A stretch of 50,949 nt of DNA from a virus. Location of the stretch: positions 1 to 50,949 of IMG/VR virus record IMGVR_UViG_3300046810_000362; one strand, written 5' to 3'. Each line of letters begins with the position of its first letter. Within the stretch, counting starts at the first letter, position 1. Shown here in pieces: positions 1 to 50,949 of this stretch. The notes under the pieces were generated by a model. It searched no databases. It was not told the DNA's origin and worked only from the letters and a program-made list of their open reading frames with translations. A program made the translations under genes and the position numbers.

Positions 1-69
1 ACCAGCACGGTCCGACCGCTGGAAGACGGCCAAGCCGTCGTCGTGGTGGTCGCGAGCGCGACCGCCTGA
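1..69 (+). CDS. C-terminal end of a truncated upstream gene
   Basis: Frame 1 is open from the first base to a TGA at 67-69 and encodes 22 residues ending in a Val/Ala-rich tail (GQAVVVVVASATA). The start lies outside the window, so no family can be assigned. The next gene begins 35 bases later on the same strand with its own ribosome site, so the two could share a transcript. Frame openness over 69 bases is weak evidence in such GC-rich DNA. The position just before a spaced SD and start is what supports it as a real gene end. Confidence 0.45.
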   Translation, partial: TSTVRPLEDGQAVVVVVASATA

Positions 70-104
70 CACATCTATCCCGTCGCACAACAAGGAGACC
101 CTTG

Positions 105-329
105 ATGATCGACAGCACCGAAACCACCGCGGTCGAGCCGAAGAGCCTCGCCCTGGACGCGCCCGGCATGGGCGTGGACGCGGCATCGGTCGAGGAGTTC
201 AGCGAGCTCGCGGCGGCCGGCCTGGTCGGCACCGGCGCGAACAACTGCGGCGCGGTCCAGAACAACCAGGCCCTCCGCCCCGACACCACGGTGACCCTGA
301 AGCCGGCCACCCCGGCGGCCACGGTCTGA
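105..329 (+). CDS. Small protein of unknown function, 74 aa, precursor-peptide-like layout
   Basis: The start is taken as ATG 105 because AAGGAG at 92-97 sits 7 bases upstream; a TTG at 102 is also in frame. The protein has an acidic N-terminal half (residues 1-33, several Glu/Asp and a LALDAPGM stretch), a helix-prone middle (EEFSELAAAGL), then a Gly/Asn/Thr-rich tail with a single Cys (GTGANNCGAVQNN). No membrane segment or known domain is visible. An acidic helical leader followed by a small polar core resembles the layout of ribosomal-peptide precursors, but no modifying enzyme is visible in the window, so that is only a suggestion. Strong hairpins follow it. Confidence 0.55.
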   Translation: MIDSTETTAVEPKSLALDAPGMGVDAASVEEFSELAAAGLVGTGANNCGAVQNNQALRPDTTVTLKPATPAATV

Positions 330-350
330 CCTCAGTGGTCTGACCCGAAC

Positions 351-384
351 GTGGGGCGGGAGTCGTCGCCGGTTCCCGCCCCAC
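351..384. terminator. Hairpin downstream of the 74-aa gene
   Basis: A perfect 11-bp inverted repeat (351-361 with 374-384) around a 12-base loop begins 21 bases after the stop of the plus-strand gene. There is no run of T afterwards, as is common for terminators in high-GC actinobacteria. It would end the plus-strand transcript entering from the left. Confidence 0.55.
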
Positions 385-411
385 TCCCAGAATGAGCGCA
401 ACCCGTACAAC

Positions 412-446
412 GATGGGGCCCGCACCAGCCTGGTGCGGGCCCCATC
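412..446. terminator. Very strong hairpin between convergent genes
   Basis: A perfect 16-bp inverted repeat (412-427 with 431-446) encloses a 3-base loop. It lies 9 bases beyond the stop of the minus-strand DUF6300-like gene and between two convergent transcription units, so it probably terminates the minus-strand dnaE transcript and may work in both directions. Confidence 0.75.
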
Positions 447-455
447 AGTTCCTGC

Positions 456-821
456 TCACAGTTCGCCCCGATGCCACCGCTCATGCTCATCGGCGAGTGC
501 CACGAGGTCGACGGTCTCCTGCCGTAGCGATTCAACCCACGCCGCCACCAGCCCGCCGAACGTCTCAACATTGTCGAGGTCGAGCTGCTCGTCGACGGCG
601 AAGAGCGCCAGCAGCTCGTCCGCGGTCGGCTTGCCACGGTCGCAGGCCGGGCAAAGCTCCGCCTCCCGAATCCCGGCGACGGTCTCACCGCGGGCGTTCC
701 TCCACGAGTAGGGGAAACGGGCCCGGAGCAAGGCGGCGCCGCCGCAGCGCGTGCATGGCGGAACCTGGTCGACCTGGAGGTGGATCTCGTCGTTCTCTGC
801 CTTTGGGGCGGGGGCGGTCAC
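456..821 (-). CDS. DUF6300-like zinc-ribbon protein
   Basis: The 121-residue protein carries two CxxC pairs (CTRC near residue 23 and CPAC near residue 57) bracketing the segment ALLRARFPYSWRNARGE, a pattern I associate with the actinobacterial DUF6300 family. A helical C-terminal half follows (LLALFAVDEQLDLDN). The four Cys probably bind one zinc; the biochemical role is unknown. Its ATG overlaps the last codon of dnaE by four bases (ATGA type at 818-821), so the two are translationally coupled and form one minus-strand operon. It may be a DNA- or protein-binding partner of the polymerase, but only the coupling supports this. Confidence 0.75.
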   Translation of the reverse strand: MTAPAPKAENDEIHLQVDQVPPCTRCGGAALLRARFPYSWRNARGETVAGIREAELCPACDRGKPTADELLALFAVDEQLDLDNVETFGGLVAAWVESLRQETVDLVALADEHERWHRGEL

Positions 822-3800
822 GCCACGCCTTGCCAGGCGTCTGCCCCAAAGGAGCCCTTGATATCCGAGGCGATCGTGCCCGCATTGACCGTGGCCTGGA
901 GCGCGTACACCGTCGTCTTCTGGGGGCCTTGGATGCGGAGGTGAACCGGGTTGTCGCCGGGGTGGGCGGTCAGGATGCGCTTCAGTTCGTTCACCGCGGG
1001 TGCGTTGATGCGGTGGTAGGGCAGGTGCAGTTGTACGGGCGGGGTGCCGCTACGTTCGGCAGAGGTCACGTCGAGTACCTGGATTTCCATGCCAGCGACG
1101 TTGATCGTGCCGTCGCGATCGTTGATGCGTCCTTGCACGGTGACCACGCTGTCCGCGACCAGCGCGCCCATGACGAGCTGGTAAGCGGCAGGGAAGAAGA
1201 GCACTTCGATGCTGCCGTCCCGGTCCGCGAGATTGACGATCGCCCACGCGTTGCCCTGCTTGGTCACGCGCAGATCGACGCCGGTGATGAGCCCGGAGAG
1301 CCGGACGATGCCCTCTGTACGGCCGGAGGCGATTAGGTCGGAGATCGTGGTGTCTCGGTGGGCCGACAGGATGTGCTCGGTGCCGTCGAGAGGGTGGGCG
1401 GACACGTACAGGCCGAGCATCTCCCGCTCGGTGGCCAGGAGTTGCTTGCGAGGCCATTCCGTCTCGTCGATCGGAATGTCGAGACCGAATGCAGGAGTCT
1501 CCTCGTCGCCACCGCCCAGGTTGGCGAACAGGTCGTCTTGCCCGTACGCGGCGGCCTTCTTCACGGGCACGACCGCGTCGATGGCGTACTCGTGGGCAGT
1601 CGACAGGCCCTTGCGGGTGTGGCCGAGCGAGTCGAAGGCACCGGCCTTGATCAGCGATTCGACGCCTCGTTTGTTGAGCGCCGGAAGCTCCACCTTGTCG
1701 AGGAAATCGGAGAAAGAGGTGAACTTCCCTCTCGCCTTGCGCGCCGCGACGATCGCCTCGATGACGTTCTCTCCGACGTTACGGACCGACTTCAGCCCGA
1801 ACCGGACGTCGTCGCCGATGGCGGTGAACTCCGCGGCGGACTCGTTCAGGTCCGGCTGCAGGACCCTCACACCCATCTTTCGGGCATCCGCGAGATAGAT
1901 CCCGGCCTTGTCTTTGTCGTCGCCGACGGAGGTCAGCAGGGCGGCCATGTACTCGGCCGGGTAGTTCGCCTTCAGGTACGCGGTCCAGTACGAGACAAGC
2001 CCGTATCCGGCGGTGTGAGACTTGTTGAACGCGTACCCGGAGAACGGGAGCATGACGTCCCACAGGGCCTTTATGGCCTCCTCGGAGTACTCGTTTTCCT
2101 TCATGCCGCCGTGGAATTTCTCCCACTCGGCGGCCAGCACTTCGGGCTTCTTCTTGCCCATCGCACGGCGCAGCAGGTCGGCGCCGCCCAGGGTGTACCC
2201 GGCGAGCTGGCGCGCGATGGCCATGATTTGCTCTTGGTAGACGAGCAGATGGAAGGTATTGCCGAGGATCGGCTCCAGAGCCTTCTCCAGCTCGGGGTGG
2301 ATCGGCTCGATAGCCTGGCGGCTGGTTTTGCGGTGCGCGTAGTTCATGTGTGCGTTCGCGGCCATCGGGCCAGGGCGGTACAGGGCAAGCGCGGCGGCGA
2401 TGTCTTCGAACCGAGTCGGTTCCATGGCCTTCAGTAGAGTGCGCATGCCGGCGCCGTCGAGCTGGAAGACACCGAAAGTGTCGCCGCGGGCGAGGAGTTC
2501 GTACGTCTTGGTGTCGTCTAGCGGGATCGGCTGCCAGCCGTCCTCTGGGACGGTGTCAGTGGTGATCCTGACGCCCCGGTTCTCCTGGACGTTCTTGATG
2601 GCCTGGGCGATGACTCCCAGGTTCCGGAGACCCAGGAAGTCCATCTTGACCAACCCCATGTCTTCGCAACTGGGGTAGTCGAAGCCGGTGATCTTCACGC
2701 CGTCCGAGGCACGCATATGCAGCGGGATTCGGTTGGTGAGCCTGGTCCTGGACAGGATGACCGCGGCTGCGTGGACGCCGGTGCCGCGGGTGAGGCCTTC
2801 GACGCCCTTGGCGGTGTCGATGACCTTCTTCACGTCCGGCTCGTTCTCGTACATCGCCCGGATCTCGCCGGCCTCGCCGTAGCGGGGGTGCGAGGAATCG
2901 AAGATGCCGGAGAGCGGGATGGACTTGCCCATCACGTCCGGCGGCAGGGCCTTGGTGATCCGCTCGCCGTGGGAGTACGGGTAGCCCAGGATGCGCGACG
3001 AGTCTTTGATCGCGTTCTTGGCCTTGATCTTGCCGAACGTGTTCACCATTGCGGTGTACTCGTCACCGTACTTCTCGGTGACGTAGCGCACCATCTTGTC
3101 GCGCTGACGGTCGTCGAAGTCGAGGTCGACATCCGGAGGGTTGATGCGCTCCGGGTTGAGGAACCTCTCGAACAGCAGGCCGTGCTCAAGGGGACACAGC
3201 TCGGTGATACGGGTCGCGTAGGCCACGATCGAGCCGGTGGCCGATCCACGGCCTGGGCCCACCGGCACCCCGTTGTCGCGCGCGTACTTGCAGATGTCCG
3301 CGACCACGAGGAAGTACGAGGAGAAATTCATCGGACCGATGACCGACATCTCGATCTCGAACCGCTCCATGACCTCGGCCGGGATCGGGTCGCCGTAGCG
3401 CATCGCGAGGCCCTTCAGGCACTCCTTGCGCAGCCACGACTCCTGAGTTTCCCCCTCCGGGACGTCAGGGAAGTTCGGCATCTCGTCGACGTTGTCGAAT
3501 ACCTCGTCGTACGGCTCGACGCGTTCGGCGATCAGCAGGGTGTTGTCGCAGGCCTCGGGCAGCTCTGAGAACAGCTTGCGCATCTCGGTCGCGGTCTTGA
3601 GGTAGTAGTCGGCGCCTGCGAAGCGGAACCGCTTCTCATCCGCCTTGTTCTTGCCGACGCCGATACACAGCAGGTTGTCGTGCGCGTCGGCCTGATCTGC
3701 CTGGATGTAGTGGGCGTCATTGGTGGCCAGGAGCGGGATGTTCAGGTCCTTGGCCAGCCGCAGCAGTCCGTCGCGGACGTCACGCTCGATGCTCAGGCCG

Positions 3801-4408
3801 TGGTCCATCAGCTCCAGGAAGTAGTTTTCCTTGCCGAAGATCTCCTGATAGGCGCCTGCGACCTCGCGGGCCTCGTCGTACTGCTTCAGCCGCAGCCGGG
3901 TCTGGACCGCGCCGGAGGGGCATCCGGTCGTTGCGATGATGCCCGCAGCGTGCTCGCTGATCAGCTCCATGTCCATGCGCGGCTTGCCGGCCGGGAACTG
4001 GCCCGTATAGGAGGCCTCGGTCGACAGGTAGAACAGGTTCCGGAGCCCCTGGACGTTCTGCGCCCACATCGTCATGTGGGTGAAGCGGCCACCGCCCGAG
4101 ACATCCTTGGAGTTTTCGCCGTCGTCCGACATGGCCCGCTGCCCGCCGGGCCCCCAAAACTCCTGCTTCTTGTTGCGCCGTGAGGAAGGCGCGACATACG
4201 CCTCGATCCCGATGATCGGCTTGACGCCGGGGTGCTTCTTCGCCACCTGCTGGAACTCGTACGCACCGAACATGTTTCCGTGGTCGCTCATGGCAACCGC
4301 GGGCATGCCCTGCCGCTCGACCTCAGCGAACATCGGACTCATCCGCTGGGCACCGTCGAGCATCGAGTAATCGGTGTGATTGTGCAGGTGAACAAAGCTG
4401 TCAGCCAC
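818..4408 (-). CDS. dnaE: DNA polymerase III alpha subunit (replicative polymerase)
   Basis: This is a C-family polymerase, the catalytic subunit that elongates DNA at the fork. From the chosen start it is 1,196 residues, close to the usual 1,150-1,200 of actinobacterial DnaE1, so it looks complete. The N-terminal PHP domain opens with FVHLHNHTDYSMLDG (residues 5-19). The palm has the acidic motif PPDVDLDFDDRQRDK near residue 425. Helix-hairpin-helix segments follow, and an OB-fold region (RLSGLITGVDLRVTKQGNAW) lies near residue 1,030. GTG 4408 is preferred because GGAGG lies about 10 bases upstream and the protein then begins right at the PHP domain; an upstream in-frame GTG at 4447 adds 13 unlikely residues. 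It is expressed against the structural genes and coupled to the DUF6300-like gene. No clamp, primase or helicase gene is visible nearby. Confidence 0.95.
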   Translation of the reverse strand: MADSFVHLHNHTDYSMLDGAQRMSPMFAEVERQGMPAVAMSDHGNMFGAYEFQQVAKKHPGVKPIIGIEAYVAPSSRRNKKQEFWGPGGQRAMSDDGENSKDVSGGGRFTHMTMWAQNVQGLRNLFYLSTEASYTGQFPAGKPRMDMELISEHAAGIIATTGCPSGAVQTRLRLKQYDEAREVAGAYQEIFGKENYFLELMDHGLSIERDVRDGLLRLAKDLNIPLLATNDAHYIQADQADAHDNLLCIGVGKNKADEKRFRFAGADYYLKTATEMRKLFSELPEACDNTLLIAERVEPYDEVFDNVDEMPNFPDVPEGETQESWLRKECLKGLAMRYGDPIPAEVMERFEIEMSVIGPMNFSSYFLVVADICKYARDNGVPVGPGRGSATGSIVAYATRITELCPLEHGLLFERFLNPERINPPDVDLDFDDRQRDKMVRYVTEKYGDEYTAMVNTFGKIKAKNAIKDSSRILGYPYSHGERITKALPPDVMGKSIPLSGIFDSSHPRYGEAGEIRAMYENEPDVKKVIDTAKGVEGLTRGTGVHAAAVILSRTRLTNRIPLHMRASDGVKITGFDYPSCEDMGLVKMDFLGLRNLGVIAQAIKNVQENRGVRITTDTVPEDGWQPIPLDDTKTYELLARGDTFGVFQLDGAGMRTLLKAMEPTRFEDIAAALALYRPGPMAANAHMNYAHRKTSRQAIEPIHPELEKALEPILGNTFHLLVYQEQIMAIARQLAGYTLGGADLLRRAMGKKKPEVLAAEWEKFHGGMKENEYSEEAIKALWDVMLPFSGYAFNKSHTAGYGLVSYWTAYLKANYPAEYMAALLTSVGDDKDKAGIYLADARKMGVRVLQPDLNESAAEFTAIGDDVRFGLKSVRNVGENVIEAIVAARKARGKFTSFSDFLDKVELPALNKRGVESLIKAGAFDSLGHTRKGLSTAHEYAIDAVVPVKKAAAYGQDDLFANLGGGDEETPAFGLDIPIDETEWPRKQLLATEREMLGLYVSAHPLDGTEHILSAHRDTTISDLIASGRTEGIVRLSGLITGVDLRVTKQGNAWAIVNLADRDGSIEVLFFPAAYQLVMGALVADSVVTVQGRINDRDGTINVAGMEIQVLDVTSAERSGTPPVQLHLPYHRINAPAVNELKRILTAHPGDNPVHLRIQGPQKTTVYALQATVNAGTIASDIKGSFGADAWQGVA

Positions 4409-4559
4409 CGGGCAGGCACCTCCGAGGGGGTCGTGGGAAGGCTCCACCCTATCCCTCTCCGGAGATCAGATTCGGACGCTTCGCCGTCCCTTTGGCAGCG
4501 GCGAAAACGGTCGCTTCGGTGACCTCCAGGGATCACGCAAAGATGTAGATCCGTTCCGG

Positions 4560-4603
4560 GGAGTGGTCGAGTTCGGAGCGGTCTGTAACAGATCCACCAC
4601 TCC
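4560..4603. promoter_or_regulatory. Nested dyads in the divergent dnaE / structural intergenic gap
   Basis: The gap between dnaE (start 4408, minus) and the plus-strand gene at 4637 must hold divergent promoters. It contains an 8-bp inverted repeat (GGAGTGGT 4560-4567 with ACCACTCC 4596-4603). Inside its loop is an 11-base palindrome, TCTGTAACAGA (4582-4592). Nested symmetry of this size suits a regulator-binding site. I see no convincing -35/-10 pair on either strand. Confidence 0.3.
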
Positions 4604-4636
4604 TGACGTTCCGTGGCTGTGAAGGGGTTCGGCCTT

Positions 4637-5182
4637 ATGTCAACCCCTCAGCGCTCCGGAGGAACGGTGACAACCGCGACAGCCCCCCTTTCACCCGAGA
4701 CCAGCCGCTCTCACCTGCAGGAGAGCCTGTTCTCCTGGCTCGAGCCCGAGACGACGCCCGAGGCGCCCGGGGCTCCGGCACCCGAACCCGAGCAGAAGAC
4801 TGCTCCCCCGCCGGAGCCACCGGCCGTCAAGGAAGAGGCGCCCGACCTCTCCCACGTCTGGGTTGCCGCAGCCGAGGTGGAGGTCACTCCGAAGATCGCG
4901 AGCATCGCCGACTATCGCGGCAGTTTCAAAGCCTCCGAGGGCATGCGCATCGACGCGCTTGAGGTCTATTGCAAGGGCTGCCGCCGCCCGTACGACGAGG
5001 TCAAGGGCAGTGACTGCGCCGCCAAGATCGACAACACGCACTTGATCGGCGGGGACCAGAGCAAGCGAGCGAAGCGGAAGATCCCGACACCGCCCGCGAA
5101 CGCGCGGATCATCCCCGGCGGCACGATCAACCGACGCGGCATCGAGGCCTACGTGGGAGGGGTGTCCCGCCCCAAGCGCTGA
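4637..5182 (+). CDS. Cys/His-motif protein of unknown function at the head of the structural block
   Basis: The 181-residue protein starts with about 70 residues rich in Pro, Glu and Thr that are probably disordered. The conserved-looking C-terminal half contains C-x2-C (YCKGCRRPYDEV), a further Cys (SDCAAKIDN) and a His (NTHLIGG), a possible CCCH zinc site, followed by a very basic stretch (SKRAKRKIPTPP). Nucleic-acid binding is plausible. ATG 4637 is chosen for the AAGGGG 9 bases upstream; in-frame GTGs at 4613 and 4667 (GGAGG, 4 bases away) are alternatives. It lies where phages often carry an HNH nuclease or small terminase, but no HNH or helix-turn-helix motif is evident. Function not recognised. 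Confidence 0.7.
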   Translation: MSTPQRSGGTVTTATAPLSPETSRSHLQESLFSWLEPETTPEAPGAPAPEPEQKTAPPPEPPAVKEEAPDLSHVWVAAAEVEVTPKIASIADYRGSFKASEGMRIDALEVYCKGCRRPYDEVKGSDCAAKIDNTHLIGGDQSKRAKRKIPTPPANARIIPGGTINRRGIEAYVGGVSRPKR

Positions 5183-5186
5183 GCAC

Positions 5187-5223
5187 GCGACACTAACGCC
5201 GCCCGCTGTTCATGGTGCGCGGC
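5187..5223 (+). promoter_or_regulatory. Two-box element copy A (leaderless-type)
   Basis: GCGACACTAAC at 5187-5197, a 13-base spacer, then CATGGT at 5211-5216 and GCGCGGC up to the GTG at 5224. The start has no Shine-Dalgarno, and a -10 at this place puts the transcript start on the start codon. Confidence 0.7.
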
Positions 5224-5571
5224 GTGACTACTCAGCCAACCCCCAGGGCGCTCGCCCGTGAAGCCGCCGGCCTGTGCCTCACCGCCTTCGGCGTGCTCGG
5301 TGTCCTCGCGGCGCTGGGCGCACTCCACTGGGCTGCAGGCCTCTCCGCCGCCATGGGCGGAATCCTCGCCACGGGCCTGCTGCTCGCCCCCAAGGCGGAC
5401 GCCCCCCGCAGTGCCCACATCCTCCGTGCGACGGCCTGCGCCGTCGGATACGGCGGGCTGACCGGCTGTGCGTTCGCGCTGTGCGTGCCCCTCGGCTGGA
5501 TCGGCGTCGCTCTCGCAGTGATTGCAGCCGGCCTGTGGCTCACCACCGACCGTGAGTCCGAGGGGGCCTGA
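5224..5571 (+). CDS. Small integral membrane protein, about four helices
   Basis: The 115-residue product has four hydrophobic stretches: LCLTAFGVLGVLAALGAL, AGLSAAMGGILATGLLLA, ACAVGYGGLTGCAFALCV and LGWIGVALAVIAAGLWL. The N-terminus is short and polar and the C-terminus acidic. GTG 5224 is chosen because it sits 7 bases after the -10-like CATGGT with no ribosome site; an ATG at 5212 lies inside the promoter-like element. Its stop overlaps the first base of the portal start at 5571. No family recognised; a role in membrane-linked assembly or host-surface change is possible but unsupported. Confidence 0.7.
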   Translation: MTTQPTPRALAREAAGLCLTAFGVLGVLAALGALHWAAGLSAAMGGILATGLLLAPKADAPRSAHILRATACAVGYGGLTGCAFALCVPLGWIGVALAVIAAGLWLTTDRESEGA

Positions 5572-8042
5572 TGCCCCGCCAGTTCCTTCCCACGCTCCGC
5601 GGTCTGCTCGTGCCCAGGACCGCCGAGCCGTCCGCGCCCCCGCTCGCGCCCACCGAGACGAAGGACCTCCTGGCGGGAGGCGTCTACACGTCCATGTCGT
5701 TCGGCGGCGTCACGAACGTGTGGGGCACCCCCGGCCGCGCGGACGGCTGGGACCTCGAGCGCGTCATCGTCGAGGGCTACGAGCGCAGCATCTGGACCTT
5801 CAAGAGCATCGAGGCGATCAGCAAGCACGCCTCCACCCTGCCGATACAGATCGGCCGCGGAGGCGACGAGCGGCAGTTCGAGGAGACGCTCGAGGACCAC
5901 CCGCTCCTGCGCCTGCTGAACAAACGGGCCAACCCGCTCGAGACCGGCGACGTCTTCAAGAAGCGGCTGAGCGCCCAGTTGCTGCTCAGTAAGAAGGGCG
6001 TGTTCATCGAGAAGACGTTCAGCCGCGGCGGAGTCCTGGTCAGGCTCGACCTACTGCCCCCGGACCGCGTCCAGATCATCCCGGACTCCCGGAACGCGGA
6101 CTACGTGAGCCACTTCGAGTTCACGAACTACGCAGGCCAGATCCGTGAACTGAAGCCGAAAAACGTCATCTGGCTGAGGGATCCGCACCCCACCGATCCG
6201 TTCTGCGGCGTGACCCCGCTCGAGGCCGCCGGGTTGTCGGTCGACCTGGACGTGAAGGCCCGCACCTACAACATCAGTTTTATTGACAATGACGGCAGAC
6301 CGGGCGGAATCGTCGGTATCGACCTCGACGGCGTCGACGCCAACGAGGTCGACCGGATCCAGAAGCGACTCGCCCCCGGCGCGCACAACGCCGGACAGCT
6401 CACCCTCGTCGGTACAGGACCTGGTGGCGTCACCTACGTCGACACGTCCGCGCGGCCGCGAGAGATGGCCTACGAGACGCTGTCCAGCACAGCGAAAAAC
6501 GAGATTCTCTCCGCGTTCGGCGTGTACGAGAGCGTCATCGGCAACGCCTCCGAGCGGACGTACGCCAACGCCGACCGCGAAGAGTGGAACTTCTGGGCGC
6601 ACACCGAGCTCCCGCACCTCAACCTGATCGCGTCGGCGTTCGACCCGGACCTGTCCGACGACTGGGTAATCCGGTTCGACACCTCCCGAGTTCAGGCGTT
6701 GGAGTTCCCCCGCCGCCAGGCGCGCGAGGAAGCCCGCAAGGAGTTCGAATCGGGCCTGATCACGATCGACGAGTACCGCGAGATCGCGAACCGCCGACCC
6801 TTCAACACGCCGCAATCCCGCGCTCTGTGGATCAGCCCGCAGAAGGCACCCGTCCCGGCCAACGACCAGGACGCGGCCGCGCTCGGCCTGTCCCCGGACG
6901 CGGGCGCCGGAGGCCAACCCGGCGCCGACCCGAATGCCGCGCCGCCCGCGGCCGGCGGGGACCAGTCCGCCGCCGCGGTGGTCGCCGAGGCCCGCGCGCT
7001 CGAACCGGCCCCGACCGCCGCGGCCGACGTCGCCGCGGCCCGTGGCCAGGCGCCCCTCGATCTGTCCACCGGCCCCGCGGCAACCGCCGCTGACGACGTC
7101 GCTGCAGCCCGCGCCGACGTCACCGAGGCGGCCCCAGGAGAGGCAGCCGATGACGTCGCGCGTGCCCGCTCCAGCAGCATGCAGCCCGAGGACGGGCCCG
7201 CGGCCGGAGACGTCGAGGCAGCACGCGCCCAGCTCGAGACCAAGGCGCTTCCAGCCGATGGCTTCGAGGTCACCGACGCCGACTTCGACGCTCTGTCCAT
7301 GGCCGTAGAGGCGGCCCTCACCGCGCTGCTGGCACGCCAGGAAGGCGTCATAGCCGCCCGGCTCCGCGCCCCGAAGCTCCGCAAGCACACGCGGTTCTGG
7401 GAGCCGGAGAACGAGACCGACACCCGTAGCGGCGACGCGAACATCGACCAGGACCGCGTCGTCAGCGCCAGCCGCTGGGCAGAGGAGACCACCAACACCC
7501 TCGCCCCGATCCTGCAGCAGGCCGCGGCCGCCACCGCCCGCAAGCTGGGCCAGGCCGTCACGGGCACCGACACAGTGCCCCCGGCCGCGGTCGCTGCCGC
7601 GCTCATCACCGCGGCGTACGCCGGCGAGGCCGTCACCGCGTTTCTCGCCGAGCTCGCCGAGGTGCTGCAGAACGCCCAGGACACCCAGCCGAATCTCGAC
7701 CTCGAGACCCTCGTGCACACCGTGGGCGGCTTCTACAACTCGGCCGTGCCCGCCCTGGTGGCCCGGGTCGCCGAGACGTGCGCCGTCTCGACCATCAACG
7801 GGGCCGCGGACGCCGCAGCGGAGAGCGCCGGCCCCGGAGTCGTCCGGACGTGGGTCACCCGACAGGACGCCCGCGTACGGCCCGCGCACAAGGCCCTGCA
7901 CGGCAAGACCCTGCCGGTCGGCACCCCGTACGAAGTTGACGGCTTCCAACTCCGCTACCCCGGCGACCCCTTCGCGCCGATCGCCCTCACGATCAACTGC
8001 CGATGCCGCCTCCACTACGCCACAGACGAGGAGGTGAGCTGA
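5571..8042 (+). CDS. Portal protein fused to a MuF-type minor head domain
   Basis: The portal ring is the DNA entry and exit gate of the capsid; MuF proteins associate with it inside the head. Residues about 40-430 match an HK97-type portal (WTFKSIEAISKHASTLPIQI, LLPPDRVQIIPDSRNADYV, RTYNISFIDNDGRPGGI, SAFGVYESVIGNASERTYANADREEWNFW). Residues about 430-600 are an Ala/Asp/Pro-rich linker with repeats of the type DDVAAARA. The C-terminal part is a MuF domain with WVTRQDARVRPAHKALHG near residue 763 and the signature INCRCRLHY just before the end. At 823 residues it is far longer than a lone portal. GTG/ATG alternatives were not needed: ATG 5571 overlaps the preceding stop. No terminase precedes it. 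Confidence 0.92.
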   Translation: MPRQFLPTLRGLLVPRTAEPSAPPLAPTETKDLLAGGVYTSMSFGGVTNVWGTPGRADGWDLERVIVEGYERSIWTFKSIEAISKHASTLPIQIGRGGDERQFEETLEDHPLLRLLNKRANPLETGDVFKKRLSAQLLLSKKGVFIEKTFSRGGVLVRLDLLPPDRVQIIPDSRNADYVSHFEFTNYAGQIRELKPKNVIWLRDPHPTDPFCGVTPLEAAGLSVDLDVKARTYNISFIDNDGRPGGIVGIDLDGVDANEVDRIQKRLAPGAHNAGQLTLVGTGPGGVTYVDTSARPREMAYETLSSTAKNEILSAFGVYESVIGNASERTYANADREEWNFWAHTELPHLNLIASAFDPDLSDDWVIRFDTSRVQALEFPRRQAREEARKEFESGLITIDEYREIANRRPFNTPQSRALWISPQKAPVPANDQDAAALGLSPDAGAGGQPGADPNAAPPAAGGDQSAAAVVAEARALEPAPTAAADVAAARGQAPLDLSTGPAATAADDVAAARADVTEAAPGEAADDVARARSSSMQPEDGPAAGDVEAARAQLETKALPADGFEVTDADFDALSMAVEAALTALLARQEGVIAARLRAPKLRKHTRFWEPENETDTRSGDANIDQDRVVSASRWAEETTNTLAPILQQAAAATARKLGQAVTGTDTVPPAAVAAALITAAYAGEAVTAFLAELAEVLQNAQDTQPNLDLETLVHTVGGFYNSAVPALVARVAETCAVSTINGAADAAAESAGPGVVRTWVTRQDARVRPAHKALHGKTLPVGTPYEVDGFQLRYPGDPFAPIALTINCRCRLHYATDEEVS

Positions 8043-8043
8043 C

Positions 8044-8397
8044 GTGAACACCTACCCAGCCGCCCTCAAGCACCTGGTTGACGCCGACACCTACGACCTG
8101 GACATCGACCTCGGCTTCGAGATCCGCGTCCGGCAGCGCGTCCGTCTCCTGGGCCTGAACACCCCGGAGAAGAACACCGCCGAGGGCAAAGCCGCCAACA
8201 CCTGGGCCACCGACTGGTTCGCCCAGCACGGCCCCGACCTGGTGGTCGAGACCCACCGCAAGGAGAAGTACGGCCGCTGGCTCGCCACCATCACGGCCGC
8301 CGATGGCGCCTGCCTGAACACCGACCTGCTCGACGCCGGCCAAGCCGCCCCCTACGACGGCCACGGCCCCCGCCCCCTCCCCGAACCGAAGGAGTAA
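8044..8397 (+). CDS. Staphylococcal-nuclease-like (SNase, thermonuclease) domain protein
   Basis: This is a 117-residue OB-fold nuclease candidate, which would cut DNA or RNA using calcium. The motif VDADTYD (residues 12-18) matches the first SNase metal-binding loop. RLLGLNTPE (34-42) carries the equivalents of Arg35, Thr41 and Glu43, with Asn39 where the type enzyme has Asp40. EKYGRW supplies Arg78, the equivalent of Arg87. No signal peptide is seen, so it acts in the cytoplasm or virion. GTG 8044 begins two bases after the portal stop, implying coupled translation. Packaging beside the portal suggests delivery with, or processing of, phage or host DNA; that is inference. Confidence 0.85.
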   Translation: MNTYPAALKHLVDADTYDLDIDLGFEIRVRQRVRLLGLNTPEKNTAEGKAANTWATDWFAQHGPDLVVETHRKEKYGRWLATITAADGACLNTDLLDAGQAAPYDGHGPRPLPEPKE

Positions 8398-8402
8398 CCG
8401 TC

Positions 8403-8615
8403 ATGTGGGCTGGAATCTGGATCGCCTGGAGCCTGGTCTTCGCCGTCGCCGAGGGCATCGCCCTGGCCAACAAACGCGACGACGACACCCTCTCCGAGAA
8501 CTTCCGCCGCCTCTTCCGCACCCGCACCAGCAGAGTCGGCAGAGCCATATTCGCCGTCGGCTGGTTCGGATTCTCCGGCTGGTTCGCCATCCACATCCTC
8601 ACCGAAACCATGTAG
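8403..8615 (+). CDS. Small two-helix membrane protein
   Basis: The 70-residue product has a hydrophobic N-terminal helix (WAGIWIAWSLVFAVAEGIALA), a basic cytoplasm-type loop (ENFRRLFRTRTSRVGR) and a second helix (AIFAVGWFGFSGWFAIHIL). The gene starts 5 bases after the nuclease stop, with GAAGGAG overlapping that stop as ribosome site. The two-helix design fits a holin or a small membrane anchor, but its head-gene position does not help decide. Function unknown. Confidence 0.7.
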   Translation: MWAGIWIAWSLVFAVAEGIALANKRDDDTLSENFRRLFRTRTSRVGRAIFAVGWFGFSGWFAIHILTETM

Positions 8616-8627
8616 GCCCCGGTCACG

Positions 8628-8657
8628 GCGTCGCGCCCGCGCAGTAGGGCGCGACGC
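8628..8657. terminator. Hairpin whose right arm contains promoter element B
   Basis: An 11-bp perfect inverted repeat (8628-8638 with 8647-8657, loop 8) lies just after the membrane-protein gene. Its right arm, GGGCGCGACGC, includes the GCGAC box at 8651-8655, so a read-through terminator and a new promoter appear fused. Confidence 0.5.
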
Positions 8658-8687
8658 TAACCACCACCGGTGTGCATGGTCCGCGGC
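8651..8687 (+). promoter_or_regulatory. Two-box element copy B (leaderless-type)
   Basis: GCGACGCTAAC at 8651-8661, 13-base spacer, CATGGT at 8675-8680, then CCGCGGC and ATG 8688. No Shine-Dalgarno is present before the giant gene. Confidence 0.75.
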
Positions 8688-11600
8688 ATGCTGAATCGCC
8701 CCGATGCCGCTGAGTTGCAGGACCTGAGTGACGACCTCGAGGTCAAGGCCGCCCGCCGTAAGTGGAACCCCGCCCTGCACCCGCGCGACAGCAAGGGGCG
8801 CTTTATCGAGACGGGCGGAACCGTCCGGCTGTGGGGCGGCAAACTCGCGCGCGTCGTCCGCGCCCTCCCCAACGACCGCATCCTCGTCCAGGACCAGACC
8901 AGCCCGAACGAGTTCAACGGCCGCAGGCACACCACCAGCGCCAAGTGGGTGTCCATGGTCGCCCGCCCGGACGGCTCCGCCCCCACCGACAACGAGGACA
9001 AGGTCCAGGCGGAGGACGAGAAGCGGTACAGCGACCCGCGCCGCGGCAACGGCGTGGCCCGGGACGACGACGGCGACCCCGACACCCCGAACGACCCCCA
9101 CGACGCCGACGATCGCGGCCGTCCCATCGGTGACGATGACGACCCCGTCGGACCCCGCGAGAACGACGACCAGGACGAGCCCGCCGACGGCAAGCTGCCC
9201 GTCCACGTGCTGGCCCTGCCCAACCGGCCTCACGGGGCCGGCGCCCGTTTCCGGGACACCGCGGCCGTCCGCCAGCACTTCCTCGACCTCGCCGAGCGGC
9301 CGGGCCAGAAGCCGAAGATGGCGCAGTTCCTGCGGTCCGTCGCGGGCGACGACGACCGCCTGGAGACCTCCCACAACGGCAAGGTGGTCGCGCTCCGCGA
9401 CGACTCCACCGGCCGCTGGTACCTGACGGCAACCGGCACCGGGCAGCGCATGGACGCGGCTGGTGACTTCGCCACTCCGGACGAGGCCCTCAAGTTCGCG
9501 CGGCGCCTCGACCACAGCACGACCCCGGCCGGACAGAACTCGATGGGCCGTGGCGGATTCGACTTCTCGGATCCGGACCTCGACCAGGCCGCCGGCGCCT
9601 GGCGCTCGACTCAGGGCGAGAACATCCAGGCCGCCATCAAACGGGCCCGCCAGGAGTTCGACAGCTCCCAGCCCACTCCCGCGGCCCCGTCCGCCAACGG
9701 CAACGCCCCGGCGACGGTCAGCCGTGGGGATCTCAAGCCCGGCGACCGCGTCACGGTCACCGTCTCCCAAAGCGCCATCGAATGGCCGGAGAGCACCCGC
9801 GACAAGGCGAAGCCGGGAACGGTCACCGTCGAGGGCACGGTCGCCCCCACCTACTCGCCCGGCCCGGGTACCACCGGTGCACCCCTGGTGGACGTCACGC
9901 TGACCGGCCCGGACGGCAAGGTGATCGTGTCCGGCGACACCGTGCGCGTCATGCGCATGCCGAGCCAGGTCGAGGTGTCCGGAAGCGTCGACGGGTTCGC
10001 GCCCGAGGAGATGCGCGCCGACCGCGTCCGCGTCGGCGACGTCATCGCGCGCGGCTCCTTCGGGCACGTCGTCACGGACGTGCGCCGGTACGACGGCGGC
10101 CGTACCTTCACCACCCGCAACCTCGGCGGCCGCGGTGAGATCGACCAGTTCGGCACGCGCTCCGACACGATGCTGGACGTCATCCCGAAGGCCCGGCGCC
10201 GGCAGGAGGACGTCCAGCGCGACATCCCCAACCGCACACAGCAGCACCCCAACAGCACCGACGCCAAGCGCGCGGCCGCGGGAATCCTCAACGACTGGGG
10301 CAAGGTCAACGGGCTCGCCGGGCAGCAGTGGCCGGACGGGGCGCCGGAGGAGTTCCGCGCCCTGGCCCAGCACATGCAGAACGTCACGGACGTCCCGAAG
10401 GGGGCCGAGGGCTACCAGCAGAACGCCGACGCCATGCGCGGGGCCCTGGCCTCCCTCGACGATCTCGACACCGACGGCCTCGACCAGGACCTGGTGAAGG
10501 CGCTGCACCGGCTCGAGGAGAACCTGGACGCGAACGCCGACCGGTTCGCCGCCGACTCCCGTGCGATCAGTGAGAAGAAGCGGCAGCGTGCGGCCGGGGC
10601 CGACTCCCCGCAGCCCGCGGCGCCGGAATCTGCCACCCCGGAAGCGAGCACCAGCAGCGACGCGCCCACGGGCGAGACCACTACCCCGGACGAGCCGCTG
10701 AAGCACGCGTGGGACGACCCCGAGGGTCTGGTCACGCTGACCATGCCGTCAGTCGTCGCAGATCACGTCTCCGAAGAGGGGACGTGGCCCCTGCAGGACC
10801 CGGACACGCGCAAGGCCCTTGATGAGGCCAAGCGAGGTAGCAACGGCACGATCAAGGTGACCGCGCCGATCGAAGTGCACCACATGCTGCTTGAGGCCGC
10901 GGAAGTGCTCTCGGGCAATGGTGGAGACGCCGAGCCGAACGAGATCCGGGGTTACAACAACTACGCCAAGCGCGTCCACGAGGCAGATGCCGAGGTGACG
11001 CGGCGCCGCGAAGAGAGGAACGCCAACGCGCCGGGCCCGGAGACCGCGGAAACGGGGAACGCCGCAGACGGTGACGCCCCGTCGGCCGACGCGCCGAACA
11101 CAGCCGAGCCCAGCAACCAGGACGACAACGGCACCGTCACCCTGACCCCCGACGAGGTGTCCCGGCAGCTCGACGCGGTACGCCCCGAAGGCTCCAAGGC
11201 CCCGTCCTCCATGGACGACGGGGAGATCCGCGACGAGATCGTCTCCCTGATGGAGCGGGAGATGCAGAACGGCGGGGAACTGTCGGGCGTCGACCGCACC
11301 CGCCTGGCGGTCCTCGAGGCAGAGGAGGGGCGCCGCGCAGGCCGCCCGCCGAAGCGGGAGGAGTCGAAGCCGAAGCCGCCCGCGGAGGAGCCCGGAGGCC
11401 TGTTCGACGTCGGCCAGGACGAGCCGCAGCCGATGTTCGCCGACCCGAACAACCCCGACGACCGGCCCGCCGACGAGTTCGGCACTCCGGACATGTTCGC
11501 CGACGCCGAGGGCCGCGACACCAGCAAGCTGCGCCCCGTGCAGACCCGCGCGCCCCAGGACTTCCAGGCCGGGGACCGGTTCGTCGACGCCGACGGGCGC

Positions 11601-14600
11601 ACGCACACCGTGGCGGAGCAGCCGGTGCGCACCGGCCGCGGCCGCGTCCGCGTCGTCGACGAGGACGGCCGGGAGCACTTTCTCAACCCGGACAACGAGC
11701 TGCGGGTGCTGCACCCGGACGAGGAAGCCCCCGAGGTGCCAGAGGCGAACGCCCCCGAGGGCAACATCCCCGACGCAGACGCGCCGAAGAGCGACGCCCC
11801 GTCCACGGACGCCCCGGAAGGCGAGACGCCGGCGGACAACGCCCCGGAGACCGAAGCACCAGAGGCGGAGACCCCGGGCCCGGACGCTGCCGACGTTCCG
11901 AGCAACGCCGACGCCCCGGCGGACGCCGAACCCGCCGCGGCCCCGGACAACCAGGTCCGCATCGACCACAGCGGCACCGGCACCACCGTCCGCTTCCCCA
12001 CGCCGAACGGCATGGTCAGCGACGAAGAGTTCGCGGTGCTGCGCCGCCTGGGCTTCAAGGGCAGCAGGGACAGGACACAGCCGCGATTCTTCTACTTGCC
12101 CAGCAACATGACGCTGTCGCGCCGTGAGGACAAGGTGCGTCAGCTCAAGGAGTGGCTGGACGGACGGGGCGTTGCTTACCAGGCGCCGCAGGACGACGCC
12201 GAGAAGCCGGACCTGACACCGGAGCAGCTCGAGCAGCTCAAGGACCGGTACCACGCTCCGGCTGGCACCTGGGCCACTACGGACTTCCAGCCCGGCGACG
12301 AGGTGTGGACCGGCCGTTCCTGGGACACGGTCGACTCGATCGGCCCGAAGAACCTGCGCCTGCAGGGCCGCGGTTCCACGCCGTACGACAGCGTCCTCGC
12401 CCGCCGCCGCGGCGGCGAGATCCGCACGATGTTCGACGCCCCGGCCGACGACGGTACGCCGCGCCCGGGTGCCGACGACCCCAAGACCATGCGGGACGAG
12501 CAGATCGCCCAGGAGCTCGCCCACCTTCGCGGCGCCACCCTGCCCGAGGGCAACGACCCGTCGGCCCGCGCCGTGCGCCGCCAAGTCACCGCCCGTATCC
12601 GCGCCCTGAACGACGCCCAGTCCGAACGGAACTTCGCCCGTCGCCGCGACGAGATGAGCCGCCGCGACCAGGCCGGCCTCGTCCGTGACCCTGCCCGCAT
12701 CGCCCGGTTGAAGGGCGAGCAGGTCCAGGGCCGGGACGGTGCGCCCATCGGCATCGTCTACCCGGAGAAGAAGGGGAAGTGGGTGTTCGTCGACCGCGAC
12801 GGACGCACCCCCACCCGCGAGAGGTACCCGAACCGCGCGGCCGCCATCACCGCCCTCAACAAGATCACCGACGACCGCAACCAGCGGACCGGAGAGGGCT
12901 GGAAGCACTCGGCATGGGACGACGTCCAGCCGGGCGACACCGTCCGCGTGCCCGAACTGGGCCGCCCGGAGGGCGCCCGCGGCCGCACCGTGACCGGCTG
13001 GTCGGAGCCCCTCGAGGTCTCCGAGATCCGCCGCGGCGACATGGGCCAGGTCCTCATCACTGGCCGCCGCGGCGACGAGGACGTCCAGCTCGAGGTACCC
13101 CGCACCGACGCCACGTTCGGCACGTCCAAGCCCGGCACGGTGCCGGACCGAGAGCCCAGCGACGCCGGCGGCGGCATGGACTGGCGCCAGATGCGCCCCG
13201 ACGACTTCGGCCAGGACGAGATCCCGGCCGCGGACGCGAACCAGAACGAGCCCCGTCCCACCGACGAGTTCGGCACGCCGGACCTGATCGCCAACGGCAC
13301 CCCCGACACCGCCAACACCCCCGGCGACGAGACGGAGACGGCCCGCACGGTCCTCGACCGGCTGCCAGAGCTCCCGCCCCTGCCCAACCTCACCGGCCTG
13401 TCCCGGCAGAACAAGGACGACGTCCGGCGCATCCGCGGCGACTACGCCAAGATCCGGGAGTCCCTCGACGGCATCCTCGCCGGGGACCCGCCGACCGGCG
13501 ACGCCCGCGAGGACCTGCGGCGTGTGCGCGAGCAGCTCGACTACGTCGCCGGGCGGCTGAGCGGGGACCACCTGCCCGACGCCGACGCGGCGCAGTCCGC
13601 ACGGGCCAGCCTGCTCGAGCTGGGCCAGGACCTGGACCGCACGCTCGCCGCGCTGCCCGAGCGAACCCCGGAGTCTCAGGGAGACGGCCCCAACGGGGGC
13701 ACCCTGTTCCACCCGTGGGACATCCAGGACGGCGACCTGGTCCGGTTCGACGCGGAGAACCCCGCCGACCGTAACCGTGGCCTCGCCTCGTACTTCGGCA
13801 CTTTCCGCGGCCGCGCATCTTCGGCGTCCGGTGACCAGGGCCGCACCCTGGTCGCCTACCAGAGCCGTCGCTGGAACGACGAGCGGCAGCGCTGGGAGAA
13901 CGACCAGAGCCAGCACACCGTCACGATGCCGACCCGCGGTCTCGTGGAGCGCTTCACCCCCGAGCAGTGGGACGCCTGGCAGCGCCCCGGGCAGTCCGAG
14001 GGCGACCGGAACACGGCTGACAACGCCACGGCGCCCGACGCGCCGATCCGGGACACGTCACCGGCGGACATGACCGACGAGGACATCGAGGCCGAGCTCG
14101 AGGAGCTGCAGGCGTGGCAGAACCGGCACGTCGCGAACACCGGGGAAGGCCCGCGCGTTCAGGGCAACGCCATGCTCGCTCTCTCTCCTGTTGGCAACCG
14201 CCGGCGCCACCTGTACGAGGAGCAGCGCAAGCGCGCGGTCGCCCGCCAGGACCGGGAGAAGCGGGAGAAGGAGAAGCAGGAGCGGGCCGAGGCGCTCGCG
14301 CGTGCCGAGATCGGCAAGCGGAACGATGACGGCTCGTACCCGGTGACCGTCGACGGCGAGGACGCTGGCACCGTCAGCCAACTCGCCCGTAGGTGGCGCT
14401 ACACCAACGCCGAAGGCGACACGGCTCCGGCCGAGCACACGAGCCGCGCCAACGCGGTAGCTGCGCTCGTCCGCAACCGCGACATCCGCCAGCAGCAGGC
14501 CACCGACGCCGACCGGCAGGAGCAGTCCCGCAGCGAGGCACCCGAGGGTTGGGTACTGGGAGACCGCGCCGACGTCGCCGAGAACGACATCATCCGCGTG

Positions 14601-17600
14601 CCGATCACCCGGCAGGACGCCGACGGCCGCCCGTACCCCGTGGGCTGGAGGCAGCCGGTCCACGTAAACAGCGTGACCCAGAACGACAACGGGACGATGG
14701 TCCTGTCCGTCTCCAACCTCGACGGATCGCGCTCGGACATCAGCCCTGTCTTCCTGAGCCACCCCGACGACACCTTCGCGTGGGCCAACGACCGGACGCG
14801 GCCGGAGCCGACCCCGCCGTGGCGGCACGAGCTCCGCGCCCGTATGGCTGACATCGGCGACGACATCGCCACCCTCCAGGGCAAGGAGGGCTTGCAGGAC
14901 CCGGAGCGGATTCAGCGTCTCCAGGACCTCATCCAGCGCGTCAGCCGGGGCGAGACGGACGACCTGCAGGGCGACCTTCGCCGCATCCGCGACGAGGCGG
15001 CGTGGCTGGAGAGCCAGTTCACCGACCCGGATGTGGATCTCCCGTACGAGACCCGTACGTACAAGTCGTGGGCCACCGCAGCCCGTATGAAGGCCGAACG
15101 CGACCTTCGGTATCCGGACTTCCAGAACACCGACGGAAGCACCCTCAACGGGCCGGGCAACGGCCCTGACGAGCCGGCCACCGCTGACGCCCCCGACTGG
15201 GCCGACGATCTGGGGGACGGCGTTTGGCTGGACAGGCCGAAGAGGGGTGGCGGTCCCCGCAACATCTACGTCGCCGGTCAGATTGAGGGCCTCCTCGGAC
15301 GGGAGAAGCCGCAGGGCCGCTACTACTGGTGGCGGCCGGGCGGCCAGACCGGCGAAGGTCGATACGACACCCCCGAGGAAGCGGCTCGCGGCTTCGCCCG
15401 CGACATGCAGGAGCGGGGCCTGCCGAGCCTGAGCGGCCCCCGTGACGACGAGAGTGACTCCCGACAGTCCAGCGACGACCGGGCCAGCCGGGCGCAGGAC
15501 CTGTTCGGCGAGGGCATGAACGCCGTAGGCGGCGATTCACTGTCCGAAATGCAGGAGCTCGACGACCGACTCGGCCGCGCCGACTCCGCCGACGACCGGG
15601 ACGCGGAGCTCCGCGACATCGCCGACCGTATGGACGCGCTCGCTGAGCAGTACGAGCTCGCGGGCCCGCAGGGTGAGCTCGCTGCCGATCGGTTCCGTCG
15701 CGCTGCGCGCATTGCCCGCGGTGAGCAGGACGACCGCAACGAACGCCGCGGTGACGACAACGGCCAGGCCGACGGCGACCGCCGTGTCGACGGCGAGTCC
15801 ACCGACGGCCAGAACGACGACAACCGCGACGAGACGACGGGCGAGGACACCCCGGCGAGTGGGGACGACGAGCAGCAGAACGACGACCAGCAGGACGACC
15901 GTCAGGACGACGGGGAGAGCCGCGGGCAGCGCCGCGACGGCGACCTCGACGGTGGCGCAGCCGACCCCGACGGCGAACCCGACGGCGGCGGCGCGGGCAC
16001 GCCCGACACCCCTGGCGACAGCGACAACTCGAGCAGCGACGGCGACGGCCCCAACAGCCCGGATGACGAGGGGGACGGCCCGGACGCGGGCGCGAACGAC
16101 GACGAGGAGGAGGACCGGCGGAAGCGTCGGCGTCGCCGCCGTAACCGCGGGGGCGGCAACGGCGGTCCCGGTGGGGGCGGTCCCGGTGGTCCCGGCCTGC
16201 CGCACCTGAGCCTGCCGGACTTCAACGTGCCGAACGCGACCGGTGGTGGAGGCGACGGCAGCGCGGGCGGTCACGACGGCGGCCGATCCGCTGCCCGTCA
16301 CCGCGATGTGGACTCCCTGCGGAACGCCTGGAGGACCGGCGACGGTCTCACCCCAGCCGAGGACACCCCCGAGCGGCGTGCCCTCCTGGCACAGGCCGCG
16401 GATCGTGAAGGCCTCGCCCTGTCGCCTGACGGCGGTCTGGCCATGTGGCCCGAGCCGCAGGACAACGGCAGCACCGTGTGGCGCTTCGCTCAGGCCCGCA
16501 ACGGCACGAACCTGCCCGGCATCACCCTGGCCTCCGACGACCCCGAGGAGGCGCGCGCGCTCGCCGGACGGTTCGAAGAGATCAGCGACCGTAACGGCGA
16601 CCCCTTCGACTGGCACCAGGCGTGGGGCCCGAGCAGCGTGGCCGCGTGGCGAGACGGGGAAGGCCGCAACCTCCCCCAGGCCCTCCGCGCTGTTCAGGAC
16701 GACTACGAGCGGGAGCGCAACGGCGCCTTCACACTGCCCGACGACCTCACCGGTCTGGACGATCCCGACCTCGAGGCCGCCTACCGGCAGGGTCTCGGCC
16801 CGGAGGACGAGCTCCGCGTCATAGCGGAGATGGACCGCCGCGACGGCTACGTCGACGAGCGGATCCGCGCCGCTGTACCAGACACGCCGCCAGCGAACGC
16901 CGACGAGGCAGAGCGCCGCGGCCGCGCCATGGACGAGGCCCTCGGCTTCGGTGACACAGACGTCACGCAGCCCGCGCCGGCCACCCCCGGACGGATGCGC
17001 CGCGAGTTTGACGCCCTCGACGAGGAGCGATTCCAGGCCGCCATGCAGGCCACCGGCGGCCGCATGCTCAGCCCCGAGGCCGAGGCCCAAGGCATCGACC
17101 CCCGGGCCCTGTTCTCCGGCGGCAAGTACAGCAACAAGCGCGCGAAGGAACTGGCCTCGCCCGAGCTGAACCACTGGTTCGACGGCGACGACGAGACCCC
17201 CGGAAACGGCCGCCTCACGTACCCGCAGTACCGGCAGCGGGAAGCCGACCGTGCCCTTCGCGCCGAATTCGCCGACTGGGACGAGGCCCGCTACCGGCAA
17301 GCCATCGACTTCACGAACGGCTACTTCTTCCGCCGTGAGTACAAGTACGGCTTTACCGACTTCGACGAGCGGGAACTGTTCTCCGGCGGCAGCCTGTCCG
17401 GGCGCGACCGGTGGCGGCAGTACGCCAGCGAGGAACTGCAGGAGTGGTTCGACAACCACGGTGGCCGCCAGACGTTCGCCCAGTACAAGCAGGGCCGCCG
17501 CGACGGCGACCGCGCGGAACGACACCAGCACGAGGAGGAGCTGCGCCGCACCGCTGAGGAAGGCACGCCCGAGGGCACGGGCCCCCTCACGGCTGACGAC

Positions 17601-20600
17601 GTCACTCCCGCGCCATCGGCCTCAATGCGCGGTGAGAGCGAGGAGGACGCCGCATTCCGGTTCGGCGGCCACGACCGGATGAAGGAGTTCGCCGGCATGG
17701 CCGAGTTCCGCCCGGACGAGATCGCCCAGGGCGAGTCTGTGTGGCTGAACGGTCAGCGGATCGGCACCATCGTCAACCTGAACCGGTCGAATCCCGACCG
17801 CGGGCAGGTGTGGAAGGCCCAGCCGTTCTTCGGCCTGGGCGACGACCGCCAGAGCCGTTCCCAGTCCCGTGACACCGCTATCGCCAACCTCGTCGTCCGT
17901 GCCCTGCAGGACGGCCCCACGGATTCGGCGAACCCCAACGAGGACGTGTGGGACAGCGTGACCTGGCGCCTGGCGAACGTGTCGCGGGGGCTGCCGGAGC
18001 TGCCGGAGTCTCTCCGCAACGACCCGGAGGCGCGCGCCCGGTACGAGCGTCTGTCCTCCCTGGTCGACGCCTTCCGTGATCAGCACTCGCCCAGCGGGAA
18101 CCTCCGGCAGGACCTGGCGCAGGCGCGCGACGACTTCGCATGGCTGCACGACGCCGTGAGCGGCTCCAAGCAGAAGAGTCAGCAGCGCGAGGCACTGTCC
18201 AACCTGGACAGCCGCACCTACTGGGCGGGCCAGATACTCGATGCCCTCGGCGGCCCGGAGAACGACCTCGAGCGGCCCCGTGCCGAGGACGAGCCAAATA
18301 GCGATGGCGACGCGCCGTCCCCCGCGGTTCCGACGCCCGACGAGCCCGTGAACACCCCGGAGGACACCGTCCGTCCGCCGGCGGAACCCGAGCCGGAACC
18401 GGACCCGGACCCGATCGGTGGCCAGCCCGCGCACTGGGCCCGCGTCGAGGACCTGGCGCCCGGCGACATGGTCCGTATGAACGGCACCACCAAGAAGGGC
18501 CGTCCGGTCCAGCGTGCTGGGTACTGCTACACCGCCCCTGTGCGCGTTGAGGTGACCCGCCGCGGTCGGACCGAGCACATGTGGCGGACCTGGGTCACGG
18601 AGAACCCGGACGGCACCGGCGCGGCCGGGAACGTCTACACGTCCATCAACGCCACCGCGGCGCGCGCCGAGGCCCCGGACGATGTCGTGCCCGGGTCTCC
18701 GGCCAGTGGCGCTCAGGCCTCCCTCCGGTCCGGTGATCTGCCCGACCAGATCCCGGCGGACCGTAGCGGCCGCGGCCTGTTCCCCGGCAGCACTGTCACC
18801 GGCTCCAACGACCGTGAAGGCACCGTCACCGGCGCCACCAACACCACCGTGGCGGTGCACTGGTCCGACGGCAACGACGACACCGCGCTCTCACCGACCG
18901 CGGTCACCGTCACCGACAGCCAGCGCCCCGACGGTTGGACCGCGTCCGGCCAGCGTGTGACCCCGCAGAACGTCGTCAGCGACACCGATGGCGCGCTCCT
19001 CGGGCCCGTTAACAACGTCGACGGCGACAACGTCACCATCACCACGGCCGACGGAACCGTCACCCGCAGCGCGGGAGACCTCAGCGTCACCGGTGAAGTC
19101 CGCGACGACGTCCCCGCCGCGGCACCGGTGACCGGCATTGACGAGCCGGCGGCCGCGGACCTCAAGGACGGCGACGTCGTGGTCCTGGACCTCGACGGCA
19201 CGCTTACCACCGTTGCGATCACCAGCCCGCCCACCAGGGACGGGGACCGCGTCACCCTCCAGTACGCCGACACCACCACCGGCGAGATGGGCGAGATCGA
19301 CGTCGACGCCAGCGCGGTCCTCCCGCGTGCCCAGGGGCCGGACGGCAACGCTCCCGATCTCGGCCCGGACGACGCTCCCGAGCCCGACGACGACCTGGTC
19401 GTGCACGAGCCGCCGCACCGTGTGGAGCCGGTGACGGGACCGACCGTCGACCCGGAGCTCAGCTCGAGCGACCGGGACGCCATCGGCGACCACGCCGACG
19501 GGCCGGACGACGACCCGGACGCCCAGCAGGCCGCGGCACGGATCACGGCCGACCTGCCCGTCACCCCGGAGCAGGCGTCGGCACTGGCCACGCAACTGCG
19601 CGCGTCCGCCGACCCGTCGACGCTCGAGGGACGTGCCGCACTGCGGGCTGCCGATCACCTCGACCGGGCCGCCGGTCGAACCCCGCCCGCGGGCCTCGAC
19701 CGGCCCCGCCCGTCGAACGCCGCTCAGGTCAGCGAGGGCGACCTGGTCGCCATGCCTGACGAGCGCCACGGAGACCAGGTGCGCGTCTTCCGCGTCATCG
19801 ACGCCGAGGACGGGCCCGGAGGCGTGCGGAACTTCCTCCTCGAGGACGAGAACAACCAGTGGCGGCGCCGAGTTGTCCACGGGGCCATGCCTGTGTGGCA
19901 GCTCCCGGAGGCCGAGCCGGACCCCGTCACCCCGCCCGACGCCGACGACACCGACGCGACCCCGGACCCTTCGAGCACCCCCGGGATCCCCGGCGGCCCG
20001 ATGCGCCGCGCTGGAGGGGACCCGGCCACGCCGAGCACTCCGGCCACGCCGGACGCCTCGAGCACGCCGGACGAGCCCACGACGCCCGTCGCCCGGGTTC
20101 GCCCGGGAAGCCTGCGCCGCGGCGACGTCATCGACGCACCCGTGAGCCGGACCGGCTACCAGTTCAACGGGCACCGACGGCTGACCATCATCAGCGAGCC
20201 GCAGCGCAACGGCTGGTGGATGCAGCTCACCGGTGTCGACGAGGACGGCAACGTCCACGACTTCGGTCTGCACAGCGGCCGCGCCGTGAACGTCTACGAC
20301 CGGAACCGGCCCACCCCGGCCCTGCCGCCGGCCGGAGCTCCACGCGACCCCAACCCGGCGCCGCAGTCCGCCGCCGACCGGATCATTGCCGACCACCACC
20401 GCGCGGTCGCGGCCCGCATCATCGACGAAGCCATCGCGGGCACCGAGCCGCCCGGCGACATCCACGCCCTGCGTGAAGGCATCGCTCAGCGCCTCACCCC
20501 CGAGGCCTTGCGCGATGCCCGGCAGGCGGCCCGCCAGGACGCCCTTGACGCCCTCGACGCCGCCGGTGTCACCGGCGACGACCGCAAGGCAGCACGGCAG

Positions 20601-22241
20601 GCACTCAAGCAGGCCCGGCAGGACGCTCACACCGCGACCGTGCGCGCCGCCCTGCGCACGATCAACGACCTCGAGCCGCTCCCCGACGAGAGCGACGAGG
20701 ACCTGGCGGCCCGCGCGAGGGACCTGCTTCGGCTCATCCCGGACGGGATCGCCGGACAGCACGGGCAGCCCGACGCCGACGGAGACGCCGACGTCGCCCG
20801 CACCGTTGCGGGGCACACCGATGACGCCGTGAACGCGCTCCTGCAGCAGCTCCAGGCCGCGGGAGTGGACCCGGGCGACGCCGAGCGGATCGCGCGCACC
20901 CTCCTCCGGCAGATGGACGGGTCGCGGCAGGCCACCGCCCGTCGGATTGCACGGCGCGTTGCCACTGTGTCCCCGGACGCCGGACGGCAGCCGGGTCTCC
21001 TAGCCCGGATCGTCGCTCTCCTGATTCGCATGGCCAAACGCCTTGCGGAGCTCGTGAAGGAAGGCGCCCGGAAGATCGCCGAGAAGTACCGGACCGCGCG
21101 CGAGCGCATGGCCCGCCTGCGGGCGTTCCTCGGCCGCCTGGCCCGCCGTGTCCGGCAGTGGCCGGAGTCCCGCCGTCTGGCGCGCCTGCACCGCGCGGTG
21201 AACCTGCCCGACACGGACGGCGACTCGCTGGCCGCGCGGATCTCCCACTGGGCCGGACTGATGCCGGAGCCGGGGCGGTTCGGGCAGGCGCAGCAGCGCG
21301 TCACCTTCTGGCGCCCGACCACGTGGGGGCGGCTTGCAGCCGGACGGCTCCCCGACCGGTCGGACCGCATCCAGTGGACGCCGGACCGTGCGGCCGACGG
21401 CGGCCCCGGCCTGACCGCGCTCCGCCACATGGCGGCCCTGCGGGCGGCCGGCAACGACGTCGACCAGGACGTGACCCGCCGTCTGTCCGCGGCCCTGGGC
21501 GACGACTTCGGCGACGACCCGCACGCCACGCTGCAGCACGCGGACGACTACGTGGCCACCAGCGAGCGGCGCCTGGTCAACCTGCAGGCGGCACGCAGCG
21601 GCGCGACCATCCCGGATGACCCGGACCTCGAGATCGAGATCACCGCGGCACGCGCCGAGTTGTCGGCCGCCCGCCGGGAGTACGGGGACCTGCGGACCCG
21701 GTACGCCGCCGCGGTGCCTGACGCCGTGGCTGCAGCCCTGGCCGACGTTCGCGACATGGGGCCCGAGGGCAACGCCTCCATCGTGTTCGGCCCGGACACC
21801 AACCCGGACGCCGAGCGGGCCGTACGGGGCGTGCAGCGCCTCATCCCGCGAGCGTGGCTCAACACCCCCGAGGTGCGCCGCCTGACGGCCGTGGACGGCA
21901 CGCAGGGCCGCTACGAACCGGAGGGACAGCGGATCACGGTCGCCGACCTGGCCGACGAGGGAATGGGCACCGCCGGGCACGCCCTGGCGCAGCACCTCGC
22001 CCAGCACCTCGGCGACCTGGACGCCGCGCAGCGCGCGTTCTGGTTCACCAGGACGCACACCGGCCGGCCCGGCGCCCGCCGCATGCAGCGCAGCGCCCTG
22101 AGCCGTCTCCTGCGGAGGCAGCAGACGCAACCGGAGACCGGTGACAGTCTCGCCCGGTCTATTCAGGCGATGTTCAGCGGCGACTGGTACCAGGACGACG
22201 ACCTGCGGGCGTTCCTCCTGGGCCTGATTGCCACTCGATAA
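8688..22241 (+). CDS. Giant 4,517-aa modular protein with a degenerate zincin-like C-terminus (polyvalent-protein-like)
   Basis: The frame is uninterrupted for 13.5 kb. It opens with a basic segment (RKWNPALHPRDSKGRFIE) common at the start of phage structural proteins. Then come about ten beta modules of the form xxGDxVRVP...GW..P..V (near residues 350, 960, 1200, 1420, 1680, 1965, 3260, 3680, 3810), three helical modules of about 100 residues (near 1570, 2060, 3110) and acidic linkers. A Gly-rich hinge is near 2500, and a 75-residue tandem duplication sharing LFSGG and a WFD motif lies at about 2770-2950. The last 130 residues (MGTAGHALAQHLAQHLG to the DDDLRAFLLGL end) resemble the metallopeptidase-type tail of giant phage polyvalent proteins but lack the Glu of HExxH. 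In-frame GTG 8670 and ATG 8676 lie inside the promoter element, so ATG 8688 is preferred. Packaging or ejection with DNA is inferred from its place between portal and protease. Confidence 0.85.
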   Translation: MLNRPDAAELQDLSDDLEVKAARRKWNPALHPRDSKGRFIETGGTVRLWGGKLARVVRALPNDRILVQDQTSPNEFNGRRHTTSAKWVSMVARPDGSAPTDNEDKVQAEDEKRYSDPRRGNGVARDDDGDPDTPNDPHDADDRGRPIGDDDDPVGPRENDDQDEPADGKLPVHVLALPNRPHGAGARFRDTAAVRQHFLDLAERPGQKPKMAQFLRSVAGDDDRLETSHNGKVVALRDDSTGRWYLTATGTGQRMDAAGDFATPDEALKFARRLDHSTTPAGQNSMGRGGFDFSDPDLDQAAGAWRSTQGENIQAAIKRARQEFDSSQPTPAAPSANGNAPATVSRGDLKPGDRVTVTVSQSAIEWPESTRDKAKPGTVTVEGTVAPTYSPGPGTTGAPLVDVTLTGPDGKVIVSGDTVRVMRMPSQVEVSGSVDGFAPEEMRADRVRVGDVIARGSFGHVVTDVRRYDGGRTFTTRNLGGRGEIDQFGTRSDTMLDVIPKARRRQEDVQRDIPNRTQQHPNSTDAKRAAAGILNDWGKVNGLAGQQWPDGAPEEFRALAQHMQNVTDVPKGAEGYQQNADAMRGALASLDDLDTDGLDQDLVKALHRLEENLDANADRFAADSRAISEKKRQRAAGADSPQPAAPESATPEASTSSDAPTGETTTPDEPLKHAWDDPEGLVTLTMPSVVADHVSEEGTWPLQDPDTRKALDEAKRGSNGTIKVTAPIEVHHMLLEAAEVLSGNGGDAEPNEIRGYNNYAKRVHEADAEVTRRREERNANAPGPETAETGNAADGDAPSADAPNTAEPSNQDDNGTVTLTPDEVSRQLDAVRPEGSKAPSSMDDGEIRDEIVSLMEREMQNGGELSGVDRTRLAVLEAEEGRRAGRPPKREESKPKPPAEEPGGLFDVGQDEPQPMFADPNNPDDRPADEFGTPDMFADAEGRDTSKLRPVQTRAPQDFQAGDRFVDADGRTHTVAEQPVRTGRGRVRVVDEDGREHFLNPDNELRVLHPDEEAPEVPEANAPEGNIPDADAPKSDAPSTDAPEGETPADNAPETEAPEAETPGPDAADVPSNADAPADAEPAAAPDNQVRIDHSGTGTTVRFPTPNGMVSDEEFAVLRRLGFKGSRDRTQPRFFYLPSNMTLSRREDKVRQLKEWLDGRGVAYQAPQDDAEKPDLTPEQLEQLKDRYHAPAGTWATTDFQPGDEVWTGRSWDTVDSIGPKNLRLQGRGSTPYDSVLARRRGGEIRTMFDAPADDGTPRPGADDPKTMRDEQIAQELAHLRGATLPEGNDPSARAVRRQVTARIRALNDAQSERNFARRRDEMSRRDQAGLVRDPARIARLKGEQVQGRDGAPIGIVYPEKKGKWVFVDRDGRTPTRERYPNRAAAITALNKITDDRNQRTGEGWKHSAWDDVQPGDTVRVPELGRPEGARGRTVTGWSEPLEVSEIRRGDMGQVLITGRRGDEDVQLEVPRTDATFGTSKPGTVPDREPSDAGGGMDWRQMRPDDFGQDEIPAADANQNEPRPTDEFGTPDLIANGTPDTANTPGDETETARTVLDRLPELPPLPNLTGLSRQNKDDVRRIRGDYAKIRESLDGILAGDPPTGDAREDLRRVREQLDYVAGRLSGDHLPDADAAQSARASLLELGQDLDRTLAALPERTPESQGDGPNGGTLFHPWDIQDGDLVRFDAENPADRNRGLASYFGTFRGRASSASGDQGRTLVAYQSRRWNDERQRWENDQSQHTVTMPTRGLVERFTPEQWDAWQRPGQSEGDRNTADNATAPDAPIRDTSPADMTDEDIEAELEELQAWQNRHVANTGEGPRVQGNAMLALSPVGNRRRHLYEEQRKRAVARQDREKREKEKQERAEALARAEIGKRNDDGSYPVTVDGEDAGTVSQLARRWRYTNAEGDTAPAEHTSRANAVAALVRNRDIRQQQATDADRQEQSRSEAPEGWVLGDRADVAENDIIRVPITRQDADGRPYPVGWRQPVHVNSVTQNDNGTMVLSVSNLDGSRSDISPVFLSHPDDTFAWANDRTRPEPTPPWRHELRARMADIGDDIATLQGKEGLQDPERIQRLQDLIQRVSRGETDDLQGDLRRIRDEAAWLESQFTDPDVDLPYETRTYKSWATAARMKAERDLRYPDFQNTDGSTLNGPGNGPDEPATADAPDWADDLGDGVWLDRPKRGGGPRNIYVAGQIEGLLGREKPQGRYYWWRPGGQTGEGRYDTPEEAARGFARDMQERGLPSLSGPRDDESDSRQSSDDRASRAQDLFGEGMNAVGGDSLSEMQELDDRLGRADSADDRDAELRDIADRMDALAEQYELAGPQGELAADRFRRAARIARGEQDDRNERRGDDNGQADGDRRVDGESTDGQNDDNRDETTGEDTPASGDDEQQNDDQQDDRQDDGESRGQRRDGDLDGGAADPDGEPDGGGAGTPDTPGDSDNSSSDGDGPNSPDDEGDGPDAGANDDEEEDRRKRRRRRRNRGGGNGGPGGGGPGGPGLPHLSLPDFNVPNATGGGGDGSAGGHDGGRSAARHRDVDSLRNAWRTGDGLTPAEDTPERRALLAQAADREGLALSPDGGLAMWPEPQDNGSTVWRFAQARNGTNLPGITLASDDPEEARALAGRFEEISDRNGDPFDWHQAWGPSSVAAWRDGEGRNLPQALRAVQDDYERERNGAFTLPDDLTGLDDPDLEAAYRQGLGPEDELRVIAEMDRRDGYVDERIRAAVPDTPPANADEAERRGRAMDEALGFGDTDVTQPAPATPGRMRREFDALDEERFQAAMQATGGRMLSPEAEAQGIDPRALFSGGKYSNKRAKELASPELNHWFDGDDETPGNGRLTYPQYRQREADRALRAEFADWDEARYRQAIDFTNGYFFRREYKYGFTDFDERELFSGGSLSGRDRWRQYASEELQEWFDNHGGRQTFAQYKQGRRDGDRAERHQHEEELRRTAEEGTPEGTGPLTADDVTPAPSASMRGESEEDAAFRFGGHDRMKEFAGMAEFRPDEIAQGESVWLNGQRIGTIVNLNRSNPDRGQVWKAQPFFGLGDDRQSRSQSRDTAIANLVVRALQDGPTDSANPNEDVWDSVTWRLANVSRGLPELPESLRNDPEARARYERLSSLVDAFRDQHSPSGNLRQDLAQARDDFAWLHDAVSGSKQKSQQREALSNLDSRTYWAGQILDALGGPENDLERPRAEDEPNSDGDAPSPAVPTPDEPVNTPEDTVRPPAEPEPEPDPDPIGGQPAHWARVEDLAPGDMVRMNGTTKKGRPVQRAGYCYTAPVRVEVTRRGRTEHMWRTWVTENPDGTGAAGNVYTSINATAARAEAPDDVVPGSPASGAQASLRSGDLPDQIPADRSGRGLFPGSTVTGSNDREGTVTGATNTTVAVHWSDGNDDTALSPTAVTVTDSQRPDGWTASGQRVTPQNVVSDTDGALLGPVNNVDGDNVTITTADGTVTRSAGDLSVTGEVRDDVPAAAPVTGIDEPAAADLKDGDVVVLDLDGTLTTVAITSPPTRDGDRVTLQYADTTTGEMGEIDVDASAVLPRAQGPDGNAPDLGPDDAPEPDDDLVVHEPPHRVEPVTGPTVDPELSSSDRDAIGDHADGPDDDPDAQQAAARITADLPVTPEQASALATQLRASADPSTLEGRAALRAADHLDRAAGRTPPAGLDRPRPSNAAQVSEGDLVAMPDERHGDQVRVFRVIDAEDGPGGVRNFLLEDENNQWRRRVVHGAMPVWQLPEAEPDPVTPPDADDTDATPDPSSTPGIPGGPMRRAGGDPATPSTPATPDASSTPDEPTTPVARVRPGSLRRGDVIDAPVSRTGYQFNGHRRLTIISEPQRNGWWMQLTGVDEDGNVHDFGLHSGRAVNVYDRNRPTPALPPAGAPRDPNPAPQSAADRIIADHHRAVAARIIDEAIAGTEPPGDIHALREGIAQRLTPEALRDARQAARQDALDALDAAGVTGDDRKAARQALKQARQDAHTATVRAALRTINDLEPLPDESDEDLAARARDLLRLIPDGIAGQHGQPDADGDADVARTVAGHTDDAVNALLQQLQAAGVDPGDAERIARTLLRQMDGSRQATARRIARRVATVSPDAGRQPGLLARIVALLIRMAKRLAELVKEGARKIAEKYRTARERMARLRAFLGRLARRVRQWPESRRLARLHRAVNLPDTDGDSLAARISHWAGLMPEPGRFGQAQQRVTFWRPTTWGRLAAGRLPDRSDRIQWTPDRAADGGPGLTALRHMAALRAAGNDVDQDVTRRLSAALGDDFGDDPHATLQHADDYVATSERRLVNLQAARSGATIPDDPDLEIEITAARAELSAARREYGDLRTRYAAAVPDAVAAALADVRDMGPEGNASIVFGPDTNPDAERAVRGVQRLIPRAWLNTPEVRRLTAVDGTQGRYEPEGQRITVADLADEGMGTAGHALAQHLAQHLGDLDAAQRAFWFTRTHTGRPGARRMQRSALSRLLRRQQTQPETGDSLARSIQAMFSGDWYQDDDLRAFLLGLIATR

Positions 22242-22251
22242 GGAGGCAGCA

Positions 22252-22521
22252 GTGCTCACCGTCACCGGCTCGTTCGACGACGGTGCGACCTACACAGTGC
22301 AGATCACCGGGCGGGCCGACCGCCCGGTGATCGGGTCGTACCGGGCCGCGGCCCTCGTGGAGCTCCACCAGGGAGAGACCGTCGCTCTGTCACCGACCGG
22401 CCCCATGGCGGCCGTTGCCGGGGACGACGAGGCGTCCGTCCTTGCGGTGCTCCGCGAGTACACCGACGTCATCGAAGAGAGCGGAAGCGTGCCGAGACAG
22501 GCGCGCGTGCCAGGGAGCTGA
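22252..22521 (+). CDS. Small protein of unknown function, 89 aa
   Basis: GTG 22252 follows AAGGAGG (22240-22246) by 5 bases and begins 10 bases after the giant gene's stop, so both are on one transcript. The product is probably a compact alpha/beta domain: strands in LTVTGSFDDGATYTVQI and VIGSYRAAALVELH, then a helix SVLAVLREYTDVIEESG. No membrane segment, Cys pair or known motif is seen. A palindromic repeat (22531-22548) follows its stop. Function not recognised. Confidence 0.7.
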   Translation: MLTVTGSFDDGATYTVQITGRADRPVIGSYRAAALVELHQGETVALSPTGPMAAVAGDDEASVLAVLREYTDVIEESGSVPRQARVPGS

Positions 22522-22529
22522 TCCAGGGG

Positions 22530-22558
22530 ACTTGCCCAATTGGGCAAGAATGATCTTG
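22530..22558 (-). repeat. Palindromic repeat R1 (inverted copy)
   Basis: The 18-bp perfect palindrome CTTGCCCAATTGGGCAAG at 22531-22548 is followed by AATGATCTTG. The same unit, in the opposite orientation, occurs at 29354-29382 and 29414-29442. It can fold as a 7-bp stem with an AATT loop, or as CAAGA/TCTTG. Terminator, operator or recombination site are all possible. Confidence 0.6.
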
Positions 22559-22584
22559 AACGGGGGTGGGGTGCGGCGGTGGCG

Positions 22585-22620
22585 GCGACACAAGCCGTCC
22601 CGCAGGCCCATCCTCCGCCC
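22585..22620 (+). promoter_or_regulatory. Two-box element copy L (leaderless-type)
   Basis: GCGACACAAGC at 22585-22595, 13-base spacer, CATCCT at 22609-22614, then CCGCCC directly before GTG 22621. There is no ribosome site. Confidence 0.65.
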
Positions 22621-23226
22621 GTGACCAGATACGGATTCGCCATCAAGGCTCTCCCCAAGGGCGGCAAGCCTTTCGGGGAGGAAGACGACGAGAACGAGGA
22701 CACCGCGGGCACCGAAGAGGCCTCGCTCGAGACGGCCGGCCCCGGCGTCTCCGGCGGCGAACCCTCCGAGGACCTCGCGGAGGACCTGCCCGAGGATCCG
22801 ACCGCGGCCCCCGCCGCACCGGTGGATCCCGCGGCGCCACCGGAAGGGGAAGGCGTTGGAGAAGACCCGGGCGCGGCCGCCCAACCGCCCGAAGACGACT
22901 CCCGCCCTTGGGCTGGCGACATGTACGAGGAGGGCGACGAGACCGATCCAGAGAGCGCCTTCGCCGCATACACCGGCAGCGACGGGGAGCAGGCTTGGCT
23001 CGACCAGGCCCCGGACGGCACACTGACCGGATGGGTGCGTGACTCCACGGGCCAGGTGTGGCGCTACACCGACCCTGATGCGTGGGCGACCGACGTGGAC
23101 GGGGCGCAGATGACCCGGACGCACGGCTCCGAAGGCGGAGACGGAACGACCGATCCGGCGGTACCGAGCGGCCCGGCCCAGGCCGAAGACCGCGGTGTCC
23201 AAGACCCGATGTTCGCGAGCCGGTAA
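22621..23226 (+). CDS. Acidic protein of unknown function, 201 aa
   Basis: GTG 22621 is chosen because it directly follows the two-box element; an open ATG at 22540 would translate through the palindromic repeat and the promoter. After a short basic start (TRYGFAIKALPKGGKPFG) the protein has about 90 strongly acidic, Pro-rich residues, likely disordered. The C-terminal part contains WLDQAPDGTLTGWVRD and GQVWRYTDPDAWATDVDG, a probable small beta domain. The stop TAA overlaps the ribosome site of the next gene. Acidic proteins beside the protease can be internal head or scaffold-related, but this is inference. Confidence 0.75.
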   Translation: MTRYGFAIKALPKGGKPFGEEDDENEDTAGTEEASLETAGPGVSGGEPSEDLAEDLPEDPTAAPAAPVDPAAPPEGEGVGEDPGAAAQPPEDDSRPWAGDMYEEGDETDPESAFAAYTGSDGEQAWLDQAPDGTLTGWVRDSTGQVWRYTDPDAWATDVDGAQMTRTHGSEGGDGTTDPAVPSGPAQAEDRGVQDPMFASR

Positions 23227-23238
23227 GGAGAGCCGAGA

Positions 23239-23451
23239 GTGCAGCTCGATCGCCAGACCTTCCAGGACCGGCTCAACGAAGGCAAGGCCGCGTACGCGGC
23301 GGGAGACCCCTCCGACGCTTGCCCGTACAACATGTACGGCAACGCGGAGGAGCAGTTCGGATACCGCTACTGGAACCGGGGTTGGTCCATGGCCCGCTCC
23401 GAGGCCGAGGCGCAGCCCCGACGGCCCGCGGTGGCCAGCGCAGGACAGTAG
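23239..23451 (+). CDS. Ribosome modulation factor-like small protein
   Basis: The 70-residue product has the spacing of conserved residues seen in ribosome modulation factor (RMF), which parks ribosomes as inactive dimers: GKAAYAAG (15-22), CPY (28-30) and WNRGWSMAR (45-53), to be compared with G-x-x-AG, CPY and WLGGWREA in E. coli RMF. It lacks the strongly basic N-terminus of RMF. GTG 23239 has AAGGAG 8 bases upstream, overlapping the preceding stop. A phage copy could damp host translation, or the CPY/GW motif could serve another purpose. Assigned from motif only. Confidence 0.45.
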   Translation: MQLDRQTFQDRLNEGKAAYAAGDPSDACPYNMYGNAEEQFGYRYWNRGWSMARSEAEAQPRRPAVASAGQ

Positions 23452-23478
23452 GCACACGCGAACGGCACGGTGCCCGGC
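23442..23478 (+). promoter_or_regulatory. Two-box element copy N (degenerate first box)
   Basis: AGGACAGTAGG at 23442-23452 (compare GCGACAGTAGG in copy I), exactly 13 bases, then CACGGT at 23466-23471 and GCCCGGC. It overlaps the stop of the RMF-like gene and precedes the protease gene. Confidence 0.4.
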
Positions 23479-23511
23479 GGCCCCACTGTCCACCGCCGGA
23501 GGTTTCCCGCC

Positions 23512-25443
23512 GTGCCGAGCGCTGCTCCACCCACCAGATCCGCACGCCCCAGCACCACCCAGCGAGGCACCAGCCGGGCAATCTACGCCGTCACCGGCGT
23601 GGTCGACGAGGTCAACGACCTCATCGTGCCCGGCGCCTTCGCCCGCACCCTCGCCTCACGGCCCGTCAAGACCGTGTGGCACCACGGGTGGAAGGACCCC
23701 GTCGGCGTCGTCGTCGAAGTCGAGGAGTGGCTTCCGGGCGACCCCCGATTCTCCGAGGTCCCCGGCGACTGGCCTGCCGAGGCCGGCGCCCTCGTCGCCA
23801 CCGTGGTCTACAACCTGCGCACCCGCCAGGGCCGCGACGCCTACGAGCAGGTCAAGCAGTGGCATGACCACCAGCAGGCCGCGTTCTCCATCGGCTACCG
23901 CGTACCGACGGAGTCCGCGACCCTCCGCAGCGACGGGGTGCGCGTCATCCACCACCTGGACCTGTACGAGGTCTCGCCCGTCCTGCACGGCGCGCACCCA
24001 CTGACCCGCTCTCTCGAGGTGAAGTCCGCCACCGGGAACGACCGGCTTGAGTACAAGTCCACGCCCTCCCATGTCGAGATCGACGTCGTCGCCTCGCCGA
24101 AGGGCCAGGACGCCGTCAAGTTCGCGGGCCTGGTGGTGAAGGCTGCCGACACCGGCCGCGTGCTGATGATCCAGCGGGCACTTGACGACGACGACCCGGC
24201 AGCGGGGACGTGGGAGTTCCCCGGCGGGGGCCTGGAAGACGGCGAGGACTCCCTCGCGGCCGCGCTGCGCGAGTGGGGAGAGGAGACCGGATCGACGCTG
24301 CCCGGAACGACCAGCGTCGTCGGCTCGTGGACGGCCCCGAACGGCATCTACCGCGGCTACGTCGCGGTCGTCCCGACCGAGGACTCCGTGCCGATCAACA
24401 CGCCGCACGACGAACGCCGCGTCGCCAACCCGGACGACCCCAAGGGCGACGCAACGGAGGTCACCGCCTGGTGGCCGATCACCGCTCTCCCCGACATGCC
24501 GCTCCTGCGGCCGGAATGCCGAGAGACGCCGTGGGCACTCCTGGCCGGCGCCGCCCTCCCGCAGGCCCCGGCCCCGAAGCCGTTCCGGCCCGTCTCTCAG
24601 GACGTCATCGACGCCACGCAAATCGCCGACGGAGCCATCACGGCCCAGCAGATCGCCGCCGCGTCCGCAGAGAAGAAGTCCGCGCGCGCCGCGGTGCGAT
24701 CCGCGCGCGCCCTGCCGCGCATCGAGCACAAGTCCGCCCGCTCCATGGTCACTGAAGCGAAAGCTCGCTTCACCGCCGTCTCAGGAGACTCCGTGAACCC
24801 GATCAAGCCCCTCCCTGCGTCCTTCGAGCAGATCCGCGACCGTCTTGCCCAGGCTGTCCGCGCGTTGCTCGCCGCCGATGAGAACACCTGGGCGTGCATC
24901 CACGGCACGTACCCCGACCACGTCATTGCCTCGGTGCACAGCGACGGAGAAGAGGAGGAGCACTACCAGGTGCCCTACACCCTCGACGACGATGACGTTG
25001 CTCTGGGCACGCCGAAGCGCGTGGAGTTGGCGACCGTCGTGGTCCCCGACGACGATGACGAACCCCGCGAGGCCGACGAGGACGAGGAAGCCGAGGCCCG
25101 CGTCGTGCAGCCGACCGTTGACGCGCTCAGCGACGCGACCGCCCGTATCAGCACCACCAACGCGGGCCCGGAGCAGCTCCAGGGCGTCCGCGACAAGGTG
25201 CGTGACCTGATCGCGGCCCTGTCCGCCAAGGGGCTCGACATCGAGGAGGACGGTTCCGCTCCCGCCGGCCGCCCGGCGGCCGACGTCCCGATCGGGCTGG
25301 ACCTGTGGGACGAAGAGACCTTCGGCGACGTCGGGGACGACGAGGGCGACGAGGCGGACACCGAACCGGCCCCGGGGCCGGAGAACACCGTCCGCCTGGA
25401 CGCCGAGGAAGTGAAGGCCGCACTCGCCCTGATACGGAGCTGA
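23512..25443 (+). CDS. Prohead maturation protease fused to a Nudix hydrolase, with acidic C-terminal region
   Basis: Residues 20-175 match the HK97-type prohead serine protease, which cleaves scaffold and capsid during maturation: DEVNDLIVPGAF, His57/His58 in VWHHGW, Ser126 in AAFSIGY and VSPVLHGAHPLT. Residues about 200-360 form a Nudix domain with a perfect 23-residue box (G239-S261: G-x5-E-x7-REWGEETGS) after WEFPGG. Such enzymes split nucleoside diphosphate-linked compounds. Residues about 400-640 are helical and acidic (QIRDRLAQAVRALLA, VVPDDDDEPREADEDEEAEA) and could act as scaffold. GTG 23512 is preferred over 23470 because GGAGG lies 9 bases upstream. The fusion reads straight through in one frame. 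Confidence 0.9.
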   Translation: MPSAAPPTRSARPSTTQRGTSRAIYAVTGVVDEVNDLIVPGAFARTLASRPVKTVWHHGWKDPVGVVVEVEEWLPGDPRFSEVPGDWPAEAGALVATVVYNLRTRQGRDAYEQVKQWHDHQQAAFSIGYRVPTESATLRSDGVRVIHHLDLYEVSPVLHGAHPLTRSLEVKSATGNDRLEYKSTPSHVEIDVVASPKGQDAVKFAGLVVKAADTGRVLMIQRALDDDDPAAGTWEFPGGGLEDGEDSLAAALREWGEETGSTLPGTTSVVGSWTAPNGIYRGYVAVVPTEDSVPINTPHDERRVANPDDPKGDATEVTAWWPITALPDMPLLRPECRETPWALLAGAALPQAPAPKPFRPVSQDVIDATQIADGAITAQQIAAASAEKKSARAAVRSARALPRIEHKSARSMVTEAKARFTAVSGDSVNPIKPLPASFEQIRDRLAQAVRALLAADENTWACIHGTYPDHVIASVHSDGEEEEHYQVPYTLDDDDVALGTPKRVELATVVVPDDDDEPREADEDEEAEARVVQPTVDALSDATARISTTNAGPEQLQGVRDKVRDLIAALSAKGLDIEEDGSAPAGRPAADVPIGLDLWDEETFGDVGDDEGDEADTEPAPGPENTVRLDAEEVKAALALIRS

Positions 25444-25518
25444 GTTGCACCCCCGCGCCCGTGCGCTTCCCGCGGAGCTCCCGCACCGCCCATAACAAAA
25501 CAGCAGGTCAAACCCCAT

Positions 25519-25554
25519 GTGCTGCCCGCTCTTGACGTCTCGAGCGGGCAGCAC
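25519..25554 (+). terminator. Strong terminator directly before promoter element J
   Basis: A perfect 13-bp inverted repeat (25519-25531 with 25542-25554) has a 10-base loop, 75 bases after the protease stop. Its last base touches the GCGAC box at 25555. Transcription would stop and restart here, isolating the capsid gene. Confidence 0.75.
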
Positions 25555-25589
25555 GCGACGTTAACCCCCTCCTCCGCTTTCCATTCCGC
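25555..25589 (+). promoter_or_regulatory. Two-box element copy J (degenerate second box)
   Basis: GCGACGTTAAC at 25555-25565 is an intact first box. The second box is weak (TTCCATTCCGC at 25579-25589; no exact CAnnnT at the usual spacing). It precedes the major capsid gene by about 80 bases. Confidence 0.5.
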
Positions 25590-25668
25590 CTCGCGTTGAG
25601 GCGTCCCGGTGCTGGCCGGGCGAGCGACGCACGTCAACCGCCACCCAGCATCAGGGAGAGCACCCCAA

Positions 25669-26961
25669 ATGCCCACCGCACGTATCGGAGAGCTGCAGAA
25701 GGCGCTCCAGGCGAAGTCCGCCGAGGCCGAGCGCATCAGCCAGACCTTCAAGGTCGAGGACGGCGGCCAGTTCGTCGTCTCCAGCGAGCAGGCGGCCGCC
25801 TTCAAGAAGGTCTCCGGCGAAGCCGCCGAGATCAAGAGCCTCATCGACGCCGAGCAGGGTCTGGTCGAGATCAAGCAGTACCTCGACGCCCCCGACTCGC
25901 CGTCGGCCGCAGCCACCCACTACGGCCAGCGCCCCGGCTTCGAGGAGAAGTCCCTCGGTGACCTGTTCGTCGAGTCGGCGTCCTACCAGAACGCGACGAC
26001 GGCCGGGTTCCGTGACAAGCCGTACATCCGCGCCGACATCGAGGGGAAGTCCATCTTTTCCCTGTCGGCCGGCTCGGTGACCCACCAGGTCCTCGGCTCC
26101 GCGCAGAACCTGGGTATCGCCGAGCGCCCGTTCCGCAAGTTCCACATCCGGGACCTCTTCCCGAAGTCCACGACCAAGAACGCGGTTCTGTACGGCGCGC
26201 GTGAGACCGGCTGGACGAACAGCGCGAAGCAGGTCAAGGAGCGGTACGCCGCGGACGGCGTCAGCCCGGCGACCGGCGCGGACACCGACACCTGGGGCCG
26301 GGCCCCGCGGTCGAAGCTGACCCTGACCCCGGTGATGTACCCGGTCGCCGAGGTTGCGCACCTCCTGGACGCGCACAAGAACATCCTCAGCGACGAGCCG
26401 CGCCTGAAGACCTTCATCAACACGCGCATGGTCGAGGGCGTCAAGTACGCCGAGGACTGGGACCTGCTCCACAGCATCGGCGACGGCCAGTCCATCACCG
26501 GCATCTACAACACACCGGGCGTCCAGCAGTACACCGGTCTCGCGTCCGACCAGTACAGCGTTCAGATTCGGCGCAGCATCACCAAGGCTCTGCTCGCCGA
26601 GTACGACCCGACCGGCATCGTCCTGTCGCCCACGATGTGGGAGCACGTCGAGGTCGAGGAGGACAAGAACGGCGCCTTCCGCGTCGCCATCGCTGTCGCG
26701 ATCGGCGCTGAGAAGAAGGTGTGGCGTCTCAACGTCGTCGAGACGACCGCGATGGCCGACACCGACTTCCTCATCGGCGCTTTCGGTCTGGGCGCGCAGC
26801 TCCACGACCGCGAGAACGTCTCCGTGACCGTCTCCTCCGAGAACGGCACGAACTACGAGCAGGGCCTCATCACGTTCCGCGCCGACGAGCGCCTGGCGCT
26901 CGAGGTTCCGCGGCCGGAGTCCTTCGTCATCGGCTCCTGGACCACGCCGACCGGCGGCTGA
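25669..26961 (+). CDS. Major capsid protein, HK97 fold
   Basis: The 430-residue protein has the HK97 plan. The N-terminal helical delta region (about residues 1-85: GELQKALQAKSAEAERISQTFK, EAAEIKSLIDAEQG) is likely removed by the upstream protease. Then come FEEKSLGDLFVES, RDLFPKSTTKNAVLYGARET, the long spine helix (LKTFINTRMVEGVKYAEDWDLLHSIGDG), TGIYNTPGV, and a C-terminal domain with GIVLSPTMWEHVEV and GLITFRADERLALEVPRPESFVIG. Length is typical once the delta region is counted. ATG 25669 has AGGGAGAG 8-10 bases upstream. Its own terminator at both ends and a dedicated promoter element fit a highly expressed monocistronic unit. Confidence 0.93.
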   Translation: MPTARIGELQKALQAKSAEAERISQTFKVEDGGQFVVSSEQAAAFKKVSGEAAEIKSLIDAEQGLVEIKQYLDAPDSPSAAATHYGQRPGFEEKSLGDLFVESASYQNATTAGFRDKPYIRADIEGKSIFSLSAGSVTHQVLGSAQNLGIAERPFRKFHIRDLFPKSTTKNAVLYGARETGWTNSAKQVKERYAADGVSPATGADTDTWGRAPRSKLTLTPVMYPVAEVAHLLDAHKNILSDEPRLKTFINTRMVEGVKYAEDWDLLHSIGDGQSITGIYNTPGVQQYTGLASDQYSVQIRRSITKALLAEYDPTGIVLSPTMWEHVEVEEDKNGAFRVAIAVAIGAEKKVWRLNVVETTAMADTDFLIGAFGLGAQLHDRENVSVTVSSENGTNYEQGLITFRADERLALEVPRPESFVIGSWTTPTGG

Positions 26962-26974
26962 TCCGCGCCGGAGT

Positions 26975-27007
26975 GAGGGGGTGCACCCGGCATGGGTGCA
27001 CCCCCTC
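26975..27007 (+). terminator. Terminator after the major capsid gene
   Basis: A perfect 14-bp inverted repeat (26975-26988 with 26994-27007) with a 5-base loop starts 13 bases after the capsid stop. It is the expected stop signal for the abundant capsid mRNA. Confidence 0.85.
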
Positions 27008-27041
27008 CGACATAGCACCATCACGACGACGGAGGACCCTG

Positions 27042-27317
27042 GTGATCGAGAAGCAACCCACAGGACTCGCGGCAGAGTTGGACGCCCTCACCGGCGTCCC
27101 CGCCGCCCACCGGGGGCCGCGCTGCAGCGTGGGCACCCTCCTGGACGCCGCGGACGCCGACGTGGCCGCATCGCTGCGTGCGGTGTTGGAAATGACCAGT
27201 GTCTCCTCGGTGTCCATCGCCGAGACCCTCAGCCGCTACGGCGACCCGGTCACGGCGTACACCGTCGCCCGACACCGGCGGCGTGGGGAGCCCAACGGAT
27301 GCAGGTGCTCCCGATGA
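27042..27317 (+). CDS. Small HTH-like protein
   Basis: The 91-residue protein begins at GTG 27042 with GGAGGA at 27031-27036. Its C-terminal half (SSVSIAETLSRYGDPVTAYTVARHRRRGEPNGCRC) reads as a helix-turn-helix followed by basic residues and a CxC end, which resembles small actinophage DNA-binding proteins found beside metallophosphoesterases. The N-terminal half is Ala-rich helical (GTLLDAADADVAASLRAVL). It overlaps the next gene by 19 bases and is probably co-expressed with it. A regulatory or nuclease-partner role is inferred from motif and neighbour only. Confidence 0.65.
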   Translation: MIEKQPTGLAAELDALTGVPAAHRGPRCSVGTLLDAADADVAASLRAVLEMTSVSSVSIAETLSRYGDPVTAYTVARHRRRGEPNGCRCSR

Positions 27318-28561
27318 GCCTGAGCAACGACCTGCAGGCTCTCCTCGAGCCTGCCTCCCACGCGCAGAGCCAGCCCGCCCAGTCGCAGCGACTGCAGCCG
27401 GCCGTACCCCGCGGCTGGGAGAGCGGTGTGCGCTACGAGCCGGGCGGCACCATGGTCGTCACGGCCCCGCCCGCCGAGAAGCCGCCCGCCGGAGAAGACG
27501 ACTGGCGCGAACGCGTCGAGGAGATGGGCCTGGCCATCCCCGACGGCTTCCGCGTCCGACTGGTCGAGGCCCGACACGACCCGGCTGCTTGGCACCGCGA
27601 CAACCAGGGCGACGACGCTGTCACCCGCTCCGTGTGGCGCTGCCGGTATGTGATCGAGCCCGCGCAAGCTGCGTGGCTGTCCACCGGCGACGTCGACGCC
27701 CTCGTGCGGGACGCGATGCGCCGCCGCCGCAAGCCCCGCGCGGCCGTCGACACCGCCGAGCGTGCCCTGGTCGTCGTGTACGCGGACGCCCAGGCCGGGA
27801 AGGTCGGCCGCGACGGAGGCACCCCGGAGCTCCTCGCCCGGATCGCCGACCGCTTCGACCGGCTGGACGACCACATCCGCGACCTCAAGGCCGTGGGCCG
27901 CGCCCCGTCCGTCGCGTATTGGGCGGACGCCGGCGACTGCATTGAAGGGTTCGAGAACACCGCGCAACAGGCTTTCACCAACGATCTGACGTTGACGGAG
28001 ATGGTCCGCGTTCACCGCCGTGTGACGTTCGAGGGCCTGGACCGGCTCGCCGGGAAGTTCGGCCGCGTCGTCGCCGCGACGTGCGGCTCGAACCACGCCC
28101 GCGTGCGCCGCGGGAAGGACGCTGTCGGCCCGCCCGTCGACGACTGGGGCATCGAGGTCATGTCCCAGATCGCCGACGCCTACGCCCGCAACCAGGACGC
28201 CTACGGACACGTTTCGTTCGTGATGCCGGAGCGATGGCGGGACACCGTGTCGCTCGACGTCGCCGGGCACATCGTCGGCCTGTCCCACGGCCACCAGTAC
28301 CCGCGGCCGGAGAAGGCGGGCGACTGGTGGAGGGGGCAGACGTTCGGCCGCCAACCCGTGGCGGACGCCGACATCCTGATCACCGGGCATTACCACCACT
28401 TCCGTGCGCAGCAGATGGGCAACGGACGGCTGTGGATTCAGGCCCCGACGCTCGACAACGGGAGCGACTGGTACGCCGTCCGCTCCGGTGAGGTCTCCAC
28501 CTCCGGGCTGTTGGTGTTCAGCGTCGGCCCGGACGGCTGGGACGACCTGCGGATCTTGTGA
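27299..28561 (+). CDS. Calcineurin-like metallophosphoesterase
   Basis: The 420-residue protein carries the metal-binding motifs of metallophosphoesterases in order: a first Asp motif (VVYADAQAGK near residue 160), WADAGDCIEGF, the Asn-His motif (ATCGSNHARVRRG), the His motif (GLSHGHQYPRPEKAG) and the terminal GHYHHF. Such enzymes hydrolyse phosphodiesters in nucleic acids or nucleotides, and phage members often act as DNA exonucleases. The first about 60 residues are Gln/Pro-rich and probably flexible. ATG 27299 is chosen because GGGGAG lies 8 bases upstream; ATG 27314, which forms an ATGA overlap with the preceding gene, is the alternative. Confidence 0.85.
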   Translation: MQVLPMSLSNDLQALLEPASHAQSQPAQSQRLQPAVPRGWESGVRYEPGGTMVVTAPPAEKPPAGEDDWRERVEEMGLAIPDGFRVRLVEARHDPAAWHRDNQGDDAVTRSVWRCRYVIEPAQAAWLSTGDVDALVRDAMRRRRKPRAAVDTAERALVVVYADAQAGKVGRDGGTPELLARIADRFDRLDDHIRDLKAVGRAPSVAYWADAGDCIEGFENTAQQAFTNDLTLTEMVRVHRRVTFEGLDRLAGKFGRVVAATCGSNHARVRRGKDAVGPPVDDWGIEVMSQIADAYARNQDAYGHVSFVMPERWRDTVSLDVAGHIVGLSHGHQYPRPEKAGDWWRGQTFGRQPVADADILITGHYHHFRAQQMGNGRLWIQAPTLDNGSDWYAVRSGEVSTSGLLVFSVGPDGWDDLRIL

Positions 28562-28565
28562 GCGC

Positions 28566-28601
28566 GCGACGCAAGGGAGCGCGGAACTTCACCGTCCGGC
28601 C
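28566..28601 (+). promoter_or_regulatory. Two-box element copy D (leaderless-type)
   Basis: GCGACGCAAGG at 28566-28576, 13-base spacer, CACCGT at 28590-28595, then CCGGCC and ATG 28602. No Shine-Dalgarno precedes the start. Confidence 0.65.
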
Positions 28602-29342
28602 ATGACTGAAAAACCACGGTGGCTACTCACCCAGAACACAGACATGCGGCGGCAGGGGATTTGGAACTGGTCGATCCCGGCGTGGGCCGGAACTCTGCCT
28701 GACGGTCGCAACTACAACACGTGCCCCTCGGCAGGGATCTGCGCTCCGCTCTGCTACGCCAGGCAGGGGGCCTACCGGTTCCCCGGCGTCAAGGCGCGCC
28801 ACGAGGCGAACCTGATGATGGTGCTGGACGATCTGCCCGGCTGGGAAGCGCAGATGACCGCCGAGCTCCAGCACAAGCGGTACCAAGACCGGTGGGTCCG
28901 CTGTCACGACGCCGGCGACTTCTTCAGCGCGGAATACACCTCTGCCTGGATGCGCATCATGCGTGCCTCGCCGGGCGTCCGCTTCTATGCGTACACCAAG
29001 AGCGTTTCTCTCTTTCGCGAGGTAGTGGAGCCGGACCCGCCGGAGAACTTCAAGTGGGTGTACTCGCTTGGCGGCCGAGAGGACCACCTGGTCGACGTGA
29101 CCATCGAGCGGCACGTCGACATCTTCCCCGACGAGGAGTCCCTCGCCGAGGCCGGTTACACCTCCCGCGCGCAGGAGGGATGCCTGGTGTCCGTGCTGGG
29201 CCCGCAGAAGGTCGGCATCCCTGCGAACAACATCAAGCACCTCCAGAAGAAGCAGGGCCCCCACCGGTGGAGCGAGCTCCAGCGCGCCCAGGACGATCGC
29301 CGCCGCGGCCCCGGCAAGCAGTACAGCAGCGGGCGACCGTAG
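28602..29342 (+). CDS. GP88-family phage protein with a three-Cys cluster
   Basis: The 246-residue protein matches the phage GP88 type: C41-x5-C47-x3-C51 in NTCPSAGICAPLCYARQGAYRFPGV, then VRCHDAGDFFSAEYTSAWMRI and VRFYAYTKSVSLF, with a C-terminal CLVSVLG stretch and a basic tail. The Cys triplet and following barrel-like strands recall a radical-SAM or iron-sulfur fold, but no biochemical role is established to my knowledge. It begins right at a leaderless-type promoter element and ends just before a repeat-hairpin-repeat structure, so it is a single-gene unit inserted between capsid-block and connector genes. It may be an accessory (moron-like) gene. Confidence 0.75.
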   Translation: MTEKPRWLLTQNTDMRRQGIWNWSIPAWAGTLPDGRNYNTCPSAGICAPLCYARQGAYRFPGVKARHEANLMMVLDDLPGWEAQMTAELQHKRYQDRWVRCHDAGDFFSAEYTSAWMRIMRASPGVRFYAYTKSVSLFREVVEPDPPENFKWVYSLGGREDHLVDVTIERHVDIFPDEESLAEAGYTSRAQEGCLVSVLGPQKVGIPANNIKHLQKKQGPHRWSELQRAQDDRRRGPGKQYSSGRP

Positions 29343-29353
29343 CGACACCGCAT

Positions 29354-29382
29354 CAAGATCGTTCTTGCCCAATTGGGCAAGT
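29354..29382 (+). repeat. Palindromic repeat R2
   Basis: CAAGATCGTT (29354-29363) followed by the 18-bp palindrome CTTGCCCAATTGGGCAAG (29364-29381). It starts 12 bases after the GP88-like stop and is a direct repeat of R3, 60 bases downstream. Confidence 0.65.
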
Positions 29383-29413
29383 CCCGTCCGACCCCGGGGG
29401 TGTCGGACGGGAC
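29381..29413 (+). terminator. Hairpin between repeats R2 and R3
   Basis: A perfect 12-bp inverted repeat (29381-29392 with 29402-29413) encloses a 9-base loop and lies exactly between the two palindromic repeats. It probably terminates the GP88-like transcript. Confidence 0.65.
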
Positions 29414-29442
29414 CAAGATCATTCTTGCCCAATTGGGCAAGT
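29414..29442 (+). repeat. Palindromic repeat R3
   Basis: CAAGATCATT (29414-29423) followed by the same 18-bp palindrome at 29424-29441. It differs from R2 by one base in the flank and lies 21 bases before promoter element M. Confidence 0.65.
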
Positions 29443-29462
29443 GCGCCGGATCCCGGCAGGGC

Positions 29463-29498
29463 GCGACTCAAGCCAACCCCGTACCTCATCCTTCCGCG
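29463..29498 (+). promoter_or_regulatory. Two-box element copy M
   Basis: GCGACTCAAGC at 29463-29473, 13-base spacer, CATCCT at 29487-29492. The gene start at 29527 has its own ribosome site (AGGAAGGA), so a leader of about 28 bases is expected. Confidence 0.6.
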
Positions 29499-29526
29499 AC
29501 CATCACACCCCAGGAAGGACACCCTC

Positions 29527-29991
29527 ATGGGTCTCTACACGGCAAACGGCGCCCGGATCACCAAGGCAGCGTTTCCGACGACCAGCGTCGCCGATCCGGA
29601 GAAGGTCATCTCTCAGGACATCTACAGCACCCGCCCGTACACCACCGACGGCGACCAGCAGCCCGAAGGGTCCATCAAGACTCTCGCCTACAAGGCGGGT
29701 GCCGTTCTGCGTCAGTCCGAGATCGACAAGCTGTTCCCGGCCGCGACCATCGCCACGGTCAGCCCGGCTACGGGAGGGGTGGCGGGCGGCACTGTCGTCA
29801 CCATCACCGGCACCAACCTGGACGGGGTGTCGGCAGTCAACTTCGGCGCGACGGCGGGCACGGCCCTGACCATCCTGTCCGCCAAGAAGCTGACCGTCAC
29901 CGCACCGGCCGGCACTGCCGGGGCGAAGGACGTCGTCCTCGTCGACGACGCCGGCAACGTCACCAAGACCGGCGGCTACACCTACGCCTGA
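29527..29991 (+). CDS. IPT/TIG (Ig-like) domain protein, candidate capsid decoration protein
   Basis: The 154-residue protein has an N-terminal region with a polar start and LAYKAGAVLRQSEIDKLFP. The C-terminal part is an IPT/TIG Ig-like fold: [54 protein letters not shown] and KDVVLVDDAGN. Such domains decorate capsids or tails and may bind carbohydrates. ATG 29527 has AGGAAGGA 7 bases upstream. It follows the capsid region with its own promoter element and is followed by a terminator, so it is a monocistronic, probably abundant structural protein. Capsid rather than tail decoration is inferred from position. Confidence 0.75.
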   Translation: MGLYTANGARITKAAFPTTSVADPEKVISQDIYSTRPYTTDGDQQPEGSIKTLAYKAGAVLRQSEIDKLFPAATIATVSPATGGVAGGTVVTITGTNLDGVSAVNFGATAGTALTILSAKKLTVTAPAGTAGAKDVVLVDDAGNVTKTGGYTYA

Positions 29992-30002
29992 TCCGCGTAA
30001 CA

Positions 30003-30036
30003 GGGCAGCCCCTCCGCACGTGCGCAGGGGCTGCCC
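30003..30036 (+). terminator. Terminator after the Ig-like gene
   Basis: An 11-bp perfect inverted repeat (30003-30013 with 30026-30036), with a further palindrome GCACGTGC in the loop, starts 11 bases after the stop. Confidence 0.75.
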
Positions 30037-30076
30037 CGGGATCAACTCGCGTGCGTCCGGCTGCTCGAGGCAGGGC

Positions 30077-30112
30077 GCGACACAAGCGCCGCCCGGTGTG
30101 CAAGGTGCGCGC
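30077..30112 (+). promoter_or_regulatory. Two-box element copy E
   Basis: GCGACACAAGC at 30077-30087, 13-base spacer, CAAGGT at 30101-30106. It follows the terminator by 40 bases and precedes the connector operon start at 30147. Confidence 0.65.
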
Positions 30113-30146
30113 CGACCGGACCACCACCCCGAGAGGGAGCCCACCC

Positions 30147-30743
30147 ATGGCAGGCACCACCCGTACCCGTAAGCCCGCGGCCGCGAAGACTGCGGCCGAC
30201 TCCACCGCCGAGGCCACCACGTCGCCGGCCGACGCCACAGCGGAAGAGACCGCCCCCGGCGGGGACGCCACCAGCACGGCGGCCGCCGAGGAGACCGCCG
30301 CGGCTGTCGAGGAGACGGCTCCGTCTGTCGAGGAGCCCGCTCCGGCCGTCGACAGCACCCCGAAGGCGCCGGACGCTGCTCCGCTCGAGCCGCCCGCCGT
30401 CCAGGAGCCCCCGGCGGCCCCGGAGGTGCCCGTGTACGCCACCCCGACCGAGGTCATCCCCGACGAGGAGAACCTCGCCGAGGTCATCGTGGACGACGCG
30501 ACCAAGGAGCCCCCGGTCGACGTGGACTCCGTGTTCGTGCCTCTCACCCCGTACGGCTCCACGCTCGTGTGCACCGTGCGCCTGGTCGAGAAGACGTTCC
30601 TCGGGCCGCACCGCAACCCCGTCCACCGTCTCCTTCAGCCCGCCGGTGCCCACGTCTCCGAAGGTGTCGCCGCGCGGATCCAGGAGCGCCTCAACGCCCA
30701 GGCCGAGCGGCTCGCCGCCCAGGCCGCCGACGACGAGAAGTAA
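30147..30743 (+). CDS. Ala/Pro/Glu-rich structural protein of unknown function
   Basis: The 198-residue protein has about 95 N-terminal residues of low complexity (Ala, Glu, Thr, Pro) after a basic start (TRTRKPAAAK). The remainder looks folded (VDSVFVPLTPYGSTLVCTVRLVEKTFLGPHRNPVHRLLQPAGAHVS) and ends with a helix (ARIQERLNAQAERLAAQAA). ATG 30147 has GAGAGGGAG 8 bases upstream. As first gene of the connector operon it may be a head-tail or capsid-associated protein; I do not recognise a family. Confidence 0.7.
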   Translation: MAGTTRTRKPAAAKTAADSTAEATTSPADATAEETAPGGDATSTAAAEETAAAVEETAPSVEEPAPAVDSTPKAPDAAPLEPPAVQEPPAAPEVPVYATPTEVIPDEENLAEVIVDDATKEPPVDVDSVFVPLTPYGSTLVCTVRLVEKTFLGPHRNPVHRLLQPAGAHVSEGVAARIQERLNAQAERLAAQAADDEK

Positions 30744-30755
30744 GAGGGGTCAGGG

Positions 30756-31622
30756 GTGTCGGTCTTCGACTATCAGCCCATGTACGGCGGGGCGCACTAC
30801 GACCCCGAACCGGCCGGCGGAGCTGTCAGCCGCCTGGACCTGTACGGCACGGCCGACCGCAGCGGCCCCGTGGTCGCCGCGGCGACCACGGTCACTCGGC
30901 TTCGACCCGGCGCGTACCGGTTCGAGCTGCCCGAGGTACCGCCCGGCCGCTACTGGGGCATGGTGACCTTCACCCCCAGCGACGGGGCCCAGCCGGTCAA
31001 GGACACATCCGTGCGCCTCGACCTGCCCATGGGCATGGGCCTCGTCACCTCCCCGGAAGCCGTCGCCGACTCGCTCGGCGTGCCGCTCCCGATCACCGCC
31101 GACCAGCGCAGCGCACTGGAAACAGCTATCCGCAACGCACAAGCCGACGTGGTGGCCTACCTGAACCGCCCCGTCGTGCCGCGGGCCCTCACCCTGCGCG
31201 CTGCGACCCCGTTCTACACCGGCAACCTCGACGACGCGGAGTCGTGGCCCCTGCCCGACCAGGACGACCTCGTCGAGGTCATCGCCTACCGGCCGCACGG
31301 AGATGGCACCTACGACGTCGACTTCCTGGTGGGCCTCAACGGGGCCACGGAGGAGACCATCGTCCGCTACGTCACCGCGCACGCCGCAGAGTCCGAGAGG
31401 CAGCGCCCCGGCGGAGTGGGCAGCTCGGGGCGTCGCGTGTCCTCGGTGAGTGCAGAGGGACAGTCCATCTCCTACGAGACCGCGCCCACCGCCGGGCAGG
31501 CCGGAGCGCTCCCCGCTCTCGAGTCCCTGAACCGGCTACGCCGCCGCCTCTACCAACCACTCAACAGACCGTCGCGCCCGCCCTGGCCGTACTCCACGTA
31601 CCACGGCCGCCGGTACCGCTGA
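30756..31622 (+). CDS. Head-tail connector (adaptor) protein
   Basis: The 288-residue protein has an N-terminal beta domain (about residues 1-90: GAVSRLDLYGTADRSG, YRFELPEVPPGRYWGMVTFTP) followed by a helical adaptor-like region (VTSPEAVADSLGVPLPITADQRSALETAIRNAQADVVAYLNRPV), the pattern of the HK97 gp6-type adaptor that sits under the portal. The C-terminus is basic (NRLRRRLYQPLNRPSR). GTG 30756 follows AGAGGGG by a few bases. The N-terminal beta domain is an addition to the usual about 100-200-residue adaptor and resembles a domain often fused in actinophage connectors. Confidence 0.75.
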   Translation: MSVFDYQPMYGGAHYDPEPAGGAVSRLDLYGTADRSGPVVAAATTVTRLRPGAYRFELPEVPPGRYWGMVTFTPSDGAQPVKDTSVRLDLPMGMGLVTSPEAVADSLGVPLPITADQRSALETAIRNAQADVVAYLNRPVVPRALTLRAATPFYTGNLDDAESWPLPDQDDLVEVIAYRPHGDGTYDVDFLVGLNGATEETIVRYVTAHAAESERQRPGGVGSSGRRVSSVSAEGQSISYETAPTAGQAGALPALESLNRLRRRLYQPLNRPSRPPWPYSTYHGRRYR

Positions 31623-31643
31623 TCCACGAAAGGAACGCACCCG

Positions 31644-32279
31644 ATGGGCGACCTCTACCAGTCCTATGGGGAGCTGGCCGGCGGCCAGATCGAGGGCATC
31701 GACTATCAACGGATCTGGCGCATCTCCCAGGTCTCCACCCTGCTGCACCTCGCCATCCACGGAGGCGGGATCGAGACGGGCACGACCGAACTCGCGGACG
31801 CAGCCGCGGCCGACATCCACGACTTCTACAGCCTCGATGCCTTCAAGCCCGCCGGCACGAACGACGCCCTGCACATCACCTCCACCCGGTACGACGAGCC
31901 GCAGGCCCTCACGATGGCGCAGGCCGCCACCCACACCGTCTCGTGGCACGGCGCCACGGGCGCGACGTCGTTCACGTACCTCGGGGGCCTGGACTACAAC
32001 CTCCGCGACCAGATCGGCCAGTGCCTCAAGGACGCCGGGTTCACCGTGCAGCTCGCCACCGAGGAGCTGAACGGGAACGACGCCAAGAACATCTGTAACC
32101 GGAACAGCCGCGGCATGGGTGTTCAGCTCGAGATCAGCACCGCCCAGCGCGCCGCGTTCTTCCTCAACGGCGACATGACCCGGGCCAACCGCAAGAACAC
32201 CACCGCCGCGTTCACGACGTACGTCACCGCGGTCAAGCTGGGCGTCTCCAAGGCCCTCGTCGCCGCCGGAACAGGCTGA
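31644..32279 (+). CDS. Poly-gamma-glutamate hydrolase-like (PghP/YmaC-type) zinc enzyme
   Basis: The 211-residue protein matches the phage poly-gamma-glutamate hydrolase family, zinc enzymes that cut gamma-glutamyl bonds. Motifs in order are H39 in AIHGGGIETGTTEL (with E44 and E49), LHITSTRYDEP (H77), HTVSWHG (H102), and late NICNRNSRGMGVQLEIS with a family-typical Gln-Leu-Glu. No signal peptide or membrane segment is seen. It sits between the adaptor and the next connector gene, 21 bases after one stop and 2 bases before the next start, so it is made with structural proteins. Virion-borne cutting of a surface polymer or wall peptide is a plausible role; the natural substrate in an actinobacterial host is unknown. 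Confidence 0.8.
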   Translation: MGDLYQSYGELAGGQIEGIDYQRIWRISQVSTLLHLAIHGGGIETGTTELADAAAADIHDFYSLDAFKPAGTNDALHITSTRYDEPQALTMAQAATHTVSWHGATGATSFTYLGGLDYNLRDQIGQCLKDAGFTVQLATEELNGNDAKNICNRNSRGMGVQLEISTAQRAAFFLNGDMTRANRKNTTAAFTTYVTAVKLGVSKALVAAGTG

Positions 32280-32281
32280 CC

Positions 32282-32614
32282 ATGGCCGTCGTCCTCTCGA
32301 ACGCGCTGCTGACCGTGTATGCGCTCCCGCACCCCTGGGGGCGCGACGCCAACGGTGTGCCCGTACCGCCGAACCCGAACGCCCGGCCCGAGCCCCGCGG
32401 CACGTGGCCCGGGTCGGTGCTGGAGCAGGCCGACGGCTCATGGACGGTGCGCCTGGACCCGCAGGCCTGGCCGGTCAAGGAGGGCGACACCATCACCGAC
32501 GAGACCGGTCGGGCCTGGACGTTGACAAGCACCCGCAACCACCGCGTGCCCGGCTGCCCGGATGCCGACTACGTTCAGGCCACTGCCACCCTCAACCCTC
32601 CCGAGGTGCTGTGA
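32282..32614 (+). CDS. Head closure / head-tail connector-like protein
   Basis: The 110-residue all-beta-looking protein (LLTVYALPHPWG, GTWPGSVLEQADGSWTVRLDPQAWPVKEGDTITDETGRAWTLTSTRNH) is of the size and position of a head-closure (stopper) protein between adaptor and gp10-like genes. It starts 3 bases after the preceding stop, with no clear SD of its own (coupled translation). Its stop overlaps the next start by one base (TGATG). The assignment rests on gene order and predicted fold, not on a signature motif. Confidence 0.6.
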   Translation: MAVVLSNALLTVYALPHPWGRDANGVPVPPNPNARPEPRGTWPGSVLEQADGSWTVRLDPQAWPVKEGDTITDETGRAWTLTSTRNHRVPGCPDADYVQATATLNPPEVL

Positions 32615-33144
32615 TGGCCAAGTTCACGCCTACGCAAGGCCTCGAGGAGGCCCTCGCCCGCCTGCTCGCCCCCGCCGTGCAGCGCATCGCGCACCAGGTC
32701 GAGATCGAGGCGAAGCGGCTGGCTCCGCCCACCAAGCGATGGGTGACCGTCGGCGACGACAAGGTCCGCCCCACCCATGTCGAGGCCCAAGGGCAAGAGG
32801 TCCCCGGGAATCTCCGCTTCGAGATCAACTCCATGGACTGGGACATCGAACACCGCGGCGTCGGCGCGCACACCTACATGCTCGAGCCCCGCGACCAGAC
32901 CTCCCGGGCCGTCGCCAACCTCAAGAACTGCCGCTGCACCACGCACAAGGACCCAGACGGCATTGCCCGGCACATCAACACCGGTCAGCCCGTCGTCGCC
33001 GGGAAGAGGGTCACCGTCACCGTGTCGGTGCAAGCCCCGAAGGTGGTCGAGGCCGAGGTGGGCACCGTCTACCCCGGCAACCTGGTCGCCGACGGCGCAC
33101 ACTTCATGTCCCGCGCGGCTGCCATGGTTGCCGCCCGCCGCTGA
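32614..33144 (+). CDS. HK97 gp10-like neck protein carrying a MuF-type motif
   Basis: The 176-residue protein begins with a helix typical of gp10-type tail-completion proteins (LARLLAPAVQRIAHQVEIEAKRLAPPT). It then has WVTVGDDKVRPTHVEAQGQ (residues 43-61) and LKNCRCTTH (near 104), which parallel WVTRQDARVRPAHKALHG and INCRCRLHY in the portal-MuF fusion. The C-terminal part (VTVTVSVQAPKVVEAEVGTVYPGNLVADGAHF) returns to a gp10-like end. Thus the protein looks like gp10 with a MuF insertion. It overlaps its upstream neighbour by one base. A neck role, with contacts to the portal's MuF domain, is inferred. Confidence 0.65.
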   Translation: MAKFTPTQGLEEALARLLAPAVQRIAHQVEIEAKRLAPPTKRWVTVGDDKVRPTHVEAQGQEVPGNLRFEINSMDWDIEHRGVGAHTYMLEPRDQTSRAVANLKNCRCTTHKDPDGIARHINTGQPVVAGKRVTVTVSVQAPKVVEAEVGTVYPGNLVADGAHFMSRAAAMVAARR

Positions 33145-33151
33145 GGACGAC

Positions 33152-33187
33152 GCGACACAAGCCGCCCACGTCCGCACAGTGCGCGGC
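33152..33187 (+). promoter_or_regulatory. Two-box element copy C (leaderless-type)
   Basis: GCGACACAAGC at 33152-33162, 12-base spacer, CACAGT at 33175-33180, then GCGCGGC and ATG 33188. No ribosome site is present. Confidence 0.65.
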
Positions 33188-33466
33188 ATGGCTACGAACA
33201 CGACCATCAAGAAGCCCGCCGCCGCCGCGGCGGAGGAGTCCGGCGAGGCCGTCACTGAGACCGCTGAGGCCCGCCCCGAGCGCACCGCCCGCCGCACTGC
33301 GGCTGTCGTTGGTCCGCCCCTCGGTGAAGGCCAGGAGCCGGTCACCGTCACCCTGTCCCACCATCTGCGGATCGACGGGACCGACCACGCACCCGGCGCC
33401 GCAATCGACGTGTCCCCGGACTACGCCCGTCGCCTGCGTGCCCAGGGCTTCATCGCACGTACCTGA
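33188..33466 (+). CDS. Small conserved-looking phage structural protein
   Basis: The 92-residue protein has a disordered Ala/Glu-rich N-terminal half (residues 1-45) and a compact C-terminal domain: VTVTLSHHLRIDGTDHAPGAAIDVSPDYARRLRAQGFIA. This short beta-hairpin and helix unit recurs in many siphovirus connector operons without known function. ATG 33188 follows element C directly. Its stop overlaps the next start (TGATGA at 33464-33469). A tail-completion or virion accessory role is possible. Confidence 0.6.
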   Translation: MATNTTIKKPAAAAAEESGEAVTETAEARPERTARRTAAVVGPPLGEGQEPVTVTLSHHLRIDGTDHAPGAAIDVSPDYARRLRAQGFIART

Positions 33467-33891
33467 TGACCGAGCTGACACTCGCCGACGCCGACCCGGT
33501 CTCCGTACTCCTGGCGTGGCTCCAGCAGAGCGACGAGGTCGCCGACGCCCTCGGCGGCCCCGGCCGCGTGTCCGGCATCGCCGAGGCACCGTGGCCGCAT
33601 CTGGTCATCGGTCACGGCCCCGGCGGAGACCTGCGGGACCTGAACTGGGCGACGGCGCCGGAGGTGACGTTCGAGGTGCACGGGGACCCGGGCGGCTGGC
33701 CCGGCAAGGCCGAACTGCGGCGCATCCTCGTGCGCTGCGCCCAGGTCGCCCAGGGCATCGTCGAGGCGCCGCACACACCCGGCCGACCCGTCATCAACGG
33801 CGTGAAGCCGTCCGGTCTCCTGGTCTGGTCGCCGCTCGTCGACGGCCAACCCCGATGGCTGATGAACCTCTCAGTGACCCTGCATCCGTGA
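33466..33891 (+). CDS. Tail terminator-like protein
   Basis: The 141-residue protein has a helix (DPVSVLLAWLQQSDEVADALG), a central strand pair (WPHLVIGHGPGGDLRDLNWATAPEVTFEVHGDP), a helix with paired Arg/Cys (KAELRRILVRCAQVAQGIV) and C-terminal strands ending in LMNLSVTLHP. This alternation, with the gene immediately before the major tail protein, fits the tail terminator that caps the tail tube. The start overlaps the previous stop. Assignment is by size, order and secondary-structure pattern. Confidence 0.65.
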   Translation: MTELTLADADPVSVLLAWLQQSDEVADALGGPGRVSGIAEAPWPHLVIGHGPGGDLRDLNWATAPEVTFEVHGDPGGWPGKAELRRILVRCAQVAQGIVEAPHTPGRPVINGVKPSGLLVWSPLVDGQPRWLMNLSVTLHP

Positions 33892-33895
33892 CGAC

Positions 33896-33931
33896 GCGAC
33901 GTTAACCACTCCGGCTCTCCAAGGTGTTCGC
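33896..33931 (+). promoter_or_regulatory. Two-box element copy F
   Basis: GCGACGTTAAC at 33896-33906, 13-base spacer, CAAGGT at 33920-33925; expected transcript start near 33932, inside the loop of the overlapping hairpin (33916-33956). Confidence 0.65.
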
Positions 33932-33956
33932 GCCCTAGCACCGGACACCTTGGAGA
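33916..33956 (+). promoter_or_regulatory. Hairpin that would hide the ribosome site of the major tail gene
   Basis: A perfect 12-bp inverted repeat (33916-33927 with 33945-33956, loop 17) includes the only ribosome-site candidate (GGAGA 33952-33956) of the gene at 33965. Its left arm overlaps the second box of element F, so only transcripts coming from upstream contain both arms. Confidence 0.5.
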
Positions 33957-33964
33957 ACCCCGTC

Positions 33965-34555
33965 ATGGCAGGCACAAGCGCCAACAACAACGAGATCGTC
34001 ATCCCGTCGATCACCCGTATCTACCTGGCCCCTGTCGGCACCACCGCCCCGGCGGACGCCACTGTGGCCATGCCCGCGGCCCTGCGCAGCGTGGGCCTCA
34101 CCACCGAGGACAGCCTCAAGTTCAACTCCGAACCGAACTTCGAGCAGGTCAAGTCCGCGCAGTCGAGCTACCCGACCCGCACCTTCCAGACCAGCGATGC
34201 CGCGACCATCGAGGTCGACCTGCAGCAGTGGTCCGGCGAGAACTTCAAGGCCGTGTACGGCGGCGGTGAGATCGCCACCATCAGCGTTACCGGCCCGCCG
34301 GCGGCGACCCACTACAAGTTCACCCCGCCGCGCATCGGCTCCCGCACCGAAGTGATGGCCGTCATCGAGGTCATCGACGGCGGCAAGCACTACCGGTACG
34401 TCATTCCCCGCTGCATGCAGATGGAAGGCGTCTCCAAGGACCTCGCCAAGACCAAGGAGTCCGTCCTGCCTCTGCGGCTCGCGGTCCAGGGCGGCGACGA
34501 CCTCGATGCCTGGTACGTCCTCACCGACGACCCGGCGTTCGACCCCGCGGCGTGA
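33965..34555 (+). CDS. Major tail (tube) protein
   Basis: The 196-residue protein is rich in beta strands: ITRIYLAPVGTTAPA, LRSVGLTTEDSLKFNSEPNFEQVKSAQSSYPTRTF, AATIEVDLQQWSGENFKAVYGG, and a C-terminal YRYVIPRCMQMEGVSKDLAKTKESVLPLRLAVQGG. This is the layout of siphovirus tail tube subunits, which stack as hexamers around the tape measure. ATG 33965 uses GGAGA 9 bases upstream. It has its own promoter element, fitting high expression, and precedes the chaperone pair as in nearly all long-tailed phages. Confidence 0.85.
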   Translation: MAGTSANNNEIVIPSITRIYLAPVGTTAPADATVAMPAALRSVGLTTEDSLKFNSEPNFEQVKSAQSSYPTRTFQTSDAATIEVDLQQWSGENFKAVYGGGEIATISVTGPPAATHYKFTPPRIGSRTEVMAVIEVIDGGKHYRYVIPRCMQMEGVSKDLAKTKESVLPLRLAVQGGDDLDAWYVLTDDPAFDPAA

Positions 34556-34563
34556 CCTCTCCC

Positions 34564-34613
34564 GGCAGCGCGCGACACAAGCCCCCGCGGCTTGCCAGTG
34601 TCCGCGCGCTGCC
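34564..34613 (+). promoter_or_regulatory. Hairpin enclosing promoter element G
   Basis: An 11-bp inverted repeat (34564-34574 with 34603-34613) is extended inward by GACAC/GTGTC pairing across a bulge. The left arm contains the first box and the right arm the second box of element G, so read-through RNA would fold strongly while locally started RNA would not. Confidence 0.5.
34572..34607 (+). promoter_or_regulatory. Two-box element copy G
   Basis: GCGACACAAGC at 34572-34582, 13-base spacer, CAGTGT at 34596-34601 followed by CCGCGC. It precedes the tail chaperone gene at 34657. Confidence 0.6.
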
Positions 34614-34656
34614 GCAGGTGGCAACCCAGCTACGTACTCAAGAAGAGGTCACGCAC

Positions 34657-35181
34657 ATGTCGTTCGTCATCGACCTGGACGCCGAGCGCCGCGAGGTTCA
34701 GTACCCCGACGGCATCCCGGTCAAGTTCGGCGGAGAACAGTTCATTTTCCCGGCAGAACTGCCAGCGGAAGCCCTCGACCCGATCCTGTCCGACGAGCTG
34801 GACCTGGTCGGCCTCCTGGGCGACGTCCTCGAGTCTTCCGACGGAGACGCCGGCATCAAGGAGATCGTTAACGCCCTCTTCCGGCGCCCGTCCCTGCCGC
34901 GGAAGTTCCTCGAGGCGATCCGCGAGACCTACGCGATCCTCCTCCCCGACCAGTACGAGGACTTCCTTCGACAGCGCCCGTACATCGGCGACTACGTCCG
35001 CCTGACGACCGCCCTGACGAAGGTCTACGGGGTGGAACTGGGAAAGCTCTTTCGGTCTGCCGACTCCTCCGAGAACGCTTCGGAGACGTCGAGTCAGACC
35101 TCTCCCGCTACCACCGAGTCGACGCCCGACGCGTCTGGCTCCGCCCCGGACAGCCCGGATTCATCGGCCTCCGACGGCTGA
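34657..35181 (+). CDS. Tail assembly chaperone (G-type, zero-frame product)
   Basis: The 174-residue zero-frame product has an N-terminal beta part (SFVIDLDAERREVQYPDGIPVKFGGEQFIFPAELPAE) and helices (LDPILSDELDLVGLLGDVLESS, PRKFLEAIRETYAILLPDQYEDFLRQRPY). After the slippery site at 35040 its tail becomes a Ser/Thr/Asp low-complexity stretch. This is what is expected of the short G-type protein, which helps load tail tube subunits onto the tape measure. ATG 34657 has AGAAGAGG about 8 bases upstream. Gene order (tail tube, G/GT, tape measure) supports the assignment. Confidence 0.85.
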   Translation: MSFVIDLDAERREVQYPDGIPVKFGGEQFIFPAELPAEALDPILSDELDLVGLLGDVLESSDGDAGIKEIVNALFRRPSLPRKFLEAIRETYAILLPDQYEDFLRQRPYIGDYVRLTTALTKVYGVELGKLFRSADSSENASETSSQTSPATTESTPDASGSAPDSPDSSASDG

Positions 35182-35486
35182 TCTCCCTCGTCGACGGTCT
35201 GCCCGACGACTCCCAGGTCCGTTCTGTCCCTCTCGGGGGCTGGAACCGGGTCCTCGAGCTCTTGGCGCTGATCGTCGAGGAGATCGGGCTCCTTGCCGCA
35301 GACAAGCGGCGCGAGGAGCCCACCAGCATCGTTCGCCCGCCGCGCTCCGGCACTGCGACGCGCAGCAGCTCCGGCACCACGCCCCAGCCGCCGCAGCCCG
35401 CCCCGGAACCGCCGGCGCCCCGCATGACCGGCCACAGACAGATGCTCATGGCGGCCATGCAGAGAGGAATGGTCCGTAGTGGGTGA
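34657..35486 (+). CDS. Tail assembly chaperone GT fusion made by -1 frameshift
   Basis: The ribosome can slip back one base at GGGAAAG (35040-35046), read G GGA AAG in the zero frame, so base 35046 is read twice. The -1 frame then stays open to 35486 and encodes a clearly protein-like sequence: FGDVESDLSRYHRVDARRVWLRPGQ, GFIGLRRLISLVDGLPDDSQVRS, WNRVLELLALIVEEIGLLAADKRREE. This gives a fusion of 276 residues. The -1 frame has no good start codon before its conserved part, and its stop overlaps the tape measure start. The arrangement and heptamer equal those of lambda G/GT. Confidence 0.88.
35040..35046 (+). promoter_or_regulatory. Programmed -1 ribosomal frameshift site
   Basis: GGGAAAG fits X-XXY-YYZ in the zero frame (G GGA AAG), the same heptamer lambda uses for G/GT. 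The protein-like sequence changes frame at this point. Confidence 0.85.
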
Positions 35487-38400
35487 GGGCCTGCAGGCCG
35501 GTCGCCTCGACGTGCCGGTTGTCGCCGACCTTTCGGGGTTCGCGGCCAAGCTGCGCGCAGAAGTCGAGTCGGCCGCCGAAGGCCTGGCCGCGAAGATCAA
35601 GGTTGAGATCGACGCCAAGGGCCTACGACGACGACTCAAGGACGTGGTCAAGGAGGCGTCCAAGGGCGTCACCGCGAAGATCCGCGTGGAGGTCGACGAA
35701 GACCGGTTCCGTGCCTCCTTGGACGGCATCCGCCGCCGCATCGACGACTCTGACCTGAACGTTCCCGTCAGGCCGGACGGTGACGGCGACGGCTCGAACC
35801 GCGGCGGTCTACTTGCCGGGCTGCGGAACCTGATCACTGGCGCCCAGGGCGAAGCCGACCGGAACCCCGTCAACGTTCCGGTCAACATGCGGATGCCGGG
35901 GCGCGGTCGCGGCTCCCTGCGCATGCTCGGCATCGGTTCCCTCATCTCCCTGCTCGAGCCCGCCGTCGCCCTGATCGGCCAGTACGGCGCCGGCCTGACA
36001 GCCCTCGTGTCTGCGGCCGCGCCCGCGGTCGGTGTCCTGGGTGCTATCCCCGGGCTGATCGCCGCGGCGGGCACGGCCGCCATCGGCACGAAGGTGGCGT
36101 TCTCCGGCTTCGGCGACGCGCTCAAGGAGACGCTGAAGATTCAGCAGCAGCAGGCCGCCGGGACCAAGGTCACGAAGGCTCAGCAGCAGAAGCTCGACCA
36201 GGCCCTCGGCAAGCTGTCGAAGTCGGCGCGGGAGACCGTCACCACGGTCGCGAGCCTGTCGGGTGCCTGGCGGGACATGAAGAAGTCCGTCCAAGAGCGC
36301 TTCTTCTCCAAGATCGCCGACGAGGTCAAGCCCCTGTCGGAATCGGTCCTCCCGCTCTTCAAGAAGACCCTCGGCGACAGCGCCTCCCAGATGGGCAACC
36401 TCGCCAAGCGGGGCGCCCAGTTCATGCAGACCGGCGTCTTCCGCAGGGACTTCAAGACGATCGCGGGCACCAACTCGCGCGTCGTCGGCAACCTGACCGA
36501 TGGCCTGGCCAACATGGGCCACGCCACCATGGACTTCCTGGTGGCTTCCGGACCGTTCGTCGAGCGGGTCGGTAAGGCCGGCGAGAAGTTCACCCAGTGG
36601 GCCAGGGCCTCCGTGCAGGCGGGCCGGGAAACCGGCAGCCTCGCCAAGTTCTTGGACCACGCTGGCGACAAGGCCGCGCAGCTCGGCAGGACCACCGGCA
36701 ACCTCATAAAGGGACTCGGCGGGGTCGGCAAGGCCGCGATGGACAGCGGCAATGCCCTACTCGACGGCCTAGAGGGCAGCATGCTGCGCTTCACGCGCTG
36801 GGCCAACTCCGGCGTGGGCCAGAAGTCCATGCAAAAGTTCTTCAGCGACGCGGCCCCTGCGTTCCACGAGGTCAACCTCCTTTTCGGGGACCTCATGCGC
36901 GGGCTCGGCCGGTCCATGCGGGACGGCGGGATCACCGACCTCGTACGGCAGATCCGCACGGAACTGATGCCCGCTCTCGGCTCGTTCTTCAACGCCATCG
37001 GCCACAGCGTCGGGCCAGCGGTCATCTCCGTGATCTCGAACCTCGCCACGGCGATCGGGAACGTCTCGGCGGCGGGAAGCGGGCTCGCCGTACTGCTCGT
37101 GACCTTCAACGGGCTGCTGCAGATTTTCAACGGGGTCATGCGCGTGATCCCCGGGGCGAACACGGCGCTTGCTGTGTTCCTAGGCACGATGCTCGCCCTC
37201 AAGGTCGTCAGCGGCGTCGCCACGATGCTGCGCGGCTTCGGCACCTCCGTCACCGCCGCGGGCACCTCCGTGCGCACGCTCGGCACCACCATGCGGGGCA
37301 CGATGGGCGCTGGCGTCCTCGGCCCGCAGATCACCATGTGGCAGCGGATGGGGCTCGCCTACCAGGGCGCCGCCTCGCAGGGTGGCCGCCTCACCGGGAC
37401 ACTGCGCGGGATCGGCGCAGCCAACCGTGTCGCCTCCCGGGCCCTCGGCGGCATCACGTCCGCTCTCGGCGGCCCGCTCGGCATCGCCATCGCTGGCGTC
37501 ACGATCGGTCTCGGCTTGCTCGCCTCCAAGCAGGAGGCCGCAGCACGCGCCGCGGCCGCGCACGAGGAACGCGTCAACTCCCTCGCGCAGGCCCTGGCGG
37601 ACTCGAACGGCCAGATCGACGCCAACGTGCGCGCCCAGGCCGCGCAGTACCTCCAGGACATCAAGCTCGCCGATGGCAAGGGCAAGCTCGTCGACGTCAT
37701 GCGGGACGCCGGCGTGAACCTCAAGACGGTCACGGACGCCTACCTGCAGCAGGGCGGGTCAATCGACGGGCTGCAGAAGAAGCTGACCGGGCTTGCCGAT
37801 GCCACCAAGCACTACGTGAACTACGCCGGCGACAAGGCGTCCAAGCTCGAGTACACGGAGCAGGGCGAGAAGTACAAGGCCGCGGCCGACGCCCTTGGCA
37901 ACATGAGTGGCGAGCTGGACAAGTCGCGGAAGAAGCAGAAGGAACTAGACCAGGCGATCAACGGCTCGGCCACTACCGGCACGACGTCGTACGACCGTCT
38001 GCAGTCCGCCGTCCAGGGCTTCACCGACAAGACCAAGAGCGCGGACGAGCGGGTCGACTCCCTCAAGCGCGCTCTCAACGAGCTGCAGGGCAACACTCAG
38101 TCGTTCCACGACGCCGAGGCCCAGCTCAACGCCGTGATGCTCCAGATCGACGACACGATGAAGGAGAACATCGACAAGGCTGACGGCTGGGGCAAGAAGC
38201 TCGTCGACAACGACGGGTTGGTCAACACCGCGTCCAAGAACGGACAGTCGCTGAACTCGCAGCTCACGGACCTGCGCGACGGCATGCTCGGCGTGGCCAC
38301 CCGGGCGCAGGAAGCCGCGGAGCAGGGGCTCATGCCCATGTCCGAGGCAATGAGTAAGAGCCAGACGGCGATGGAGCAGGCCCGCGCGAAGGCCATTCAG

Positions 38401-39528
38401 CTCGCCACGGACATGGGCATCCCCAAGGAGCAGGCCAAGGCGCTTGCCGATCAGATGGGGTTCATCCCGGACACCGTGACCACCCTGATCACGACCCAGG
38501 GCATCCCGGAGGCGACCGCGGAGTTCCTGAGCCTGCGCAGCACCCTGGAGAGGATCCCTCCGGGTAAGGGCGTCCAGATCAAGGCGCCCACGCTCGAGGC
38601 CCGCACCCAGATTGAGGCCCTCGGCTTCAAGGTGCAGCGCATCCCCGGCTCCAAGAACATCGTGGTCACGGCTCCGACCAAGGGCGCGCGCATCAACATC
38701 GGCGCGCTCGCCGCGGACATCGCCAACGCCCCGGACAAGAAGAAGGTCACCGTCCAGGCGATCATCAAGCAGGCCGCCGGCGACCTGAAGAGCGTCCAAC
38801 AGAAGGTCTCGGGCCTACCCAAGGGCAAGTCCATCGACGTCAAGGCGCCCACGAAGACCGCCCAGGCCGCGCTCAAGGACCTCGGATACAAGATCAAGAC
38901 CGTCGACGGCTCGCATGGTAAGACCGTCCGGATCACCGCCCCGAACAAGACGCCCATCCAGCAGGTGCAGGCGATCCAGGGGAAGATCAACGGCCTCACC
39001 GGCAAGACCGTCCACGTCACCGTCAAGTACTCGACGCTGGGCAAGCCGTACGTCTCCCCGAAGGCAGACGGCGGGATCGTCCAGTTCGCCAACGGTGGCA
39101 TCAACCGCATGGCCGGCCGGGTGAAGGCGTTCGCGAACGGCGCGGAGCAGCACATCGCGCAGATCGCGAAAGCGGGCGAGATGCGCCTGTGGGCGGAGCC
39201 GGAGACCTATCCCGGCGAGGCGTACATCCCGCTGGCCCCGTCCAAGCGGAGGCGGTCCGAAGAGATCCTCTCCACGGTCGCGAAGTACTTCGGGGGCGCG
39301 GTCGTCTACCCGCAGCGCGGGCTGTCCACGTTCGCCAACGGCGGCATCAGGTCGTCGGCACGTCCCTCCACCGTCCGGCAGCGAGCGGCGGCCGCGCAGG
39401 CGGCGGGAGCGCTCGTCGGCGGTGACCTCAACCTGAACATCGGTGCGGTCGCATCGACTGGAACCGCCCTGGAGGACGCCATGTTCGAGCTGCGCCGCAT
39501 CCGACTCGGAGGGGGAGCCAATGCGTGA
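35479..39528 (+). CDS. Tape measure protein
   Basis: The 1,349-residue protein sets tail length and is the longest tail gene after the fibre. It begins with coiled-coil helices (FAAKLRAEVESAAEGLAAKI, LRRRLKDVVKEASKG), has long hydrophobic stretches near residues 155-215 (SLISLLEPAVALIGQYGAGL) and 510-600, and then further helices. Residues about 1030-1190 contain a repeated unit with (I/D)KAPT...A...LG(F/Y)K(V/I) and (V/I)TAPxK. The C-terminus ends with GDLNLNIGAVAS and a short basic tail. GTG 35479 overlaps the GT stop. By the common rule of about 0.15 nm per residue the tail would be near 200 nm. Confidence 0.92.
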   Translation: MGEGLQAGRLDVPVVADLSGFAAKLRAEVESAAEGLAAKIKVEIDAKGLRRRLKDVVKEASKGVTAKIRVEVDEDRFRASLDGIRRRIDDSDLNVPVRPDGDGDGSNRGGLLAGLRNLITGAQGEADRNPVNVPVNMRMPGRGRGSLRMLGIGSLISLLEPAVALIGQYGAGLTALVSAAAPAVGVLGAIPGLIAAAGTAAIGTKVAFSGFGDALKETLKIQQQQAAGTKVTKAQQQKLDQALGKLSKSARETVTTVASLSGAWRDMKKSVQERFFSKIADEVKPLSESVLPLFKKTLGDSASQMGNLAKRGAQFMQTGVFRRDFKTIAGTNSRVVGNLTDGLANMGHATMDFLVASGPFVERVGKAGEKFTQWARASVQAGRETGSLAKFLDHAGDKAAQLGRTTGNLIKGLGGVGKAAMDSGNALLDGLEGSMLRFTRWANSGVGQKSMQKFFSDAAPAFHEVNLLFGDLMRGLGRSMRDGGITDLVRQIRTELMPALGSFFNAIGHSVGPAVISVISNLATAIGNVSAAGSGLAVLLVTFNGLLQIFNGVMRVIPGANTALAVFLGTMLALKVVSGVATMLRGFGTSVTAAGTSVRTLGTTMRGTMGAGVLGPQITMWQRMGLAYQGAASQGGRLTGTLRGIGAANRVASRALGGITSALGGPLGIAIAGVTIGLGLLASKQEAAARAAAAHEERVNSLAQALADSNGQIDANVRAQAAQYLQDIKLADGKGKLVDVMRDAGVNLKTVTDAYLQQGGSIDGLQKKLTGLADATKHYVNYAGDKASKLEYTEQGEKYKAAADALGNMSGELDKSRKKQKELDQAINGSATTGTTSYDRLQSAVQGFTDKTKSADERVDSLKRALNELQGNTQSFHDAEAQLNAVMLQIDDTMKENIDKADGWGKKLVDNDGLVNTASKNGQSLNSQLTDLRDGMLGVATRAQEAAEQGLMPMSEAMSKSQTAMEQARAKAIQLATDMGIPKEQAKALADQMGFIPDTVTTLITTQGIPEATAEFLSLRSTLERIPPGKGVQIKAPTLEARTQIEALGFKVQRIPGSKNIVVTAPTKGARINIGALAADIANAPDKKKVTVQAIIKQAAGDLKSVQQKVSGLPKGKSIDVKAPTKTAQAALKDLGYKIKTVDGSHGKTVRITAPNKTPIQQVQAIQGKINGLTGKTVHVTVKYSTLGKPYVSPKADGGIVQFANGGINRMAGRVKAFANGAEQHIAQIAKAGEMRLWAEPETYPGEAYIPLAPSKRRRSEEILSTVAKYFGGAVVYPQRGLSTFANGGIRSSARPSTVRQRAAAAQAAGALVGGDLNLNIGAVASTGTALEDAMFELRRIRLGGGANA

Positions 39529-40564
39529 CGGCGAATGGGTCCTCGGCTACTCCCCTTACGACAACTACCCGGGCGCGTCGCTGACGTTCGGCCGCGAGAG
39601 CTCCGGCATCTACTGCCTGAGCGAGCCGGACGTCACGTTCGCTGACATGGACCTTGCCGACGCCGCGCTGCCGGGCGAGGACGGTATCCGCATGGGCCGC
39701 GACTACCAGCGGAACGCCACGGTCACGTTCGAGCTGGGCGTCGACGGCGTAGGGGGACCGATTGACCGGCACTGGCCCATGCGCCCGTGGACGCGAGGGA
39801 CCCGGGTCGGTGACTGGACCGACATCGAGGCGGTGCTCGCCGCCTACAACAAGAAGGACCAGGGGCCGTGCCAGTGGGGACTCGACGGCCTGAACATGCT
39901 GCGGCAGGTGTGGCGGGCCGACTCCACCCGAGGGAAGGCCGGCCGCGTCGCCTGGCTCGTACACAGCTCTGGAGGGCGCACCCGCCAGATGTACGGGCGC
40001 CCGAGGAAGTTCGCTGTCTCCCACTCCCGGCTGAGCCGCCAGGGGTACACGCCCGTCGTCTGCGAGTTCGTCGCCGTCGACGATCGCTTCTACGAGCAGA
40101 CAGAGAAAGAGGTCGAGCTCTACGACCACCTGTTCCTTGGACTGCCGCCGCGGCCCGGCCGAGTGTCGGGCGGCGGCTGGCTGTTCCAGTCGAAGAAGAC
40201 CGCTTCCTTCCAGCAGCGCGGCACGCTCAACACGTACCCGTACATCGAGATCCACGGGCCGTGTAAGAACCCGAAGGTCACGCTGACCCCGGAGCTGTGG
40301 GCGGTGCAGCTCAACATGACGATCGGCGTCGACGAGCACGTCACCATCGACGCCCGCCCGTGGGCACGGACGGTCACTCACTACAAGGGCTCGACGTCGA
40401 AGTCGGTGGCGGACAAGCTGACGCGGTCGAGTCCGAGGCTGTCGCAGATGTTCATCCCGCCCGGGTACTGGACGGCTTCGCTGGCCTACACGAAGTCGAC
40501 GGTCCGCGCGCTCGAGGGGCCGCGGATCCGGATCGCCTATCGCGACGCGTACTCCTGGTGGTGA
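39521..40564 (+). CDS. Distal tail-like (Dit-type) minor tail protein
   Basis: The 347-residue protein follows the tape measure and overlaps it by 8 bases, the normal place of the distal tail protein that joins tube and baseplate. Visible features are EPDVTFADMDLADAALPGEDGIRMGRDYQ, PMRPWTRGTRVGDWTDIEAVLAAYN and a beta-rich C-terminal half (NTYPYIEIHGPCKNPKVTLTPELW) that suits a Dit galectin-like domain. ATG 39521 has GGAGGGGG 4-6 bases upstream; upstream in-frame starts lie inside the tape measure gene. Confidence 0.75.
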   Translation: MRDGEWVLGYSPYDNYPGASLTFGRESSGIYCLSEPDVTFADMDLADAALPGEDGIRMGRDYQRNATVTFELGVDGVGGPIDRHWPMRPWTRGTRVGDWTDIEAVLAAYNKKDQGPCQWGLDGLNMLRQVWRADSTRGKAGRVAWLVHSSGGRTRQMYGRPRKFAVSHSRLSRQGYTPVVCEFVAVDDRFYEQTEKEVELYDHLFLGLPPRPGRVSGGGWLFQSKKTASFQQRGTLNTYPYIEIHGPCKNPKVTLTPELWAVQLNMTIGVDEHVTIDARPWARTVTHYKGSTSKSVADKLTRSSPRLSQMFIPPGYWTASLAYTKSTVRALEGPRIRIAYRDAYSWW

Positions 40565-40568
40565 GCAC

Positions 40569-40604
40569 GCGACAGTAGGCTCCGCGGCCGCCCACTCTCT
40601 CCTC
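40569..40604 (+). promoter_or_regulatory. Two-box element copy I
   Basis: GCGACAGTAGG at 40569-40579, 13-base spacer, CACTCT at 40593-40598. It precedes the minor tail operon (40628). Confidence 0.55.
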
Positions 40605-40627
40605 CCCTTATGGAGAAGGAGAACGGC

Positions 40628-41596
40628 ATGACGTGGGACGGCATCCCCTGGTTCGTCGAGGGCACCGCAGCGTCCGAGGAGACGCTGCGCCTGATCGTCG
40701 AGGCGGCCGTGTCTGGCGGAGAGGGCGTCATCGGCCCCGCCGACCTCCTGGTGACGGCGCTGGACGCCCCGGCCGGCGCGGTCCAGGTGGCACCGGGGGC
40801 CATAGTGGCGAAGCGCCGCGCGGCCGCGGGCGGCGGGAACCAGTCCTACGCGGCACGGATGCCCACGCTGGAGCAGGTGGACATCGAGCCGACTGCCGCC
40901 GACGGAGGCAGGTCGGATCTGATCATCGCCAGGGTGGAGGACCCCTACGGCGGGGAGACCTGGCCGGCGCCCGAAGACCCGACGGTCGGCCCGTACGTCT
41001 TCACCCGAGTCATCCCCGACGTGCCGCAAGGCACCACGAGCATCCTCGACATCGACCCCGACTCCACCGCAATCACCCTGGCCCGGGTCGACGTGCCAGC
41101 GGGGACGACCAACATCACCGCTGGCATGGTCACCAACCTGCGGCAGATCGCGCGGCCGCGGTCGCAGACCTCGCGTCGGTACCTGCCCGGCGCCTGGTCG
41201 ACCCCGGACGACGTCGGCCCCATCACCGACGAGTGGGAGATGTTCCCGCTCGGTGCGACGTGGACGGAGAAGGTCCCGGAGTGGGCGACGCACGTGGCCG
41301 TGCACGTGTCCATCACGGGCCTGCTCCACCCCGACGCAACGGAGGCCCGCGGCCAGGTACGGGTGTCCTTCGGCGAGCAGCACGGGGTGGGCATGCCGTA
41401 CGGGGCCACCCAGGCGGGCCGGCTCGCCGTCCAGGCCGGGCACAAGTTCCTCCTCGACCCGGCCGACCGCGGGCAGATGCGGGACATCGACATCGAGGGC
41501 ATCGGCACCGCGGGCTTCACCGGTGTGCTGCGCGCCGACGCGTACACGGTGCTGTCGCTCGAGGTGACCTACTCGCAAGAGCCGGTGAGTGCCTGA
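40628..41596 (+). CDS. Minor tail protein
   Basis: The 322-residue protein begins WDGIPWFVEGTAASEETLRLIVEAAVSGGEGVIGPADLLVTALDAPAGAVQVAPGA in sequence, a pattern of tail proteins that form a base or receptor platform. A beta-rich middle (YVFTRVIPDVPQGTTSILDIDPDSTAITLARVDV) and a C-terminal domain (VRVSFGEQHGVG, GFTGVLRADAYTVLSLEVTYS) follow. ATG 40628 is chosen because AAGGAG lies 6 bases upstream; ATG 40610 would add six residues and lacks an SD. Its stop overlaps the next start (TGATG). Family-level function beyond minor tail protein is not clear. Confidence 0.7.
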   Translation: MTWDGIPWFVEGTAASEETLRLIVEAAVSGGEGVIGPADLLVTALDAPAGAVQVAPGAIVAKRRAAAGGGNQSYAARMPTLEQVDIEPTAADGGRSDLIIARVEDPYGGETWPAPEDPTVGPYVFTRVIPDVPQGTTSILDIDPDSTAITLARVDVPAGTTNITAGMVTNLRQIARPRSQTSRRYLPGAWSTPDDVGPITDEWEMFPLGATWTEKVPEWATHVAVHVSITGLLHPDATEARGQVRVSFGEQHGVGMPYGATQAGRLAVQAGHKFLLDPADRGQMRDIDIEGIGTAGFTGVLRADAYTVLSLEVTYSQEPVSA

Positions 41597-42795
41597 TGGC
41601 CTGGCGGTACATCGCGATGCGCGCGGTGTCCGGTGATTTCCTCGACTGGGACGTCCCGTTCGTCGCCGACTCCCCGCCCAAGCGGGAGCTGAACGGGCCT
41701 GGCCAGATGACAGGGAAGATCGCGCCGGAGTACATGCGGCTGATGGCCAAGCCCGACGGCCTGCCCGTCCTCGCCGAGTGGTCCACCGCTCTGTTCGCCG
41801 AGTTCGAGGGCCGTATCCGGTGGGGCGGACTGATCACGAACATCGCTTTCGAGGGCCAGGCGATGAAGGTCACGTGTGCTGGCTACACCGCCTACCCCAA
41901 CGGCATCCCCTACCTCGGTTCCGTGATCCGCTCCGGCGCCAAGGTCGCCCAGAAGTGGGCGTACGACGGGAAAGACAAGAACCACGACGGCTACATCGAC
42001 GGCACCCACCCCAAGAAGAAGATGCCGAAGAAGCCGAAGGCCAAGGTCAGCACCCGGTGGGACGCGTACGACATCGTCCGAACCATCTGGGCCCACCTGC
42101 AGGACTACAAGATGGGCAAGCTGGGCGTCACCCTCGACAAGCACGACTCCGGTTACAAGCTCGGCGCCTCGAGCGGCGAGGACCCGTGGGAACTGCTGTG
42201 GTGGGACAGCCCCGACTGTGGCTCCACGATCACCGACGTGATGAACCTTGCGAAGGGCGATTTCCTCGAGCGGCACTACTGGGACGGCTCGAGGGAGAAG
42301 ATCCTCCATCACATCGACCTAGGCACCAGGCGCCTCGGCAAGGCCCGCAACGACCTGCGATTTGCCCAGGGCGAGAACATCATCGAGATCGCGACCCCCA
42401 ACTACCAGGGCGATTTCTTCGCGAACAACGTCTACGTCTTGGGGAAGGGGTCGGGGCAGAAGACGGCCCGGGTCCGCGTCGTCGTCGACGACAAGCGGCT
42501 GCGTCGCGCCCGGATCATCACCCACAAGAGCACCGCGAACGCGAAGTCGCTGACCGAGTACGGCAAGAAGGAGCGGGCCAGGCACTCGGAACAGCTCACG
42601 ATCCCGTCCATCGCGGTCCGCCACCACCCCAACGCCCCGCTCGGCTCGTGGGCGCTCGGCGACCGCATCCTCGTCCAGGTCGACATCCCGTGGGTGGGCG
42701 AACTCGCCATCTGGCACCGCGTCGTGTCCGAGGAGATCGACCCGGCCGCCGGCACCGCGGTCCTTTCGCTGACGCGCAGCGACTTCTACGGCTGA
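41596..42795 (+). CDS. Baseplate-hub-like minor tail protein
   Basis: The 399-residue protein has an N-terminal part with WRYIAMRAVSGDFLDWDVPF and LNGPGQMTGKIAPEYMRLM, features of siphovirus hub (Tal-like) proteins that close the tail tip. A Lys-rich insert follows (HPKKKMPKKPKAKVSTRWDAYDIVRTIWAHLQDY). The C-terminal half has WALGDRILVQVDIPWVGELAIWHRVVSEEIDPAAG, the hub domain typical of actinophage minor tail proteins. No peptidase motif is visible. It starts in the TGATG overlap with its neighbour, so the two are translated together. Confidence 0.75.
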   Translation: MAWRYIAMRAVSGDFLDWDVPFVADSPPKRELNGPGQMTGKIAPEYMRLMAKPDGLPVLAEWSTALFAEFEGRIRWGGLITNIAFEGQAMKVTCAGYTAYPNGIPYLGSVIRSGAKVAQKWAYDGKDKNHDGYIDGTHPKKKMPKKPKAKVSTRWDAYDIVRTIWAHLQDYKMGKLGVTLDKHDSGYKLGASSGEDPWELLWWDSPDCGSTITDVMNLAKGDFLERHYWDGSREKILHHIDLGTRRLGKARNDLRFAQGENIIEIATPNYQGDFFANNVYVLGKGSGQKTARVRVVVDDKRLRRARIITHKSTANAKSLTEYGKKERARHSEQLTIPSIAVRHHPNAPLGSWALGDRILVQVDIPWVGELAIWHRVVSEEIDPAAGTAVLSLTRSDFYG

Positions 42796-42802
42796 CCAGG
42801 CC

Positions 42803-42838
42803 GCGACACTAACCCCTTCTCTCTTCCACTCTCCCGCC
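42803..42838 (+). promoter_or_regulatory. Two-box element copy H
   Basis: GCGACACTAAC at 42803-42813, 13-base spacer, CACTCT at 42827-42832 and CCCGCC. It precedes the fibre gene, whose GTG 42886 has its own GGAGGGGAGGA ribosome site. Confidence 0.6.
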
Positions 42839-42885
42839 CTGCCCCGGAGGTCCCGGCGGCCGCGGAGAGACGGAGGGGAGGACGG

Positions 42886-45800
42886 GTGTCGTCCTTCAAC
42901 CTGGACGAGCGGGAGAAGGCCAAGCAGTTCGCGTCCTACTTCAAGCAGCTCGAGGACCGGCTGGCCGCGCTCGAGCGCTCGAACCAGCTCAACAACGCGT
43001 CGATCGAGGGCGGCTCCCTCGACATCTACGACGAGGAGGGCACGCTCAAGGGCTCCGTCGGTGTGCAGCCCGACGGTGGCGTCGCCCTGGTCCCCGTCAA
43101 CACCGAACCGCCCCCGACTCCGACCCCGCCTGTCGTCGAGCCCAAGCTGGCCGGCCTGACCGTCGGCTGGGATGGCGCCTGGACAGACTCCACCGAGGCG
43201 CCCTCCGACTTCGGACTCATCCAGGTCCACCTCGGCACCACCGAGGCGTTCGAGCCCAGCGTCATCACCCAGGTCGGCACCATCACCGCGCTCCTCGGCG
43301 GCACCGTGACCGTGGGCACTGAGGGCTACACCAGCGTGTGGGTGCGCCTGGTCGCCGCGAACACCGCGGCGGTCACCGGGGAGCCGTCCGCCGCGGTGGA
43401 GGGCAAGCCCCGGCAGGCCGTGGGCGAGGACCTCATCGACGGGATCGTCACCGAGGTCAAGCTGGCCGAGAGCGCGGTCACCGAGGCGAAGATCGCCCTG
43501 GAGGCCGTCACCGGCGACAAGGTGAAGCCCGGCGCGATCAACGATCTGCTCCTGGCCGACGACGCGGTCACGGCCGCCAAGCTCGCCACCGGCGCGGTGA
43601 ACTCAACGGCGCTCGCCGACGGGGCAGTGCTCGCCGAGAAGCTGGCCGCGAACGCAGTCACCCAGGCCAAGCTCGCCAACGGCGCGGTGACCGAGCTCGC
43701 TCTCGCCAACCAGGCCGTCACCGCGGCGAAGGTCGCGGCCGCCGCGATCGACTCCACGAAACTGGCCGACGCCGCAGTGACAGCGGCGAAGATCGGCAAC
43801 GCGGCCGTCACCACGGGCAAGCTCGCCGCCCAGGCCGTCAACATCAATGCGCTCACGGCAGCTCTCGCGGACACCGCCTCGCAGCGGTGGGTCGACGCCA
43901 TGGGTGACCCGACGGCGTGGACAGTCACGCAGACCGGCACGGGTGCTTCCTGGCAGCACCTGACCGGAATCACCGACGCACCGACCGGACAGACCGTCGG
44001 CCAGGCCGCGGGCTTCATCCGCCTGCGCGGCACCACCCAGATCCCGTACGACCCGGATGCCCTGTACCGGTTCGCCCTCCGTGTGCGCGCCACCGCCCAG
44101 CCCGTAACCGCGGATGTCGTGTACTTCGGCGCCCTCGGTATCGGCGCGGACGGGGTGACGCTCGTCAACCGCGACGGCGCGAACTCGGCGAACAGCCAGT
44201 ACTACATCGGCGCCAGCGGCAAGACCGTCGCCACGGCGGACGGCTGGGTCAACATCATCGGCTTCTTGAAGGGCCGCGCCGCCACGGGCGTGTCCGGGTC
44301 CGCCGGCCCGAACAACGACCCACGGTCGCCGGGCACGGTCCACGCGAACGTGCGCTTCGTCGTCCCGTACGTCTGGCTGAACTACAACAACCAGTCGTCG
44401 GTGGCCGGGACGATGCAGGTCGACGCGGTCACCGTCGAGGCCCTGAAAACCGGTGTCGTCGACTCGGTCAACCTGGTCGCGGGCAGCGTCACGACCGCGG
44501 CGATTGCAGCCGATGCCGTCACGGCAACCCAGATCGCAGCGAGCGCGGTCACGGCGTCGGAGATCGCTTCGGGCGCGGTGACCACGGCGAAGTTGGCGGC
44601 CGGGGCAGTCACAGCGAACGAAATCGCGGCGAACACCATCGTCGCGGGCAACCTGGCCGCGAACTCTGTCACGGCCGCTGCGCTCACGGCTGGCTCGGTG
44701 CAGACCGCTGCGCTCGCGGCGGACGCCGTGGCTGCCGGGAAGATCGCGGCGGACGCCATCACGGCTCGGGAACTCGCGGCGGGCTCGGTGACGGCCGCCG
44801 AGATATCCGCTGGTTCCGTCACCGCGAACGCCCTCGCGGCTGGGTCCGTCACGGCTGAAAAGCTCACGATTGCGGGCGGCGGAAATCTCTTGTCCGACCC
44901 GTCCTTCGAGGGCGCCTACAGCGCTGCCCTGGTCGCTGGCGACTCGTTTTTCTCCATCGACTCCACCGGCAATGGGTCCGCCAAGTCGCTCAAGGTCAAC
45001 GCCGTCGCGGGGGCGGCCACCACGCGCTCCAAGAGGATCACCACGGTGCCGATCCTCGCCGGGGACCAGCTCTTTATCGCGTTCGACTATCTGGCCTCCA
45101 GCGACTACACCAGCGCAGCGGCCGTGAAGCTCTATGCGAAGTGGGAGGACTCCACCGGCGTAACCCTCGGCTGGGGCGTAGCCCAGGCATCCCCGCCCGT
45201 CTTGGGTGGCGCCACCTGGAACCGGCCCACCGCCACCGTCACCGCTCCGGCCGGGACCGTACAGGCGTCCATCTGGGCCGAGTCCTTCCAAGCGTCGGCC
45301 GGCACCGTGTGGTGGGACAACGTCGCCGTTCGCCCCGTGGTGGCCGGGGTGCAGATCGCCGATGGGGCGATCACCACGCCCAAGATGGTCGCCGGATCGA
45401 TCCAGGGTGACCGGATCGCCGTCAACACGCTGAACGCGGACCGGATCGTGTCCGGCTCGATCACCACCAGCCAGCTCAACGTGACCGCCGCGGCGAGCGT
45501 GGTGCAGAAGCTCTACGACGCCGGGGCAGATGCGGGCCGGTGGCGGATCAACGGGTCCAGCACCACCACCGCCACCACCCCCTCGAACCTGACGTCGGTA
45601 CAGGTGGCCGACGCACAGTCCGGCGGATATGTGATGCGGGCGGTGGGCGGAGTGCCCGCGTGCTGGCGGCCGGACATTCTCATTCCGTACGACCCGAACG
45701 TCCTCTACCGCGTCAGTGCGACGGTCCGGCAGACCGTGGCGGGCAGCGACACCGCACAACAGCGCTTCTACATGGGCGTGGCCGGCATTGCCGCGGACGG

Positions 45801-48027
45801 TACAACGCTGGTCAACACCTCCGGCAGTGCCTCGGCCGGCTCACAGCACTACGTGGCCGTCGCCGCGCAGAACCTGACCGCAGGCGGTGGGTGGCAGCGC
45901 TTCACCGGCTACCTCAAGGGCTACGCGGCCTCCGGCGCGAGCGGCACCGGCGCGGCCACGACCTCGCCGACGTCGCCCGGCGTCCTGCACGCCAATGCCC
46001 GCTACATCAGCCCCCTGTTCTACGCGAACTACACCGGGGGCACGGGCACCGCCGAAATCGGCATGATCACGATCGAGGTCATCGAGACCGGCGCGGTCCA
46101 GACCGTGAACATCTCCGACGGCGCGATCACGGCCCCCAAGATCCTTGCGGGGGCGGTCACCACCGACAAGCTGGTCGCGCTCAGCGTCACCGCCGAGAAA
46201 ATCGCGTCACTCGCCATCACCACCGACAAGCTGGCGGCCCTGTCCATCACCGCGGACAAGATGGCCGTGAACAGCGTGACGGCCACGGCAATTGCTGCGG
46301 GCTCCATCGACGCCACCCACATCAAGGCCGGAGCGATCACCGCCGACCGGCTGTCCCTGGGCACCGACGGCAACCTCATCGCCGACCCCAGCTTCGAGGG
46401 GGCGATGTCCGACGCTCGGGTCGTCGGGACCACCTACTGGTCGATCGTCACCCCCGGCAACAACACCGCGCGGGCCCTGCAGGTCAACGCCGCCAACGGC
46501 ACGGTTGTCACCCGCTCCATGACCCTGGCCACAGTGCCGGGGATGCCCGGTCAAAAGCTGTGGCTGTCCCTCGACTACTTCGCCTCGACCGATTGGAACG
46601 GGCTCCGTATCAGCGTGTACGGGCAGTGGCTGGACGCCGTCGGCAACGTCCTCGACTACAGCACCATCACCACGGGCGACAACCTGGCAGTCAAGGGCGC
46701 GTGGACCACCATCAGCGGAGTGCCCGACACGGTGGCCCCTGCCGGTGCGACCCAGCTCCGCATTGCGTGCTCCACCGTCAACTCCAGCGTGGGCACGGTC
46801 CAGTACGACAACGCGTCCGCCCGGATCGTCCTCGCCTCCGGGTTCGCCGGGGCCCGCTCCGAGATCAGCCCCCGCGGTCTGCAGCTCTTCGACGACAACG
46901 GCGACGAGGCCGTTTCCCTGTTGACCGGCCGCCCCAACTACCTGACCCTCAGCGCCGACGGACTGCCCGTCGCGACGATCGACCAGAACGGTGGGGCCTA
47001 CTTCCAGAGCCTGGCCGTCGCCGACACCCTGACCGTGGGCGGCTCCGACTGGACTGACTTCCTCAACCAGTCGCCCCGTGGGATCCAAGCAATCAACTTC
47101 CAGACCAGCACTCGCACCGCGTCCGCCACAGAAATGGGGTTCGTGGAGCTGGTGGCCGACATCGACGCCACCCGGATGTACCGGATCGTGTTCGCGGCCC
47201 GCGCCAACCCCTCTGTGGCTGGCGGCGAGCTGCAGCTACGCCTCCGCGACGGCGGCACCGCCGCGCCAACGATCACGAGCACCCAGCGGTACGTCGCCGT
47301 CCATCACATGTCCCTGGGGAACTCCCTCACCGGACGCATGGAGTACAACGTGGCCGGCAAGTCGCTCGGCGCCGGAACGCACCGCTTCCTGCTGACCTTC
47401 ACCAACGCGCTCGGCCCCAGCGGACAGACGTGCACTCTGTCCGGGGCGAGCGACAACCCCGGCTATCTGTATGTCGAGGACACCGGCCCGTACGTCCCCG
47501 CGACCGGTGGCTACAACGACGGTGGCGGCACGGTCGCGCAGCCGCCCACGAAGTACACCAAGACCTACAGCGCCACCTGGTCCGGCTCGTACGCGAACCG
47601 CGGCTCGTACAACAGCTATTACGGAAACTCGTGCTACCAGGGCTACTACTCGTCGACGAACGGCACGCAGGCCAGCCTCATCGGCTTTTCCTCAGCACTC
47701 GGGACCGACCTGTCCGGCGCGACGATCGTCAAGGCCGAGGTGTACCTGTACTTCGATCACTGGTACGCCAACGCCGGCGGCAAGGCCGTCATCAAGGCGC
47801 ACAGCTTCACCTCCCGCCCGTCGACGTTCTCGAGTGATGCCGAGTCACAGACGATCTCCTGGGCCCGCAATGAAGGCAAATGGGTCGACATCACGGCCGT
47901 CTTCGACAGCACCAAGTGGCGCGGCATCGCGCTCGACCCGAACAGCACCTCGTCGACGTACTACGGCCGCGCCCGCGGCTACGGCCAGACCAACCCCCCG
48001 AAGCTCCGCGTCACCTACACCAAGTGA
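42886..48027 (+). CDS. Large modular tail fibre / receptor-binding minor tail protein
   Basis: The 1,713-residue protein opens with a coiled coil ([23 protein letters not shown]) and an Fn3-like domain (about 80-165). Shaft segments of imperfect 13-15-residue repeats ([12 protein letters not shown] type) occupy about 180-325, 525-660 and 1065-1160. Between them two kinds of beta module alternate: type I at about 330-525 and 870-1065 (IPYDPxxLYR, FLKG/YLKG) and type II at about 660-820 and 1160-1320 (DPSFEGA, DNxxxR end), the latter like carbohydrate-binding jelly rolls. Then come [13 protein letters not shown] and a Tyr/Ser/Gly-rich tip ([21 protein letters not shown]) with a C-terminal beta domain. 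The tip is the likely cell-surface ligand. GTG 42886 has a strong purine-rich SD. Confidence 0.85.
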
Positions 48028-48039
48028 GGAAGGCTCCCG

Positions 48040-48420
48040 ATGCCCGCGCTACCGCTTCCCCTGAACACGATCTGCGCTCTCGCCTGCGAGAAGTCTTTAC
48101 TGCCTCGCGTACGCATGGCCATCGCGGTGATCGCGCAGGAGGTCTTTGCCGAGCCGTCGACGACACCGGGGTATCCGCTTCGCTGGAACTTGGCCAAGAC
48201 CGTGTTGAGCCCGACCGAGGCACAGGCCGCGTCGATGATGGTCGCCCTGGTCGTCTACCCGGAGCTGCTCGCCGCGGCCGCGGCTGCCGGGACGACCGAT
48301 CCCGTGGTCATGGCCGCAGCGATCACTGACGAGCAGATCCTCGACGCGATTCGCGCGGGCTGGAGCGTGGTCTCCGGGGTCAACCCGTCGACGGTCGAGG
48401 CGCTGCAGGCGACGACGTAA
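48040..48420 (+). CDS. Small protein downstream of the fibre gene, unknown function
   Basis: The 126-residue protein starts at ATG 48040, 12 bases after the fibre stop, with GAGGAAGG as ribosome site. It is mostly helical and Ala-rich (MAIAVIAQEVFAEPS, AKTVLSPTEAQAASMMVALVVYPELLAAAAAAG, TDEQILDAIRAGWSVVSGVNP). No clear membrane segment is seen. Co-transcription with the fibre suggests a fibre assembly or tail-tip accessory role; no family recognised. A strong hairpin follows. Confidence 0.7.
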   Translation: MPALPLPLNTICALACEKSLLPRVRMAIAVIAQEVFAEPSTTPGYPLRWNLAKTVLSPTEAQAASMMVALVVYPELLAAAAAAGTTDPVVMAAAITDEQILDAIRAGWSVVSGVNPSTVEALQATT

Positions 48421-48451
48421 GCCCCCTCGGTGTTGCAGCGTGCGGGCTGCG

Positions 48452-48485
48452 GGGAGCCGCGGACCTTTCGGGGGTCCCGGCTCCC
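48452..48485 (+). terminator. Terminator after the tail operon
   Basis: Paired arms of 8 bp (48452-48459 with 48478-48485) and 5 bp (48461-48465 with 48473-48477), separated by one bulged base and a 7-base loop, lie 32 bases after the stop of the last tail gene. Confidence 0.75.
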
Positions 48486-48525
48486 GCGCACCCCAATCTG
48501 ACGACCGATACCGAGGAGGCGCCCC

Positions 48526-48939
48526 GTGGAGTGGCTCACCTCTCTGGCGCCTGTCCTCTCCCCCCTCTTCGGCATGACGGGCGTGCTGGGCGGGGGATGG
48601 CTGGTGTACCGCCAGGGCAAGCACAAGACCACGACGGACGCGCAGACCGCCGAGGCCGCGACCTTTGTGAGCAGCGTCCAGACCGTGACGCAGGGCTTTA
48701 CCCAGCTCCTGGAGCAGCAGCGCGCGGCGCAGGCGCAGACGCTCGAGCGGGTGACCACGCTGGAGAACCGCGTGGAGCGCCTGGAGGAGGAACAGCGGCA
48801 GTGGAGGCGGTGGAAGGCGGCCGCGGTCGAGTACATCCACCAGCTCCGCACCCTGGTCGCCAATCTCTACGAGCGCCCCGCCCCGCCCCCGCCCCGGGAG
48901 ATCGCCGAGGACCTGGGCGACGACGGGCCGGGCGGCTGA
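48526..48939 (+). CDS. Membrane-anchored coiled-coil protein
   Basis: The 137-residue protein has one N-terminal membrane helix (TSLAPVLSPLFGMTGVLGGGWLVY), a basic stop (RQGKHK), then a long coiled coil (TLERVTTLENRVERLEEEQRQWRRWKAAA) and a Pro-rich acidic end. GTG 48526 has GAGGAGG about 8 bases upstream. It is next to a holin-like gene, the place where actinophages keep lysis-assist membrane proteins. A spanin-like or holin-partner role is plausible, though actinobacterial hosts need no classical spanin. Confidence 0.7.
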   Translation: MEWLTSLAPVLSPLFGMTGVLGGGWLVYRQGKHKTTTDAQTAEAATFVSSVQTVTQGFTQLLEQQRAAQAQTLERVTTLENRVERLEEEQRQWRRWKAAAVEYIHQLRTLVANLYERPAPPPPREIAEDLGDDGPGG

Positions 48940-48947
48940 GCCAGGAC

Positions 48948-48983
48948 GCGACGCAAGGCGCCGGCCGCGCGCACAGTCCGCCC
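48948..48983 (+). promoter_or_regulatory. Two-box element copy K
   Basis: GCGACGCAAGG at 48948-48958, 13-base spacer, CACAGT at 48972-48977 and CCGCCC. It precedes the holin-like gene, whose start lies about 30 bases beyond the expected transcript start. Confidence 0.6.
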
Positions 48984-49014
48984 GACACGCAACCTCGCAT
49001 GAAGGGCAGGACCC

Positions 49015-49338
49015 ATGTCTGCAACGCTCGAATCCCTGTCGACCGGCGCCCAGGTAGGCGCAGTGCTCCCGCTACTCACGGCGGTCGTGCAGCGGCCCGC
49101 CTGGTCGGCGAAGTACAAGAAGGTCGTCGCGGTCGTCGCCGCCCTCGTCGCTGGCGTCTTCGCCGTGGCGGCGGACGGAGGCTGGGGCCAGTTCCAGCAC
49201 GGCCAGCTCACGACCGCCACCCTCCTCGGTGTCCTGGCGGCCTCCCAGACGAGCTACGACCTCGTGTGGAAGCCCAGCAAGCTCGCGCCGTGGATCGAGG
49301 CCTTGACGACCAAGAAGACGCCTCAGCAGGCCGAATAA
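49015..49338 (+). CDS. Holin-like membrane protein
   Basis: The 107-residue protein has hydrophobic stretches at VGAVLPLLTAVV, KVVAVVAALVAGVFAVAADG and TATLLGVLAAS, a short basic loop between the first two (QRPAWSAKYKK) and a charged C-terminus (EALTTKKTPQQ). This matches the common actinophage holin plan, in which two or three helices form lesions timed for lysis. ATG 49015 has GGCAGG 5 bases upstream. No endolysin gene is adjacent, which is unusual and lowers certainty. Confidence 0.65.
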   Translation: MSATLESLSTGAQVGAVLPLLTAVVQRPAWSAKYKKVVAVVAALVAGVFAVAADGGWGQFQHGQLTTATLLGVLAASQTSYDLVWKPSKLAPWIEALTTKKTPQQAE

Positions 49339-49692
49339 GGCCCACGGCGCAAGTCCGGCCCCCGGCTGGCGGGTAACATCTGCAGCGAGGTGGCCGTACC
49401 GCTGCCGCGAAGAACGCGTTGAGATTCCGGCCAAGGGTCTATGGGTCTAAAGACACACCGCTCGAAAGAGCAGGGGTGTTCCTCTCACCCGTTGGTGGCC
49501 CTAGCCACATGGAATTGAGTAACCGGGTGCGTGTAGAGCACTCGGGGCCGGGGAGTGGTTGCTCCTGCGAGGATCCGGCACACGCAGTCTCCGCTACGCG
49601 CCCAGTGCGGCCACCTCGTCCTGTTCCAGCAGGCCCAGCACGACACGACGGCCCGAGAGCACGGGTCACGCCCGAAGCGGAGGAACGCACCC
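49339..49692. other. 354-base non-coding stretch with several small hairpins
   Basis: No supported gene lies here. Visible structures are a stem ACACC/GGTGT (49455-49459 with 49475-49479) capped by GCTC-GAAA-GAGC with a GNRA tetraloop (49460-49471); GTGGC/GCCAC (49495-49499 with 49504-49508); and CACTC/GAGTG (49539-49543 with 49553-49557). A TAACAT at 49374 could be a -10, but no -35 is clear. GGAGGA just before 49693 is the next gene's ribosome site. A structured RNA or a packaging site is possible. Confidence 0.4.
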
Positions 49693-50499
49693 ATGGCCGA
49701 TGCACAGCAGGTCACAGCCGAGATCAAGCGTCTGTCCGAGATGATCCCGGACGCGTTCGTGGACACGGTCGTCGAGTACGTCATGGGCGGCACCGACAAG
49801 CGCGCCCCGCGCGACGTCCAGGGCGCGGCACTCGGCGACCCCCGGCTTGCTCCGCGCACACTCGACGCCCTGGAGACTGCCATCAAGCAGGCCAGGTCCT
49901 TCAATCCCCGCCTTGACGGCGAAACCAAGCGTCAGCAGCACGCCCGCATGGAGCCGTGGCGGGCGAGGATCAGGGCCGCGACGGGCCCGGTACAGGACAT
50001 CGTCGACGACCTGGTCCATGAGCACGCGAAGGGCCTGGCGGCTCTCGACGACGACGAGTTCACCGACCGGTGGACGGCGTTCATCCTCGACGAGCCGGTC
50101 CCCGCGCCGACGTCCGCGCGGGTCGAAGCGCTCGCACTGCGCTCACCGAGAGTAGCCGAGCGGGCGGCGGCGATCTGCCGACGGATGATGGAGGAACCGG
50201 CCCAGTTCCTGCCCGCGGCCGCGCCCGGCGAGAGCCGCAACGCCCGAGAGCGGCGCGTCGAGCTCTTCCGCCGGCGCGTGGAATCCGAGGCCCAGTTCCT
50301 GCGCTACGCCCTCCAGTACGCGGAGGCGCGCCACGGCCGGATGCCGTCCGAACCGAACCACCGCCTGCAGGCGCTCAAGCTGCTCGGCAAGGCGCACCCC
50401 CAGGAGCTGGTCCAGCTTCTGCGTCAGGTCCGCGGCGAGGATCGCGAGCGCGGCGCGGAGGCGCGCCGCGACAAGCGCGCCGTCCGCCGGACTGCCTGA
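49693..50499 (+). CDS. Helical, Arg-rich protein of unknown function, 268 aa
   Basis: ATG 49693 has CGGAGGA 8 bases upstream. The product looks all-helical: VTAEIKRLSEMIPDAFVDTVVEYVMGG, LDALETAIKQARSF, VQDIVDDLVHEHAKGLAAL, RVAERAAAICRRMMEEP and LFRRRVESEAQFLRYALQYAEARHG, with a strongly basic end (RERGAEARRDKRAVRR). No membrane segment, nuclease motif or clear HTH is visible. The basic end suggests nucleic-acid binding. It lies after the lysis-type genes and ends immediately before a long inverted repeat. A regulator or DNA-packaging protein would fit the place, but I do not recognise the family. Confidence 0.75.
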   Translation: MADAQQVTAEIKRLSEMIPDAFVDTVVEYVMGGTDKRAPRDVQGAALGDPRLAPRTLDALETAIKQARSFNPRLDGETKRQQHARMEPWRARIRAATGPVQDIVDDLVHEHAKGLAALDDDEFTDRWTAFILDEPVPAPTSARVEALALRSPRVAERAAAICRRMMEEPAQFLPAAAPGESRNARERRVELFRRRVESEAQFLRYALQYAEARHGRMPSEPNHRLQALKLLGKAHPQELVQLLRQVRGEDRERGAEARRDKRAVRRTA

Positions 50500-50949
50500 C
50501 AGGGCGCGCCATCGGGCGCGCTCCCGACGGATCGTCCACTCTCCAGGGCGCGCCCGATGGCGCGCCCTTCGTCATGTCCGGGCGCGCCTGGACGCGCGGC
50601 CGTGCGCGCGGGAACAGCGCGGTCCTCGGCGCGCGGCCGAAGATCGGCGCGCGCTCGCGCGGCCTTCCGCGCCGCTGGGCGCGCGCCCTCGAGCGGTGGA
50701 TGGCGCACGGCGAAGCGAGCCGGCCGGAGCCGCGCGGTCTTGGTCGAGGACGTCGCAGGGGCCGCGCCCGACGAGCCGCGCGGCGTCCGGGCGCGCGGCG
50801 CGCCACCAGAGATGTGCAGGTCAAAGACGCGCGCCATGGCGCGCTTGCTGTGGCGCGCCTGCGCGCGGGGGCCTCGGCGCGGGCGCGCGGCACGGCCGAT
50901 CCAGGCGCGCGCGCGATCGTCGGGAGGGGCGCGCCGCGCGGCGCGGAGG
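50500..50949. repeat. GCGCGC-rich non-coding terminal stretch
   Basis: About 19 occurrences of GCGCGC (mostly as GGCGCGCC or GCGCGCGG) are spaced irregularly over 450 bases, separated by short ordinary sequence. No convincing gene is present; open frames on the minus strand are compositional. The array continues to the last base of the window. Confidence 0.7.
50501..50568. terminator. 20-bp perfect inverted repeat after the last gene
   Basis: Arms 50501-50520 and 50549-50568 are perfectly complementary, with a 28-base loop, starting one base after the stop at 50499. It would be a very stable hairpin and probably terminates transcription. It also carries four of the GCGCGC words that fill the rest of the window. 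Confidence 0.65.

Follow-up and report, generated by a model that had tools for sequence, protein, structure and literature searches.

A cysteine-poor giant protein, probably virion cargo, with a conserved scaffold and an exchangeable middle in a Streptomyces phage family

Introduction

DarB of phage P1 protects injected DNA against type I restriction. It is a head protein, and its first 30 residues are sufficient for capsid targeting (PMC9024508). A wider class, the polyvalent proteins, was surveyed by Iyer et al. (2017, PMC5512222); the available part of that survey names both an adenine methyltransferase-SNF2 dyad and UvrD among their enzymes, assigns an active zincin metallopeptidase to about 36% of them (so that such a domain is not required), and mentions OJH72069.1, a giant UvrD/SNF2 protein of 12,242 residues from an actinomycete plasmid.

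Here we compare with these systems a giant gene located in the window, by which we mean the whole stretch of viral DNA analysed (50,949 nucleotides, IMG/VR record IMGVR_UViG_3300046810_000362). The literature searched, which included few subscription journals, yielded no description of a chassis with payload exchange, a dead processing domain, a recurring tag and exclusion of cysteine.

Results

A single frame of 4,517 codons under purifying selection

The gene occupies one frame of the plus strand, open from the ATG at 8688 to the stop at 22241. Chance frames in this DNA (72% GC) reach at most 1,055 residues, on the opposite strand of the giant gene itself, and not 4,500; moreover, the gene is intact in 29 of 29 homologues, with protein lengths from 3,284 to 7,690 residues. 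The homologue set comprises 27 IMG/VR contigs, the window and Streptomyces phage Gilgamesh; they represent one phage family with several near-identical members, and counts over them are not independent. The methionine ahead of L/Q/V-N/M-R, which is ATG 8688, is the sole start candidate kept across homologues, in-frame starts further 5' not being kept; the Gilgamesh start is annotated four codons further upstream. Comparison of the window with Gilgamesh gave an overall dN/dS of 0.37; the N-terminal part had 0.27 and the C-terminus 0.19, and all segments fell between 0.19 and 0.51. The gene is under purifying selection. The original prediction of a 4,517-residue single-frame giant between portal and protease is therefore borne out in both its size and its location (Table 1).

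Relatives and where they occur

Among annotated phage records, the whole gene is found only in Gilgamesh (gp48, QFG13240.1, 4,624 residues), where it is annotated as "hypothetical protein" and is 71-77% identical to the window giant; a literature search on this phage returned no paper. IMG/VR holds 27 further contigs with the giant gene, all with a matching portal, and a portal-based scan for a wider giant family found nothing new. All 16 matches in bacterial genomes fall in Streptomyces, and many of the contigs concerned measure about 125 kb. Searches of PLSDB located the giant gene together with head genes on Streptomyces plasmids of 125-132 kb, and a distant form on a 145-kb plasmid of Thermobispora bispora; since the gene sits on these plasmids, part of the giant-bearing family appears to live as phage-plasmids. 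A conjugative-type plasmid of S. cellulosae carries the gene as broken pieces only, with the C-terminal scaffold split over three ORFs (L151, 19803-21873), a remnant lying outside any head gene set.

Besides the giant, the region between the portal-MuF and prohead protease genes contains the SNase-type nuclease gene and one ORF without assignment. The slot between portal and giant varies: it holds the SNase-type nuclease in the window, a membrane protein in Gilgamesh and a tagged metallopeptidase-like ORF in homologue G007. A small gene resembling Rmf/CrpP (ribosome modulation factor) lies between giant and protease in Gilgamesh (L001, 31896-32105) and on the Thermobispora plasmid (L152, 13797-13997). 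Other observations at the locus include a full-length gene for the DNA polymerase III alpha subunit, which borders the head genes (window 818-4447, minus strand), a gene on the Streptomyces sp. 11x1 plasmid that corresponds to the prohead protease-NUDIX and is annotated as 2'-5' RNA ligase family, and, just 5' of the portal region on the 125-kb S. zaomyceticus plasmid (L149, 1701-4097), tgmA/tgmB (ATP-grasp-modified RiPP) with a methyltransferase gene.

Conserved ends and a variable middle

Alignment of the homologues separates conserved regions (residues 1-330, block K at 815-1010 and the C-terminal half, 2540-4517) from a middle whose length and content differ from one homologue to another. 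Profile searches located the beta module GDxVRVP at residues 1405-1460 and 1955-2009, with a weak third copy (E 0.01) at 3254-3294, and copies of the helical module at 1558-1645, 2049-2115 and 3102-3169. Iteration added two further repeat families, 231-324/2582-2673 and 1349-1399/1889-1936/3282-3331. The 75-residue unit, duplicated in the window giant, is also present at the C-terminus of MuF minor capsid proteins from other actinophages. All the repeats proposed from the first inspection of the sequence (beta, helical and duplicated 75-residue modules) were thus recovered by iterated profile search, and the acidic linkers and Gly-rich hinge could be placed (Table 1).

Table 1. Features of the giant gene and its neighbours (positions in the window; residues of the giant protein)
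Feature	Position	Strand	Residues and remarks
Portal protein fused to MuF domain	5571..8042	+	upstream of giant gene
Small SNase-type nuclease	8044..8397	+	between portal-MuF and giant gene
Giant gene	8688..22241	+	4,517 aa, 492 kDa, pI 4.75, one Cys; orthologue Gilgamesh gp48
Conserved N-terminal part	8688..9677	+	1-330; barrel-like 41-95; RWYLTATG module 231-324
N-terminal tag region RKWNPALHPRDSKGRFIET	8757..8813	+	24-42; candidate capsid-loading signal
Payload module A	9720..10592	+	345-635; 9/29 homologues; also plasmid methyltransferase-helicase giant
Payload module B	10710..11057	+	675-790
Conserved middle block K	11130..11717	+	815-1010; separates two payload slots
Payload module C	11955..13127	+	1090-1480; 1159-1483 common to giant UvrD-helicase proteins of actinomycete plasmids
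Payload module D	13335..13952	+	1550-1755; modelled as four-helix bundle, then barrel
Payload module E	14055..15092	+	1790-2135; 12/12 homologues without DarB cassette, 0/17 with
Payload module F	15195..15422	+	2170-2245; absent from Gilgamesh
Block G	15480..15722	+	2265-2345
Acidic linker, Arg run, Gly-rich hinge	15723..16307	+	2346-2540
Conserved block T1	16320..16952	+	2545-2755; second RWYLTATG-type module at 16431-16706
75-residue unit, copy 1	17004..17237	+	2773-2850; missing in part of family
75-residue unit, copy 2	17256..17492	+	2857-2935
Conserved beta-module array T2	18435..19901	+	3250-3738
Conserved mostly helical C-terminal region	20355..21737	+	3890-4350; basic amphipathic stretch 4080-4170
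Dead zincin domain	21738..22238	+	4351-4517; former HExxH = HALAQ at 21978-21992
Prohead protease (S78) fused to NUDIX domain	23470..25443	+	downstream of giant gene
Major capsid protein	25609..26961	+	after prohead protease-NUDIX

A DarB-like cassette replaces most payload modules in 17 of 29 homologues

A cassette of about 1,690 residues, formed by a DarB-type adenine methyltransferase and an SNF2 helicase, is found in the middle of 17 of the 29 homologues. Its methyltransferase core presents the motifs TP, GSGSG and NVPF, and its helicase is of SNF2 type (Pfam SNF2-rel_dom, ResIII and Helicase_C). Over 92% of its length the cassette aligns with the DarB-like antirestriction protein that Burkholderia phage BcepIL02 encodes (E 4e-152); P1 DarB is matched in both the methyltransferase (E 3e-26) and the helicase. 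According to the module table of the 29 homologues, the 17 carriers have none of modules A, C, D, E or F, while the other 12 always have module E, with A-D and F in varying sets; the split between module E and the cassette has a probability of 1.9e-8 under random assignment, a descriptive figure given that the homologues are related. One homologue (G006) presents a UvrD-type helicase in place of the cassette (PF00580, E 5e-13), and the giant of the 125-kb S. zaomyceticus plasmid carries UvrD by annotation. The DarB-less genomes, the complete Gilgamesh genome among records that are mostly fragments, were also searched for a DarB-like gene at another locus, and none was found.

Mapped on a tree built from the last 620 residues, the payload labels require 3-4 changes, against a mean of about 10 for shuffled labels. 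This argues that the middle is exchanged between relatives, the payload being mostly inherited and sometimes replaced.

The payload of the window's own copy

Searches of the window giant against Pfam, PHROGs and NCBIfam gave no accepted domain, the matches to Pfam Big_4 and Myosin_VII_N being weak, partial and below cut-off. These domain searches found no recognised enzymatic domain and no adenine methyltransferase-SNF2 pair in its payload, and no MuF domain in the protein. An AlphaFold2 model of payload residues 1085-2250 showed several domains with pLDDT of 80-90 (a four-helix bundle and barrels) and a pTM of 0.31. The fold search with this model reached at best a Z of 10, with four-helix bundles such as DGR Avd, and returned no enzyme-like match; hits of this kind may reflect just a common arrangement of helical bundles. 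The earlier statement that no enzymatic domain is recognisable in the middle is thus right for the window copy, although the same locus does carry enzymes in relatives, as described above.

Two of the modules have counterparts outside the family. Module A also occurs in a 4,806-residue protein with methyltransferase and SNF2 matches, encoded on an 81-kb S. albidoflavus plasmid, and module C in UvrD-helicase proteins of 8,752 and 10,905 residues from larger plasmids. Their presence in such giants indicates that the window payload and the known polyvalent giants draw on one pool of parts. A role of the giant as tape measure or adhesin was also considered and dropped: the tape measure gene lies elsewhere, and the payload is swapped in modules.

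A dead zincin domain at the C-terminus

The Thermobispora homologue, which shares both the locus and the N-terminal tag, was detected by a profile of the Streptomyces-phage C-terminal domain (E 2.9e-9 at a Z of 10,000). This homologue retains an intact HELAHAME, and the alignment is ungapped around the motif, with HALAQ of the window opposite HELAH. All 29 Streptomyces-phage homologues have replaced the catalytic Glu by Ala, Val or Gly and the second His by Gln or Ala, and seven have also lost the first His; an active HExxH site is not present in the window giant. The metallopeptidase-like end of the original prediction therefore stands as homology to a zincin but not as activity, the domain being catalytically dead. 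Despite the lost catalytic residues, it is among the best-conserved parts of the giant and has therefore probably retained a function in binding or in structure.

A tblastn search of phage records for an intact zincin returned only Gilgamesh, one of the 29 homologues with a lost site; the intact form came from the Thermobispora plasmid. Sequence profile searches of the PDB with the C-terminal half gave nothing convincing, the hits being designed or coiled helices and others at chance level. An AlphaFold2 model of the C-terminal 648 residues had a mean pLDDT of 67, low in the zincin part, and its fold matches were no better than common helical arrangements.

A separate 337-residue ORF (L054, 859-1869) lies upstream of the shortest giant, that of G007, with the tag WNAALHPRDRFGRFIETG and an intact HEIGH. 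Its match to Pfam LPD1 (large polyvalent protein-associated domain 1) is weak and below cut-off, and we regard it as a candidate solo tagged metallopeptidase-like protein.

An N-terminal tag common to unrelated large ORFs

The motif W-x3-L-HPRDxKGRF near the N-terminus has a core that is nearly invariant across the giant family. An exact DNA-pattern scan of IMG/VR for the tag returned 27 stretches. Outside the giant family it lies no more than about 10-40 residues from a plausible start of large ORFs, and those whose upstream sequence was scanned follow portal or capsid-protease genes, with different portal families. What these proteins have in common with the window giant is a segment of just 14-39 residues that surrounds the tag. 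When 8,176 ORFs, a set chosen for its relation to the giant family rather than as an unbiased sample, were screened with a relaxed pattern, all occurrences were at N-termini of this kind except for a single portal fusion.

Modelled on the capsid targeting of P1 DarB by its first 30 residues, the tag may be the capsid-loading signal of the giant; the DarB N-terminus itself differs and does not contain the motif. Three tagged large ORFs of other phages (L114, 6489-9605; L128, 6762-13199; L126, 6559-12351) are free of cysteine; one of them has a PI3/PI4-kinase-type match and another NUDIX and Rho_N.

Near-absence of cysteine

Taken together, the 29 giants contain five cysteines in 147,920 residues, and 25 of them have none. 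The window giant has one, where 49 would be expected from codon-position base use. Gilgamesh gp48 has none in its 4,624 residues. The named proteins of the Gilgamesh head and tail contain 0.29% (at that rate, zero in gp48 has a probability of 1.5e-6), the non-virion genes of the region 1.13%, and plasmid giants that share some parts 0.19-0.41%. Virion proteins not known to be injected, such as capsid, are also low in cysteine. P1 DarB has nine cysteines and no tag; injection in general therefore does not depend on either feature. We read the near-absence of cysteine as support for the passage of the giant in the virion.

Discussion

The analysis leads to the proposal that the giant is a polyvalent-type virion-cargo protein, a conserved scaffold with an exchangeable payload that is packed in the head and delivered with the DNA; we consider this probable. 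The scaffold would comprise the tag and a barrel at the N-terminal end and, towards the C-terminus, further barrels, the helical region and the dead protease domain. From features read in the sequence (the scaffold/payload split, the exclusivity of the cassette, the dead zincin, the recurrence of the tag and the depletion of cysteine) we infer packaging, injection and a target for the protein. The original reading as a polyvalent protein is strengthened by syntenic homologues with the same ends that carry DarB-like or UvrD enzymes, and by modules found in plasmid giants. Taking the gene family as a whole, unrelated activities come together (a methyltransferase, a helicase of SNF2 or UvrD type, and the zincin fold), the window copy being one with no enzyme found.

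Mechanistically, the giant would be made together with the head proteins, and its N-terminal tag would draw it into the prohead at the portal/MuF vertex. It would then be packed with the genome and pass through the tail, with the DNA, into a newly infected Streptomyces cell; there, the payload would act in the first minutes, chiefly for the incoming DNA. For 17 of the 29 homologues, this payload would be the DarB-like methyltransferase and SNF2 translocase, giving a P1-like protection from type I restriction. The window payload consists of small barrels and helical bundles without a recognised enzyme, and could for that reason bind or shield (DNA, host defence or nuclease proteins) rather than catalyse, which is speculative. 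A more ambitious version, in which W-x3-L-HPRDxKGRF is a portable capsid-loading tag with which many actinophages load unrelated cysteine-free cargo, the giant a chassis for cassettes and the window payload a non-enzymatic injected protection protein, is put forward tentatively, as a combination that we hold to be possible but somewhat doubtful.

Alternatively, the main role of the giant could be structural, as a core, scaffold or head-size factor of the head that is packaged but inactive in the host, with the DarB and UvrD enzymes as passengers; P1 DarA/Hdf or an internal virion protein would be the models. The position among head genes, a cysteine content as low as in capsid and tape measure, the strongly conserved scaffold ends and a window copy without recognised enzymes all fit such a role. 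However, lengths that spread from 3,284 to 7,690 residues, with modules gained and lost, are unlike a size-determining part, and the payload modules are common to plasmid giants that sit among plasmid genes. We judge the structural role unlikely.

That the giant serves host takeover or anti-defence, being synthesised in the infected cell and left out of the virion, is clearly improbable: the enzymes of the relatives could also act on newly made DNA, but the giant gene adjoins the portal, the ORFs that carry the tag are portal-adjacent or, in one case, fused to a portal, and the near-zero cysteine groups the giant with virion proteins and not with other genes. A decayed, functionless remnant that stays open by chance, as might be suggested by the loss of the catalytic Glu and second His and by the search of related genomes, which found no DarB-like gene outside this locus, is very hard to reconcile with the purifying selection seen in every segment, a frame unbroken in all homologues, non-DarB modules with a conserved distribution of their own, and the different look of a true broken remnant on the S. 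cellulosae plasmid.

Under the preferred reading as virion cargo, an unannotated protein of some 4,500 residues becomes a testable delivery system with natural payload swaps on one scaffold, and lends itself to direct experiments on the way in which tailed phages of Gram-positive hosts select proteins and deliver them with DNA. The cysteine signature could serve to recognise virion cargo from sequence alone, and the short candidate loading tag is common to unrelated proteins.

Comparison with known systems supports placing the giant with the polyvalent proteins as a kind, as judged from its sequence. Like those in the available part of the survey (PMC5512222), it is a giant multidomain protein encoded among the virion genes of a portal-terminase phage, with methyltransferase-SNF2 or UvrD enzymes in its relatives, a zincin-type domain and modules common to plasmid giants. 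Unlike the proteins described in that part of the survey, the window copy has no recognised enzyme and its zincin is dead, and the giant family combines a fixed scaffold, payload exchange at a single locus and an N-terminal tag. The resemblance to P1 DarB and the DarB-like protein of BcepIL02 lies in the cassette of the 17 homologues, DarB-like over most of its length, and in the position of P1 darB, which also adjoins portal and protease genes; the cassette is, on the other hand, absent from the window and Gilgamesh, and in relatives it is embedded in a scaffold of 5,400-7,700 residues nearly without cysteine. MuF minor capsid proteins with C-terminal extensions (PMC5576092) share the 75-residue unit, and the giant gene follows closely after portal-MuF, but the giant has no MuF domain, which is fused to the portal instead. 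The plasmid UvrD/SNF2 giants are alike in that window module C matches the 8,752- and 10,905-residue UvrD proteins; they differ in lying among plasmid genes, in their higher cysteine content and in not being found by a search with the C-terminal scaffold. The closest of all, Gilgamesh gp48, is an orthologue that differs from the window giant in being without module F and is annotated only as a hypothetical protein.

Follow-up and report, generated by a model that had tools for sequence, protein, structure and literature searches.

The segment preceding the major tail (tube) protein gene of the viral record analysed here (hereinafter the window, 50,949 nucleotides) probably combines a late promoter of the phage with a lock that makes translation conditional. 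According to this model, an RNA polymerase presumably carrying a phage ECF-like sigma factor would start an RNA near 33933; such an RNA would include only the right arm of a hairpin, leaving the Shine-Dalgarno (SD) sequence free and allowing the tail tube protein to be made. RNA molecules reading through from upstream (for instance, from the capsid promoter, 8.3 kb away), the existence of which we assume, would also contain the left arm, supplied by the spacer and the -10 region of the promoter; they would fold into a stem of about 15 bp over the SD and would be poorly translated. Since the promoter would encode one half of the hairpin covering the SD, the tail tube gene would be translated only from the RNA of its own promoter. 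The likely purpose is to tie the tail tube output to that promoter, blocking leaky synthesis early in infection or in a lysogen.

The tail region of the window shares about 82% DNA identity with the Streptomyces phage Gilgamesh (129 kb), with the same gene order, promoter element, and hairpin. The window is also close to Streptomyces plasmids of 125-132 kb harboring phage structural genes, some of them with partition genes; on sequence grounds, it belongs to a group comprising Gilgamesh-type Streptomyces phages and these phage-like plasmids. In sister plasmids, the tail tube gene is immediately followed, still within the late operon, by a ParA/ParB pair on the opposite strand (49847-50000 in L082, with L083; 12691-15059 in L086; 12856-15269 in L087).

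Hairpin and promoter ahead of the tail tube gene

The gene at 33965-34555 (+ strand) codes for the tail tube protein (Pfam Phage_TTP_17, E 3e-37; phrog_117, E 3e-20) and is embedded in a same-strand operon, downstream of a gene (33466-33891, + strand) corresponding to the tail terminator in the relative Gilgamesh. An earlier note on this DNA had described a 12-bp perfect inverted repeat taking in the ribosome site of the tail gene. The two core sequences, TCTCCAAGGTGT (33916-33927) and ACACCTTGGAGA (33945-33956), are indeed exact reverse complements, and the SD (GGAGA, 33952-33956, 8 nt before the ATG at 33965) lies within the right arm. The full arms, both read on the + strand, span 33913-33930 and 33942-33959; they are 18 nt each, 89% complementary and 11 nt apart, and the CTCC of the left arm (33917-33920) represents the pairing partner of the SD. 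The folding of an RNA starting at 33890 yielded -39.4 kcal/mol (z -4.95), a value reached by none of 200 shuffled sequences, while an RNA starting at 33932 yielded -8.9 kcal/mol, with no excess over shuffles. No Rfam match was found within the window.

The left arm overlaps a promoter composed of a -35-like element, CGCGACGTTAAC (33895-33906, + strand), recurrent in related records, and a -10-like CAAGGT (33920-33925, + strand). The element, in the form CGCGAC[AG][CT]TA[AG]C, was retrieved from 19 out of 19 related records, on one strand per record with a single exception, and the reversed pattern used as a control gave 0 matches in the related records. A slightly wider form of it occurs nine times on the + strand of the window and never on the - strand, with 0.2 occurrences expected per strand. 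Taking the last C of the element as position zero, 62 of the 64 distinct copies have a T at +19 (T19, corresponding to T33925) and 63 have an A at -15.

Three gene families follow the element without any SD (0/25 sites), their start codon being located at position 27 (20 sites) or 28 (five sites), and these genes look leaderless. This, in turn, would imply that transcription starts at positions 26-28, which correspond to 33932-33934 in the window. These data support a tail tube RNA starting near 33933, downstream of the left arm; the previous placement of that arm within the promoter region, upstream of a start near 33932, is therefore supported, as the arm ends at 33930.

Concerning the factor recognizing the promoter, gp92 of Gilgamesh is an ECF-like sigma70 protein (sigma70 r2 + r4), and a homologous gene is harbored by 16 out of 19 records, the remaining three of which may be fragments. 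We infer that this phage sigma factor reads the element. A promoter for a single-subunit RNA polymerase was also considered, on the basis of a likeness to the SP6-type core, and rejected, since the search for PF00940 gave no match in the window record or in ten relatives; the control genomes gave none either, which makes this negative weak.

A ribosome finishing the upstream gene or a trailing RNA polymerase could disturb the hairpin. The stop codon of the upstream gene (33889-33891) precedes the left arm by 21 nt, so its ribosomes would probably leave the hairpin intact.

Conservation of the pairing and alternative explanations

A total of 28 tail tube gene loci were collected from Gilgamesh, IMG/VR, and GTDB genomes. 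The hairpin is present ahead of the tail tube gene in the relatives as well; at one locus (L013), the leader is non-homologous or cut. Between two sub-clades, the CTCTCC block is shifted by 2 nt with the -10 fixed, and the SD is paired in both; in the second of them, pairing is lost halfway along the stem, and all that remains is a short inner stem plus the outer stem that pairs with the SD. The part of the hairpin retained in every sub-clade is hence the one pairing with the SD, which is not what would be expected if the structure were mainly a terminator or attenuator stopping upstream RNA before the promoter, the overlap with the SD being incidental. A strong GC-rich stem located right at a promoter would suit such a role, and it has been suggested for actinobacteria that terminators may lack a U tract; a scan of the + strand from 24,000 to 43,000, which would miss stems without a T run, retrieved no terminator-like site, an indirect sign, together with the same-strand operon, of RNA reading through. 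However, the stem is followed by AACCCCGTC instead of the T run of an intrinsic terminator, it reaches beyond the transcription start as far as the ribosome site, and the different stems of other genes (see below) likewise cover the SD region. We therefore regard termination as an unlikely function of the hairpin, even though it is the best of the alternatives.

The accessibility of the SD was computed (as in all foldings here, with RNA parameters for 37 °C that take no account of ribosomes or of the kinetics of transcription). Over 23 distinct tail tube sites, the mean probability of the SD being unpaired was 0.05 in RNA begun upstream and 0.58 in RNA begun at position 27; the predicted value for the long RNA of the window was 0.01. 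The hidden-then-open pattern was shared by 87% of these sites vs. 2.2% of 91 other Gilgamesh genes with an SD, whose mean values were 0.32 (long) and 0.37 (short). The behavior previously proposed, i.e., an SD hidden in RNA coming from upstream and open in local RNA, was thus recovered by predicted folding. The SD pairs with positions 8-14, and an RNA beginning anywhere beyond about position 13 (33919) would leave it free, so that this conclusion is independent of the exact start.

Another alternative is that the element is itself the -10 and that transcription starts near 33913-33915; in this case, every transcript would contain the hairpin, which would serve either for regulated attenuation of translation or for processing by RNase III. 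T4 late promoters demonstrate that a -10-only element can work, and the left arm starts just 7 nt past the element. Nevertheless, this scenario leaves T19 unexplained and would give at least three SD-less gene families a leader of constant length (about 19 nt), likewise without an SD, rather than a leaderless start, and we consider it improbable.

A sister plasmid family, whose sigma factor is about 36% identical, has the same kind of element and hairpin at its tail tube gene, with arms TCGTGGCC/GGTCACGA or GGCCACGA, the counterpart in the main family being AGGTGTCC/GGACACCT. The comparison between the two families revealed compensatory changes at positions 16, 17, and 21 (A-U to U-A, G-C to C-G, and U-A to G-C, respectively), falling in and beside the -10 region. 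Within the alignable main family, covariation did not exceed that of shuffled sequences; hence, it is the contrast between the two families that speaks for covariation. In one sister member, MBT27, the SD of the tail tube gene is not masked (0.52 long, 0.50 short). The variability of the arms also bears on the possibility that a dimeric regulator binds the inverted repeat as an operator in the DNA: the palindrome extends across both the -10 and the start site proposed here, and several helix-turn-helix proteins are encoded by Gilgamesh, but the arm sequence, the loop length, and the center differ among genes and families, whereas a single operator would be shared. Moreover, the stems include G-U pairs (for the gene at 42886, they make up 15 of 244 cross-pairs), and their common factor is complementarity to the SD, all of which makes an operator very unlikely.

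The anti-SD motif CTCC is found in the spacer of 23 of 23 tail tube promoters, of 0 of 25 leaderless ones, and of 0 of 15 lysin ones, counts that come from related sequences and are hence not independent trials. It sits between the -35 and the -10, a part largely left free by the promoter. When promoters of other genes of the same phages were swapped in, the promoter-leader coupling dropped from -22.4 to -7.2 kcal/mol, and in the duplex swap test 20 of the 23 tail tube sites gave the lowest p that the test allows. The idea that the pairing merely follows from the spacer being rich in pyrimidines and the SD in purines, with no regulation involved, draws on the abundance of C/T in the spacers and on the capsid gene, whose own and swapped promoters pair equally well, but it is hardly tenable, given that, both for the tail tube gene and for the one at 42886, replacing the promoter by others of its class makes the pairing much weaker and that no anti-SD occurs where the SD is missing. 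Overall, these comparisons support the view that the conservation at this site is not explained by promoter function alone, and the reading given in the earlier note is backed at every step that can be tested on the sequence.

Other genes behind the same promoter type

Similar hairpins, which go beyond what had been claimed for this DNA, occur by folding and pairing predictions at the gene at 42886, at the lysin gene and, weakly, at the capsid gene. In the first case (42802-42886, + strand, with the element at 42802-42813), a long hairpin has 42814-42837 as its left strand, paired to the SD region GGAGGGGAGG; the folding energy is -46.0 kcal/mol when the promoter strand is included and -17.4 kcal/mol from position 27. 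The relatives have several dissimilar stems covering or adjoining the SD region of this gene, and in the duplex swap test the lowest attainable p was obtained at 8 of 12 sites. The local RNA is only partly open: the SD nearest to the start codon is still paired with the coding region, and thus only the upstream one of the two SD-like motifs would be freed. As for the lysin gene (gp88 in Gilgamesh and its relatives), the SD is hidden in 15 out of 15 long RNAs, its partner lies at positions 21-32, over the inferred start, and the local RNA is only partly open (0.28), so we would call this predicted arrangement similar but not clean.

Regarding the major capsid gene (25669), the promoter and leader (25554-25668, + strand) have an anti-SD in the spacer that is clear in many relatives and weak in the window; CTCC is present in the spacer of 12 out of 16 capsid promoters, and in the duplex test its own promoter paired with the SD no better than swapped ones. 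The leader (25566-25668) also contains a strongly conserved stretch, GCGTTGAGGCGTCCCGGTGCTGGCCGGGCGAGCGACGCACGTCAACCGC, partly kept even in the sister plasmids, which looks like a structured leader RNA with no match in Rfam.

Three further promoters were examined and discarded as instances. The gene at 49015 (element at 48949) has a hairpin, but the accessibility of its SD hardly changes; at the chaperone promoter (34573), the SD is hidden only via sequence upstream of position 1; and at the promoter at 30078 the SD is not hidden. In the interval separating the tail tube gene from the tail chaperone gene, a long inverted repeat (34564-34612, CGGCAGCGCGCGACAC ... GTGTCCGCGCGCTGCCG) is a variant promoter (CGCGACACAAGC, with T19), whose -35 is complementary to its own -10/start region.

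One might depict an operon-wide rule, according to which the first gene after each phage-sigma promoter would be translatable only from the RNA of that promoter, either by being leaderless or through an anti-SD strand that the promoter encodes and that read-through RNA alone contains. The output of each such gene would then be set by its own promoter, independently of upstream transcription within one continuous late operon. We advance this tentatively, as a proposal rather than a result, because the promoters at 30078, 34573, and 48949 do not fit it.

Comparison with known systems

The initiation regions of the T4 genes e, soc, 49, and I-TevI are sequestered in RNA structures (PMC3014915, PMC2988022). 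For e and I-TevI, this occurs in RNA initiated upstream, and adjacent late promoters give RNA without the 5' strand (PMC3014915, PMC2988022); the long RNA of gene e (lysozyme) is translated about 100-fold less than the short one (PMC3014915), and mobE of phage Aeh1 has a leader of the same group as T4 e (PMC3014915, PMC2988022). The resemblance to T4 late genes that are silent in read-through transcripts, suggested previously, is borne out structurally: as in gene e, the SD is predicted to be buried by a hairpin in the long RNA, and a promoter in or by the left arm would give a short, translated RNA lacking that arm.

The differences are nonetheless several. The present phages are unrelated to T4 and belong to a GC-rich actinomycete; the phage sigma factor and promoter are others. 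The genes that fit most clearly are structural ones lying in a single late operon, which implies that the silent RNA may itself be late. Moreover, the anti-SD sits in the -35/-10 spacer, and several genes with different stems stand alongside leaderless-type genes behind the same promoter class. Since the element (CGCGAC[AG][CT]TA[AG]C with T19) and the ECF-like sigma factor differ from those of a T4-type late promoter, the site would work like T4 e without being a member of the T4 family.

In mycobacteria, a start codon at the 5' end of the RNA is necessary and sufficient for leaderless translation (PMC4633059). Several first genes after the phage promoter appear to have that form; unlike the actinobacterial case, leaderless-type and SD-hidden genes alternate here behind one type of phage promoter, an alternation that would give a single outcome, i.e., translation only from the RNA of the own promoter. 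A literature search, most subscription papers lying outside it, retrieved no published promoter or translational control for Gilgamesh-type Streptomyces phages and their plasmid relatives, nor any account of this kind of control in Streptomyces phages generally.

If the model is correct, actinobacterial phages independently acquired a type of control described mostly in T4-type phages, and they use it on virion structural genes and, less cleanly, on the lysin gene. It would provide a simple, testable answer to how genes are expressed independently, without terminators, in a densely transcribed late operon. It would also predict true transcription starts and misannotated start codons, such as those of Gilgamesh genes 45 and 48.

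At 5186-5224 and 8650-8688 of the window, a GTG or ATG at position 27 (5224 and 8688) is conserved in all the relatives seen, and the ATG at position 15 is not kept at the first gene (counterparts of Gilgamesh genes 45/48). The start codons annotated for these two Gilgamesh genes (position 15) are thus probably wrong, and the genes look leaderless. A variant element, CGCGACGCAAGG (28565-28604), has an ATG at position 26 and no SD, and the gene after it is likely leaderless too. Finally, a single ORF of 4523 codons spans 8670-22241; its counterpart at the corresponding place in the related plasmids, longer than 13 kb, is annotated as a helicase-domain protein.
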